A stretch of 64,000 nt of DNA, from NCBI GenBank assembly GCA_949317995.1, contig OX439044.1, forward strand, positions 31,382,733-31,446,732. Reading direction: 5' to 3'. Source of the DNA: Acholoe squamosa. Taxonomy: Eukaryota; Annelida; Polychaeta; Phyllodocida; Polynoidae. Each line of letters opens with the position of its first letter. Positions within the stretch are counted from its first letter, which is position 1. The notes beneath the pieces are model-generated. The model saw nothing but the letters and a program-made list of their open reading frames with translations, did not search any database and had not been told where the DNA came from. The position numbers were made by a program, and so were the translations under genes. Positions 1-64,000 of the stretch are shown here, in pieces.

Positions 1-3000
1 TCTATTCAAAGTTCCAAGTTGCTTCTCCCTTTGACAAAACAGGGAAGTCCTGGTATGCAAACAAAAGGAAATCCTAATATAGGTGGCAACAGTCGCGGAG
101 TTGGTGTAGTGCCAAAGGGAAGTACATTCACTGATACTACTCCTGTCCCTGCCAAGCCCAAACCAACCACCATTGATATGGCCCTCAAGGAGATGTCTCA
201 GATAAAACCATCAATAGGTTCTATAAAAACAGGTCATCCAAACCAGAGTGAGTTTATATTGAAGCCACAGAGTACAGCAATAATACCACAGCCACCAACT
301 AGCAATGCATTGCAGCAGGTCCCACCAAATACTGATGCATTGCAATCTATACCACTAACTAGTAATTCATCACAGCATATACCCCCAACTAGCATTACAG
401 CACAGGGCATGCCCAAAACCAACAAGCCAGTACTGCATATGCTACCAACTAGCAATGCGCCACAGCAAATGGCACCAACTAGCAATGCAACACAGCAAAT
501 GACACCAACTAGCAATGCAACACAGCAAATGACACCAACTAGCAATACACCACACCTTATGGCACCAACTAGCAATGCACCACACCTTATGGCACCAGTA
601 AGCAGTTCACCACAGCATATGGCACTGACTAGCTATACACCACAACATATTGCACAAAGTAGCGACTCTCCACAGCATGTAACACTGACTAGCAATGGAC
701 CACAGAGTATAGAAGCAACTAGCACTGTACCACATCATATTTTACCAACTAGTTACACAGCACAGCAGGGGGCACCAAATAGCAATGTATCACAATATTT
801 GACACCAACTATGAATGCAGCACACCATGTGTCACCAACTACCAATGCACCACAACATATAGCACCAACTAGGAATGTACCACAACATATGGCACCAACT
901 AGCAATGTATCACAATATTTGACACCAACTATGAATGCAGCACACCATGTGTCACCAACTAGCAATGCACCACAACATACAGCACCAACTAGCAATGTAC
1001 CACAACATATGGCACCAACTAGCAATGTTTCACAGCATATGGCACCAACTAGCAATGTATCACAATATATGACACCAACTATGAATGCAGCACACCATAT
1101 GTCACCAACTAGCAATGCATCACAACATACAGCATCAACTAGCAATGCACCACAGCATATAGCACCAACTAGCAATGTATCACAATATATGACACCAACT
1201 ATGAATGCAGCACACTATGTGGCACCAACTAGCAACGCACCACAACATATAGCACCAACTAGCAATGTACCACAACATATGGCAACAACTAGCAATGTAT
1301 CACAATATTTGACACCAACTACGAATGCAGCACACTATGTGGCACCAACTACCAATGCACCACACCATATAGCACCAACTAGCAATGTACCACAGCATAT
1401 GGCACAAACTTATCATACACCAAATGACATGGCACCATTTGGTAATGTACAACAGCATATGGTTACAAACAACATTGCACCACAACATGTGCTATCAACT
1501 AACTATACACAACAGCAAATGACACCAAATGACAATGTTAGTGCACTACAATCTACGCCACTGACTAGCAACATACCACACCATCTGCCACCAACTAGCA
1601 ATGTAACACAGGCTATATCACCAAATAGCAATGTAACACAGGATATATCACCAAATAGCAATGCATTGCAGTATATACAACACATTAGTTACATACAACA
1701 ACCGCCAACTAACAATGAACCACAACAGAAGGTTCCAAATTATAGTTTTACACAGAATTTGCCACCAAGCAACAACATGCTGTCACAAATGGCCCACACT
1801 AATAAACCAGACAATGATATGACCCCAACGGACTGCCTACAACATCATAATATACATCCCACTAACGGTGTACCACATCATGTATCGATGACTAATAAGT
1901 TACCACATCATACACCACTAACTAACAAACGCCCAAGACATTTGCCACAAACTAACAGTGTACTACAGCAGAGGACACCAACTAAAAGGGTACCACAGCT
2001 TATGCCACAACCTGATAATGCACCACAGCAGAAGACACCAACTGACAAGGTACGGCAGCATTTACCACCAACTAGTAGTGCACAACACCAGATGACATCT
2101 AATAATCTATTACAGCAAATGACACCAACAAGAGACACCAATCAAACACCCCATAGGTATCCGACATCGGCTCTTTATCAAGATGGTATCACCCTACCAG
2201 CAAGTACACACATTTCCAGATCTAAATCAAACTACAATGCCTTAGCCCAAACTTCTCCAGTGGTCAGCACATCAGGATATTCGGCCTATGTGCCTTCATC
2301 GACAGGACATATAGCACATGCAAAGTTGAATCCCAAAACTAGTTCAGCAAAGCATCCAGTTGCAGTGACTCGTGCGGCACCTGCAACATCAGGCCTATCG
2401 AAAGCAGGTAGCCTGTTGCCATCTAGCACAAACTTATCTCAAGTCAATTATCCTCATTTCTCTGTAGCTTCCAAGCCTCTAACAGGCTGCGGGCCTATAT
2501 CCTCAACTACCAGGACATCTCATCCAAAGCAAACACCAGCTGCAGTTCAACCAAAACAGACTAATCAGATGAGCAATCTTGAGACTGCTAATCCTAGAAG
2601 TATAATTTACCCGAAACCTGTTTCCCCCAAACCTCCAAAGGTACCACACGTAACTAAACCCAAGGGTGGCTACCCTGTGGATATACTCTCCAAAAATCCA
2701 TCTGCATTCATCAAAGTCATCCAGCCAGCACCTGCATCTACTGACAGTAAGATGTCAACTCAACCCAGGAGAACACTACCAGAGTCCCCTCCAGGTGTTG
2801 AGCCTTTCACCCTCAAGACCCTCCCTGAAAGAGACACCAGTGTCAGTGGTGCTATTAGGACTATGCCACAGACAAAGCTTGGGACAAAGGTGATTGTTCC
2901 TGGCAAGAGGATCAAAGCCTCCTACCTGACCCCACAGGGGCAGCAGGTTGTGATCCTGGCTCCAGGGATAGGAGAGAATGCACCACTAGGTTTAACTCCG

Positions 3001-3146
3001 TGGCAGCAAGTAAAGGAGAAACCCACACCAAAGCAGACTGCAGCTGAGAAACCTGTAAAGGACTCAACGAGTGAGTTTTTGAAGAAACATAAGAGTCCAA
3101 ATTCCGGAAGAACTAAGAAGGCAGCTGCTGCACCTGTCGACAGCAA
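1..3146 (+). CDS. Gene A, partial first visible exon: Thr/Pro/Gln-rich repeat protein
   Basis: The reading frame is open from base 1, so the exon and gene start outside the window. About 1048 codons are visible. Residues from about 95 to 710 are imperfect 10-residue units of the type T-S-N-x-x-Q-H-x-x-P, encoded by a 30-bp minisatellite; the last third is Lys/Pro/Ser-rich and looks disordered. The frame meets TAG at 3148-3150, but a GT at 3147 (AA|GTAGGA) gives a phase-2 donor that fits the phase-2 acceptor at 4073, so I prefer splicing over termination. The donor is weaker than the others in this gene. Family not recognised. A disordered scaffold or nuclear protein is a guess from composition only. 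Confidence 0.75.
290..2115 (+). repeat. Coding minisatellite, 30-bp units with a 120-bp higher-order period
   Basis: About sixty 30-bp units (core ACTAGCAATGYACCACARCA) run through the exon in frame. Between about 781 and 1410 the units are arranged in fours, giving a 120-bp period whose protein order is N-V-S-Q-Y, N-A-A-H-H, N-A-P-Q-H, N-V-P-Q-H. Towards both ends the units diverge, as expected for an array that grows in its middle. The repeat keeps the frame open on the minus strand as well, which creates meaningless opposite-strand ORFs. Confidence 0.9.
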
Positions 3147-4072
3147 GTAGGAACTAAGTGTACCTATCTTTCTCCTCTATTTCTGTCTCTGGTGGTGGGA
3201 TTAGGCAGATGGGAGTGATGGATTAGCTCTCCACTCTTGTGGCTTAATCAGGGAATTCTTTAAAACAAATCAACAACTGATTCCAGCCCCATGAATCTCA
3301 TTGAGAGCCCCATTTACGTCATTGAGTGGGATCTAGTTTGGAAGCCCTGGGAGCATTTGTCCCGTATTAATATACTTGCTTTGTAGCTTATACTGAAAGT
3401 GTATTTTTGTTTCATGTATTATTCAGGGTTTCATCTGTGCACAATATTTGCCATGAATATCAAATGAATACCTGGTTTCAGTTTCTCTGATTAAACATTA
3501 TGTTGCTGTCTATACAATCTCTCGATTATGGGCCAACGAAATTGATTCGGCAACATTATGGTTCTCTTCATGATGGAAATGGTTATTCAGATTTATTTAG
3601 CCTAGGTGTCGGTGAAAGTGTAGGTGTAGTATACATGTATTATGCATTCATCTGGTCTGGCTCTTATGTTCAAATTATTTTTATTTACGGTGTTTCAGTT
3701 GAATATCTTATAGGCATACTCCAGATCTCGTGTGATAAAAGGTGTGATAATGAGCAAACCTGAGATGGTTGTCATAATAAAAAAGGAATGTACCTGAGAT
3801 ATAATTATCCCCTTGATGATTTCAGATGGCTCTAATACAGTTACAAAGATCAATAGAGGATGGGTTTGGTAGACCATATAAACATGATTATATGTAAATA
3901 TGTGCGATTTGATGGAAAACCAATATTAAAATGCCTTCGATTCACACAGGAATCCCAAAGTCCATAGGGTCTAGCAAGGATCCAGTCTAAAGTAATGCCA
4001 ATGGAGCGACTTCAAAAAGAATAGGTATAGCCTGTCACTCATCCTTTACTTTAATTCTATGTCTTATTGCAG
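3147..4072 (+). other. Gene A intron 1 (phase 2)
   Basis: Sequence between the GTAGGA donor and the TTATTGCAG acceptor. It has no other coding signal. If the TAG at 3148 is the true end of a gene, this stretch would instead be 3' UTR and intergenic DNA. The perfect phase match to the next exon argues for an intron. Confidence 0.55.
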
Positions 4073-4190
4073 CGACCCCCTGAAGGTGGCAGCACGGCCC
4101 ATTCACCTCCAGCCCCCTGACAGGGTGCCTAGAAGTAAGCGATCACGTGACAAGACAACCACAGAGGAAGAGACAGAATCAGACATGGAC
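4073..4190 (+). CDS. Gene A exon
   Basis: Bounded by a TTATTGCAG acceptor and a consensus GTAAGT donor. The first base completes a phase-2 codon and the exon ends on a codon boundary. It encodes about 39 residues, with a basic patch (R-S-K-R-S-R) followed by an acidic T-T-T-E-E-E-T-E-S-D stretch. This charge alternation resembles the rest of the gene. No domain recognised. Confidence 0.75.
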
Positions 4191-4811
4191 GTAAGTGACG
4201 TAAGTTGTACGTCAGTAGATAAGATGTGTATGTGTGTGATACTATACATGAGTGAAAGCATGCCGCAGGGATATGTATGGAGGTAATGGGTAGCACCATA
4301 AGAAAGATAATGAGGTGGGAGTTCTCTTGAAAATTGGGAAGTAAGGAGGCTATGATATATGTGTGTGTGCGATAATGATATGCCATTTATCTTATAGGTT
4401 TAAGTTAAGTTTGACATTTCTTTCAGGGACCCATCTATTGTCTACCAAAAGGACACGTGTCTATGCTCAATTGCACTGGGGTTATTGTAAAGCATGCATA
4501 GACTTCCTTGGAAACTAGTGCTAGTAATGCAGTACAACCCGGGCTTCCCTAGCCCACTTAAAAGGGTCTATATCTCCTCTTTCCTATCCCCTCGGGATGT
4601 GTGTGGTGCACATATGCGCGGGCACTGACACATTCCTCTGTGAAATGGTGTAATATCGTTCTCGCCATGAATATGACCTTAGCTGTCGAAATGGCGTTAA
4701 GCATCTATTACTCACTCACTCACTGCAGTACAACCAGGGTTGACGATCCAAAAAAAAGGTTCTAAGCAGCTACAATAGTACTCTGCACCAATCATGAAAC
4801 GATGCACGTCT

Positions 4812-4983
4812 ATTCTGTCTATTGAGGTTTCCCATAATACACTCTGTTTGTGGAGGGTTCCTGCTAATTACCATAAGTAGGTCAGTCATATGACCTGGTC
4901 TGGCCAATGGCGTTGGTCACATGACTAACCCACTTATGGTAATTAGCAGGAACCCTCAACGGACAAACCTCAATAGACAGAAT
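4812..4983. mobile_element. Palindromic hairpin element, copy 1 (MITE-like)
   Basis: The two halves are reverse complements around a centre near 4897. The left end begins ATTCTGTCTATTGAGG and the right end finishes CCTCAATAGACAGAAT. It lies in the intron between gene A exons at 4190 and 5222. It belongs to the same family as 61799-61985. It has no coding capacity, so it would be non-autonomous. I could not fix a target-site duplication. Confidence 0.8.
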
Positions 4984-5221
4984 TTGGGTAGCTGTGAGTC
5001 ATGCCCTGTATTGTTTGGCAGTATACCTACAATACATGGGTGCAGCAAGAGCATATGGCTGGCTAGTGCTGCATTCTTATGTAAAGGGCACAGGGCATTC
5101 AGTACTTTTGATAAAAGTTGATATTATCTGTTCCACTGAGTATCTATCAACTTCAGTGCCCCCTGCGTCACACTCGATTACCTCTTCAAGACCAGTAACC
5201 TTGTCTTTCTTAAACCAACAG

Positions 5222-5458
5222 TCGTCGAGTGTGGCCTCGGCTGGCATGTTCGAGCATGTCGCTAAGATGTCACGCATCAACGACCGGAAGCCTCCAGCCG
5301 GGGCACCACCCCTCCGCTTCCGGTCTGCGGTGGTGCCACTATCGGAGCTCTCTGGCACTCCTGGTGTCGTCATCAATGGTAGTGACGTGACGGCAAGTGA
5401 CGTAGATGACGTCATGCCGAGGCGTCAAGAGGGCCTGCCACCCATAAAGTTACGCACT
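5222..5458 (+). CDS. Gene A exon
   Basis: An exon of 79 codons between a pyrimidine-rich AACAG acceptor and a GTAAGT donor, phase 0 at both ends. The product continues the disordered style, with a short hydrophobic stretch (V-V-P-L-S-E-L) and a repeated S-D-V acidic motif. The DNA here holds several TGACG/GTCA words that form the Asp-Val repeats. No family match. Confidence 0.8.
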
Positions 5459-6274
5459 GTAAGTGTTGAATGTGTTTGGTGATGTATATATGGCAGATCA
5501 GTAAAATAACTTTAGACATGTCTTGCATTTGTCTAATAGAGAAATTACCATGTAGTAGTGCGAACGTACATTGCCTGCATACAATTGCCATAGTAGGTCT
5601 AACAGTATCATTCTTAAAATGAATACAGAGTATAGTGTAGCCTAATTACTCTGTGTAAGATTATTTTTGTGGTAGAAATGCCAACTGTAAAAAGAAAAAA
5701 AGATTTTTCAAGTTGTAAAAAACATAGCCAGTCATGGATTTCACTTCCACTGGTAAGAAAGGGATATGGATGTATGGAAACTAACTCCATTTGGTTAGAT
5801 TTCTCTCCTGGGTTTCTACTGTTCTCTGAGTAGGCAAACTTGGTAAAGGCTCGTCTTCAAAGGTCCATTCTGTAATGGCAGTTCTAATGAGCCTATATCA
5901 GTTTGGGATTTTAGATATATCAGAGGCATCAGATGCCCTCCAATGTTGTGCAAATCCAATTGGACGTAGCTAGAAATAGCGCAGATCAAATCAAAGAATA
6001 AAAGGAGGAAGTTTAATTATGCATCCCCCTTTTCTCTACTCCTGCAAAGCTTCACATATGAAGGGTATGTAAAGTTACACCATTCTCGGTTGGTGGATCG
6101 AATGTCTTGTGTTGGTCGTTGGGCCTATGTTGGCATTTTATTTTAGTATCATGGAAATGTTGGTTGATCAATGCATTATGAACTGTTGTGTATTGATGTC
6201 CCCCATTCCCATTCCCCGTGTGTCACGTTGAATTGCTGTGAATGACAGCTAACACGTGATTGGTTACACTTCAG

Positions 6275-7006
6275 GATGTCCTTGGACCTAAACACGCCAG
6301 TTACCAGCTAAGGGACAGTCCTTCTGGAAGCAGACGACAAAGCAAAGACTCGTCATCTCCTCCCAAAATTGACATTAACAACTCAGAAGTTTTAATCAAT
6401 GGTTCTCCCAAACCCAAAGAATACAGGAGGCCTCCAAGTAGTCCAGACGCCTCTCAGAGCAATAGCAGACGACATTCGCCTCGGTCAGAGAAATCAGAAG
6501 GTGGTAAAAGTAAAATAAATTCTCCTAATGGACAAAGATGGGAATCTGAGGGCAGACGACATTCGCCAAGGTCAGAAGGTGGATCAGAATCCTCCAGAGG
6601 TCGAAGGCGAGGGTCTGAAAGTGGAAGTGTAGTAGTAGATCACAAAGAAAGTTCCCCCAAAAGCAGCAAGGGTTCCAAACGCAAATCCCGTTCTCGAACA
6701 CGACGAAAAAATGCAGTTGGTGATTCAGGAAGTGCACAAGGAGGTGGAAGTCAGCAAGGAACACCTGAGCTAAAATCTGAAAAGTCATCAAGACATAGCT
6801 CCAGAAGACAATCTGCAGACGAACGCTCTGTAGTATCCAGTATAGAGGAACGAGCGGAGAAAGAGAAAGAGATTAATAAACAGAGGCACCGCTCCAGAGA
6901 TAGAGACAACTATGATCACCGGGAACATGAAAAATCTCTTAAAGATCACAAGGGTGAAAAGGGTGGGAAATCCCCACACAGGTCCAGAAGAAAACACAAG
7001 GATAGG
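6275..7006 (+). CDS. Gene A exon: Ser/Arg/Lys/Glu-rich low-complexity segment
   Basis: A 244-codon exon, phase 0 at both ends, flanked by CACTTCAG and GTAAGT. It is almost entirely Ser, Arg, Lys, Glu and Gly. The motif R-R-H-S-P-R-S-E occurs twice (around 6469 and 6557), and later R-S-R and R-H-R-S-R-D stretches recall RS-type domains of nuclear and splicing-related proteins. Composition alone does not prove that role. The strong basic charge and missing hydrophobic core indicate an unfolded region. Confidence 0.85.
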
Positions 7007-8151
7007 GTAAGTTATGGTAGTTTGAGGAGTACGTCAGACTCCAATATGTAGGAAGTTACAAATGTATGCATGAATGCTTACTTTCCTTTTCCTAAAAGCT
7101 ATGCTTTGCATTTTGCTATGCAAGGATAAAAAATGAATTTGAACGTGCTTCAATAACGCCATGCTCCTTGTCTGTCGAACTATATCCCTAAATACAAAAA
7201 TTGAGTAAAATGATGACTTAATTATACAAATATGACTATCATCAGCATGACATTTCTTAAATACAATGTACCTTCAAATTTGAACCTTAACTTGCACGAT
7301 ATTTTAGTTGCTTGGTTGCTTTGATATTGCATTGCATGATGCTGTGCGAGCTCAAGGGTTCTTAATGAATCATCATTTGCCTGAAGCCAGCATCTTATAT
7401 CTAACCTACCCCAATTGTTGTGCTTGTTAAAGCCACTTCCACTGCTTATAAATGTGTAGATGGAAGCATGTTGATGATGTATGCATCAAATAGTGTAGTA
7501 CAATCTATGGTAAGTGTTATGATTCCGAGAGTCCTGGGTTAGCCTTTGTGTTATGCAATTTGGGCCATACCATAGACTTGTGGTGTTGCTTATGTCATGA
7601 AGGTGTGTTAGTGAAAACTGAGTAAAATACTCGTATACACAGAATATCGGTGATGAAAGCAAATAATATTATAAGTCACATGAACCGCTTTATCATGGGG
7701 TAAGTAAACTTAGTTAATGTTGCATGTGTATTGTAATGTCTGTAATAATAACGTCTAACATGATTCACTAACAATCTCGTTAAGAACACAGAACAGAAAC
7801 ACAACATATATGCATCATATCATACAGTTGAAATATACAGGGACAAAACAGAACAATCAATCAGATATGAAAGGAAGGATTAAAGGGATGCTCAATAGCT
7901 TAATAAGTATACATCGTTATACAACATGGATGGTACCGTGGTTGATTTTGATTTTATACATTAATCAATTTCTGTATAATTGTTCCACTCTCTTATTTTT
8001 CCTCGCTATGATCATGAGAAATTAAATACATAACGTGAATATAAACATCTAAGGCCTATTGTAATATTGCAATCGGAACTCTATTTGTGGCTTTACACAT
8101 TCCATGATAAATATTCTGTAGACTTATCACGGGCTATTTTCTTTTAATCAG
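7007..8151 (+). other. Gene A intron (phase 0), no other gene seen
   Basis: A 1.1-kb AT-rich intron with consensus donor GTAAGT and acceptor TTAATCAG. A further small exon of phase 0/0 could be hidden here. I saw none with convincing splice sites. Confidence 0.6.
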
Positions 8152-8222
8152 GGCATTACTATGAGAAGGATCAATTCTATCGTAGTTCCGGAACCAATCC
8201 CACCGCCCAGTCCTGCCGCTAA
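8152..8222 (+). CDS. Gene A short exon
   Basis: A 71-nt exon between TTAATCAG and GTAAGT, entering in phase 0 and leaving in phase 2. It encodes 23 full codons including a Pro-rich stretch (P-E-P-I-P-P-P-S-P). The phase fits the next exon exactly. Confidence 0.7.
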
Positions 8223-8294
8223 GTAAGTCTCCCATCAACAAAATAGTGCCTAAAATTACTGTTAGCTGCATGCCTATTGAATGTAATTTTTGGT

Positions 8295-8397
<103 letters not shown>

Positions 8398-8402
8398 GGT
8401 AG

Positions 8403-8756
8403 ACACTAACTTTTTTAGCCACTGGCCACCCAGGCCAGTAGCTTCAGAAATTTATTGGCCCGCTGCTAAAGCTGTTGGCCCGGAATTTATAGCTGAAAAC
8501 CCCTGTTTCATAAATAAAATAAAATAATTTGAACTTTTATGGGCACTTTATTAGCATTATTCCCCCATAAGTTGTTGTTTTTTCATGCCCCTGGTACAAA
8601 GAAAACCTCATCAAAAGTACCACAGTTTCAAATTTTAGAGTTTAGTGGGGAAAAGCCCACTGGCCACCCGGGCCAGTAGGAAGGTTGTTTTTGAAAAAAA
8701 AAATCTGGCTAGCAATCAAAACTACTGGCCATTGGCCACCAGGCCAGTGTTAGTGT
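8403..8756. mobile_element. MITE-like element with ACACTAAC / GTTAGTGT termini
   Basis: The ends are inverted (ACACTAAC... and ...GTTAGTGT), and both carry copies of the palindromic word ACTGGCCACCNGGCCAGT. No coding capacity is seen. It lies inside the gene A intron and next to a TA microsatellite, which suggests insertion at TA. Class not determined. Confidence 0.6.
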
Positions 8757-8937
8757 ATAAGGGATAGTTTTTTACTGTCCATCATATCAGGCATTTATGC
8801 TTTACTGGTATGATAACAGAGACGACATAGCCCAGCGAAAGTAATCAACAGAGGGCTTATATAGTTTTTGTTTCCAAAATTACTACGAGACTGATAAGAA
8901 CTACAAATAACCATGCAATCCTTCTTCGTCCTCACAG

Positions 8938-9001
8938 GCGGATGGCTGAGGTGCGCACCCAAAGATGGAAGAAGACAACAGAAATAACCACAGATGTTAT
9001 G
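8938..9001 (+). CDS. Gene A short exon
   Basis: A 64-nt exon after a CTCACAG acceptor and before GTAAGT, entering in phase 2 and leaving in phase 0. It encodes a basic stretch (M-A-E-V-R-T-Q-R-W-K-K-T-T). The phase agrees with both neighbours. Confidence 0.7.
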
Positions 9002-9321
9002 GTAAGTTCCCTCTACAGGTGCACATATATATGCTTTGTAGTTAACGCTCATAATTATCAGCACACTTCTACGTAAAGCTGCATTACTTTTGTACATCGC
9101 CTTTTAAAAAGAAATATGTAAATCTTGCAATAATCCTTTGTACACTCTCTCAATCACAGAGCTCTTCACAAGTACTCACTCTTTAAAATCGTATAATTTG
9201 TGGCTGGCTATTACACTACCAATGGTTGTGTTTGTAACTGGGAGAACATCTGAACTTCGATGAATATTTTTTTAAAGTTTGGTTATGTCCATTGGTGTTA
9301 ATTTTGGTTAATTGTTGCTAG

Positions 9322-9355
9322 CCTGAGGCGACGGTTGACCTATCTGACACGGAGG
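9322..9355 (+). CDS. Gene A micro-exon
   Basis: A 34-nt exon between TGCTAG and GTATGG, entering in phase 0 and leaving in phase 1. It encodes P-E-A-T-V-D-L-S-D-T-E. It is small, but it is the exon that sets up the phase-1 entry of the next one. Confidence 0.55.
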
Positions 9356-9621
9356 GTATGGCACTGTTTTCTTCAGCATGTCCAAGATGGCCGACGGCAC
9401 ATTTTTGCATGGGGACTTCTCTGTCAGTTCACACATGTTCTGCACATGTACAGGCCGTCATGCATAGTAGAATTCAATCACATCATCCCACAATTCTTAT
9501 ACACAATGTAATAGTTGAGCTTATATCATGCTCAATTCAAAGGCTAAATATACCCATAGAGGACTACACATTTGCCTAGTTATCTTTGATATACTATAGA
9601 GTTGATTGTTGATAATACCAG

Positions 9622-9707
9622 AGCCAATCCTTCTCGACTTCCTGAATCGGGTGCTCAGGTATAACAAGATCCCCCCATATCAGATTCTGACCAGCAAAGT
9701 TGAATTG
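9622..9707 (+). CDS. Gene A exon with a helical, conserved-looking segment
   Basis: An 86-nt exon bounded by AATACCAG and GTATGA, entering in phase 1 and leaving in phase 0. It encodes P-I-L-L-D-F-L-N-R-V-L-R-Y-N followed by K-I-P-P-Y-Q-I-L-T-S-K. This is the only amphipathic, ordered-looking segment in the middle of the protein, so it is the best probe for a homology search. I do not recognise the family. Confidence 0.65.
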
Positions 9708-11061
9708 GTATGACTTCACGGATCGCATCTTCAGATCATCTGGGTAGATACATCCAACTGATGTCATTTCTTTCTAAAAAAAGTGAAATCCTTATGATTC
9801 ATCGACTTTGATGGAAGATTCGATTTATTTAGTGAAATTGTGCCTGGTGATTGAGATAGAAGAAATGCATGAGAGAAGGGGGGTATAACAATTGGCCTTG
9901 GCACGACTGTATTGAATTGAGCATTAAAATCTAGTGAACTTTTTGTCTCTTTATTATTGGTATTTTAATATTGATGGATTATAACTGCTAAAATAAATGG
10001 AAATGCAAAATTAACACAGAATGACGAGAAAAAGGGTTGCTATATTGCTATCATGCATATTATAGGCATGTATGGCTTTCCTGGTGCACGCAATATCATA
10101 ATTAATTTTGTAGAAGGGTCTGCGCAAAAATGACCTTTGTGCAGGATGCATTAAGGTCAGTGCATGTCAGATTTTGTAGTCATCTCCACCAAACGTTCAT
10201 ATTGCAAATAACGCACACTACAAGTATAGGTGGATAAATCCTTGTGAGATTCGCAAATATAAACATGCCCTTAGCTAATTGTATGCAATCGCACCCGTGC
10301 TTATCTTTCCATGGGCAGAATAATCATAATTTGCTTTGCGTGATAGAAAATTTGCCTTTCATTTCATTATATAAAGTATCTTTATTACGTTTTGACTAAG
10401 ATTTGCATGGCTTTATCACCTCTTTATCACCAAATTCTGCATAACGTTTTTACATCACCCTATCTAGAATTTTCGGGGTATAAGATTAGATACACTGGTA
10501 TGTGTGATCGATAAATTCGATAGTGGTTGCAGATCCATGGTAGGTTATTTTGCTTTGGGACAGTCTACTTAAATGATCAGAATCGCCATGAGTTAAAAGT
10601 TACAAAATGCAATATCACATTGCGAGGTAATGGATCTTGAAAGGAATGGTATTTTTTCCATCGCTATAAGCCTAATATAAAGTAAATGCATTTAGTCTTG
10701 TATTCCAAGTTCCAGTGATCGATCATAAAATATGGTATTGATTTTGTTCATTGTATATTGGCTGTATACTGATTACATATTAATACATATGTCTGACCCT
10801 TTAGAGTGAGAGTAGAATGAGACAGAATCAGAGAAAGATGTCCAAAGCTGTATATAAGGACTTTGTGAAATGCCATCGCCACTTCTTATAAATATTGTAC
10901 TACATGTATTATAATCACCTAAAAAGAACATATTGGCCAGGGCATCCTTTAACTCTGTGTTATGCCAACAAAACATCTAGAATACCCCTAACTACTACCT
11001 AGATTATACCACTGATTTTCCATAGACCTCAGTTTAATATATCTTACTACCTCAATTTCAG
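9708..11061 (+). other. Gene A intron, nothing else seen
   Basis: A 1.35-kb AT-rich intron with no repeat, RNA gene or open frame that I can support. Confidence 0.6.
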
Positions 11062-11151
11062 GAGGAACGGAAACGTGGCCGAAATATGCGTGCGGCGCCA
11101 CGGCAAGCACGCGCTTCTGATGATCATCCGGCATTGAACAGCAAGGACCAG
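11062..11151 (+). CDS. Gene A exon
   Basis: Thirty codons between an AATTTCAG acceptor and a GTATGT donor, phase 0 at both ends. The product is very basic at the start (E-E-R-K-R-G-R-N-M-R) and then polar. No domain recognised. Confidence 0.75.
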
Positions 11152-11589
11152 GTATGTCACCTTGACATGAGTTTATATCTCAAAGCTAGGACCGACACAT
11201 TGCCTTTGATCTCCCAAGTGGTGATCTCTATAATACTTTTGGTTTTTACGTCCAATGCTCTTAGTGCACAAAGAGCTCCATTAACCATGTTGGGGCTTGG
11301 ATCATGTCTCTTTTTAACTTAAGTGAATAAATTAATGCTATTATTTGCATATTTAGTTGGCTTAGCGGAGTGTTTCATCACACTAGGCAGTAATATCCTG
11401 TATGCTATTCAATTAGCATGTTAGGCTACCTAACTCGGTAGATAGAAATTTAGTAGGGCTTTATCAGAATTATTCTGAATGACCAGAATTCAAGACATAT
11501 ATTCCATCTTATTGCCTCACAGAATAGAATCAGTTTTTCTCAAAATGATAATAAAACTAATAAGAATGCTAATGAACCATTGCTACTAG

Positions 11590-11664
11590 GTAGCACACAA
11601 GTCACCTCGTGGGTCGCGTACACCACCACCCCGGTTAGTTACCCAGGACTCTGCCGACCCTAAG
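11590..11664 (+). CDS. Gene A exon
   Basis: Twenty-five codons between a GCTACTAG acceptor and an AAG|GTGATT donor, phase 0 at both ends. It encodes a Ser/Arg/Pro stretch (S-P-R-G-S-R-T-P-P-P-R) in keeping with the rest of gene A. Confidence 0.65.
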
Positions 11665-12858
11665 GTGATTTTTGACCTTCGATCACTGTGGCTCCAAGCG
11701 ACCTTGAACTGTGCCAAACATTAGTTGCTTAAATACATTTGTGTGTGTGTGTGTATCAATATATTTCCAAGTCAGCTTTAATACCACACGTGCATTTCTT
11801 TTACAAGTAAAAATTCAATATGCCTCTGTCCAATTCTTTGCATGAGACTAAGATACGGTACATCTGCCTACCTTATAAGTCACAAGCTTTGCAAAAAGTC
11901 CTTTGCTCTGTTCTCTTCTTTTTTTTTTTTTTTATAGATCACCGAAAATGCCATACTTGTCTGCTATGACACCAGCCATTACAGTATATTCAATATAGTG
12001 TTTTTAACATTATTGTGATGACATCTTGAACACAACAAAATTTTAGTCTAAAAGTTACATGGAAAGGTACCCACGATATCTTTATCATGAGATATCACCC
12101 AGATTATTCACACTATGAATTTGACATGCCTTTCTTAACTTTACGAACTTAACATCATAGATCTGAAGAAGGTCTGCAAAGACCGGCGAAACATTTCCAT
12201 TCTTTGAATTTGAATTTACAAGTCTCATTTTTTATTGCCACTTTGTACATTTAAGAGAGTTTTAAAGAATACAGCCACCCTTTTTCAATTCATAATTATG
12301 TCCCATACATTGTCTTTGTGATCTCTGAAAAGGGATTCGGAATGATCTTATGGTGAACTTCCAGGGAGCCTTCAAACAAGACCACTGCCTATAACCAAAG
12401 GTTGTGTAGTGTACTACTATTTTTTAGAGTACATTGTATACATAGTCATGTTGTTATGATGCAGGGATGCAGAACTAGCAGTGCATCATGTATTATGCAT
12501 CATGCCGACCCCACATGTCTGATACTCGGGGTCGGCATGATGACAGACCCGATGTCCAATGTCTGGTTCCACTGGGTACATTTTCTGCTAGTTTGACTAT
12601 TTCCCCCCATACACATTTCCTATATAAAAATCGGTCGGATTAGCAAAAATTTACCCGACCGACGCAACAGCACTCCATCAGTGCATCAAGACGACCAAGA
12701 ATGTTAAATCTTGCCATCCTTATAGGGTTAAACGAATGCAATGTGTATGAAACATTGCCCCCCCCCCCTGCTGTCAGACCGACCCAAATGCCTCCAGAGG
12801 CTAATGCTCCCTATACATTACACCATTAATAATGCCTCCTCCTGTACTACATCAACAG
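11665..12858 (+). other. Gene A last intron
   Basis: A 1.2-kb non-coding stretch holding a T-run and a short GT microsatellite, ending at the ATCAACAG acceptor. No other feature supported. Confidence 0.55.
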
Positions 12859-13764
12859 ATGCTGCTGGACATCCTCCTGAGGGAGTCTACGGAGAACAAA
12901 CGTGACGCGGACGCGGAGAGGGCGGCGAAGGAGCTCATCAATGTGGAGTATGAAGCCCAGGAGCAGGCTGCAGCACACGCCGGGGAGGAAGTGGAGCTAA
13001 GGCGGCACGTGGAGCAACACCTGCAGCAGGAGGGGCGGACCAGGAGTAAAAGCCGCGATAAGAAGGACCACCATCATCACCATAAGGACCTTAATACTCA
13101 TATAGAATGTCACCTGGAGACCAACTTAGACACGGAGAAGGTCGCCGACCTGCTCACACAGGCCTTCCCACTGGCACACGTCTCCACGGCAAAGATCCTT
13201 CATGGCGGAAATAGTACTGCCGCCGCAACATGCTCTTCCGGGCACCTGACGCCCAAGTCGCCGAAGGTAGCGTGCATTGCTACTTCCGCCGGGGGGATCA
13301 GTTCCATCGGCGGTGGTTACGCCTCGGACGCGGCCACGGAGGTGTCGGTAGCACGCTCAGCGTATGAGATGATTCTGACAGAGGGCTCAGCCACAGGACT
13401 GCGGAACTACACTTCCGCTGCCGACCCCGCCCCCGTCCACCTTGGTCTCGCACGCAGGTCTCGCGGTATTCCGCGATCCGCGCCAGGCTCCGCTGGAAGT
13501 TACAGTGCTGCACCGCGCTCCCCACGTACCCGCGGCGTCTGGCATGGCGACGCCGACGCCGACCATGCCGCTGCGGAGGGTCACCGCGTCGCAAAACGGG
13601 CGACGTCAACGTCACCGACGCGGCGATCGGAAGTACGTCGATCGTCGTCTTATGACCAACTAGACAAGGAACAACTCACAGATGCTGCTGTCCACACCTC
13701 GCGTAGCACCTCCAGGTCCAAGTCGTCATCAAAGCGTTCCCGACCCCTCTCCGCCAAGAGGTGA
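12859..13764 (+). CDS. Gene A terminal exon: coiled coil plus Ser/Arg tail
   Basis: An exon of 301 codons plus TGA. It opens in phase 0 with an Ala/Glu/Arg-rich segment of about 55 residues with heptad-like spacing, probably a coiled coil. A His run in K-K-D-H-H-H-H-H-K-D follows, then an ordered-looking stretch around residues 95-125 of the exon, then a low-complexity Ser/Arg/Ala tail ending at S-A-K-R. GC content is clearly higher than in the flanking introns. An upstream in-frame ATG exists at 12832, but the acceptor at 12857-12858 and matching phase make a spliced start more likely. A strong minus-strand frame over 13298-13615 is a shadow of the CpG-rich codons. Confidence 0.8.
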   Translation: MLLDILLRESTENKRDADAERAAKELINVEYEAQEQAAAHAGEEVELRRHVEQHLQQEGRTRSKSRDKKDHHHHHKDLNTHIECHLETNLDTEKVADLLTQAFPLAHVSTAKILHGGNSTAAATCSSGHLTPKSPKVACIATSAGGISSIGGGYASDAATEVSVARSAYEMILTEGSATGLRNYTSAADPAPVHLGLARRSRGIPRSAPGSAGSYSAAPRSPRTRGVWHGDADADHAAAEGHRVAKRATSTSPTRRSEVRRSSSYDQLDKEQLTDAAVHTSRSTSRSKSSSKRSRPLSAKR

Positions 13765-15017
13765 GACACCGGAAGTATGGTGCCCCCACGTGGAGAGTTC
13801 TGTAAATACTTAGGCTAGGGGGCGCTACCGGTGCTACTTTCTATGACCGTTAAATCAAACGCTACTTGTTTCATTTTGAAATAGTTGACACCACTACTTA
13901 ACACTTCTATTTCAATATTTAGAAAAGAAATATACTAGACACTGCTCCCCCTCTAGAGGTGTCAAACTGTTCCTGATGACGTCTAGTATATCTAGAGTAT
14001 ATATCCATAACCTCATGCTCTACCGGGACCATGATTTTTGTATGTATGTATACATATTATATTGCCTTATAATTATGATATCTCATTCTAAATGAAAAGA
14101 AAATGTACATAACATGCGAGACTACCAGCTGTATGATATTATATAAGATACATCATTTGACATGGGCCGAGGGCCCTCTGTAAATGTATTAAATTAGGGA
14201 AGTTATCATAGCATCCATCATTAAACTCATACCACTAATAGTATTGTTAACAATCTGTACAGGCTAGGTTTATTTTTCGAAAAAGTGTAAGTTTTATTCC
14301 TTTCAAAGGCGCTCTGAGTCGAGGATCTATCTTCGCCGACTTTTGCACTGTGGCGACGTCGCCAATTCAGAGTTCCTTTAAAGAATGTTTCAGAACTGTA
14401 GATTCATCAATGACATGAGGTGGATTGGAAAATAATTGCAGATTGTGTTAGCAAGAATCGTCAACTTCATCTAAATCATCTTCATTAATTGTATGAACAA
14501 GCATATCATATCTTAGTCATTGTACTATTAGTCACTATATAGTTAGTGTACATTTAGATTTTATATATATTCTATGTCTGGGTGCCTGTCTATATTTTGA
14601 AATTCTATGTGATAGCCTTATTATTAAGTTAACGTTATGATATTTTCTTCAGTGTTATTTAATAACTGTCAATGGAAAGGGTTGATATTCTCAAAAGAAC
14701 CAACTATTGATATACATGTAAGGATGTTCTCCAAAATCTTGGCAAACCAAATTTCAATGTATGATACCAAAGGCTATGATGGATTAGAAATTGACTGTTG
14801 GGGAAAAGATATAATGAACTGTTGTCTGTATTGTACAATTACCGTTTCCATATGCAACTCTGCGGTTCACACTACTGCCACACTATAGAATTATGACTTG
14901 GACCTCAAGGCGATGTTTTGGGTCCGACTGGAAATTGTTTATTTTTGGAGAATTATTCTCCAGTTAACTATTGCTTCGTCAATTCAAAATTTCAAGAAAC
15001 ATACATTGAGTCAATGC

Positions 15018-15022
<5 letters not shown>
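13765..15022 (+). other. Probable gene A 3' UTR and flank
   Basis: AT-rich sequence with no coding support. ATTAAA-type signals occur near 14187 and 14223, and an AATAAA follows the microsatellite at about 15139. The true transcript end cannot be fixed from sequence. Confidence 0.4.

Positions 15023-15091
<69 letters not shown>
15023..15091. repeat. (TA)n microsatellite
   Basis: About 69 bp of uninterrupted TA dinucleotide. Confidence 0.95.
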
Positions 15092-15094
<3 letters not shown>

Positions 15095-15464
15095 AAAGCT
15101 TCTGAATGAAATCGAAATCATCAATGCCTGTGCCTTACAATAAAAGTGAACTGTTTTTATTTCATGACAAGATTGAAAGTCAAGTTAAATGAGCAATAAT
15201 CTTTGCTAATATTACTGTTAACCAATTTGATTGAGAATGAGTAAGTTTACAGGTAGAGTCTTTTTATAATCAGTTTGTGATATAATCCTTATGGTAGGCC
15301 TAGTCATATATATGTGCTTTGTTATTATATCAGCAAGATACAGTTGGCAGTGTTGAAACCATGTTACCTATTGATGTATCAAAACTGTGCCAAAATTAAA
15401 AATGAACATGATTATGCAAAATGTGTCTGTTAAATGGGTTTATGAAGTGGTGTTCACAACATGC

Positions 15465-15558
15465 GCAGGGTTGCCAACTCTCACGCATTGGCGCACACTA
15501 CAGTAGAGGGTGGCGCTGTAAACAGTATGGCCAATTGCGTGAGAGTTGGCAACCCTGC
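15465..15558. mobile_element. Short hairpin element (94 bp)
   Basis: The left arm GCAGGGTTGCCAACTCTCAC is repeated as its reverse complement at the right end (GTGAGAGTTGGCAACCCTGC). The loop holds a CTACAGTAGAGGGTGGCGC core. It is a compact MITE-like hairpin with no coding capacity. The flanking 15092-15464 and 15559-16085 hold nothing else I can support. Confidence 0.7.
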
Positions 15559-16085
15559 ATGCGAAATATGAGTTATTAAAAAAACATTTACGAGAGAATC
15601 CTCATGGACACTGGAGTATGTAAATTTGTTCTTCAGAAGATTGTGATATAAAAGTCATTAAAGATGATGGACGCATCATGAGACCGAATGGAATCTTAAG
15701 ACAATTCCCCCAATACAGTGGTAGTATACTTTTGGCAAATCTAATAATTTGATGCTTTATAAGGACAGCATGTTGCTTAAAAGGAATACTTGCTGTCATG
15801 ATGAATCAATGCAGTACTGGCGAAAAAACCCGCCAGCAGTTCATTGCTACACCATGCATGCTGCCCTTGAGGGCATGATACCCGCAGGCCATGTCTGATG
15901 ACATTTTCCCCAGATCCTGGGGAAGAAGTACTCTTGAACTCCACTAGATGGGAGTTTTTATATTCTCCAATCACAGCTTATATTCCAAACATCTGTATAG
16001 GAGAGACAGGTTAGCCATTGGTGTGCAAGGGTGCCTTCTGACGAGTAAGGGTTAAAACAGGGGATGATTGACCATGTGGCCAGAT

Positions 16086-17705
16086 GAGGGAAAACATGCC
16101 TCCAGGAGGGTGTTTCACAACATAACATATGGCCCCCATATGTCATATACGGCCCCCATATGTCACATATGGCCCTTTATCTGTTTCTGTTCAAATTTCC
16201 ACATCCTAGAATCATGGATACGGCCCTCCACATGTGGATACGGACTTTTACCTGTTTCTGTTCAAGATACGGAAATTAAAAATTCCACATAGAGGCCACA
16301 TAAATCCTTCTGAATGTGGAGGGGTAAAGGGGTACCCTGTATGTCGTATATGGGGGAAAATCAGCTATGTGGAGATATTTTATGCCCACATGTCAGAAAT
16401 ACAAGGTATATTGGGAATGAAGGGGGGGGGGGTTGGGATGATTTACATGCCCTCATTTCCAGTCCTTTCTTTTCATGTAGCTATAGCTTGTCCCTTTTGT
16501 TGCTCACAAGTGGTCAATCAAGTATGGTGCTGAAAAAGGGGGATTTGAGTAGGTACCTAGTTGGGAGAAGTCAGTCAGTATAATAAACTATAGAGCGTGT
16601 GACATGAGAAGGTACCTGCTAGTGCAGCTCTCTCTATTTTAAACAAGCCAGGTGACTTTTCAGACTAATGTAGTGAGTGCAAGTACTTAGGTGAAGCAGT
16701 GCATGACTTGTTTAGAAAAGAGGGCACATACTCACAGCTCTTTTTATAATAGGAGCAACACCCTCCTGAATGTCTTTGCACTCTCACTTGTGCCTATATA
16801 CACTTACCCTCCCCCCCCCCCCTTCACTCTTTCTACCAACATACGGCACTTTTTTAAGATTATTTCCACATAGATCACATGACCCCGCATGTGTGACATC
16901 ATATAGGGAATTCCCAGGGGGTTTCCTGGAATTTGACTGGAATTTGCCCATGTTTACCTTTAAGACAACAAAAAAATCCGTATGTGGAATTCAAGATACA
17001 GAAATTCCATTATAACATACGGACAGGACACGGCCACCTATCTGAAACACTTTTTTAAATAACATTTTCTTTTTCCACATAAGGGCCGTATCTTATGGCC
17101 GTATGTCTGTATATATATAGCTATGTAGTGAAACATCCTCCAGGGGGAAAATTATTTTTTAAGGTTTAAGTCACAGGCTTTAAAATGAGATATCTTGAGC
17201 TAAAATATAATCCGATAGTTTTGCTGTAATTGCTTGTCAGACAAAGGTTGCAGTGCACAACTGATAAGGCAAATAAGCTCTAAATGTGTAATATCCTATC
17301 ATAAATACATACAATGCAAAAACACAGTTTTGCAGAAAATTAACCAAAAAAATGTGATGATTTTATCATAAAATTGGTTCCAGAGGGATTTTTTTTACTC
17401 TCTCTTCAGTTCTGGGTTCTGGAAGGAATTTCCAAAAACATTTGTGTCATAAATTGCCATTTGGAATAATGGGGTGGTTTCCATGGCAACCAGAAATTGC
17501 CATATATGTCATGACAACAAACATTCCTATTGCATTCCAAAAATAGAACGTTTTCAGTGGAGATGGAATAATTCTAAGCATACCACTGGATTACTCATCA
17601 GAAACGAGGCATTTTTTTGTATATTTTATAGTGTTTTGCCCACATACTGATATCCAAAGCCAGTACTAAAAATCCCCCCTGGAGGCATGTTTTCCCCTGT
17701 TGGCT
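16086..17705. repeat. Large imperfect inverted repeat
   Basis: The word GGGAAAACATGCCTCCAGG at about 16088 returns as an exact reverse complement at about 17686. A second related arm lies at 17128-17152. The interior carries many short repeats containing CATATGGCCC and ATACGG words. It looks like a decayed foldback element. No open frame within it is credible. Confidence 0.55.
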
Positions 17706-17898
17706 CACAGGTCCTCTCTCGTGTCTGGGGATTTTAGTCCCAATTTTCTGGGGAAGATTACTACACGAGGTACCTGCCTACAAACAAGAACTAAAGCAAC
17801 CAGCAGGCAAAACTACCTTTACCCAGCATCCCTGCAAGCCAGCGACAACTCACCCTAGTGGTCGAGTTGGGGCCAGCTTGTATTGGGTAATTTCTTAG

Positions 17899-18353
17899 AG
17901 GTTGCTGGACACCAATTGACGGGAGGTGGCAGCAGGAGACACTTTGTAACTCCGCACTGAAGGGGGTTGTACAATGATTATTGATCTAAAATCTGACAGT
18001 GGGTAGGCAAACCAGGTATCAAATTAATCCTTAGGGTGTATATTAATCGATTTGAGTGTTATTTAGGCTGATATTTGAAGGTAAGTTGAGGGGGGTGCAC
18101 TCTATTTAATTAGAGAATTTATTGAAATCATTCACTGCAAAACCCCCAAATCTGGGTATGTCCACACTCTAAGGCTTATAGCACAAACGTTAATCACATT
18201 GTACCACATGCCATGGCCCTAACTTATTGGGAAAAAATGTATATGTACAAGAAAATAATAGTGGCTAAGCCCAGATACTTGCACAAGTATTTTATTTTCG
18301 CCCAAAAACTATAAAGGCCAACAGTGGAAAAATAATTAGTGTTCTGCAGCCTC
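17899..18353. repeat. Direct repeat, copy 1 (about 455 bp)
   Basis: It matches 19261-19708 in the same orientation with only scattered substitutions and small indels, from GGTTGCTGGACAC to TTCTGCAGCCT. No TG...CA ends, primer site or coding interior is visible, so I do not call these LTRs. Confidence 0.8.
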
Positions 18354-19260
18354 TACGGGCTATAAAGGGCCTTCTACCAAGTTTGTCAAATCTCGCTAAA
18401 ATGTGTTTATTTTGCTTAGGGTATATCTGTTTGACAATGTTATGGTGAGAAAGGGCAAGGGAATCAGTGTAATTAGTGTGAAATCACTGAAAATCATAGT
18501 AGAGGAGTTTCTGCCTAGGAGAGATTTCTGAGAAATATTCTGCCGTCAATCCGCAAGCCTAATACTTCTCTCTAGGGGGTACCAGGTAACCAAAATCATA
18601 GTTTTCAGGGTCAAAATGACCTGAATTTTACATTCTAAGCTGTTTCCGTCTATTTCCATTGACCTCAGCACTCTATGGGAGGCCTTTACATGCATCGGAG
18701 AAAAACATCATTTTTCACTCACCGAGCTATGCAGCCAATGAATGTCTACTGACACTTAATAAAATGTCCTTGTATTCACCATACCTGGTTTATTTTTTCA
18801 TCCTCACATGGGATGACTTGAATGATATGCAAATGGGGCTGTTCAAGCCATTGCACATGGAGTAAAGATGCATTTTGTGAATTTTTTTCCTTTATAACAT
18901 TATATTTCCAAGGGTTTTTCATACATTTTACCCATAATTTTCTATGTTTTATAGCACCTAGAGAAAAAATGACACTCAAAGCCTCATGTGGTGTCCCTTG
19001 GCAATCAGCATGCCAAATGTCTTAGCCCTGTGTCTATTTTTTCTATGGGAAAAGACCATAACTGCATGTGGATATCAGAAATCAGTAAAATTTGAGGAGA
19101 GCGCCCAGACTGATGCCCGCTCTGGGAATCGATTCTCAGTGTACTTTGAGGGTCCAGAAGGGCATGAAAGTAAGGGAATCTGGATGAGACAATACTGGGG
19201 CTGTGAATAAAAGCTCATCAAGCTATCTGATTGACCACCAAGGTTCCATCCTAGGCCTTT
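18354..19260. other. Spacer between the direct repeats
   Basis: About 0.9 kb with no supported gene. Short frames on both strands lack codon or splice support. Confidence 0.5.
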
Positions 19261-19708
19261 AGGTTGCAGGACACTAATTGACGGGAGGTGGCAGCAGGAG
19301 ACACTTTGTAACTCCGCACTGAAGGGTGTTTTACAATGATTATTGGTCTAAAATCTGACAGTGGGTAGGCAAACCAGGTTAATTAATCCTTAGGGTGTAT
19401 ATTAATTGATTTTAATGTTATTTAGGCTGATATTTGATGGTAAGTTGAGGGGGTGCACTCTATTTAATTAGAGAATTTATTAAAATCATTCACTGCAAAA
19501 CCCCCAAATCTGGGTATGTCCACACTCTAAGGCCTATAGCACAAAAGCTAATCACATTGTACCACATGCCATGGCCCTAAATTATTGGGAAAAATGTATA
19601 TGTACAAGAAAATAATAGTGGCTAAGCCCAGACACTTGCACAAGTATTTTATTTTCGCCCAAGGCTATATAGGCCAACAGTGGAAAAACAAAGAGTGTTT
19701 TGCAGCCT
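19261..19708. repeat. Direct repeat, copy 2
   Basis: Second copy of 17899-18353, about 1.36 kb downstream. Together they indicate a local duplication of a unit of about 1.36 kb or two insertions of the same element. Confidence 0.8.
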
Positions 19709-20700
19709 TAGACATGGCCTGCCTGTATGATGTCCCCAACACACAGGCAGGTCGCCAGCCATCCTTTTGGAGTGTTGCAACCTGATAGGGTGCTTATGAC
19801 GCGCAAATGCAACCCTGGTGAGTTACTTGCTGTAGGGGTGTATCGTGAAGACTGAATGGCATGATGCGTAAATGTATTATGTGGCCCTTAATGGTTTTAG
19901 AATGGCAGCAGTTTAATGGGAAGCCATGGCTATCTTTTTTCCTCCCACAATTAATCTGTCACTACCCCGGTAACGGTCTCTGACATGTATGACTGATGCA
20001 CATCAGTTAAGAGCATCCCACTTGGCACACACAAAAAACACTTCTATAACGTCAAGAACATTTTTTCATGTTCCTTAGTTATAAAAGTTTGTTTGAAACG
20101 TGAAAGAAAACCCGTCAAAACACGTTTATAGATAAACCTTAACATTGTATGTACAAACGCTTTTATTTTAGGTAAAAAAAGTTTGTTTTTTGTTGTTGTT
20201 GTTGTTTTTTTAACCAAGTAGGATATATACAAAAATATAGACTGGGACCCTATCTGCCACATAGAGCAAATACACCAAACAAGACTAGCAGGTCCCATGC
20301 AGTCTATCAATACGTAGCTATCAAGAGCATTGCCAATCCACCTGCCTTCAGGGGGGTGGGGGGGGGGGCAAATTGCCCAGTCTACACATGATAACACTAT
20401 AGGCTGTGCTTAAGGTTATATAACCTGTGTCCCAGGTGACAATGACTACAGGTATTTCTCCAGTGACATTTAAAATTCAGAACCTCTTTTTGGTATACAT
20501 GAGTTCGGACATGATATGATTATTTATTCCTATCATGCACTCCAATCAAGAAAGTGATGCTTCTTGGAGAATACCATATTGCAAACTGACAGCAATGGGC
20601 TCAATCATGTACGCAAACAGACGGACCTATCCAGTAATAGAGGAGATATCCAGTGATGCGCCACCTATTAATGCATTATAGCATAAATATGACAGCCCAA
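19709..20700. other. Intergenic, nothing supported
   Basis: Unique-looking sequence with an A-rich/T-rich stretch near 20165-20215 and a G-run near 20357. No gene seen. Confidence 0.5.
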
Positions 20701-20769
20701 GGTTTGTATATTGACGAATATTGCACGAGCCGAACGTGAGTGCAATATCATCAATATTATATACAAACC
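20701..20769. repeat. Hairpin, MITE-like
   Basis: GGTTTGTATATTGACGAATA at the left is mirrored, with one small bulge, by the right end ATCAATATTATATACAAACC. The loop contains GAGCCGAACGTGAG. No coding capacity. Confidence 0.6.
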
Positions 20770-21159
20770 GATTGCCTAAAATCTCATTTCGTTATTAATT
20801 TACAATTCGGGTTAACAGTCTCTGGGCATATTCTACATACCTGTTGTACACATGTATCAGTAGAGGTCCATCGAAAAAGGACTTGATGATAAATAGATTA
20901 ATGCATTGAGCACATGGGGAATGTCCATGCACATGCAGGATGCATGTACCAGCCCAGAACATCATGGGTACATGGACCATCCCAGTAAACCTAACATTTC
21001 TCGATGCCTCACATGAGGTTATCCCACTGAACAAGATCTCGAGAATTACTCAGGAATTTCTCGAGTCCCGACTTGTGAATACAACAAGAATAGAGAACGT
21101 GATTTTCCCTGGAAATTTGGACACACCATAACATCTTATACTTGAGAAAGTTCTCTAGT

Positions 21160-21463
21160 CTAGGCCATCCTTAAAAATATTTTCGTTTCCTGTCCAGAGG
21201 CCTGGTGTATTTTTTTTTGTGAGAATGGGAAACTTTTTTCCTGAGTTCTGAAAAACAATTTTTTTTGTCCATCAGCACAAGAGTCTAGGTTTCCAATCAC
21301 TAAATCTTAGAATGTGATCACAATTTCATGCCGTGCCCACTTACGATGCTCATGACAAATAACAATATTTACCTAAAAAATAATTTTTCCCTCCCTCCCT
21401 CATGGGTCTAAAAAATCCCACCCTCTGGACAGGAAACGGACATATTTTTAAGGGTGGCCCTAG
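21160..21463. mobile_element. TIR element (MITE-like), about 300 bp
   Basis: The left end reads CTAGGCCATCCTTAAAAATA and continues into GTTTCCTGTCCAGAG. The right end carries the reverse complement CTCTGGACAGGAAAC, then TATTTTTAAGGGTGGCCCTA. The interior holds only T/A-runs. A solitary fragment of the same terminus (GGCCATCCTAAAG) occurs at 26541. Confidence 0.65.
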
Positions 21464-21958
21464 ATCTCGATTCCTGTTCAGTGGGATCAGTGCTTGGTTT
21501 ACCTGTAGTCAGCAACTGCAGAGCATGTAGTTTGGGATTGCTCTCTGATTTTCACTAGATGGCTATTCGATGGATACCTTCCCTGGTTCACCAGATTTGA
21601 AGCAGAAAGGGGATATGACGTCATGGGAGGCACTGCTACACTGGGCCCCCCGAGATAAGACTCTGGTGTCGGCCTCTCGCCGCGTACCAGCGTGAAGGTC
21701 ACGGACGTTCTCGCAAGGCACTGCGAGGATTCACAGCGTCTGTCAACAAAGGCACAGGATTGTTTAACGTAACAAGGAAGAAGTAAGTATTATATTCATC
21801 CATTATCTATTATTTTTGTACTATTGGTGCCAATCAATCTATTAAGGTGTATAGAATATGTGGATGTAATCAAAAGACTTGATCTGCACCTTTTCTGTAA
21901 GAAATCAAGAAATGTATTTTGACAGGTCGATTTAGGGAGTGGTCATTATTCATCAATG

Positions 21959-24477
21959 GGGGGGGGGGGTTCGTGGGGTAATGCAGGAAAACGGAATTAC
22001 AATCTGAGGGGGGGGGCTAAAATTTACAGTGTAGAGAGTCAAAAATCCAGCAAAATGGAGGGGAGGGGGTCAAAATTACAAACTGAGGGGGGTGGGCTAA
22101 AATTACAGTGTAGAGAGTCAGAAACTGAGTAATACTGACTGGAGGGGGTCAAAATTACAAACTGAGGGGGGGCTAAAATTTACAGTGTAGAGGATCAGAA
22201 ATGCAGGAAAACGGAGGGGAGGGGGTGAAAATTACAATCTGAGGGGGGGGCCTAAAATTTACAGTGTAGAGGATCAGAAATGCAGGAAAACGGAGGGGAG
22301 GGGGTGAAAATTACAATCTGAGGGGGGGGCTAAAATTTACAGTGTAGAGGATCAGAAATGCAGGAAAACGGGAGGGGGTCAAAATTACTGACAAACTGAG
22401 GGGGGGGGCTAAAATTTACAGTGTAGAGAGTCAGAAATGCAGGAAAACGGAGGGGAGGGGGTCAAAATTACTGACAAACTGAGGGGGGGGCCTAAAATTA
22501 ACAGTGTAGAGGATCAGAAATGCAGGAAAACGGAGGGGAGGGGGTCAAAATTACAAACTGAGGGGGGGGGCTAAAATTTACAGTGTAGAGGATGAGAAAT
22601 GCAGGAAAACGGAGGGGAGGGGGTCAAAATTACAGACAAACTGAGGGGGGGCTAAAATTTACAGTGTAGAGGATCAGAAATGCAGGAAAACGGAGGGGAG
22701 GGGGTCAAAATTACTGACAAACTGAGGGGGGGGCTAAAATTAACAGTGTAGAGGATCAGAAAGGCAGGAAAACGGAGGGGAGGGGGTCAAAATTACAATC
22801 TGAGGGGGGGGGGCTAAAATTTACAGTGTAGAGGATCAGAAATGCAGGAAAACGGGAGGGGGTCAAAATTACTGACAAACTGAGGGGGGGCTAAAATTTA
22901 CAGTGTAGAGAGTCAGAAATGCAGGAAAACGGAGGGTAGGGGGTCAAAATTACAAACTGAGGGGGGGGCTAAAATTAACAGTGTAGAGAGTCAAAAATCC
23001 AGGAAAACGGAGGGAAGGGGGTCAAAATTACAAACTGAGGGGGGGGGCTAAAATTTACAGTGTAGAGGATCAGAAATGCAGCAAAACGGAGGGGAGGGGG
23101 TCAAAATTACAGACAAACTGAGAGGGGGCTAAAATTTACAGTGTAGAGGATCAGAAATGCAGGAAAACGGAGGGGAGGGGGTCAAAATTACTGACAAACT
23201 GAGGGGGGGGCTAAAATTAACAGTGTAGAGGATCAGAAATGCAGGAAAACGGAGGGGAGGGGGTCAAAATTACAAACTGAGGGGGGGGGGCTAAAATTTA
23301 CAGTGTAGAGGATCAGAAATGCAGGAAAACGGAGGGGAGGGGGTCAAAATTACAATCTGAGGGGGGGGGGCTAAAATTTACAGTGTAGAGGATCAGAAAT
23401 GCAGGAAAACGGGAGGGGGTCAAAATTACTGACAAACTGAGGGGGGGGCTAAAATTTACAGTGTAGAGAGTCAGAAATGCAGGAAAACGGAGGGTAGGGG
23501 GTCAAAATTACAAACTGAGGGGGGGGGGCTAAAATTAACAGTGTAGAGAGTCAAAAATCCAGGAAAACGGAGGGGAGGGGGTCAAAATTACAGACAAACT
23601 GAGGGGGGGGCTAAAATTTACAGTGTAGAGAGTCAGAAATGCAGGAAAACGGATGGGAGGGGGTCAAAATTACAAACTGAGGGGGGGGCTAAAATTTACA
23701 GTGTAGAGGATCAGAAATGCAGGAAAACGGAGGGGAGGGGGTCAAAATTACTGACAAACTGATGGGGGGGCTAAAATTAACAGTGTAGAGAGTCAAAAAT
23801 CCAGGAAAACGGAGGGGATGGGGTCAAAATTACAAACTGAGGGGGGTGGGCTAAAATTACAGTTTAGAGAGTCAGAAACTGAGTAATACTGACTGGAGGG
23901 GGTCAAAATTACAAACTGAGGGGGGGCTAAAATTTACAGTGTAGAGGATCAGAAATGCAGGAAAACGGAGGGGAGGGGGTGAAAATTACAATCTGAGGGG
24001 GGGGGGCTAAAATTTACAGTGTAGAGGATCAGAAATGCAGGAAAATGGGAGGGGGTCAAAATTACTGACAAACTGAGGGGGGGGGCTAAAATTTACAGTG
24101 TAGAGAGTCAGAAATGCAGGAAAACGGAGGGGAGGGGGTCAAAATTACTGACAAACTGAGGGGGGGGCCTAAAATTAACAGTGTAGAGGATCAGAAATGC
24201 AGGAAAACGGAGGGGAGGGGGTCAAAATTACAAACTGAGGGGGGGGGCTAAAATTTACAGTGTAGAGGATCAGAAATGCAGGAAAACGGAGGGGAGGGGG
24301 TCAAAATTACAGACAAACTGAGGGGGGGCTAAAATTTACAGTGTAGAGAGTCAAAAATCCAGGAAAACGGAGGGGAGGGGGTCAAAATTACAGACAAACT
24401 GAGGGGGGGGGGCTAAAATTTACAGTGTAGAGGATCAGAAATGCAGCAAAACGGAGGGGAGGGGGTCAAAATTACAG
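21959..24477. repeat. G-rich minisatellite, unit about 75-80 bp
   Basis: About thirty-three tandem units of the form CTAAAATTTACAGTGTAGAG, then a GATCAGAAATGCAGGAAAAC stretch, then GGAGGGGAGGGGGTC, AAAATTAC and a G-run of 6-10. Unit variants recur in order: a rare variant with GAGTAATACTGACTGG appears only near 22127 and 23878 and is followed by the same series of units, so the array contains a higher-order duplication of about 1.75 kb. The array has no coding role. Confidence 0.95.
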
Positions 24478-26189
24478 AAATGTGTGCCTAGCAGATTGAA
24501 TATCTGAGGGTGTTTTTTGAAGTTGCAATAACTAACAATTATGCTAAGATTTTGTTAAATTTTCTTGAATGGGCAGATGTATGGAACTTCCTCTGTCATT
24601 CGCCATTGGGAGACAAGCACTTGCCAGGTATCAGATGCCATGTAAACTGCCCGTTATCCCTGACACTGATTTCCTTCAGTGAGGTACTTGAAGAAGACTA
24701 CTTGTTATCACCTCATAGGTAATATCATCTCACTTTTATATTTATCTATCATTCTCAATTTAAAGGAATATACTTAGAGGATATTTGAAGTAAACTTTTT
24801 TCTTAATGAATATGGTATATTCTATGTACATATATGTAACATAAGAAGGGGTTTCTTTATCCAATGTCTGTCATGTGTATGTACTTTTATGCCATGGCGA
24901 ATATTGATGACACTACAGATTAGTACTACTTATGCCGTATTCAATGGGGGGGGTGGGATACGATCCTCGCATATTCAGCGGCGCCATTTTGAAATTTATA
25001 CAGAGCTAGCCGTTGCCGGGCAGAAGCACCTCTGGGAATACGATGCCAAAATATTCCATGATCGTTGACATTTGCTTATGTACCTAATTACAACTTCTAT
25101 TTCTTACAGGTTGAAAATTATGAACTACTGAAATCAATATACATGTGAAGTATACATGTCCCAATTGGATGTATTTGCTATTTAAAGTCTAAAATTGTGG
25201 GAAGGGAAATACTTCATTCTTAGTCTCCCATCCATATCTCTCCTCCTACCTCTATAAACCTGGTAGAATCGGAGGTCACTACAAAATTCATGGGCTCCCC
25301 TTACTTCCAATAGGTATATGGTTCATGTGGATACCTACGGTGTTCCAGGTTTACCTGGTGATCAACGAAGCAGGAACCATAAACTTAGGAGCCTCTGAGA
25401 CTTGCGAGTGTCTGAACCTGAGCACCCTCCTGCCATGGTTTAAAAAAACTTTTTTTGTAAATGGGAGACTAAGAAAAAAGTATCCAAGTACATATCGATA
25501 TAAATCACAATACCATATATCCTAATGCATGTATGTATGTTTGTTGAATTACCTATGAAGTCCTGGCATAATTCATCCCTTCCCCAACCAATAAATTTTG
25601 TTCCTTCCCAACCCATTTCTCTACCCTCTATCCGTGTCCTGTAACCTCTGCCCATGTCAGGGAGCCTCTACCCATCTTATGGAGCCTCTACCCATGTCAG
25701 GGAAGTACATGTAGCCTCTACTCGTCTTAGGGAGCCTCTACCCATGCCAGGGAGCCTCTTCTTGTGTTAGGGACCCTCTACCCATGTCAGAGAGCCTCTA
25801 CTCATGTTAGGGATCACATTGTTTTGGCCATGAATGCATCATTCGCTAATTGCAAAAAAAAATCTAAATCCCTGCATGTATCAAGCCATTTTAATCTCTA
25901 GGTATAGATACCGGATTTACTCTAATATTTAAGTGTATAGAACCCATGTACATGGATCAAGTCATTTCATGCTATCTTTGGGCGTAGATGCTGGTAGTTC
26001 TCTAATATTAAAATGTATAGAACCCATATTAATGTATCAAGTCATTTCAGGCTCGGGCATAGATACCGTTAGTTCTCTCATATTGTAGTGAAGACTTAGA
26101 CACTGGTAGTTCTCTAATATTAAAGTGTATTGTATCCAAAAAGTACCTTTAAAGATTGGGTCTGAAATTTTTATGCCCCCTTCAAACCC
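24478..26189. other. Spacer after the minisatellite
   Basis: It contains an irregular repeat of GGGAGCCTCTACCCATGTYA units at about 25655-25810 and a loose repeat of TAGAACCCATGT/GGTAGTTCTCTAATATTAAA at 25930-26130. No credible gene. Confidence 0.5.
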
Positions 26190-26480
26190 ACAGCACCATC
26201 TCCCCATCAATAAGTAATGACCACTCCCTAAGAACATATTGCCCTGTTAATTTGATAATTTGGATCACAAGGTAATCTAGATAATTCTGCCACTGTTTTA
26301 TGTACATGCAGGTCAGCAATAAGGTAGTCATCATTTTTAACAACCCATGTAAGAAGCACCCTGATTAGGTAGGGGAGCTATAAGGTGTGCCTGTATATAG
26401 CCATGCCCTTATAATATACAGTGGTATTCAGTTGGGGAAGTGCAGGCAAGAAGGTGGGAGGATGGGGTGTAAAGTTTGGT

Positions 26481-26485
<5 letters not shown>

Positions 26486-26539
<54 letters not shown>
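26486..26539. repeat. (TA)n microsatellite
   Basis: About 54 bp of TA dinucleotide. Confidence 0.95.
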
Positions 26540-26542
<3 letters not shown>

Positions 26543-26675
26543 CCATCCTAAAGAAAGTGTTAGGAACTGTCAATAGACCGTTAAAGGTCCATTATTGAGG
26601 GAGGACAGAAGCAGTTGATGATGTTCAAGTTATCCAAGCTATAGCCATTGGCAAAGTCGCTGAAGAGCCTAGGTG

Positions 26676-27865
26676 ATATGATGCAGTGATGCACAGTTAA
26701 CCCTTAATGAATGGCATGATGCATTGATGCACAGTTAACCCTTTAAGAATCGCATGATGCATTGATGCACTTTAAGCCTTTATGGATGGCATGATGCATT
26801 GATGCACATTTAACCCTTTATTGGTGGCATGATGCATTGATACACAGTTAATCCATTATGAATGGTATGATGCATTAATGCACTTTAGCCTTTTATGAAT
26901 GGCATAATGCATTGATGTACTTTAACCCTTTATGGGTGGCATGATGTATTGATGCACACTTAAACCTTTATGGGTGGCATGATGCATTGATGTGCAGTTA
27001 ACCCTTTTTGGGTGGCATGATGCATTGATGTGCAGTTAACCCTTTATGTGTGACATGATGCAGTGATGCACAGTTAACCCTTTATGAATGGCATGATGCA
27101 TTGGTGCACTGCATGATGCATCGATGTGCAATTAAGCCTTTATGAATGACATGCTGAATTGATGCACAGTGAAGCCTTTTTAAATGGCATGATGCATTTG
27201 ATGCACAGTTAAACCTTTATGGATAGCATGATACATTGATGCACATTTAACCCTTTATCCATAGCATGATGCATTGATGCACAGTTAACCTGTTATGAAT
27301 GGAATGATGCATTGATGCACTTAAACCCTTTATTGCATTGTTGCACAGTTAACCCTTTATGAATGGCATGATGCACTGATGCACAGTTAACCCTTCATGA
27401 ATGGCCTGATGCATTGATGCACTTTAACCCTTTATGAAATGCATGATGCATTGACACACTTTAACCCTTTATGGATAGCATGATGCATTGATGCACAGTT
27501 AACCCTTTATGGATAGCATGCTGTATTGGTCCACAGCTAACCCTTTATGAATGGCATGATGCATTGATTAACTTGAAGCCTTTATGGATGGCATGATGCA
27601 TTGATGTGCAGTTTACCCTTTATGGATAGCATGATGCATTGATGCACATTTAACCCTTTATGAATGGCATGATGCATTGATACACAGTTAACCCTTTATG
27701 AATGGCATGATGCATTGATGCACTTAACCCTTTATGGAATGCATGATGCATTGATACACAGTAAACCCCTTAGGGATAGCATGATGCATTGATGCACAGT
27801 CAACCCTTTATTGATAGACAAGGCATTGATGTGCAGTTAACCCTTTTATGGATGGCATGATGCAT
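26676..27865. repeat. Tandem array, unit about 38-40 bp
   Basis: About thirty degenerate copies of GCATGATGCATTGATGCACA plus GTTAACCCTTTATGAATG. Units differ by substitutions and a few deletions. No open frame is maintained, so the array is non-coding. Confidence 0.92.
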
Positions 27866-28190
27866 TGTCAGCAAATATGTCAGTAATAAAGCACTATTTG
27901 TCAGCAATTAGTCAATTTTTGTTAGCAATTACTCACTTTTTGTCAGTAATTACTCACTTTTTGTCAGTAATTAGTCCAAATATGTCAGTAATAATGCACT
28001 ATTTGTCAGCAATTAGTCAATATATGTTAGTTATTACTCACTATTTGTCAGTAGTTGTAAAAATATATCAGTAATAATGCACTATTTGTCAGCAATTAGT
28101 CAATACATGTTAGTAATTGCTTATTATTTGTCAGCAATTCATCAACATATGTCAGTAATCACTCACTATTTGTCAATATCTGATTGAATA
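27866..28190. repeat. Tandem array, unit about 22 bp
   Basis: About fifteen units built on the words TTTGTCAGYAATTA and GTCA/ATAT, grouped in threes and fours. It begins directly at the end of the 39-bp array. One frame is open over 27865-28074 but encodes only the repeat. Confidence 0.85.
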
Positions 28191-28750
28191 TTGAAAATTG
28201 AATTGAAAATAGCATTAAAAATTACATTAAAAACTCGGGTCTAACCTGCTCCATCTTATGATCAATATTTGCTTTTTGCTAATTTCTGATCAAACACTCC
28301 CTCCCTATACCACCTCTACGTTTTCAAAAAGCCTGCATGGTACTATAGATCAAAGGGGGGCACGAAAATTTGCCGCACCTCTGACGCGGGGGGGGGCCCA
28401 AATATATTTGACTATAGTTGAATGTAGTTGAATATGATGTATTATCAACTATTTTTCTTGCAGCTTGGATACTTCAAGATGGAATCCACCTGTCTAATGG
28501 ACTACTGAAACTCTGGGGAAAAGAACTCAATTTGTGTTACCAGCTACACTCAAATATCTTTAATTCTGGTCTTTAAACTATATGAGCAGCACTCTTGTTA
28601 ATTTTGGTTCATGGTGACTACTATTTACCAACCTAAAGGGGCATAAGACTCTTTTTTCAAATTAGTGATTTCTTTAAAGTCATTATGTATAATATTATAT
28701 ATAATACACACACATGCCTGCAACCACCTTATCTGGTATGTGAATGTATT

Positions 28751-28948
28751 TACCATAATCTCCCGCGTATAAGACGCGTCCTCTAGGCCAAACAATTGCA
28801 TTGTGCGTCTTACAGGATTTCTTCAGGTTGGGGGTGCGTCTTATACGATGGGTAATTTTACTATAGAAATGTATTAATCTTACAAATTTCAGTATTAAAA
28901 TGTGCGTCTTATACGCGCAGTGCGTCTTCTACGCGGGAGATTACGGTA
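28751..28948. mobile_element. MITE with TACCRTAATCTCCCGCGTAT termini, copy 1
   Basis: The left end TACCATAATCTCCCGCGTAT and the right end ATTACGGTA preceded by GCGGGAG form inverted termini. The interior repeats GCGTCTTATACG words in both orientations. It begins with TA and ends with TA, which would suit a TA target. No coding capacity. Confidence 0.7.
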
Positions 28949-29175
28949 CTCTTTCAATTGTTACCACTTATATGTTATAGATTGAAGTTTTAAATTCACT
29001 ATTATCATATTGTGTTCATAAAACATACATTGGTCCTGGACCATTTTGATTTTTGTCCCTAGTTAGGCAAACCTATGGAAATATATAGAGTAAAATCAGA
29101 TGGAAAGTTAAAAGGCTGCATCCCCAGACCTGGCCTATTTTCAGACTATGAGCATAGAGTCATGCTTGAGTTATA

Positions 29176-29412
29176 TACCGTAATCTTCCGCGTAGAAGAC
29201 GCGTCGCGCGTATAAGATGCACCCCAAACTCAGCACATGCATTTTCGCGTATAAGATGCACATTTTAATACTGAAATTTGTAAGATTAGTACATTTCTAT
29301 AGTAAAATTACCCCTCGTATAAGACGCACCCTGAACTTCAGAAAATCCTATACGACTCCCCAGCATTTTGTTTGGCGTAGAGGACGCGTCTTATACGCGG
29401 GAGTTTACAGTA
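29176..29412. mobile_element. MITE of the same family, copy 2
   Basis: It begins TACCGTAATCTTCCGCGTAG and ends CGCGGGAGTTTACAGTA, with interior AAGATGCAC/GACGCACC words. It is related to 28751-28948 and is the same type of fold-back. Confidence 0.7.
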
Positions 29413-29428
29413 GTTTTAATACATACAA

Positions 29429-29555
29429 TCTATATTTCAACCTTTTGTTGTGACTTCAGTTACTGTTTGGCCTGTGATTGGCCTAATAGATGAATCCAAT
29501 GACTTTTATTTGACTGTGATTAGTCTGTGATAAGAAAATTAACTAACTTGGCTGT
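29429..29555. repeat. Direct repeat, copy 1 (about 127 bp)
   Basis: TCTATATTTCAACCTTTTGT through to ACTAACTTGGCTGT. It recurs nearly identically at 29967-30093. A partial copy (TGTTGTGACTTCAG onward, about 46 bp) lies immediately downstream at 29554-29600. Confidence 0.85.
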
Positions 29556-29966
29556 TGTGACTTCAGTTACTGTTTGGCCTGTGATTGGCCTAATAGATAA
29601 AATTTTTAAATTTAAATGTCAGGAATGGCAAGAAAACAAGTCACCGGAATTTCATTAGTAAAGATAAATAGATAGCTTGTGAGGCCCCCTCGAGAGCCCC
29701 CGGCAGATCTCAGGTTTCTGCACTTAAATACTAGAAATGTCAAAGTCAACTGTGTAGCAATCTGTACCAAACTACTTTTGTGGTTCCAGTTCTTATGCTG
29801 ATCACTACATAAGCATTGATCGTCCACCATTGGTGACAGTAATGTATAATATTGAGTCTGACATCTGATGCATTCGGTTGAATGCTCTACCCAATATGCT
29901 CACTTGCTAATTCCACAAGGAGGTGATTCTGTGCAGCAGGAATCCAATCAAGGTGAGCATTTCTTA

Positions 29967-30093
29967 TCTATATTTCAACCTTTTGTTGTGACTTCAGTTA
30001 CTGTTTGGCCTGTGATTGGCCTAATAGATGAATCCAATGACTTTTATTTGACTGTGATTAGTCTGTGATAAGAAAATTAACTAACTTGGCTGT
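29967..30093. repeat. Direct repeat, copy 2
   Basis: Near-identical to 29429-29555, 538 bp downstream in the same orientation. This is consistent with a recent local duplication. Confidence 0.85.
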
Positions 30094-30159
30094 GATTAGC
30101 CACCAATCAATCAGTTCTGTTTCTGTTGACATTTGTTCGCTTCTGGGATCGTGCCCCAG

Positions 30160-30288
30160 GCTGATCGATGTCCATGTTGTAATAACATGTACGCTAAGTT
30201 GTTGGATTGTTGGATAAGGAACAGATTGGTCAGTGTTCCAGCTGCAAGTGTCAAGAGAAATGGAACTGAAGTCCATGGCCCAATTGTG
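30160..30288 (+). CDS. Candidate exon with C-P-C-C motif
   Basis: An open segment of 43 codons between a GTGCCCCAG acceptor and a GTG|GTGATT donor, phase 0 at both ends. It encodes R-C-P-C-C-N-N-M-Y, then a Leu/Val/Arg-rich stretch. It could be an upstream exon of gene B or an isolated relic. The phase does not link directly to the next candidate exon. Confidence 0.3.
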
Positions 30289-30716
30289 GTGATTCATGAC
30301 TTGATGGTGGCAGAACATTTTGCCTGAAGTAAATGCTTTTGCATCAGAAGCTGATAAGATATGTACATGTTGTAACCATATATTATGATTGTAACTCTTT
30401 TTGGTCAATAAAATTTAAATCAGTGCAGAAAAGAATAGAAAAAAAAAAGTTTGATTACATACTGATACTGATCTGTGGTTTCTACATAAAAAAATGAGCA
30501 TACTAAAACCTAACTGAGGAGTACAGACCTTTGTCATGCATTTTAGTGACAGCATGGGTAGCTTTGATATGACTGTTTTTGCACTTCTGCTTATGGACTA
30601 CTCTTGCCAAACTGTTAAGGGCTAGATGTTCATTTGCAAATACCTGCCCTTGTTTAAAATTCAGGGGACATGATGGATATATCCTACACTACCCATCTAA
30701 CCTAGTGCCACTAGCC

Positions 30717-30824
30717 ATGTCACAACCAAGTGTCCTGGTTACCCCAAAGAAGCGGCTGCCACAGAAAAGGGAGAGGAAATCCCCAAGTGGTGTGACACCT
30801 CCATGCAAAAAATCAGTAGGAGAG
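30717..30824 (+). CDS. Gene B candidate first coding exon: basic, NLS-like
   Basis: It starts at ATG 30717 (the frame is open further upstream to 30579) and ends at GAG|GTAAAT in phase 0, encoding 36 residues. The run K-K-R-L-P-Q-K-R-E-R-K followed by P-P-C-K-K looks like a bipartite nuclear localisation signal. The next exon candidate enters in phase 1, so an exon in between is missing from my model, or this exon belongs to something else. Confidence 0.4.
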
Positions 30825-31429
30825 GTAAATGATACAGTTTCATACAAATCTACTCATCCTACTTGATAAGACTCTAGCTGGAATGTATAATTTTGTGAAA
30901 TACTGAAATTAAGGGACTTTGCTTCCAAGATAGATACTCTCCAATCATAAGACAATACATTGCAATGACATGGCATTTCCCCTTCTTTGATAAATCTTTG
31001 ATAAAATGGTTATTTTCCAAGCAGATATGTGAATTTACTCATTCTAGCAAACACACCGTTGGACATATGAGCAAAAATCATTTGTTTCATCATACGGAAA
31101 AGAACATGGATGCTCAACGAATGCTCAATGGCACTTTTGTGCTTTGGCTTTTAATGCAAAATATTCTGCAAATGTAACAGGTATCTAGACTTTAATTTGA
31201 AAGGGGATATCATTGAATATTAGTGTTGTATTGGCAAACAGAGTCATAGTGGAACAATCAACATTAAATGAATCCCTGCCAATAAAGAGAAAATGGAAAG
31301 AGCTTTTCTCCAGTAATCTATTATCACTGATATATTCATGCTATTCTCCAAAAGGTTGAAAACTCTTTCACCTAACATGGATTTTTAATAGCTTTGTGCT
31401 TTCCTTTCTCCATAATTACCTGATTTAAG

Positions 31430-31616
31430 GTAAAGCATGTCAAAATGTCTACAAAAGACAGACTGCCCTTTTCACCAGCATTAATGACTTGTCAGTACGC
31501 CCCCTGGTTGAGATGGTGGATGCCTGTGTACAAACGGAAGAAGTCACCATAGTTTCACCACAAGACAGTGGTGTGCACAGTACAGAACTACAAACGGATA
31601 TAACCATTGGGCCGAG
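31430..31616 (+). CDS. Gene B candidate exon
   Basis: Open from a TGATTTAAG acceptor to a weak AG|GTACCA donor, leaving in phase 2. It encodes about 62 residues, including Q-T-E-E-V-T-I-V-S-P and L-Q-T-D-I-T-I. No domain recognised. The phase fits the next exon at 32084. Confidence 0.4.
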
Positions 31617-32083
31617 GTACCATCTTCTGTCCTTACGTTGCACTATTCATTCAGATCCCAACATTGCAGTTGTTAACACTGTCATCCATTAATTTTTTGA
31701 TGTATGACTTTAATGAGTGCAATTGTAGTGATGTAGAGCAATGGTTGGTATCAGTTGCTACAGATTTTCTCACCTTATCTATAAAGGAAAGGATTAGGGG
31801 AAAACACAAAGAAATTATGGAAATATATTTTTACATAACCCCTCTCTGACAAAACTGAGATAATATAGCCTGCACCTGAATTATATCCTCAAATATTGTC
31901 GATAACATCTAGGCCTCTAATGAGCTCCAATTATCATAAACAAGGATTGTCAGACTCACATAGAGCAATGGCCCATACCTCACATGCAAAGCAGTCATCT
32001 ATCGTTGTATCAGAAGACCACACATACTAGCCAGGGATCATGCCATTATTACGGACTGAAAAAAAACTGATTTTTTTTTGCAG

Positions 32084-32189
32084 TGACTCATTTGCATGGG
32101 CTAAGGCTAACCATTCTTCAAGAAGTGTTCAGGGAATATCTGTCCAGAGCAAAGAAAATGAATCACATCCTACTCTTAGGTCCCTACTC
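32084..32189 (+). CDS. Gene B candidate exon
   Basis: Begins after a long T-run and TTGCAG, ends at CTC|GTAAGT. One base completes the phase-2 codon and 35 codons follow. The product is polar (S-F-A-W-A-K-A-N-H-S-S-R). Both splice sites are good. A second frame is also open here, so identity rests on phase agreement. Confidence 0.45.
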
Positions 32190-32491
32190 GTAAGTAAATA
32201 TGTAGTTTAATTGTCCTTCTCATGTGACACCATGATATATCATTGACAATAGGTTTAACTTTGGCCTATCCTGACATATTCACATCACCTTAATTGTTAT
32301 CAGCATTTCACAATAACCACACCTGCAAGTGCAGTTAAAATACAGCCAAGAGGCAGCAATATGCGAAATGTAGTCGGAATCCTATTCAGGTTGATGTAGA
32401 TGTAGCAGTTATGATTGGAATCTGCACCAAAAAAACCTGAGGAATAATTTGCCTTATTTACATTAAATTAACACTACCTTACCTGTTCCAG

Positions 32492-32746
32492 ACATCCTCT
32501 TCAGAAAATCTCACATTTGAACCAAGCATTACATCAACTCCTAAATCCAAGGGCCCAAAGCAAACCAAGCGTAAAAGTCATGTTGTTCAAGAGGGGGTCA
32601 ATGTTACCAGCACCTGCATCAACAAAAAAGCGAGACGGAAGAAACCAACTAAGAGATTACAGAAACTTCATCCACGAGCTGGTTCAATCCTAACAAGGAC
32701 TTCTAGGCCCACTGTTGAGAAACTGCCACTATCATCAGCAGTCTGA
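32492..32746 (+). CDS. Gene B candidate last exon: basic C-terminus
   Basis: Starts after CTGTTCCAG in phase 0 and runs 84 codons to TGA at 32744. It is Lys/Arg/Thr-rich (K-K-A-R-R-K-K-P-T-K-R), suggesting nuclear or nucleic-acid contact. Near its end the +1 frame opens into a different Cys-rich sequence, so either the gene truly stops here or a one-base indel has broken a longer protein. Confidence 0.45.
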   Translation, partial: TSSSENLTFEPSITSTPKSKGPKQTKRKSHVVQEGVNVTSTCINKKARRKKPTKRLQKLHPRAGSILTRTSRPTVEKLPLSSAV

Positions 32747-33119
32747 CCTCCTGAAACCTGCCAACAAGCACACTTGTTGTGACAATTGTCTGGAGGCATG
32801 CAAATGCAATGAGTGTATTATGATCACTAAACCAACTCCATCCGAAGAACAAAAAGTCCCACTCGATATGGCAGCCTGTGCTGAGGGAATGCTGGTGGAA
32901 TACTTTTCTGATGAAAATGCCCTCGTTTCCAACAGCATGGTCCCTGAGGCAGTGACTGGCCTCTCCAAAAACTTGGCTAAGAAACTAGCAGAGGAGCTAT
33001 TCAAGTTCTTGGACAGGGAGAGGGTGAAGGAATCTTTCCCCGCTCTAAAGGATTCTTACATTATGAATATTGTTAGCATTCTGATAGTAGCACGTAATGT
33101 CTATACTTGTGAGAATTAG
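32694..33119 (+). pseudogene. Cys-rich fragment resembling a RecQ-helicase-like C-terminus
   Basis: An open frame shifted +1 relative to the preceding exon. It contains C-C-D-N-C-L-E-A-C-K-C-N-E-C, then after about 70 residues a helical stretch T-G-L-S-K-N-L-A-K-K-L-A-E-E. From general knowledge, a Cys cluster ending in C-D-N-C is typical of the zinc-binding subdomain of RecQ helicases, and similar tails occur in invertebrate transposon-linked helicases. No helicase motors are present, so at best this is a fragment. The resemblance is from memory and unverified. Confidence 0.35.
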
Positions 33120-33924
33120 TTATGGCCAACTTTGATCATGCTGTGCATCAGCTTGCATAGCTATTCAGCAGTAGGAGTGCAGAATTAGATCGAAGAGCTG
33201 CTTTACTCCTACCTGCATCAATATCCAGTAGTGTGCACATTAGTAAATATGTATGGACTCGATATATAAATCCACCTTGGACAAAGTGAGGTACTTCATT
33301 AAAGTCAGAAATATGTATAGAATGTATATAAGTTCCAGGGAAGTCCTTTTGATCTTCCTGTGATGTACACAAATGGTCTGGTCAAGCTGAGGTTGTGCTT
33401 TAAGTAATAGGAACATGTTGATAAAATATATCTACTCAGAAAAAAAGCAAGCAGGAATACTTTAGATTACAGATACATTTACTGAATAATTGAATGTGTG
33501 TGGTTTCCTCGTGACTTCTAGATACCTAACCGATCGCATCAATTTGAATGTACACTTTGAACAAAGTGGGGCTGCTTGATAAGTATAGAGTGTAGAGTGG
33601 AATAGCGCCTATACATACCTATATAAATTTGTCATCAGTGTGCTTCTGTATACCACATAATACTCACATGTAGAAACAAATAGAGATTTAGCTGGTGTGG
33701 CCATGACTACTGGGCCAGGGAATAAAGACTCATTAATATAAACTACCGTGTTTAGTTTTTGATAGCACTTACAGTGCATTATTAGAAAGGTTAAGATTTG
33801 CCTACTTGTAGCGTGTATGGCAACGTCTAGCCTACCATTTCCAATCATTCTAGCTGTAAATGTTGCCATGCCTGTAGTGATCATAACCTCTCTATTATCA
33901 TGCAGTCATCAGACGAGGAAAGCA
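33120..33924. other. Intergenic, nothing supported
   Basis: AT-rich sequence. Short frames on the minus strand lack support. Confidence 0.5.
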
Positions 33925-34575
33925 TTAAAGGTTATGTCAAGGTGAATATTGATGCTCCATAGAGAAAGCACTAAGCCCCCGTATTGCTCTCCACCGTGAA
34001 ATAACTGGCGCCAAATCCGCACGATGATGTCATGCGCCCACCGCCCATGCGCAGCATTTTTGAAACGTAAACATTCAAGATGGCGGCACACGGCATTTTC
34101 GGGTAGACGACAGGTAAATAAGAGTTAATTATGGATTATATTGATGAAATATCGATTGAATTTCCAATCAAACACCTTGACATAAATGTAAAGATGAACT
34201 CTGATTAATTTGAGCCTCCTGTTTCTTCACTCGCGGGTCCTACCGGCCTTGTGCGGAACAGGCAGGACCTGCTCGTGAAGAAACTGTCGGCTCAAACTAA
34301 TTATCCTTTACCATTTTATTTCAGTCAGAAATGCTCAAAAATCAATATTTGATCAGTATCATTCAAAATAAACCCATATTTACTTGTAATCAACCCAGAA
34401 ATGCTATGCGCTGCCATCTTAGATGTTTACGTTTCATCTACGTTGCACATGCGCGGTGGGTCTATGACATCATTGTGCGGAATTGTCGCAGGTTATTCAA
34501 CATAGGGGTGCAATACGAGGCCTCAGTGCATTTTCTATGAAGCATTGATTTTCACCTTGACATTAGAATAAAGGT
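33925..34575. mobile_element. Foldback element, about 650 bp, with inner hairpin
   Basis: The arm at about 33930-34110 (ATGTCAAGGTGAATATTGAT ...) returns inverted at about 34390-34570 (... GATTTTCACCTTGACAT). The two arms differ at many positions but retain CCGCCCATGCGCA/TGCGCGGTGGG and TTACGTTT. The loop carries its own hairpin at about 34206-34300 (TTTCTTCAC / GTGAAGAAA). Similar short frames on opposite strands of the two arms are a consequence of the inversion. Confidence 0.65.
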
Positions 34576-34667
34576 TCACTCTAAGTGGGTCTGACTGAAG
34601 ATTATCTCATGCACCTTTGCCTCATGAGGCAACCCTCAGTCAGACCCAATTCTTGTGAACCTTTTCC
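34570..34667. repeat. Hairpin adjoining the foldback
   Basis: AAAGGTTCAC plus GGGTCTGACTGA at the left is mirrored by TCAGTCAGACCC and GTGAACCTTT at the right. It shares the CCTTGACAT...TAAAG word with the loop of the neighbouring foldback, so the two are related. Confidence 0.55.
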
Positions 34668-35005
34668 TTATATATACAAACTGATATTATAAAGATTTTT
34701 ACATTACTGCACTTGTATTCCAAGCAGTTCCTAATCAGGACACTGGCCCTTATTGTCCTTATCACATATTATTTGAACATGTTGAATAACATATCCATTT
34801 GACCAGCCTAGGTTGCGAACCTAGATATTAGGGACTGCTACAGGAATACAAGGAGACATATATAATCATGCCTGCAAACTCCAAGCAAGAAAAAAGAACT
34901 GAGCCCGCAAAACCCACAGTTTTTACTTTGAAAAAGAGGCACGAGAATGTGAATATAGGGGGTCCCCCCTGGGGCCAAAGAAATTTTGTAAATCTAGAGG
35001 CCTAA

Positions 35006-35249
35006 TACCGTATTCGTTCTAATAAGCGCACATGCTCTAATAAGCGCACACCCCACCTATTGGGACCTAAGATGATGCAAATACAGTGCAATTACAGAGA
35101 TTTTGTGGGCAAAAACATTGATTTTGAGGACAAAACATCGATTTTTAGGCACTAGGGGGTGCGTTTATTAGAATTAATTTTGTATTGATGTTTTGAGAAT
35201 CTAACAATTAAATTTCCGCACATGTGCGCTTATTAGAACGAATACGGTA
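35006..35249. mobile_element. MITE with TACCGTATTCGTTCTAATAA termini
   Basis: The left end TACCGTATTCGTTCTAATAA followed by GCGCAC is mirrored at the right by GTGCGCTTATTAGAACGAAT then ACGGTA. The GCGCAC/TAATAAG word is repeated internally in both orientations. Same architecture as 28751-28948 but with a different core word. Confidence 0.75.
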
Positions 35250-35536
35250 TATGTACTTGGGTGGTTTTTAAAGGTGTCTTTTACCCTCAGTTTAGAAATT
35301 TACTAAGACTCCCCCCATATAAAGGTTAAAATGAGATCTACTTGGATCTGGACGAATCACAAGAATGACCCTGGTGGATCTAAAAAACCCTGATAAAACT
35401 GCAAAAACTGAGGAGTTTGCAGGGCTATATATGCCAACCCTAGAGGGTTGATACACAAAGTCCTGCAGGGTTGGCAGCTATCAGATTGAATTATACACTT
35501 GTACTATGCCCCAGGTCCGTCTGGTTAAAGCTACTA

Positions 35537-35855
35537 AGGGAGTGATCATTTTTAACAACAGGGGGGGGGGCTGGTGGGTCTGCGCGCGGACGCGCGAAAA
35601 AAATTTCGACCCCCCTCTCGAGGGGGTAAAATTTTTTCGACCCCCCCATAAGGGACAAAAATCACGCGCGAACGTCCCCTTTTAGCCTATAGTAACGCGC
35701 AGGGTTTTCCACTGAAAACAGGTGAAATTATTTTGACCCCCCATCAGAGGTATTGAAAAAATTCTGACCCCCCCGGTCAAGGGGTTGAAAAAATTCTGAC
35801 CCCCCCCTCAAACCCACCGCCCCCCCCCCCTGTTGTTAAAAAATGATCACTCCCT
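35537..35855. mobile_element. C/G-tract MITE, Harbinger-like TIRs, copy 1
   Basis: Body GGGAGTGATCATT ... AATGATCACTCCC flanked by TAA on both sides, a 3-bp TWA duplication typical of PIF/Harbinger elements. The interior alternates runs of C with AAAAATTT words. No coding capacity. Confidence 0.7.
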
Positions 35856-35858
35856 AAG

Positions 35859-36475
35859 CCTTTGTGAACAGAGTGCCCGGTAATTAAAGCTATATTGTGC
35901 ATGTATACACCTCCAAGCCCTACTAACCCTTAAGAACAGAGTAACCGTTAGTAAACAAGTAACTAATGGATATGTCATGACAGGTGACTGTTATCCAACA
36001 ATAACATGCAACGAGGTTATATTGTTGGATAATAGTCACAAGCCATGACATATCCATTAACTACTTATTTTATTACACGATAATCAATAGATAATCAATA
36101 AATTCAAGTTGAAAACAAAATCTTTCCCTCCCCGGTACTCTAAGCCAGCCATAGTGTGTGTACACACGGCGAAAAAAAACATTCCCAGGACTCGTCCCGC
36201 CTATCTCAAGCAGCTGAGCGCAATGCCCTACCCTGGCAATGAAAAATTTCGTAGGTTTTAACATGTAACATAGGACATGTAAGGACAACATGCCTCCTTA
36301 CATGGAAAAAGCACCCAAAATCACAGAAGTCGTGTAATAATTAAAGCTAACCGGTAGTTAAAGCTGTATTGTGCATGTATGGACCCTCCTAACCTTACTA
36401 AGCCTTTGGGAACAGAGTACCCGGTAGTTAAAACTATATTGTGCATATATGGACCCTCCAAACCCTACTAAGCCT
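35859..36475. repeat. Interrupted repeat of about 75-bp units
   Basis: Units containing GAACAGAGTACCCGGTAGTT and ATTGTGCATGTATGGACC occur at about 35870, 36350 and 36410. The sequence between the first and second copies includes the hairpin at 35961-36064. Confidence 0.6.
35961..36064. repeat. Hairpin element
   Basis: AGTAACTAATGGATATGTCA at the left is mirrored by TGACATATCCATTAACTACT at the right, with inner arms GTTATCCAACAATA / TATTGTTGGATAATAG. The loop is about 12 bp. Confidence 0.7.
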
Positions 36476-38649
36476 ACCATGGTACAGGGGGAATGGTGTC
36501 TGGGAGGCGTGCAGGGTGGGGCTGTAGGCCTATCTCGGAAATGTTGTTTCAGAGGGTGGGAGATGGTATGCCTATCATGGTACAGGAGGGCAGGGGAATG
36601 ATGTCCAGAAGGGTGCGAGAGATGGGGTGGTAGGCCTATCATGGTAGAAGGGTACAGGAGAATGGTGGCTTGGAGGGTGTGAGATATAAGCAAATGTCAA
36701 CGACCAGTGAATAATTTTGCCTCGTATTCCCCAAGGTGTAGCGGTCCCATATTCAACGAGGCCTTATAGGCCCGGTTGAATGTGGGACAGCTACATGTTA
36801 TGTTATGCCATGGCCCTACGGGATGAATTTGCTTTAAAATAATACCATGCATTGTTCTTTGATAGGGTTTGGACAGCTTATCCCACAAGGACATTTTTTA
36901 AATATTGGTGTCAAACACCTGTAGTCTAAGGGTCTAAGGTGTTTCTATATCATTGGGTGTGAATCTAGTAGTTTCATTTGAAAGGGATTTTGAGCCTGCC
37001 CTCAAGAAAATATTGGAATTTAAAAAAAAAAAAACTCATTGTTTAAAGTATCTTGATGCACCCTAAGTGATGAATAAACGGGATGTAATTCTGATAGAAA
37101 ATTATCTGAGGAACCCCAATTAGTATACCACGCATAAGGCACACCAAATGCCTAGATGCCTATGTGGTCACTCATGCACATTGGGGATGATATTTAGTAG
37201 ATTACCCTAATCTTAGAGCGAGTAAATAGTCTATGCCCTAATCTAATATAATTATACCCTACATCCCTGAGCCATTCCTATACCACGGCCTATATCACTC
37301 AAACTCAACCTATAAGGCTGACCTGGGATGGGTTTAAGGTATAAGCTATGCCTTAATATAGGCCTAAGCTAAGCATTATCTCTATGTATGATATGACGGT
37401 GCTTTTTCTGGATTACCTCACGCTAGAAAATTTTGAGATTTTTTTTTTATATTCTAGATACTGACCCCCAGGACCCCCCCCCCCTGGATCCGCCCCTGAC
37501 ATAGGAATGGTGTGCTCAGCAAGGTGTGGGCGGTGTTGGGGATGGCCAAAGGCAAGGTGGGGGGGGGGGGGTCTGTATGCAGATATGCACCAGCACATTC
37601 TTTATGAATGACCTAGTGGTGATATCTTATATACCATCACATTTATCTGGGGCAGTAGTATTTCCAATAGAAATTTTCATGACTCGCGCTAAATGGTTAC
37701 CATGGAAACGGCCAGCTTTATCATGGTTACCTCGGGTCAAAGGGCCAACCAATGCACCATTGGGGTCATTTCCTGGGTATTTTTGGTGATTTTATTAAAC
37801 GATGTCATACGCTAAAATATTCTTGGTAAAATATAGTTTGGGTAGGAGTGAAATAAGTGTGCACATGTGCAGTGGTTACCATGGTAATAGGGAAACTTGT
37901 TGACACTAACCATTTTTCACTTTCCAAAATCCAGCCTTTAAACCCCAGCCCATTTTTTATTATTAGCCTGACTGCATTTTTGATCATACCTACAGATAGA
38001 TATGGGTCTCTAGTATTTCCAGTAAAAATGGGCTGAACTTGGGCACACTGGTTGCCATGGAAACAGTGGAAAGAAGCACTGGGTGATAATAGAAGAAATT
38101 AAGTAAACCAAGTTTGCACTGTCACTGGAAGGAAAATAAACCAAATAACTTGTGTAAACACCCATATACTATTAGATTGATGTCTTGATGGTAGGAATAG
38201 GCCAAAAAATGCCCAAAATAAGGGATTGTAATAACCATTTTGAGCAATGTTTCAAGTCATGTCTGGTGACAGCTAGAATTTCCCCCAAAGCTGGTGTAAA
38301 CAACAGGGTGGGCTGGTGAAAATACAGCTTATCTGAACAAAACTCACCTCTAGTGCTAATTCTCAATACCTTATATATCGATGGGCACCAATTTAGATAG
38401 CTGTAAAAGATTAAAAACACACCTCAGAGGATGATTCTGATTTGAATGCTGTACCACTCCCTGCGCTCCGGCCCAGACCGGCCCGACTGAGCGCGATGCG
38501 AATGGAAGCCGATACCACAGCCAATAGCTGTGGGGACCAGTGTAAGGCACTGCATGATTCTAGGCATTGTGGGACATGTACATAGGCTCCATCCATTGTG
38601 CACAGTAAGTACTGTGTCTAAAGGGGCAAAGTCCCCTTCCCCCACCACC
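36476..38649. other. Intergenic, no supported gene
   Basis: About 2.2 kb. It holds three GCCTATCATGGTA-type repeats at 36474-36660, a C-run around 37480 next to GGATCCGCCCCTG, and GTTACCATGG words near 37700, 37870 and 38050. None of the frames is convincing. Confidence 0.5.
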
Positions 38650-38779
38650 ATGCCTAGGAGATGTGTTGTGGCCAAGTGCACAAATACAGCAAGTGACACA
38701 ATCAGCGTATTCAAATTCCCCAGAGATCCTAAACTCCGACGTGAGTGGACGCTCCAGGTGCAGAGAACGCGTCCTGACT

Positions 38780-39171
38780 AGGCTGGAAACCTACCCCTGA
38801 ATTCCGCTCCCGCTTCTCTCTCACTACATATGGGGCAGGTGGAAGCCTTGGCCAACTTGTTGAAAACTGTTGGATGTGAATGAGTGAGCACACATTCCCA
38901 GCAGATGTTATCACTGATAAGTTATCTGAATGTGTGGGGGAGAGTGTGAAATGAGACTGAGACAGACAGAGTGCAGAATAAACATTCACTAATCACCCCA
39001 AATTAAGGGATTAGGGTAAGAATATCTTTGATATAAGAAGATTATATTTCTGTAATCCCCCCTCTCCCTGTCTGTGACCTGACCTTGACACAGGTGGAAG
39101 TAAGGGGAGAGGGGTTGGAAGGTGAAGCCCTATGCCTGCGGTAGTTATACAGACTGCAGATGCCCAGCGTA
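38780..39171. mobile_element. 392-bp insertion with 10-bp target duplication
   Basis: Flanked by CGTCCTGACT at 38770-38779 and 39172-39181. Removing the insert and one duplicate (402 bp, a multiple of three) puts the two THAP halves in the same frame. No GT...AG alignment is possible within the duplication, so it is not a normal intron. No TIRs are visible. A 10-bp duplication would suit a retroposed sequence, but I recognise no SINE parts. Confidence 0.6.
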
Positions 39172-39250
39172 CGTCCTGACTGGAAGGGTCCCAGTAAAGC
39201 AAGTGCCGTGTGCAGTGTGCACTTTACACATGAGTGTTTTGACAACGTTA

Positions 39251-39569
39251 GGGAGTGATCATTTTTTAACAACAGGGGGGGGCTGGTGGATTTGCGCGCA
39301 GACGCGCGAAAAAAATTTCGACCCCCCCCTCTCGAGGGGGTTAAATTTTTTCGACCCCCCCCATAAGGGACAAAAATCACGCGCGAACGTCCCCTTTTAG
39401 CCTATAGTAACGCGCGGGGTTTTCCACTGAAAACAGGTGAAATTATTTTGACCCCCCCCATCAGAGGTATTGAAAAAATTCTGACCCCCCCGGTCAAGGG
39501 GTTGAAAAAATTCTGACCCCCCCCTCAAACCCACCGGCCCCCCCCTGTTGTTAAAAAATGATCACTCCC
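39251..39569. mobile_element. C/G-tract MITE, copy 2, inside the THAP exon
   Basis: Body GGGAGTGATCATT ... AATGATCACTCCC, flanked by TTA on each side (39248-39250 and 39570-39572). Nearly identical to copy 1 at 35.5 kb. It interrupts the THAP domain between D-N-V and T-Y-V-V. Confidence 0.8.
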
Positions 39570-39781
39570 TTACCTATGTTGTAAACTGTTCCCTTGGCCA
39601 TGACCCACAACACAAACGTCAACTACTCTCTACTGCCATTCCAACGTTGTTTGGGGAGAGGAAAGGCAATTATAGGCAACAATCTCTCCAAGGGATTGCA
39701 GTCAACAAAAATGGACAGGAAGAGGGTAAGTTTTTTTTGGTTTTATTTTGAGAAATGGGTAAACAGACTCACCACTTTCAT

Positions 39782-39852
39782 TACCTGCTCTCTCTCTCTC
39801 TCTCTCTCTCTCCCTCTCCTTCTCTCTCCCTCCCTCCCTCTCTCTCTCTCTC
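39782..39852. repeat. CT-rich microsatellite
   Basis: Mostly (CT)n with CCCT variants. It doubles as the polypyrimidine tract ahead of the CCAACAG acceptor at 39862. Confidence 0.85.
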
Positions 39853-39862
39853 ACTCCAACAG

Positions 39863-39891
39863 AATGGAGAACTTCTGTAATAGAGATTTAA
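39863..39891 (+). CDS. Possible last exon of the THAP gene
   Basis: After CTCCAACAG, the phase-1 entry that matches the donor at 39725 gives eight further codons (W-R-T-S-V-I-E-I) and TAA. A very short terminal exon is plausible but weakly supported. Confidence 0.35.
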
Positions 39892-40115
39892 AACAATTTA
39901 AACAGCAAGCAACCCTGGAAACAAGGAACAAGATTTTCACCATTTTGACACGAGTAAAAGTGGTGAAAATTTGGTGTGCAGAGAACCTCATAAATTCTTG
40001 TGTATTTCATGTGTTTTTCACATCTTAACCCACACATGGAATTCACGTAAATTTCCCATGAATTCATGAAAATAACATGTTTTATGTGAATACATGTGAT
40101 CGATTGCTCACTAAG

Positions 40116-40434
40116 GGAGTGGTCATTATTTATCAACAGGGGGGGGGGTGGTGGGTTTTCGCGCGGACGCGTGAAAATTTTTTACGCCCCCCCCTCAACG
40201 GCAGTAAAAAAAATTTGTGCCCCCCCCGCGCCGGAGGCGCGGAGAGTTTTCGCGCCCCCTCTTTGATCTATAGTAGCGCGCGGGCTTTTTTGCTAAAAAG
40301 AGGGTAAATTTTTTTAGCCCCCCCCTCAAGAGGGGTCAAAATTTTTTTAGCCCCCCCCTCGAGAGGGGTCAGAATTTTTTACGCCCCCCCCTCAAACCCA
40401 CCACCCCCCCCTGTTGATAATAAATGACCACTCC
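40116..40434. mobile_element. C/G-tract MITE, copy 3 (variant subfamily)
   Basis: Body GGGAGTGGTCATTATTTATC ... GATAATAAATGACCACTCCC flanked by TAA on both sides. The interior has CGCGCGGACGCG and TCTATAGTAGCGCG words shared with the copy at 61.06 kb in the opposite orientation. Confidence 0.75.
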
Positions 40435-40687
40435 CTAATTCATGTGAATTCACATTGGACATTTTGCTCCAATTCATCACCGTTTGGAATACCGGATATT
40501 CTAGGGAGTAGCAGTGACGTCATAGCAACCAGTTATCGGCCTTATCTCCCTACTGATAAGAATCCTCATGAAGGGTCATTTTAAATAGGAAATGTACTAG
40601 AAAAGGTGTTAAAACCCTTATCAGAAAAGATCTAAACATCCCACAGCAAAATGCATTACAAAATCTGAAAGATTTTAAAAATTCCCG

Positions 40688-40949
40688 TCACGTACAGGCC
40701 TTCGGCCATCTTTGCTGAGCGTGTCCCAGATATTGGACACTAGGAGCAAGAAAGGAGCACTTCTCCTTCTTGATTTGGATGTTACAATCGCTCAGTCTCT
40801 GGAATACCAGCTCGAGTCGCTTTAAATGCTCATCTCTGGTTGGGGCGGTGATGAGAATATCATCGATATAACAACAAACTCCAGGAATCCCTTGCAGGAT
40901 CTGATCCGTGATCACCTGGAATATGTGTGGAGCTGTTTTTACACCATAT
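40688..40949 (-). pseudogene. Reverse transcriptase relic of another Ty3/gypsy element
   Basis: The minus strand encodes about 85 residues with Y-G-V-K-T-A-P-H-I-F, then Y-I-D-D-I-L-I, then F-L-A-P-S-V-Q-Y-L-G-H: RT motifs at normal spacing. The frame continues on the far side of the 17-kb insertion at 58047-58085 (just upstream of the Y-G-V motif) before an in-frame stop. Its motif residues differ from those of the inserted element (F-G-M-K, Y-L-D-D), so it is a different family. Confidence 0.75.
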
Positions 40950-41672
40950 TGTTTTGTCATCAATAGCCAATAATTATAATGAACGGGTATAACAGGGTAC
41001 ATTTGTGTAGGTATTTATTGTATGCTGCATTATGTGTGTATTTATTATATGCTATATGGGAGAGTGCTATGGGAGTCCTGTATAGGGTTTATGGTAGTAT
41101 AGAGTTTATGGTAGGCTGTGGAATGTGTAGACGGAGGGGAGTCGTCGAGATCTGGTCAGGTAGATTCTGTAGAGGGGGAGGGGGGAATACGGGTGAGCCA
41201 AACACCGGCGTCTGAAAGGTGTGAGGGGTGGGTAAGAGATAGGGAGGAGTTAGTATTGTGGGAGCAGCCGAGGAGGCAACACATACTCCTGGAGTAGACG
41301 AGGATGAAGCCGTTTAATATTTAGTATTACACTTAGCCAATGTAAGAACGGATTGAGCAGGATCTCTATGGCACTTATACCTCTCCAGTAGCATCGGATT
41401 GTTAAACATGAACTGCTTGTATGAATAGACTGATGTCGTTGAAGCTGTACAACCATGAGTGGACTCATCATCAGCTGTAACTGTGAATAACCAATGAACA
41501 ATAAATGGTGACTTGTATCGGCGTCTTGGTGTTGGTTAAAAGGATGGGCTGAGCCAACATCATACCACTAGAGTTAGTCTTCCCAAATACGTGAGAATAG
41601 CGGAGTGAGCTGATAATAACTACACAACTTATACCACATTAATATACATATAAACACAACCCACACAGCCCA
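40950..41672 (+). repeat. 5' LTR
   Basis: Starts TGTTTTGTCATC and ends CACACAGCCCA. Identical to 57320-58042. A polyadenylation signal AATAAA lies at 41500-41505, about 170 bp before the end, which would place R near there. A clear TATA box is not obvious. TATATGGG near 41053 is a weak candidate. Short frames within it are not genes. Confidence 0.95.
41500..41505 (+). promoter_or_regulatory. LTR polyadenylation signal AATAAA
   Basis: Canonical hexamer in both LTRs (also 57870-57875). The 3' copy would serve the genomic transcript. Confidence 0.6.
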
Positions 41673-41674
41673 GA

Positions 41675-41691
41675 TGGTGGAGAATTAGTGG
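41675..41691 (+). promoter_or_regulatory. Candidate primer binding site
   Basis: TGGTGGAGAATTAGTGG starts two bases after the LTR. TGG is the complement of a tRNA CCA end. The implied acceptor strand does not match a cytosolic tRNA I know, so the primer is unidentified. The gag ATG follows only 20 bases later. Confidence 0.5.
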
Positions 41692-41711
41692 TTGGGCTTA
41701 TCATTGTACTG

Positions 41712-44603
41712 ATGAGCGGCTCGCCGTACCCGATACCTAACAGCTCAGACGCTGGATGTGACTCAGCGGCATCGCCACACACTGACAGTAGTGACGGTGT
41801 GGAAGTCTATACTATCATACCTGCAGCGCGCACATTGCCTGGGAATGCAGCAGTAGCACATAGTGGTGTAGCAGAGGGACAGGGTGGAAGATCCGAAGTG
41901 AGTGAAGCGGGACCTGATCAATCACGTGTCACTCTTAGATCGGATCACACACATGTGCATGTGCAATTAGGACCCAGGTCGCAAGTGGTGCTTTTGCCTG
42001 GAGAGGTGGTGTCTAGAGAGATTGGATTCCCCGTGGCTCGGTCAGAGGAGGAGCGGGCGTCGTCTCAAAGGGATCCCAAGTCTGGGGGGACGTCTGGCCT
42101 ACAATTGTCTACTGCGGCTGATTCTGAACCAGCAGGGTCGGTGGTAGTGGACGATACCTCTGGACCATTCTCAGCATTGGGAGTGGAGAACGAGCATCAG
42201 TCATCTGCGGCAGAGTCGGAGACCAGGGCTGATATTTCTAGTGATGGGCAACAGGCGGCGGTTCAGGAGCACACAGTGAGTGCTGATGCAGGGGAACGGC
42301 CTGATAATCTCTGCAAAGGATGGACGACAGGAGACAGATTAGTGAATTATAAGTATTTTTCGACGCCCATTGCTAGGAGCTCCAGTATTAATTTCTGTAA
42401 GGCTACTCCTAGGTGCCTTGAGTTTGAGGGTACAGCGGACCAGGGACAAGTCAGACGCGCATCTGAGGGGGATGTGGCGGATATTGGTGATGAGGATTTG
42501 AATTTTGAAGCGATTGCAACGTCATTGGGGTTAATTGAGCCAGTACATGAAGACGGACAGGTGGATGAGAGTGGAACAAAGGATAGTCATGAGAATGAGG
42601 GGGACGCACATGGGGAGAATGATTCAGTAGAAGGGGCGTCTATGGTGGTGGCAGTGCCAGGGCAAAGCGAGGACGTCGGTGAGAAGATACAGGAACAGGG
42701 GTCGGAGGCCTGTGGTGATTCACAAGGGGGGAGTGCAGGATTGCTACCGTCTGGTTTCTTGGTGGTTGTTGAGAATGGGAGAAAGTTAAGTGATAGAGAC
42801 TTGGTGGGTCAGGATGAGACTGGTGGAGTTGGACAGGATTGGACAAGCTGTACTACACCGGTTGTTACAGGTGATCGAAGTGGCAGTCGTCTGGGAGAGT
42901 CTGTGAGTAAAACAAGGGTGGATGAAGTTATTACAGGTCTGCAGAACACTAATATTAGGGTACGACAAAGCATAGAGAGGGGGAGGGCCATATTGGAACA
43001 GGAGCTGAGATATCGGCAGGCCATTGATGGGGAGGAGCCGCCCGCGAGGCCGGAGATAGACCGGGAGCGTGTAGCACGAAGGGAGAGATTTTTGAACGAC
43101 ACTGTAAATTGGAGGAAGGTAACTGCGAATATCCGCTCAGGCAATAGTACAGGTCGTACTACAGATGAGGGGCATTTAGATGATGTTCTAAAAAGCCATC
43201 TTCAGACTGATGTTTCGGGTGACTGGGAGGATTGGTGGGTTCGGAGAGCGGGTGAAGAGAGAAGACGACAGATAGAAAGGGAGGCCCGGGAGGAAGCCGC
43301 CGAGGGCTACGTAGCTGGAGGTGTTGGAACTGGTGTACAGGGGAACGATAGTGAAGAGAGCTCAGTGGGTGATTTGGATGCGGAGAAACAGGTGGAGGAG
43401 GATATTGCACCTATTATTGGTTCTGAAGACGACGACATGGCGCCTAGTCCGAATGTTAAACTACCATCCTTCAATGGGGAGCCTGGGGAGGATTATCGGA
43501 GATATTTCAAGGAATTGAATGGAATGCAAAAGCTATTTGGATGGTCTCCGGATCAACATCTTGAGTATGCAAAATTGGGCTTGAAGAAGGGGGCATCGAA
43601 ATGGATGGATGGTATTCCAGAGGGGGAAAAGGATACTTTGGACAAAGTAGTGGCTATAGTGAAGAGGGTTTTTGAAGACAAAAGGCCACTGTGGCAGAAA
43701 CATAGGGATTTGCACTGTCTGAAGCAGGAAAAGGGACAGTCGGTCTGGGACTTCGCATTGAAAATAAAGGAATATGATGAGTTGGACGTTCCTGATGTCA
43801 TCAAGCTGTCAGTCTTTGTGGGGGGTTTGCTTCCGCCCATTGATAAGGACCTGATGAAACACAATGCTGATTCTTTTGAAGAGGCTCTCAGACTGGCGTC
43901 TTATTGGGAAAATGTGGAGAAAGGAAGGAACTCCAAAGGTGTGGCGCAGTTACATATGCTAGAGTCTGAGGGGACTCGGGATGGAGCATGTGGGGACGAT
44001 CAATTCGATCCTAAAGAGTATGCTAGGGAACAAACTAAAGCAGTGGTGGAGATGTGCACTATGGAATATAGACGGGGGCTCAGAGAGATGGAACATGGAC
44101 GGGAGAATCAGCAGGGACAATATGCTGGAAGGGGTGGTAACTCACGAGGGCAGTATCAGGCGCAGGCGGGCAGAGGGACCGGCGCGGGAACATATGGTCA
44201 GAATAGACAGTTTGGTGCAGGCGGTGGAGGTCGAGGATGGAATTATCAAGGGGGACGCGGTGGAAATCAATATAACGCGTCTCAGTATTTCAATAACAGG
44301 TTTCAAGGACAGAGATACACAGGAGGAAGCAGGCAGGGACAACAGGGGGATGATAAAGGTCAGAGAAGAGCACAGGAATATGCTAGGATGATGGGAGATG
44401 TAGGAGAGAGTCAGAAAGGAGGAGGAGCGATCTATTGTTTGATTCATGACTCTACTACACATTCTACAGAGGAGTGCACGTTTTTGAAGAAATACAGGGA
44501 TCAGCTGTCATCCTCTCAGCAGAACAGAGACCTGCGGGATCAGGGAAATGATGTTCGCAGGCCGGGAAACGGGCACAACGGCTCATTCCTACCCCAGAAT
44601 TAA
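41712..44603 (+). CDS. gag: Gag polyprotein
   Basis: I start at ATG 41712. The frame is open a little further upstream (from GTG 41688), giving 963 residues from the ATG. Residues 1 to about 575 are acidic, Ser/Gly/Glu-rich and unlike any matrix domain I know. Residues about 579-735 (L-P-S-F-N-G-E-P-G-E ... W-M-D-G ... L-A-S-Y-W-E-N) form a Ty3-type capsid. An R-G-G/Tyr/Gln-rich region at about 806-880 and a C-x2-H-x4-H-x4-C knuckle near 908 should bind RNA. The stop TAA at 44601 is followed by pol in the -1 frame. Gag would assemble the particle and package RNA. The long acidic N-terminus is unusual. Confidence 0.93.
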   Translation: MSGSPYPIPNSSDAGCDSAASPHTDSSDGVEVYTIIPAARTLPGNAAVAHSGVAEGQGGRSEVSEAGPDQSRVTLRSDHTHVHVQLGPRSQVVLLPGEVVSREIGFPVARSEEERASSQRDPKSGGTSGLQLSTAADSEPAGSVVVDDTSGPFSALGVENEHQSSAAESETRADISSDGQQAAVQEHTVSADAGERPDNLCKGWTTGDRLVNYKYFSTPIARSSSINFCKATPRCLEFEGTADQGQVRRASEGDVADIGDEDLNFEAIATSLGLIEPVHEDGQVDESGTKDSHENEGDAHGENDSVEGASMVVAVPGQSEDVGEKIQEQGSEACGDSQGGSAGLLPSGFLVVVENGRKLSDRDLVGQDETGGVGQDWTSCTTPVVTGDRSGSRLGESVSKTRVDEVITGLQNTNIRVRQSIERGRAILEQELRYRQAIDGEEPPARPEIDRERVARRERFLNDTVNWRKVTANIRSGNSTGRTTDEGHLDDVLKSHLQTDVSGDWEDWWVRRAGEERRRQIEREAREEAAEGYVAGGVGTGVQGNDSEESSVGDLDAEKQVEEDIAPIIGSEDDDMAPSPNVKLPSFNGEPGEDYRRYFKELNGMQKLFGWSPDQHLEYAKLGLKKGASKWMDGIPEGEKDTLDKVVAIVKRVFEDKRPLWQKHRDLHCLKQEKGQSVWDFALKIKEYDELDVPDVIKLSVFVGGLLPPIDKDLMKHNADSFEEALRLASYWENVEKGRNSKGVAQLHMLESEGTRDGACGDDQFDPKEYAREQTKAVVEMCTMEYRRGLREMEHGRENQQGQYAGRGGNSRGQYQAQAGRGTGAGTYGQNRQFGAGGGGRGWNYQGGRGGNQYNASQYFNNRFQGQRYTGGSRQGQQGDDKGQRRAQEYARMMGDVGESQKGGGAIYCLIHDSTTHSTEECTFLKKYRDQLSSSQQNRDLRDQGNDVRRPGNGHNGSFLPQN
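44564..44570 (+). promoter_or_regulatory. -1 ribosomal frameshift slippery site GGGAAAC
   Basis: In the gag frame it reads G GGA AAC, the X-XXY-YYZ arrangement used by retroviruses of the type-D group for gag-pro. The pol frame is open only from 44552, so this is the one position in the overlap where a -1 shift works. A possible stem pairs 44588-44595 with 44615-44623 with one bulge, but the 17-nt spacer is longer than usual. Confidence 0.7.
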
Positions 44604-47600
44604 ATTTGATATCAGGGGATGGGTCGGGAAATAGGGGATCAAAAGACAAAGCGCCATGGCTGGTTCAGTGTATTATTGACGAGAATGCATACAGATGTTT
44701 GGTGGACACGGGCGCGTCTGATTGTTTTATAGCGCGGACAGTTGTGAGTAGTATAAGTGAGAGAGCAATTTGGGACAGGCAGCCATCTCAATTGGGGAAG
44801 GTGCGTCTGGGGGATAAAACATCATTACAAGTTTATGAGACGGTGCGACTGCAGTGTTTTATGGATGGTGCTTGCATATACTATGATTTTAATGTGGTGG
44901 ATTCACTGGCTTATGATATTGTGCTAGGACGTAATTTTCTGGTTGACGCAAGGGCACAGATTATAGCTATAGATGGAAAGGTACGTCTATTTACTGAGGA
45001 TCCGGTCTCAATTGAAGTAGCGGCGATTTTGGACCCATGGGAGGAAAGATTGGTGACGGTGAAAGGATGGGATGTTGCGGCTGAAAGGGTTGGAACAACG
45101 GTCTTGTTGAGACCATCTAATTTGGCGGTGGTAGCTGCGGATGGTGCGGTGAACTATGTGGGGAAGAAATGGTATATGAGAATTGCTAATCTCTCTGACA
45201 GGCAAGTGTATGTGGATACAACTGAGGTTATAGCATATGCGGAAGACATAGATGAACCGGAACTTAATTTGCTGGAGGTAATTGATACAGCTAATGTTGG
45301 CAGGGATAGAAAGGATGAGGCTCGTGAGATTTTGGCACGATGTAATGAAGAACGGCGGGAGAATGGTCAAGATGCTAGAGGAGGATCAAGACACCGGCAG
45401 GATCATCGGGACAATGGTGGGGGATGTGGCGTTTCTGCATTGAGTGAGCAGGAGAGGCTGGATAAAATTGAGAAGATCAGGGGCCTTGATTTGGGTGACA
45501 CTATGATGACGCCGGAAGAGCAGAGGGTATTCAGAGAAATGCTGGTGGTCAACATGGACACTATAGCATTTTCTATGAAGGAGTTGGGTCATTGTTCATT
45601 GGCTCCAATGAAAATAAGGGTCGATGAGTCCAAGGGTCCGTGTATGGCACGACCATACAGGTATTCTCCTCAGAAAATGGATATTATTGATGAACAGGTG
45701 AGGGAATTGTTAAAGTTGGGAATTATTGAGCCCAGTGACAGCGTCTGGAGAAGTCCGTTGGTGGTAGTGCAGAAGAAGGATGGAAAGGCTAGATTATGTA
45801 CAGACTATCGCATGTTGAATCTTATTACGGCGGATGACACATATCCTATGCCCACAGCCAGAAGCATGTTTTTGTATATGGCGTACAGAAAACCTATAAT
45901 CTTTACAGCCATGGATTTGCTCAGTGGGTATCATCAGTGCGATTTACATCATGACAGCAGGCAATATTCAGCATTTGAATCACCCTCGGGAGTTTGGCAA
46001 TGGACGAGGATGCCGTTTGGTATGAAGCAGAGCCCATGGCAATTTACTAAGATTATGTCATTAGCACTAGGAGGCTTAATACCACGTACTTGTCTAGCCT
46101 ACCTAGACGATATCATTATCTTTGATCCGGATGTGGAGAGCCATATTACTAATGTCGGCAGAGTATTGGCAGCTTTAGGTAAAGCAGGTTTAACAGTCAA
46201 GCCAGAAAAGTGTGAGTGGGGCAAAGCGGAAATCAAGTTTTTGGGGCACATTATTAATGCTGAAGGAGTGCAGACGCAATCTAAAGTGATCAGAAAGGTG
46301 CAGGAATTTGGCAGACCGTATAATGAACATACAACTAGGTCCTTTCTGGGGCTTTGTAATTATTACAGGAGTTTTATTCCTAACTATGCTGTTTTGTCGA
46401 TGCCTCTGAATAATTTGTTGAAAATCAAGGTGCCATTTAAGTGGACAGATGAGTGTGAGGTGTCATTCAAGAAAATACAAGCAGCATTAGCGAGCACACC
46501 GTTATTGGTACATCCAGAGATCGGGGGTCACTTTTATGTTTTAACAGATGCTTCGGATGGCGCGTGTGGAGCGGCCATCTGTGTAAAGAGGGATGGATTG
46601 CTGAGGCCGGTAACATATTATGGGTATACATTTACAAAGGCTGAAAGAAACTACACTATAACAGAGAAAGAAGGCCTAGCTGTTATAAGAGTATTGAAGA
46701 AATTTGAGGATATGCTGACGGGAGCTAAGATCACGATAATTACAGACCATCAACCATTAATACCTTTGCTTCAGCAAGCCAGTAAGGCTCCATCCAAAAG
46801 GTTGACTAGATGGGGTTTGGCAATGACTGACTTTGACTATGAGATCAGGTATGAGCCGGGAGCCACTCACTACCTGCCGGATTTTATATCCAGAGTGCCG
46901 TTGGCAGTGGGACAGGATACACCTGGCGAGGAGTCGGGGGAGTTTGAGCCTGAGGTGGGATGTGAGTTACTCGTGATGGAACTGGTAGGGGAGGAATTGG
47001 ATAGGGAAACCTTCATTCAGGAGCAGTGGAAGGATGGATTCTGCAGGGGGATGATGAGATATTTGGCGGGAGATGAATTGCCAGTGGATGAGGAAAAGGC
47101 GCGAGGGATTTTACATAATGCTGATTTTATGGGTATGAAGGATGGATTGTTATGCAAGTATATAAAACCAGCTAGAAAGAGGGGTGGGCCTATAGCTGAC
47201 TTAAACCCAAGGATAGTGGTGCCTAAAGCTATGGTGAATAGAGTGCTCTATCTCATGCATGATGATATTATGTGCGGAGGACATGTGGGGACAGTGGCGC
47301 TGAATACAAAAGTACAGGCTCGGTTTTATTGGAAAAATATGATGGTGGACATAGCTAGGTACGTGCGGCTATGTGAAAGGTGCGCGTTGAGAAAAAGAGC
47401 ACCTCATTTTAGGGCCAAGGCAAGGTCATGGGATACGCCGGATTATCCATGGCAAGTGATACAGACAGATTTTGTTGGGCCACTACGTAGGTCCAAAGAA
47501 GGTTATAAATATATTATGACCTTCATAGACCTTCTGACGGGATGGCCGGAGGCATTCTGTACTAAAGACACGACTGCGCACACGGCAGCTGGGGTGTTTC

Positions 47601-48982
47601 TACGGGAGATCGTGTGTAGGTACGGCAAGGTGGAAGTGCTGTGCAGCGACAGAGGGTCTACATATATGGGTCAGGTTTTTCGTGAGGTTACAGCTAGATT
47701 ATCAACCAAACAGAGGTTTACGTCTTCTAGGAATCCGACCGGAAATGCCAGGGTTGAAAGATTGCATAAGTCATTAGAGGATACGATAGGATGCTATGTG
47801 ACCGAGGATCATGAACACTGGCCAGAACTGTTACCCATTGCATTGTGGACAGTGCGCTCCAATATCAGTATGAGGACGGGGTTCTCACCATATGCGCTAC
47901 AATTCGGGAGGGATCCAGTGGCTATGTCCTTTGCTGAGGAAAGGCCACTGCCTAAAGTGCCATCTGAGAGGGATTGGTTTCTTAGAACAAATCATAGCAT
48001 ACAGTTATTACAAGAGGCGGCCAACGCTCATACTGCTAGGTATGAGGAGCAGCTCAGACGTAGATTGGATGGACGGGCTCGACCTGTATCTTTTATAGAG
48101 GGGGAGTGGGTATATTACTATGATCCGAAATGCGCGGTGAATAATACATCGAAGTTTGCTGGTAGATACACAGGGCCACACAGGATAATAGAGGTGGTGG
48201 GGGATAACAGGGTGAGGTTGAGAGCAGTGAAGACGGGCAAAGAGATACCTCACTTAGTAAATGTGAATAAACTGAAGAGAGCATACAAAGGGGAGGGTGA
48301 AAATGGCGAAGGAGAAGCCAAAGATGAGAGAGCGGTGGAAGTGGATAAGTCAGAAGTGGAATTTCAAGTGGATAAAGAAGACATAGGACATGAGAACCCG
48401 AGAGGGGTGACTGAGGTGGAACATCCTTCATCTGGTCTGGAGGATACAGCGTTAGCGGGCGCTGATAAGGAGGACAAATTGAATACGTCAGACGACGATA
48501 GAAGTGCACATGAGAAAAAGAGAGAGGTGGCCGGAGCTGGACCGCGCGCACCTATACAGGAATCTGATAATGAGAAAGATGGAGTTGTACGGCGAGATAG
48601 CCGGGAGAAGCACAGGCAGGAAGCTGTGGTCGATAATTGGTGTAAAAAGAAAGGGTTACAGGATAGTGATATTGATAAGGTCGAGGGTGGCCGAAGACAG
48701 GATAATGAAGAGAAAAAGAAGGGTAGAGTGAGAAATGTTGAGGTGAAGAGGCAGATGGACGAAGACAGAGAGAGAGAAGAAATGGAGAGGAGACAGAAAA
48801 GAAAAGAGAGAGAGGATAGGGCTGAGAGAAGACGGAGGCAAAGAGATAGGAGAGCACAATTGGCTGCGGGGGCTATTATGAGTGAGGAATCTAGCAGTGA
48901 ACATATCATTCCAAAGGGACCGATTTGTAAGCATCACAGGAGAGGCAGAGAGGAGCTCAGCTCATCCAGCGATGGAGAATAG
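44571..48982 (+). CDS. pol: Pol polyprotein: protease, RT, RNase H, integrase
   Basis: Entered by a -1 shift; the first non-AUG frame start after gag would be TTG 44606, used here for numbering (1458 residues). Motifs in order: protease D-T-G-A-S about residue 34; RT with D-Y-R-M-L-N, F-G-M-K-Q-S-P and Y-L-D-D about 500; RNase H T-D-A-S-D about 646; integrase H-H-C-C zinc site about 884-930 and core D, D, E near 955, 1014 and 1050; G-P-Y/F-type module about 1185. All catalytic residues are present. Residues about 1235-1458 are a Lys/Glu/Arg/Asp tail with no recognised domain, absent from ordinary gypsy pol. The product copies RNA to DNA and integrates it. Confidence 0.95.
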
Positions 48983-49306
48983 GGCGAGCTTAGACGGGAT
49001 GCTACAGGATGGGCGATAATCCTGTAGTATTCACGTGTGTTGCTATGAGGGAGAAGGGGGGGTGATGCAGGTGCCGAAGGGGGAGGGACCGCCCGGAGGA
49101 GCAGGTCAAGCTGACTCATGCAGGTAGACGGAAAGGAGGGCGATACACAAAGAAAAGGGAAAAGTAGGGCAAGGTAGGAAAGGAGGGGAGGGGGGGAGAC
49201 CAGCGCAACAGGTATATGCAGGAGGAGATGCATCAGGATGTGGCAGTGCGCGCACAACGAGGGACGAGATAAGACCTCACAGTAAATAGCAGGTGCTGAT
49301 GGACGG
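48983..49306 (+). other. Spacer between pol and accessory block
   Basis: 324 bp of purine-rich sequence with no open plus-strand frame. Splice acceptors for downstream messages could lie here (AG follows several short pyrimidine stretches), but none stands out. Confidence 0.4.
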
Positions 49307-49894
49307 ATGGCAGATAGCTGGTACGATAGTGTTGGAGAACAGCAATACCAACAATACTATAATACGTGGATGATTCAAGACAACTATTGCAATAGCACTT
49401 ATAATGAAAGGAGCACAGTGTCTGCAGCAAGTTCAACAACAACAGAAACAAATGAAAAAGGATTTGGTGCGACTTCAACGTCAGGCCAACCAAGCTCAGC
49501 GCAAGAGCCAATACAGGTGGTGGAAGCAGCTCAAGCCGAGGTCCTGGTAAATCATCAGGGAAACATATGGGATAGCATACGTGACATCACTGTGGGACAG
49601 ACAGAATGGGAGTGGTTGTTGGATGCCACTCTACAAGGCACCGGTGGTATAATTAAGAGAGAGACTCAGACCACAGAAACAGCGACACAGACAGAACCAT
49701 CAATATTTTATAGTAAAGACGATGAATTTGTGCTGGATACATCAATCAGATTGGATGACATATTGATAGAAGAGTATTATAGTAGAAGACAAGTGACCTC
49801 AAGGCTCTGTCACATTTGTGGCAGAACAACAGCAACAGCGGCAGGAGCGGCCAAACACCTGGAACAGGTACATGGGATAAAACATCTCATATAA
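49307..49894 (+). CDS. Accessory ORF 1: C2H2 zinc-finger protein
   Basis: 195 residues from ATG 49307 (CGGATGG). The N-terminal half is polar and Gln/Asn/Tyr/Thr-rich. The middle has acidic patches and T-Q-T-T-E-T-A-T-Q-T-E. The C-terminus holds one canonical finger C-x2-C-x12-H-x4-H (C-H-I-C ... H-L-E-Q-V-H). The stop TAA shares its last base with the ATG of the next ORF. A DNA- or RNA-binding regulator of the element is likely from the finger. No retroelement accessory protein of this type is known to me. Confidence 0.75.
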   Translation: MADSWYDSVGEQQYQQYYNTWMIQDNYCNSTYNERSTVSAASSTTTETNEKGFGATSTSGQPSSAQEPIQVVEAAQAEVLVNHQGNIWDSIRDITVGQTEWEWLLDATLQGTGGIIKRETQTTETATQTEPSIFYSKDDEFVLDTSIRLDDILIEEYYSRRQVTSRLCHICGRTTATAAGAAKHLEQVHGIKHLI

Positions 49895-50379
49895 TGTCCA
49901 CTAGTGAGGAAGCGGGAAAGAGAGCACCATCTATAGTAAAGGCAGGGAGATATAGGGGACAACAGGTAGAAGACGCGCTGGATGCTATATATGGATTTGG
50001 ATATTCATTGCCGAAGGTATTCAGATACAATGGGGCGACGTTACAGGATATAGTAATGCAGAAAATATCAAAACTGAAATTGGACATCGCGAGATTGCCA
50101 AGATATTTGAGGGAACAAGTAAACAGACATCACTTTAAATATGGAGTAGGGAGTGTGACTAATGCATTCTTTTTCTCAAGAAAGTGTAGGAGGCATCGCA
50201 AGACTAGTAGAGGGAAACGATGCAGGCAGTGTAGACAAAGAGATGAAACTTGGGAAATGTTTAAACTGAAGCAAAAGGGAAAGCATATCACCCAAGGAGT
50301 ATTAACATCCGGGGTTAAAGACAATGAGACGACCCTGGAGGAGGAGGATGTAACTGAAAACTTTGATAAATATAACTAG
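49894..50379 (+). CDS. Accessory ORF 2: Cys/His/Arg-rich protein
   Basis: 161 residues. The ATG overlaps the stop of accessory ORF 1 in TAATG, the arrangement used for termination-reinitiation. The N-terminal 90 residues look folded (A-L-D-A-I-Y-G-F-G-Y ... L-P-R-Y-L-R-E). Then comes a dense basic zinc-like cluster: C-R-R-H, R-G-K-R-C-R-Q-C-R-Q-R. An acidic tail ends the protein. An RNA-binding or nuclear shuttling role is inferred from the Arg/Cys cluster. The frame is open 26 codons upstream of this ATG, but the overlap favours the start chosen. Confidence 0.7.
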   Translation: MSTSEEAGKRAPSIVKAGRYRGQQVEDALDAIYGFGYSLPKVFRYNGATLQDIVMQKISKLKLDIARLPRYLREQVNRHHFKYGVGSVTNAFFFSRKCRRHRKTSRGKRCRQCRQRDETWEMFKLKQKGKHITQGVLTSGVKDNETTLEEEDVTENFDKYN

Positions 50380-50469
50380 TAAGGATATGAGTTGATAGGA
50401 AAGAACAAAGGGACTGTACGGATATAAAATACAATACCTGTTAGGGGAACGTTGTGAGAGGTCGAAGAA

Positions 50470-50811
50470 ATGTACAAAATGGCAGGTATTAGTATAACGC
50501 CACCTACATTTAGGGGAGCACCAGGAGAGAAGATAGAAGAATATTTCTACGACATGGATCTGATTAAGAGAATATATGATCTAGGGGAAATGGAATATGT
50601 GGCATTATTATTGTGGGGAATGAAAGGTGAAGTGAAAACTTGGGTTAGGAAATTACCTGAGGAAAGTAAGAATACTGCATGGAAGATACAGCAAATAACC
50701 ATGGCAGTATTTGCAGCTCCAGATGCATGGAAAGAATGGGGTACAGGAGGAAAGAGACAGAAAAGACAGCGCGAGAATGACGGCGCGGAAACAGAGCCAG
50801 CGGGGGAATGA
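50470..50811 (+). CDS. Accessory ORF 3: mini-Gag (capsid N-terminal half)
   Basis: 113 residues from ATG 50470 (a second ATG at 50479 is equally good). Residues about 10-90 align by eye with the capsid of this element's own Gag: P-P-T-F-R-G-A-P-G-E against L-P-S-F-N-G-E-P-G-E, then Y-F, then L-L-L-W-G-M-K-G and W. Only the N-terminal half is present; a short basic tail (K-R-Q-K-R-Q-R) replaces the rest. The divergence rules out a recent copy. It may be a capsid modulator or dominant inhibitor, in the way truncated Gag forms act in other retroelements. This is a hypothesis. Confidence 0.7.
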   Translation: MYKMAGISITPPTFRGAPGEKIEEYFYDMDLIKRIYDLGEMEYVALLLWGMKGEVKTWVRKLPEESKNTAWKIQQITMAVFAAPDAWKEWGTGGKRQKRQRENDGAETEPAGE

Positions 50812-52030
50812 ACACGTGCGTGAGAAAAAAAAAAAGGGGGGGGGGAAGCGTTGGACACTGAGACAGGCATATGTATATTAATAGCATAGTATCAGAAAAA
50901 GGGGGGGGGGGAAGAGAGCAGACATGCGCAGGTAAAGAAAGAGATAAGATGCAATGACAAGCAAGACAGTTGGCAGTGCAGGAGTGGAACTCCAGCTGTA
51001 CAGACATCGGCAAGCAACAGATACAGACTGCATTCAAAAGTTTAACAAGATAGAACAACTAGCATGCTACGCGGACATAACCACAACAAGACAACACAAT
51101 CAGCAGTTTAGATAAGCTATAAACATGAGTTCTAGTGGAAAAGCCTGGATCATAGACAACGGAAGGTTCATAGCGGTTGAGATGAATTAATGGAGATCAG
51201 TAATAATTTACTGAAGGAAAGGAATCATCGCCCACTGTAGAGAGGGTAGAGATATTAAGGCTCAGATACACCCTACTCTATGGATAAGACTTAACTACTT
51301 AAAACAGTTTGTAGAAAATTGTAAAAGGTCGGATTCATTTAGGATGCATTCAATATAAAACATATTAGAAATACATACCTGAAGTGAAGATTTAAGGACT
51401 AGTAGGAGTAGAGGCATCATCATCATCAGCAGATGAAGCAGGAGAAGAACTGAAGATAGTAAATAAAGCAGGTATATGAGACAAAGAGAAAGAAGTGCAT
51501 CACATACAGGAGGCAATCACTATGGGACACCTTATAAGTTGTCTAAGGGTGAATGGAAACACTAGTCGGAACCAGCAGGACCATAGTCGCGACACACATA
51601 GAATGACTCCAGTAACAAGGTCCATAATTAAGAGGCCTAAATTTAAAGGATATATTTGTCCAGAAGTAAGGCATTCTGTTAAAGAACCAGAGCCTATAAT
51701 GGTTTAATTATTTAAGAAGCCCAGACTCTGAGAAATGAAATACGATGTCTATAGCTGTAGATATATATTCAAAAATAAGTGTGAGTGAAATTCTTTTCTA
51801 AGAAGGTATTAGGACACATAAAATTCAGCCATATGGGTGTATTAATGAGATCAATTATACACCTGAGACTGTGAATGTGATCGCCGCTACTCACAAATCA
51901 GAGGAGCTCAGCGACTTTATAGAGTTAGCTTATGCATATATTTTAAAAGAAAATATGTGTATAGTATCTTATTACAAGAACGAAGTGAGCGTCTCTAGGA
52001 ATCAAAGTATGAATCACTAGGGAAATATAC
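50812..52030 (+). other. Non-coding stretch of the accessory block
   Basis: 1.2 kb without a long plus-strand frame. G-runs occur at about 50833 and 50898. An AGTAAATAAAG stretch lies near 51457. One small frame (51519-51707) is listed separately. Confidence 0.45.
51519..51707 (+). CDS. Small ORF of unknown status
   Basis: About 62 residues from ATG 51522 (the frame is open upstream to 51495). It is basic and polar (R-S-I-I-K-R-P-K-F-K-G-Y-I-C-P-E). It could be a spliced exon of an accessory message or chance. No motif recognised. Confidence 0.2.
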   Translation, partial: TMGHLISCLRVNGNTSRNQQDHSRDTHRMTPVTRSIIKRPKFKGYICPEVRHSVKEPEPIMV

Positions 52031-53284
52031 TTACTTCTGCGAGAGGGTAGAAGCTGGGGAAGCCAATGTTGGAAGGATAGGACCTCCAAGATTAGAAGAA
52101 CGGGAGGCTTGTGGTCTGGCAGGAAGCTGATAGGGATGATGTCGCGTAGTGGTAGCAGATGAAGATGTCAAGAGAGATATGATGGTAGAAGAACTGTGAG
52201 TCAGTCGTGAGGAAGAGGCCATGGTGCTGGACTGACAGGTCAATGGTGAGAAGGGTGGATGTCCAGGTGAGATAGCCAGAGTACTCCAGAACGAGGGCGA
52301 CATTACTGGAAGGTGTGGAAGTGAAGCTGCAGTGGATGAAGATGAAGTAAACTGACCGGAAGTAGAAGAGGTCAGGGCCAGAGCGGGCGTATGTAGGCAG
52401 GAAGGCGGAGACCTAGGAGCCGAGGTGGCGCGGGCCTCTGCAGCTGGAGCAGCTCGGATGGTGATGTGAGGCATCCTTAGTGAAGATACAGCAGGAAACT
52501 GACCGGAAGTAGTGGTGCTGGTAGTAAAGGGACGAGAAGTAGCGGCAGAATAGGTAAATGTGGATGTTAGGGTTGTTCTGGACGTCAGGGGTGCAGTGGT
52601 GGCTAGCAAAGGTGTGTATGGTAAGGACGAAACACCGGAAGCAGCAGGAATGTGAGAAAGCACATTGTAGTCTACATATGAAGAGTGATGCTGAGGTGGC
52701 AATGGACGAGAAGTTGATGAAACAGCGAAGTTGGCAGGCAGAGAATATTGGTGGGAGGTGTCCACTCGTAGAGGAAGGGTCGCTGTGCAAGTTGGTAGCG
52801 CATTGGAGGTAAAGGTGGATGCGAGGCTTGGAGCAGAGGTAGCAGGCACTATAGCGCTATAGGTGGGACGCGCACCTATGGGCGACATCAGAGTGGGATT
52901 CCAAGGTGGCACGAAAGGAGTGGTAGGGTTGACTGGAGGCGGAGTGATGTCGACATAAGCTGGTTGATAAGCAGGAGTAGGAATAGGTGGAACAGCAGCA
53001 GTTGATTGCAGGCGGTAACTGGGATCGGGCATCCCATCCAGGTGGATGACGCGCAGTGTCATATCAGTCATGTTACAAGCTAAGCGTAGATGATCTCGAA
53101 TGGTGGTGTGTGAGGGCATGGTCGCGCCTTGCGGTCCGGTGCATACTAGCATGCACGGAGTAACGTTAGCATCTGTGGAGGACAGGTCTCTGCAGCCGAC
53201 GATGTAGGTGAAGCCGGGCTGGAGACGATCTATCGGGAGATAGACGAGTGCGCCATTGACAGAAACGCTGGAATAGCTAGCCAT
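52031..53284 (-). CDS. Antisense accessory ORF: N-terminal domain plus Ser/Thr/Pro mucin-like stalk
   Basis: 417 residues from an ATG at 53284 in strong context (GAAGATGGC) to TAA at 52031, on the strand opposite gag, pol and env. Residues 1 to about 100 look folded, with Cys at several places (V-G-C-R-D-L, M-L-V-C-T, L-A-C-N-M). The remainder is Ser/Thr/Pro/Ala-rich with many short repeats (T-S-G-Q-F-T/P), typical of extracellular stalks or disordered linkers. No signal peptide or membrane segment is evident. Codons end mostly in C, unlike the purine-rich genes of the element, and no long plus-strand frame competes. It points away from env, so a divergent promoter may lie at 53285-53695. Confidence 0.65.
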   Translation of the reverse strand: MASYSSVSVNGALVYLPIDRLQPGFTYIVGCRDLSSTDANVTPCMLVCTGPQGATMPSHTTIRDHLRLACNMTDMTLRVIHLDGMPDPSYRLQSTAAVPPIPTPAYQPAYVDITPPPVNPTTPFVPPWNPTLMSPIGARPTYSAIVPATSAPSLASTFTSNALPTCTATLPLRVDTSHQYSLPANFAVSSTSRPLPPQHHSSYVDYNVLSHIPAASGVSSLPYTPLLATTAPLTSRTTLTSTFTYSAATSRPFTTSTTTSGQFPAVSSLRMPHITIRAAPAAEARATSAPRSPPSCLHTPALALTSSTSGQFTSSSSTAASLPHLPVMSPSFWSTLAISPGHPPFSPLTCQSSTMASSSRLTHSSSTIISLLTSSSATTTRHHPYQLPARPQASRSSNLGGPILPTLASPASTLSQK

Positions 53285-53695
53285 CTTCAGTGCGAATAGG
53301 GTGGAAGTCAAGCATCGACTGAGAATTTAATTCTAGGTATCTAACCAAAGGGGATGGGAAGTTGAAATAAGAAAACAAAAATATAGTGAAAACTATAGTA
53401 AAAAAAAAAAATTTGAGGGCACATTAGGAGGAGTCGCTGAGACAAAGACTCCAATCCAATAAATTGGTGTTATCAGATGGAAGAGACGTACAGCTAGATA
53501 GGAGAGGAAGGCACACGTGTTCAGAGTGACGGGAAAATATATACAAGAAGGGGTAAAAGGGTCATGAACTGGTGAACTATCTGACACGATAGGGCTTATT
53601 AAGTGTTCAAGATCCATAAAAAATTCCAGGAGCGATCAGTTAGGAGTCGTAGTAGCCCAACTCGAACTGTAACCGGAAGCCATAATAAGAAGGAA
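53285..53695. promoter_or_regulatory. Divergent intergenic region between antisense ORF and env
   Basis: 411 bp with A-runs near 53400 and an AATTCCAG acceptor-like site at 53629 that could serve a spliced env message. No TATA box is convincing. Function inferred only from position. Confidence 0.35.
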
Positions 53696-56452
53696 ATGGC
53701 GTGGCTAACTATACTATGTGTCTTATGTTCCTTGTGGGGTGTGGTAGATGCTGGAAGGCACACTTTCGAGACTTTAGAGAGAGCCGAATTAGGTGTCATT
53801 TTGCAACCTGGTAGACGTATTTCTACGGCTGAGCACAATCATGTGTCACAAGTGTTTGTATTAGAGATACCAGATAGATTACCAGAGCCGGAAATGGAAA
53901 GTATTTATGAACAATGTGTGAAGAACATGCAGGTTATGTGTGATATTCAACATCATAACAGAACCTTATTATTTGAAGATACCTGTGACAACATCAAACA
54001 GAAAGAAGAATGGTTGAATCAAATTATTAGAAAATTAATACAGGCCAGAGAGGAGGAAGTGGAAAAGCTGATGGAAAACATACCTGAACAACAACAAGTC
54101 AAAAGATCTAAGAGAGCAGGTATACCAGGTCTAAATATTATAGGAGAGTTGTCGTACTATATTTTTGGCACTGGGAGAGCTGATGATGTAGCCAGAAATG
54201 AAAAGGATATTCAATTACTGAAGACATCATATTATAAGATGCGTGATGTTATTAAAACATTGGCCACAAGTACTAGCAATGGCTTGGAGGACGTCATGGC
54301 GGAAGTGGGAGAGTTGGCTGATAGACAGTTACAATTGTATGAAATGGCTAAGATATCATTGAAGAGACGGAAGTTGCTGGAAAGAACTCAAACTATGCAC
54401 AGTGTGGCATTATATGAACTATCCATTGTATACAACCATGAAAGCCTGCTGACAAGGGTCAAATGGGGGTATATTATACATTTATTAAATGAACTCATTG
54501 AGATAAAGGATATGGCAGCTGAGGTAAGATTGGCATCACGAAGAAAACTATCCTCAAAATTGGTCACTAGAGAAGATTTGAAAGAAGCTATAATCAACAC
54601 TGAAGTATATCTAAAGGCTACGTACCCACGATTTAGAGTCGCTTTTACTGATCCGGAATATTACTATGATAATAGTGTGGTGCGAGTATATCAGCACCAA
54701 GGTCGTGTAAAAATGCAGATAAGGATTCCGGTGGTGTCAGAGGAACACATATTTTGTGTATACTCTGTAAAGGTGTTTCCAGTACCAGTGCGGCTGGCCA
54801 ATAAAGAAGCTGACGGGACGAGAATAGAGGGATTGCCATCAGAAGTAGCCATATCAAAGAATGGGCGGTATTATATATCAGAGCCAGTGGTGAATTGGGC
54901 GCGTTGCCATGGCAACTCAATAGCAGTATGCCCAGATATTCCACACATGAGAAAAATAGCCGAGCGAGGGTGCATGGCGGCACTAATAAGAAATGACAAG
55001 GTGGCCATAGCAGAAACATGTGAGATCAACTATATAGTGCAACCAAATTTTCCTTCATTTGCGATAGCACTGGGAAAGGGTCGTACTTTGGTATCGGGAC
55101 CCGACATACAAGGTCAATTGATGTGTCAGTCAAGCCCACCTGTTAAGGTGAACATGCATCATTACGCCATATTGAACATTGGGTGTGATTGCGCATTCAT
55201 GACTGCCGGGGCGTGGATGCCTTACAGTTTGGCAGGATGTGGTCATGTGAACATGGAAACTAATGTGACTTTTGTAAATAACGATTTGCTACAAATGAAC
55301 AGCGTTAAGAAATTGACATGGATAAAGGCCGTATTAAATGGTGAAACTGTAGAGGTATTGCAAGATGAAGTGTTGCCAAAATTAGTAAAGACCAAAATGA
55401 AACACAAGGCTAGGATACAACAGTCGCCAGCAGCTGTCAATCTTAAGAATTTGGTGAGTGCAATGGAAGACGGATCGGCATTACCTGATTTGGATGGCAT
55501 GAGTGGTGGAGGCCATTTTCCTACTGAATCACTATGGGATTATTCACCAATAATGATTGCAGGGGTGATTGTTATGACTCTGATGGTGGTACAATATTTT
55601 TGTTTAAAAAGACTATTAATGGCATACATATTAGCAAGAATGCCTATGAGAATAAGGAGTCTAGAAACTTGGGACTATGAAAAATACGGTGAGGATGTCG
55701 AAGGTAATTATGAGGAAGAAGATCCGGAACACAAAACGACGATAGCTATGTTATCACTGATATTGATAGTGCTGATAATAATAATAGCGCTACTGGTGAG
55801 GAAGGTGCGACAACTAAAGAGGCTTCAACCAGTGGATGGACTGTATCTACAGGTGGCAACTAAAGAGATCACCGAAATAATACCATTGGGGGAGAGTCTA
55901 ATGCCTTTGGACCAGGTATTTCAAAGACCAGCAGAACAGGCTCTTATTAGAGACGTAGCAATAAGCTATTCGTGCCCGAAGTACATAGCTACAGTGCAGT
56001 GGGGTCGAGTGTTATATTCCACTGAGATGGCAACGGCGGAAAACGCAGTGCCATTGCCATTACCGGCCACTGTGAAGGTGTCAAAGAAGTTAGCAGGGAT
56101 ACTGAACGGTGACTATGGATTTACGGTGATGACAAGATTGATTAGGTATAGTGGGGGCCTGGCGACAGGTGTACCACTAGAGATACCTATGATATCAGCG
56201 GCGGGCTGGACACCAATAAGGAATAGAGAGATAAATACACATCAGTTATCTGACACGGGCCATGCCAGAGCCATGGCTCAGTTAAGAAGATCAAGACAGT
56301 TACCAGAAGTACCTGGAGAATCATATGGGGCTACGGCTGTATCATATTCAGTAAACAAGGGTCATAAAGAGTCGGTGAACGTGGCTTTGCGAGGTCAAGA
56401 GCCCAGGACGGGATCGTCATCGGTGTACGTGGACCTGAATGAAAGAGACTGA
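53696..56452 (+). CDS. env: F-type envelope glycoprotein with extended C-terminus
   Basis: 918 residues from ATG 53696 (GAAATGG). Residues 2-20 form a signal peptide (W-L-T-I-L-C-V-L-C ... V-V-D-A). A furin site R-S-K-R ends at 54115 and is followed by A-G-I-P-G-L-N-I-I-G-E and Y-I-F-G, the fusion-peptide arrangement of baculovirus F and errantivirus Env. Heptad-rich helices follow, then a Cys-containing ectodomain. Membrane segments lie at about residues 617-638 and 685-702, separated by an acidic loop, and 215 residues follow the second. Ordinary F-type Env has one anchor and a short tail. It should mediate membrane fusion of particles. Activity is not shown by sequence. Confidence 0.9.
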   Translation: MAWLTILCVLCSLWGVVDAGRHTFETLERAELGVILQPGRRISTAEHNHVSQVFVLEIPDRLPEPEMESIYEQCVKNMQVMCDIQHHNRTLLFEDTCDNIKQKEEWLNQIIRKLIQAREEEVEKLMENIPEQQQVKRSKRAGIPGLNIIGELSYYIFGTGRADDVARNEKDIQLLKTSYYKMRDVIKTLATSTSNGLEDVMAEVGELADRQLQLYEMAKISLKRRKLLERTQTMHSVALYELSIVYNHESLLTRVKWGYIIHLLNELIEIKDMAAEVRLASRRKLSSKLVTREDLKEAIINTEVYLKATYPRFRVAFTDPEYYYDNSVVRVYQHQGRVKMQIRIPVVSEEHIFCVYSVKVFPVPVRLANKEADGTRIEGLPSEVAISKNGRYYISEPVVNWARCHGNSIAVCPDIPHMRKIAERGCMAALIRNDKVAIAETCEINYIVQPNFPSFAIALGKGRTLVSGPDIQGQLMCQSSPPVKVNMHHYAILNIGCDCAFMTAGAWMPYSLAGCGHVNMETNVTFVNNDLLQMNSVKKLTWIKAVLNGETVEVLQDEVLPKLVKTKMKHKARIQQSPAAVNLKNLVSAMEDGSALPDLDGMSGGGHFPTESLWDYSPIMIAGVIVMTLMVVQYFCLKRLLMAYILARMPMRIRSLETWDYEKYGEDVEGNYEEEDPEHKTTIAMLSLILIVLIIIIALLVRKVRQLKRLQPVDGLYLQVATKEITEIIPLGESLMPLDQVFQRPAEQALIRDVAISYSCPKYIATVQWGRVLYSTEMATAENAVPLPLPATVKVSKKLAGILNGDYGFTVMTRLIRYSGGLATGVPLEIPMISAAGWTPIRNREINTHQLSDTGHARAMAQLRRSRQLPEVPGESYGATAVSYSVNKGHKESVNVALRGQEPRTGSSSVYVDLNERD

Positions 56453-57319
56453 AGGTGATGAATAAAACGCCATCATGATAGAGACTTGGCATAGACGGTG
56501 TCAGGACAAGAGAAAAGGGGGGGGGAGAAAGATATCGTGCAGCTGGCGTGAGACGAAAGGATGGAATAGACAATACAAAGACTGTCTACAAATGAATTGA
56601 TATAATGTCTGGGATTGGTGCCAGTGTATATTATTAAGTAAGATAATATAGCTAAAAGAAACTGTAATTTAAATGTACGACTAACTAATGAGACACTAAC
56701 TACGACGTAATGTAGCAAGTGAAAAGATTTCTGATGTATATACTCGTTGACAAGCTGTGCACGCGTGAGTTAAGTAAGAGGTTGCCAGGTGTAACCCAAG
56801 ACGCGTTAGAGTGTGTTTTAGAGTGATGCTTGGGGCAAAGGGTAGATAGAGGGGAACGTTTCGGAACAAGGAGTTGACAGATGTAAGGAGATTTATTGGC
56901 CCGATTGGGTGTAACTGGTGTCGACTCCCGGGTAAGGATAGTAAAAAGAATATATAAACATAGAATGGGACAAAGTGCTTAGTAAAGGCGAGTGAATGAG
57001 TAAAATAAATAACAAAGGAAAGAAAAACAAATTGAGAATCAAGGAATGAGAGAATTGTAATAATAAAATACATGTTAGAGGACAAGTTTGCGCTAAGAAT
57101 AAGTCACCAATGCAGTGTGGAAAATATATATAGTAATAATGCATGGTATTATATAAGTGTGTTGCATATGTATGTACATGAATAACTATTGAAATGTATA
57201 ATATGATAACGATGATTACCTCAGGTATTAGTGACAAAACAATACATAAGATGTATTCAAGCATAATTTATGCTTGACAATTGGTGTGACTCGCGTCACA
57301 AGAGGGGAGCGCCCGCACC
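56453..57319 (+). other. Untranslated region before the 3' LTR
   Basis: 867 bp. Overlapping hydrophobic frames on the minus strand result from purine-rich plus-strand sequence. Nothing else supported. Confidence 0.5.
57300..57309 (+). promoter_or_regulatory. Candidate polypurine tract
   Basis: AAGAGGGGAG ends ten bases before the 3' LTR. Polypurine tracts usually touch the LTR, so the gap is atypical. Confidence 0.45.
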
Positions 57320-58042
57320 TGTTTTGTCATCAATAGCCAATAATTATAATGAACGGGTATAACAGGGTACATTTGTGTAGGTATTTATTGTATGCTGCAT
57401 TATGTGTGTATTTATTATATGCTATATGGGAGAGTGCTATGGGAGTCCTGTATAGGGTTTATGGTAGTATAGAGTTTATGGTAGGCTGTGGAATGTGTAG
57501 ACGGAGGGGAGTCGTCGAGATCTGGTCAGGTAGATTCTGTAGAGGGGGAGGGGGGAATACGGGTGAGCCAAACACCGGCGTCTGAAAGGTGTGAGGGGTG
57601 GGTAAGAGATAGGGAGGAGTTAGTATTGTGGGAGCAGCCGAGGAGGCAACACATACTCCTGGAGTAGACGAGGATGAAGCCGTTTAATATTTAGTATTAC
57701 ACTTAGCCAATGTAAGAACGGATTGAGCAGGATCTCTATGGCACTTATACCTCTCCAGTAGCATCGGATTGTTAAACATGAACTGCTTGTATGAATAGAC
57801 TGATGTCGTTGAAGCTGTACAACCATGAGTGGACTCATCATCAGCTGTAACTGTGAATAACCAATGAACAATAAATGGTGACTTGTATCGGCGTCTTGGT
57901 GTTGGTTAAAAGGATGGGCTGAGCCAACATCATACCACTAGAGTTAGTCTTCCCAAATACGTGAGAATAGCGGAGTGAGCTGATAATAACTACACAACTT
58001 ATACCACATTAATATACATATAAACACAACCCACACAGCCCA
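57320..58042 (+). repeat. 3' LTR
   Basis: Identical to 40950-41672. Followed by ATAT, the target duplication. Confidence 0.95.
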
Positions 58043-58085
58043 ATATCGTAGTCTGACTACCCCATACAGTGTTTATAGTGAGATA
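58043..58085 (-). pseudogene. Remainder of the interrupted reverse transcriptase relic
   Basis: Twelve or so codons on the minus strand upstream of the Y-G-V motif (L-Y-G-V-V-R-L-R), in frame with 40949 across the insertion. A TAA precedes them, so the target was already dead. Confidence 0.5.
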
Positions 58086-59880
58086 TTACCTTGATTTTTC
58101 ATTGACTTCATGCACTATTTTGTAATCCCAATATTAGAAAAGAAAACAGCAAAAGAGGTTGCTTTTTCTAATACATTGCCTATATAATTTGACCCTTTGC
58201 CAGGTCCCTAGCAATGAGGGTTCTGGTCCCGAGAATAAGCCCTATTGTGTTTTTAGGCCTACTACTACACTTATAGGCCTACGGTACACTTGCACTAGGA
58301 ATGAAATTTGAATCATTTGAATTATAATTGTCATGAAAAAAAGGGTGGAAACGAGAGCTGCCTATATCAGGACTATTTTGGACACCAGGGTAACCATATG
58401 GTAGGCCTAACTGACCAAAGGGTAGCCTGGGTCCCTATGCCATTTTCATTTTTTTTTTTTCTATTAAGGCCTATTGGTAAGAAAAATGATATCATAGGGA
58501 CATTCAAACATGCTTAGCCTCTACAGACCTCTAGATTTGATCAAATACCCTGGTATGGATAGGCCCCTCCAAAAAATAAACTGGTTTCTCATCACCGCGT
58601 GCATCACAAAAATCAGACTTTGAGATTTTTTTTTTTTTTTTTTACATTTTCCAAAGAAAAACATGGTAGAAATGGTCAGGTATAGACCTATTTGGTATCA
58701 AATTAAAGCTTAAGATGTCAGCAACACAGTTTTGAAGAGATAACTTGTTTTCTTTTAACTTATTCAAGTACCTAAGTTCTAGGATAATAAAATGAGAATT
58801 TTTGGGTTGAACCCTCAAGACGCAGTCTATATTTAACTACTATTGGACTAATAGTAAAAAAAAAAAGAAAAAAAAAGGAAAAATAAAATCGCCCTCGTCA
58901 TATTTTTCATGATTTGATGATGAGAAACCAATTTTTTATTTTTAGTTGTCATAAATATGAGGTGAATTTCGGAAAATTTAAATTACCGTATGCACTATTA
59001 ATATTTTTATTAGTGGGTCTTGGCAATTTTCTTCTTTTTTTTTCTTTTGACGAGGGGGGGGGAGCTTATCCAGCCCCCACCCTCTTGGATTGATGGGACC
59101 CAGCCCCCTCCCCCCCCCCCCCCATATTCCTATGTCCTGCATGAGCATATAAACGCTGGCATTTCCTGCGCGGGAAATCAGCTTGGCCGCCAAACATTCG
59201 TCGGGTGAATATCCAACGCGACACCATAGCGTGACGCCATATTTGTTTTTGTTCAGCTGCGAGCGTGGGTGCCGACAAGAATCAAGTGTGTTGCTGAGGT
59301 TTAACAGTCCCTAGGAAGGACATGAGGTGAGAAACTAACAGCAAGGCGTTGCAGAACACAATCAGATAGTCCATAGCCGTAAAGCCTTGTAAATTATCTC
59401 TATTGTGAAAAATCTGTAGAACGGAGCGCCGGACATGGCCCACTCTGTTCCCGCCAGGGGTCCTCGTAGTACGTGGATTTTAATTTTGACATTTTCAGGT
59501 CCAAAAATCTATTTCAGGCCAAATAGAAAGGCAAATTTATGATTTTACTACCAGAAACAAGTAAGAGTGATGGGTATCAGGTTATTATTCTAGTGATAAG
59601 TCAGTTGTGGGCGATGTCAATGAAATGACGACACATCAAATGCACAGTCAACTCAAAGACTCTAGTCTAGACTCTAGGCGACTGTCACTGTGTCAGTGTA
59701 CACTTACAACCCCCCACCTCTTTTCTTGTTGAAGAAGGGGTTTTTGGCGCAGAACTGGGGCGGACCACATCACACATACTTTAAATACTCCTGCCACCCC
59801 CCTCCAAAAAGAAAAAGGATAAAATTAATAGAAAATATATTGAAAAGGAAATGATTATGGTGTCACCACCCCAAAAGCCG
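58086..59880. other. Intergenic, no supported gene
   Basis: T-runs near 58449 and 58626, A-run near 58857, a G-run/C-run pair at 59054 and 59110. A GC-richer piece at 59150-59290 with several CGs may be a promoter relic. No convincing coding frame. Confidence 0.45.
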
Positions 59881-60885
59881 CATCTGATAGGCACTTACCT
59901 ACCCCCAGTGCATGGTTCTGCTGCAGTGGAGGTGTGAAACTGTGATAAAGCTGAAACTGGGGAGTGCTAAACTCTCCTTTTTTGCAAGCTCATTGTGTAG
60001 CTATTTATTAGAGGATCTTAACAAACATGGGCTCATTTTAAAGGGATTGATTAGGGGTTTAATAAGAATCTATTTGAGAAATAATTGATTCAGATAAACA
60101 TTCCATTCTCCCCAAGTGAAGTTACCCCATAACTTTGAAATCATTTTTTGGTATAAAGGCCAAATCTCACATAAAAGAGAATAGTTCCCACACTTTCTAC
60201 AGAAAAAAATGGTTTAGAAACTGTCTAGGTTTTTTCATTTCATAGGGGAACAGGATGTTTGCCAGATCCCAACAAAATTTTAGCGTGCCATTCGCTATCA
60301 CCCTTCCACCAGCTTCTCCATGTTAGGTACTTGTCTGTTTGCTAGAATCCAGTCCTATGTATATCATTTATATAGCAATGGATAGAGCTGATAAAAATAA
60401 GTGGATTTCCTTTTTAAATGAAGTCTTTACATCAATTTAAAGGGAAATTCTGACCGATTAAAGATCTCATATCAACTCCATAATTTTGCGCCAATTCTGT
60501 GAGATCGCTAAACCGCAGATGATATTAGGTCAAGGTAAAATCCCTTTAAATTGTTAACTTTTGATATGATACATTGATTTTCAACCTTTTATGGGGAACT
60601 CTTCCATACATGAAAAGAAAATAGTCAAAAATAATGATTTAAGAGATGTAGCCACTCCTGTATCAGATATGCTTGATCACAAATCTGGGCCCTATTTAAA
60701 CTCCTAATAGTGGCAGAATTTTGGGTTCGATTTGGGGTCTTTGATCATTCATAACTTCCCTTATACTTGGCATAAAGACTTCATTTAAAGAGCAAATCCA
60801 TTTCTTTTGATGAGATCTATCCATTGCTTAAAAGATAAAATGCATGGGACAAAGTCTTGAAAACTAGGTAAGTGCCTACATCTGA
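59881..60885. mobile_element. Foldback element, about 1 kb
   Basis: CATCTGATAGGCACTTACCT at the left is mirrored by AGGTAAGTGCCTACATCTGA at the right. An inner pair, AGCAATGGATAGAGCT...AATGAAGTCTTTA at about 60374-60430, is mirrored at about 60772-60830. No coding capacity. Confidence 0.6.
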
Positions 60886-61058
60886 CTCTCTTCTGGGGAT
60901 TTGTACCTGGCCGCAAGTAGAATGACATCACACTGGAGACAAACATTCACGCCGCCTCAGTTCCTCTGGGACATGGTGGGACCATGCTGTCACACACTTC
61001 TGAGTGTTTTCAGATGAGATCTCATCTGAATAATAATCTTCCATTTAAGTTTCCATAA

Positions 61059-61373
61059 GGGAGTGGTCATTATTTATCAACAGGGGGGGGGAGGGTGGGT
61101 TTGAGGGGGGGGCGTAAAATTTTTCAGACCCCTCCCGAGGGGGGGGCTAAAAAAATTTTGACCCCTCTTGAGGGGGGGCTAAAAAAATTCACCCTTTTTT
61201 TAGCAAAAAAGCCCGCGCGCTACTATAGATCAAAGAGGGGCGCGAAAACTCTCCGCACCGGTGGGGGGCGCAAAAAAATTTGACTGCCGTCGAGGGGGGG
61301 GCGTAAAAAATTTCCGCGCGTCCGCGCGAAAACCCACCACCCCCCCCCCCGTTGATAAATAATGACCACTCCC
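61059..61373. mobile_element. C/G-tract MITE, copy 4 (inverted relative to copy 3)
   Basis: GGGAGTGGTCATTATTTATC ... GATAAATAATGACCACTCCC flanked by TAA. Interior words (CGCGCGCTACTATAGATC, CTCCGC) are the reverse complement of copy 3. Confidence 0.75.
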
Positions 61374-61798
61374 TAAGTTTCAAATGATCTCATCTGAATG
61401 TAATTCAAATTCAGATGAGATCTGGCATATATCCTTGATCTGGCATATATCCGAACCCCCGTTTGGCCGGGCACCCCGGGAACCGTCAACGTTTGTCCAA
61501 AAGCCTTGTGGCCATCCAAAAAATCACAGGTCTTCCACATTTGACCTGATATTGAACATACTTAAAATTCTCACAGTGCTTAGCAACCTACACCATATTT
61601 TAGCTTATGAAATGGAGAAAAAAATAAGATAGGTCCACATAAACATAGTCAGGCTAGATTTTGTGCAAATTGCCATGGTAAGCAGGTAGTGATTTTTGCA
61701 TAGTGAGACCTGATCAGCGCATGAAAACACATCAGGACCTCTTCACCCTCATAAACTTCCACTGAATTTATGTTTTGAACAAAAAATATTCTGGGACT

Positions 61799-61985
61799 AT
61801 TTTGTCTATTGAGGTTTCCCATAATACACTCTGTTTGTGGAGGGTTCCTGATAATTACCATAAGTAGGTCAGTCACATGACCAATGCCATTGGCCAGACT
61901 AGGTCACATGACTGACCTACTTATGGTAATTAGCAGGAACCCTCCACAAACAGAGTGTATTATGGGAAACCTCAATAGACAGAAT
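61799..61985. mobile_element. Palindromic hairpin element, copy 2
   Basis: Same family as 4812-4983 with more complete arms: TTGAGGTTTCCCATAATACA at the left and TGTATTATGGGAAACCTCAA at the right. Confidence 0.85.
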
Positions 61986-64000
61986 TGAAACACTCCTACT
62001 ACTCATTCTGATACCAAATAACAATGGTAGGCACTTTGACAACACTGCAGTGGAGGGTGAGAAAAGCTGGCAGGCTGGAGTAACACTTTTAGATAGCTGT
62101 GAATAAGGCCTTCATTCGTGGCCTCGTGTTAAGCGCCGATTTTTTTTATACTAATATTCTGTTTCTCATATATGTTGATATTTATTCTTAAGGTCATGAT
62201 ATTAATCTACCCACCAGCGAAATCTGGGTTGAAAAAGACCAATTATTAACTCGGAAAGTTTACTTTTCCGAGTTTTTAGAGACAGGTGGGGGCAGGGTGA
62301 CACTTTAAGAACTAAATTGCGTGTTTCAGAGATGGGACTGTTCCCTTCAACCTCAAATAACATGAAAATGCTTAAATATGAAGCAAAATGAAACCTGTCA
62401 TAAAATAGTGTACATATTCAGGAACATAGAGGTGTAATTGTTACCTATTATCTGGTTCTTATCTTTCTGATATTAAGGTTTTAAAAAAGTAGGTCATCTC
62501 AAAATGGGAGCAACATCCTTTGTGCTCTCAATGCTTTTCTATTGAGGTGTCAGCTTAGGGTGTCAGGTTTCCCGCCGTTTTTAAACAGGGTGATGGTCTC
62601 ATTGTTTATTATTTAGCAGGGGGAACTGAGGTGTTTCCAGCTAGGGGGTAATGGGAAATGAATATTCTATACCATAGTGTTTTCTCCTTGGTTTATTCCA
62701 CTTGAATATAGCAGCATATAACTGTGTATAATAGCATTACTCTAACACATAATATTACATGAATATATAGCGATAGATAAGATATTTTGAAAGGGGAGAG
62801 ATTTTCTGATACTTGGTCCACCTATGTTTAGTACATCCTGTGTCCTACCCTGATAAAATATGAGCCAGCTACAACCCTTCAGTCTGCCTAGTTCACTTAT
62901 TTCTCACTAGGAGCCACCACCTCTATAGAACAGTGCTGATGTCAGCTACATCCTGTCACCCACTGTGGCTCATTATTTAGCAGGGAGGACTGAGGTGTTT
63001 TTCATGAATGGGCACATTATCACTCTTATTGTTAACTTTTTTATAGGGGGCAGAGAACACTGTCACAACACTTCCACCTGACTCCCGACATCACAAAATT
63101 TTCGATATTTTGCTGTTGGGGATTTAACCTCTTGGTGAAGGTTTGGTAATTTTATGATTCCTTTTCAGGCCTCAGTTATTATTTAAGCACTTGTCAGAGT
63201 TATGTGCAATTCAAATCACTTCACCCCTCGTTGGTATGAACCTTTCCGAGTTACCTGCAATATAAATTGCTTCAACACTCGTTAACCAATTTACTAAACT
63301 TTAATGTCAAGGTAATTTTGAAGCTGGGAACTGGGATCCAAATGAACATGACTGACTGGGGAAGATGTTTAAATTGTCATTGTTATCTTTCTGGGCTGTT
63401 TTCTTTGTCTGTTTGTTCTTGCCCCTGTCCTCATCATTTCGTCTAAACACCTATCATTGATCTCATTGTCCTTGTGTGTACTTGAATGTTTATTTTGTTT
63501 TTCTTTGTATTTACTTCTGATGTTGAAATGAAGAATTTGATACATTGGATTTTTGATAGTTTATTGCGGTTTATGTACTCTGTTGTTCGAAAGAACGTGA
63601 AATATGATTTAGATGGTTTAATGCTTGAATTAGATGTACTTTGTACCTTAAAGTTCGTGATTATTGCTGTAAGCTGGACTTCAATTTTCCACATTGTAAT
63701 TTTGTGAGAAGTTCAAATAAACACTTTTTCAAACCTAAAAAAAGCTGGGATAAACACATGAAACATTGGAGAAACACAAAAGCTTTCACCATAAACATGT
63801 TTTTTGGAGTTGCTTCCCACATAGCGGCCGGGAGCGCAGCGACCGTAGCAACTCCATTATGTTTTCGGTTTGTCAGTGACGTCATGGTCACCTTGTGATG
63901 CAATTTGTGATGTCATACGTCGGTCGTGACGTCACACGTTGGCCGCAGAGTGGCAACTCCTGTCCGTGGTCCTTGCCACATTTTTCTTGTTTAGATAATG
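61986..64000. other. Intergenic to right edge, no supported gene
   Basis: It contains a small perfect hairpin (AACTCGGAAAGT...CTTTTCCGAGTT, about 62250-62276) and a repeated word TATTTAGCAGGG...ACTGAGGTGTTT at about 62610 and 62975. No gene recognised. Confidence 0.5.
63877..63934. promoter_or_regulatory. Two CRE/ATF palindromes TGACGTCA
   Basis: Full sites at 63877-63884 and 63927-63934, exactly 50 bp apart, with a half-related TGATGTCATACGTC between them, in a CG-richer patch. This could be a promoter of a gene beyond the right edge. Confidence 0.35.

What the first reader, a model, noticed from the sequence alone, without database searches (positions are those of the whole stretch)
40950..58042. 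A 17.1-kb env-bearing Ty3/gypsy element with a four-ORF accessory block
Besides gag, pol and env it carries a zinc-finger ORF, a Cys/Arg-rich ORF, a mini-Gag and an antisense ORF between pol and env. This is the layout of a complex retrovirus rather than of a simple gypsy element. Family knowledge: errantivirus-type elements usually have only gag, pol and env. All main frames are intact.
Basis: partly seen in the sequence, partly recalled or inferred. Interest (0 to 1): 0.92.

Follow-up and report, generated by a model that had tools for sequence, protein, structure and literature searches.

The report
Jumping retrovirus-like element with backward gene
A large, probably animal genome carries a 17-kb retrovirus-like element of the Ty3/gypsy kind with four extra genes, one written backwards, that natural selection has kept open across its copies and that are predicted to regulate the element much as the accessory genes of complex retroviruses do.

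Summary
The element is real and exactly bounded: 40950-58042, two identical 723-bp LTRs, TG..CA ends, ATAT duplication, open gag, pol (-1 frame) and env; its RT is Ty3-like. The four ORFs between pol and env are genes, not passengers: in 45 copies (window plus 44) A, B, C and antisense are intact in 42, 43, 45 and 44; variable sites favour third codon positions while adjoining non-coding DNA shows no phase; pN/pS is 0.05, 0.09, 0.02, 0.29. The 50 best Env places all have ORF A upstream. A divergent subfamily keeps all four open (omega 0.14-0.24). A distant Env lineage has a C2H2 ORF and a homologous antisense gene in the same place, but no recognisable B or C. The antisense gene is a mosaic: segments were swapped between subfamilies. 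Mini-Gag is predicted to be one capsid lobe. A new variant of a known kind: a Ty3/gypsy provirus with a complex-retrovirus gene plan.

The parts
40950..41672 (+). 5' LTR, 723 bp
   Evidence: identical to the 3' LTR, TG..CA, ATAT flank
41675..41691 (+). putative primer binding site (starts TGG; tRNA not identified, end not known)
   Evidence: sequence
41712..44603 (+). gag, 963 aa; capsid match region aa 585-654; C-terminal CX2HX4HX4C-like knuckle
44564..44570 (+). GGGAAAC, predicted -1 frameshift site
   Evidence: phase fits gag and the pol frame; hairpin 8 nt downstream, z -0.8
44552..48982 (+). pol: protease-like, RT, RNase H, integrase, long charged tail
   Evidence: Pfam, Ty3 best PDB match
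49307..49894 (+). accessory ORF A, 195 aa, acidic, one C2H2 finger
49894..50379 (+). accessory ORF B, 161 aa, Arg-rich with CX2HX8CX2C
50470..50811 (+). accessory ORF C, mini-Gag, 113 aa, predicted single capsid lobe
50812..52030 (+). non-coding stretch used as neutral control
   Evidence: variable sites by phase 58/64/58
52031..53284 (-). antisense ORF, 417 aa, conserved head and S/T/P/A-rich remainder
52400..53200 (.). mosaic variable stretch inside the antisense ORF (approximate limits)
53285..53695 (.). 411-bp gap between the divergent starts of antisense ORF and env; TATATATT on the minus strand
53696..56452 (+). env, 918 aa, RSKR site, two TM segments, conserved tail, C-terminal YVDL
57300..57309 (+). 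purine run, possible polypurine tract, 10 bases before the LTR
   Evidence: sequence
57320..58042 (+). 3' LTR, 723 bp

Best explanation
This is a likely recently inserted, env-bearing Ty3/gypsy provirus whose four extra ORFs, one of them on the opposite strand, are kept open by selection across its copies and are predicted to act as regulatory and assembly-control genes, as the accessory genes of complex retroviruses do. Shown: the structure, the spread of near-identical ORF A copies, constraint on all four ORFs, Gag ancestry of mini-Gag by sequence, homology of the antisense gene in a distant Env lineage, and mosaic exchange inside it. Inferred: Gag-Pol is made by -1 frameshifting at GGGAAAC; A (acidic, one C2H2 finger) would act on the element's own transcription; B (Arg-rich CHCC module starting on A's stop codon) would be made by re-initiation or splicing and would bind or export unspliced RNA, as CERV does for Cer1; C (one capsid lobe, no nucleocapsid) would enter Gag lattices and tune assembly or copy number, as Ty1 p22 does; the antisense protein would come from a minus-strand promoter in the 411-bp gap shared with env and would act on the host or on latency; Env, a predicted class I fusion glycoprotein ending in YxxPhi, would carry the element between cells.
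Confidence: 0.75

Rival explanations
1. The extra ORFs are chance frames or passenger DNA in a purine-rich strand.
For: The sense strand is purine-rich, which lengthens antisense frames by chance (null means 127-153 aa); other antisense frames of 100-190 aa over pol are of that kind.
Against: 0 of 1000 simulations in each of six models reached 431 aa; codon-phase of variation in all four ORFs but not in the non-coding control; pN/pS 0.02-0.29; frames intact in 42-45 of 45 copies.
Confidence: 0.03
2. Mini-Gag is a structural helper (minor capsid subunit or assembly aid), not an inhibitor, and A, B and the antisense protein act on host defence rather than on the element's own expression.
For: Mini-Gag is the most constrained of the four (pN/pS 0.023, intact in 45 of 45), and an element whose ORF A recurs almost unchanged at 150 scored places is not obviously held down by a self-inhibitor. 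The antisense protein evolves fastest and swaps pieces between subfamilies, as host-facing proteins often do.
Against: Nothing in the sequence tells helper from inhibitor; p22, among the structural matches, is an inhibitor of Ty1 (PMC4599808, abstract in the listing).
Confidence: 0.35
3. The antisense frame is open as a by-product of something on the sense strand (an RNA structure, an export or packaging element, or an overlapping sense gene).
For: Sense RNA at 51900-52099, across the antisense stop, folds better than shuffles (z -3.7; 8 of 48 windows of the block have z below -2).
Against: No sense frame over 84 aa lies there; variation follows the antisense codon frame (92/46/155); windows within the ORF from 52000 to 53200 have z -1.1 to +1.4; the F3 antisense protein is similar at protein level.
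Confidence: 0.05
4. It is an ordinary errantivirus (gag, pol, env).
For: Ty3-like pol, 4-bp AT duplication, RSKR-cleaved Env whose low-confidence model matches chuvirus and baculovirus F glycoproteins.
Against: Four further selected genes; Env with a second TM segment and a conserved tail; no Pfam family reaches its cut-off in the window's Env.
Confidence: 0.1

Closest known systems
Errantiviruses and other env-bearing Ty3/gypsy elements (gypsy, ZAM)
   Same: LTRs, gag, pol with RT-RH-IN order, third main ORF encoding an envelope with a furin-type site; 4-bp AT-rich duplication.
   Different: Four extra selected genes between pol and env, one antisense; Env with two TM segments and a conserved tail; 17 kb. 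That errantiviruses carry only gag-pol-env is recalled.
Cer1 of C. elegans (Ty3/gypsy) with CERV
   Same: A Ty3/gypsy element with a regulatory protein of its own, CERV, needed for nuclear export of genomic RNA (PMC10309623, abstract and passages).
   Different: CERV comes from a spliced mRNA; ORF B is a 161-aa Arg-rich product of an accessory block with no shown function and no similarity tested to CERV.
Plant Retand, Grande and RIRE2 elements with antisense ORFs
   Same: Antisense ORF between pol and the 3' LTR of a Ty3/gypsy element (PMC11963269, abstract and passages).
   Different: Plant antisense ORFs mostly encode TRP28 (PF04195); none of their sense ORFs there looked like ENV. Here no Pfam domain and a real env next door.
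Ty1 p22 copy-number control factor
   Same: A free capsid lobe of Gag; p22 lobes are among the structural matches of mini-Gag.
   Different: [quoted passage not shown] mini-Gag is a separate, diverged gene and aligns best with the dArc1 N-lobe.
Complex retroviruses (HIV Tat/Rev, HTLV Tax/Rex/HBZ; recalled)
   Same: Several small genes beside env, a zinc-finger candidate, an Arg-rich candidate, an antisense gene.
   Different: RT is Ty3-like, not retroviral; no homology to those proteins appeared in the searches made.
Bdelloid rotifer LTR elements with captured ORF3s
   Same: LTR elements with added ORFs (PMC5408684, abstract).
   Different: There ORF3s such as env, GDSL esterase or DEDDy exonuclease; here four other ORFs plus env.

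Membership tests
Ty3/gypsy (Metaviridae) | Ty3-type RT-RNase H and RT-RH-IN order in pol | tested here: met
   Ty3 rows best, E 1.8e-92 and 1.7e-66; RVT_1, RT_RNaseH, Integrase_H2C2, rve in order
Ty3/gypsy (Metaviridae) | LTRs with TG..CA ends and a short target duplication | tested here: met
   723-bp identical LTRs, ATAT on both sides
Ty3/gypsy (Metaviridae) | RT phylogeny inside the family | not tested
   no named reference RTs at hand; no tree made
Errantivirus | Env homologous to baculovirus F | tested here: inconclusive
   no Pfam match at cut-off; BFVD fold matches to chuvirus glycoproteins E 7.6e-15 and baculovirus F E 1.2e-9 from a poor model
Errantivirus | only gag, pol and env (recalled) | tested here: not met
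   four further genes under selection
Retroviridae (complex retroviruses) | retroviral RT | tested here: not met
   Ty3 rows 1.8e-92 and 1.7e-66; best retroviral-type row 5.8e-37
Retroviridae (complex retroviruses) | accessory genes expressed from spliced RNAs | not testable with these tools
   no RNA data; weak consensus sites only
Troyka / Kuafuorterviruses | CG..CG ends, 3-bp duplication (PMC12440569), IADD/VADD/LADD in RT (PMC11673190) | tested here: not met
   TG..CA, 4 bp, YLDD (papers)
Ty1 p22-like restriction fragment | free capsid lobe without NC | tested here: met
   27% over 70 aa to own Gag; capsid-lobe alignments of the predicted model
Ty1 p22-like restriction fragment | trans-dominant inhibition of assembly | not testable with these tools
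   needs expression
Retand-type antisense ORF | TRP28 domain (PF04195) | tested here: not met
   no Pfam family at E up to 1 in the window's antisense protein or at E up to 0.1 in that of F3

The most novel reading that the evidence does not exclude
A lineage of Ty3/gypsy viruses has evolved retroviral complexity on its own: a modular accessory block with a zinc-finger gene, an RNA-binding gene, a free capsid-lobe gene and an antisense gene set head-to-head with env, the last an old gene of the lineage whose central part is shuffled between subfamilies by recombination like a variable, host-facing protein.
Probability: 0.6. Interest if true: 0.88.

Novelty: new variant of a known kind. Interest (0 to 1): 0.78.

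Why it matters
Accessory and antisense genes are usually discussed as marks of complex vertebrate retroviruses (recalled). Here four such genes, shown to be under selection, sit in a Ty3/gypsy provirus with identical LTRs, so the rise of retroviral complexity can be studied outside Retroviridae. A separate capsid-lobe gene inside an element that also encodes full Gag is a natural test of capsid-based self-regulation. An antisense gene beside env that recurs in a distant lineage asks whether such genes arise or persist for a shared reason. Its exchange between subfamilies suggests that different genomes met in one particle.

Tried and rejected
Homologues: the antisense protein and ORF B found none in the protein database; the search needs shared 5-residue words, so this is weak evidence of absence. 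A and C were not searched there. Env and pol patterns gave no relatives in viral contigs or, for Env, in genome contigs. PDB sequence search: Env gave only engineered repeat proteins at E 0.027-0.45; the Gag capsid region gave dArc1 at E 0.94, not significant. PDB fold search of the Env model: no match at E 0.001; top rows are coronavirus spikes and paramyxo-/pneumovirus F. Splice scan inconclusive. Frameshift hairpin -17.5 kcal but z -0.8. tRNA primer not identified. Env lineages F1 and F2 could not be examined upstream of env. The two F3 sense ORFs of 103 and 156 aa are open frames only; they were not shown to be genes, and the F3 frame taken as pol's tail rests on place and composition. Papers: eight library searches (an open-access library) listed no animal Ty3/gypsy element that I recognised as having this set; most listed papers were not opened. 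Seen as abstract or outline: PMC12440569, PMC5408684, PMC9040795; abstract and passages: PMC11963269, PMC11673190, PMC10309623; passages: PMC2774666, PMC7642597; listing only: PMC4599808.

Full report
Observation. Two 723-bp repeats, 40950-41672 and 57320-58042, are identical at every base, start with TG, end with CA, and have ATAT on both flanks. TGG, the usual start of a primer binding site, begins at 41675. gag is 41712-44603. pol opens at 44552 in the -1 frame; GGGAAAC at 44564-44570 has the right phase for a -1 shift, followed after eight bases by a -17.5 kcal hairpin that is no stronger than shuffled sequence (z -0.8). Pol gives Pfam matches to RVT_1, RT_RNaseH, Integrase_H2C2 and rve in Ty3/gypsy order; its best solved relatives are Ty3 (E 1.8e-92 and 1.7e-66), with the best foamy-type row (name recalled) at 5.8e-37. 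env is 53696-56452.

Is the block coding? The window's assembly has 1.48 Gb in 63 contigs. ORF A's protein has 258 candidate places; the 150 scored are 99-100% identical and 147 have no stop. I took the accessory block of 44 copies: three from the top of that list and the 21 at its bottom, which include the three with a stop, and 20 from its 100% part. With the window, A is intact in 42 of 45, B in 43, C in 45, antisense in 44. Among intact copies mean pairwise pN/pS is 0.049, 0.089, 0.023 and 0.294; variants shared by two or more copies are N:S 2:17, 5:17, 2:9 and 90:122, where neutral change would give 2.0 to 2.5. A's value is biased because copies were ranked by A. Singletons show a smaller deficit (11:14, 11:23, 3:10, 54:53), although changes after insertion should be neutral; counting intact copies only, or singletons older than insertion, may explain it. 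Variable sites by codon position are 11/5/28, 7/10/38, 4/1/18 and 92/46/155; the 1219-bp non-coding stretch between C and the antisense stop gives 58/64/58 (p 0.82). This control is the strongest single result: variation follows the antisense frame.

Do copies lack the block? A search with an Env relative (P0001) listed the 50 best Env places of 4132 candidates. Forty have ORF A in the list at the expected distance, compared by eye; the other ten were fetched and all ten carry A, B and C, intact. Antisense was read in one of those ten. That one, at C8:35.24 Mb, is a divergent subfamily: A, B and C at 87.8, 93.0 and 96.5% nucleotide identity and an antisense ORF of 420 aa. Against the window dS and omega are A 0.42 and 0.17, B 0.25 and 0.14, C 0.11 and 0.17, antisense 0.59 and 0.24. 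Random placement of 256 changes left the antisense frame open in 2 of 1000 simulations. Copies with broken Env, or older copies, were not surveyed.

Recombination. Of 43 intact antisense copies, 30 lie at dS 0.012-0.038 from the window and 13 at 0.08-0.21. Among the 30, amino-acid changes are as common as or commoner than silent ones against the window (for example 11 against 4), so the window's own antisense copy shows little constraint at short range. In eight copies picked for comparison, 200-bp bins of the block differ from the window by 0-8%, mostly under 5%, except at about 52400-53200, inside the antisense ORF, where six of the eight reach 10-25% over different extents; the other two do not. 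In three of the six the odd segment is 3-13% from the divergent subfamily, where the window is 17-30%, while the rest of the ORF is 11-29% from it: pieces were imported in frame from that subfamily or a near relative. A fourth copy (L026) carries a segment that fits neither. Template switching between co-packaged genomes is the likely route.

Deeper relatives. Seven Env proteins of unnamed ENA assemblies match the window's Env at 33-43%. The six that reach the region have two TM segments, and the five with a complete end, like the window, end in Yxx[LV] (read by eye). Searching the genome with the most distant (P0007; 72 of 4114 candidates scored) showed further Env lineages. Upstream of env in one of them, F3, lie a two-finger C2H2 ORF of 184 aa, open frames of 103 and 156 aa that resemble neither B nor C, and an antisense ORF of 343 aa next to env. 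The F3 antisense frame is long for its composition (2 and 0 of 1000 in two models). Its head matches the window's from the first residue (27% over 91 aa, E 2e-5; none of 5000 shuffles as good). The zinc-finger ORFs agree in place and motif but weakly in sequence (E 0.010; 26 of 3000 shuffles as good). The F3 antisense protein has 56 matches among 78 candidates; 13 are full length at 81% or more, 11 of those without a stop; it lies upstream of env in opposite orientation at 10 of the 11 env places that I assigned to F3 by eye. So the antisense gene beside env is old, and B and C are younger, lost there, or too diverged to see: the block is modular.

Env. The model is poor (pLDDT 45), but long helices after the RSKR site and the best BFVD matches, chuvirus glycoproteins (E 7.6e-15), an abalone herpesvirus protein and baculovirus F (E 1.2e-9), suggest a class I fusion protein. 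No Pfam family covers the window's Env at its cut-off, and none matched more than two of eight members even at E 1. Capture of chuvirus glycoproteins by Pao elements is known (PMC7642597, passages); whether this Env has that source is open.

How it likely works is set out in Best explanation; the steps from sequence to role are inference. The antisense ORF and env start back to back across 411 bp with a minus-strand TATATATT 259 bases before the antisense start; that stretch with its edges is 89.5% identical in the divergent subfamily, so a shared two-way control region is plausible and untested.

Verdict. The element belongs to Ty3/gypsy by pol and ends; it has the gene plan of a complex retrovirus without being a member of Retroviridae.

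Noticed in passing
window 40688-41014 (- strand): The element seems to sit inside an older, decayed Ty3/gypsy reverse transcriptase (a YIDD-type frame ends at the 5' LTR edge).
   Followed up: partly
window 52400-53200: Mosaic variable stretch inside the antisense ORF; six of eight compared copies differ from the window by 10-25% in some 200-bp bins while neighbouring bins differ by 0-3%.
   Followed up: yes
L057 and L067 (C8:35.242-35.247 Mb): Divergent subfamily with all four accessory ORFs intact; resembles the source of antisense segments in other copies.
   Followed up: yes
L068 (C11:48156000-48160600): Distant Env lineage with a two-finger C2H2 ORF, two unknown sense frames (103 and 156 aa) and a homologous antisense gene.
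   Followed up: partly
window 57300-57319: The purine run expected just before the 3' LTR is separated from it by ten bases (CGCCCGCACC).
   Followed up: no
window 51900-52099: Sense RNA folds better than shuffles (z -3.7) across the antisense stop codon; eight of 48 windows of the block have z below -2.
   Followed up: no
window 53696-56452: Env and the six relatives covering the region have a second TM segment and a long conserved tail; an even number of TM segments would put the YxxPhi tail outside unless the topology is unusual.
   Followed up: partly
window 22001-24000 and 1-2000: Strong base skew (GC skew 0.54 and -0.33), with repetitive Cys-rich frames at 234-2141; probably simple repeats.
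   Followed up: no
window 35452-35685, 39042-40307, 61059-61389: Recurring similar segments in both orientations around the element (translations share GGGWW or NDHSL-like strings), perhaps a short transposon family.
   Followed up: no
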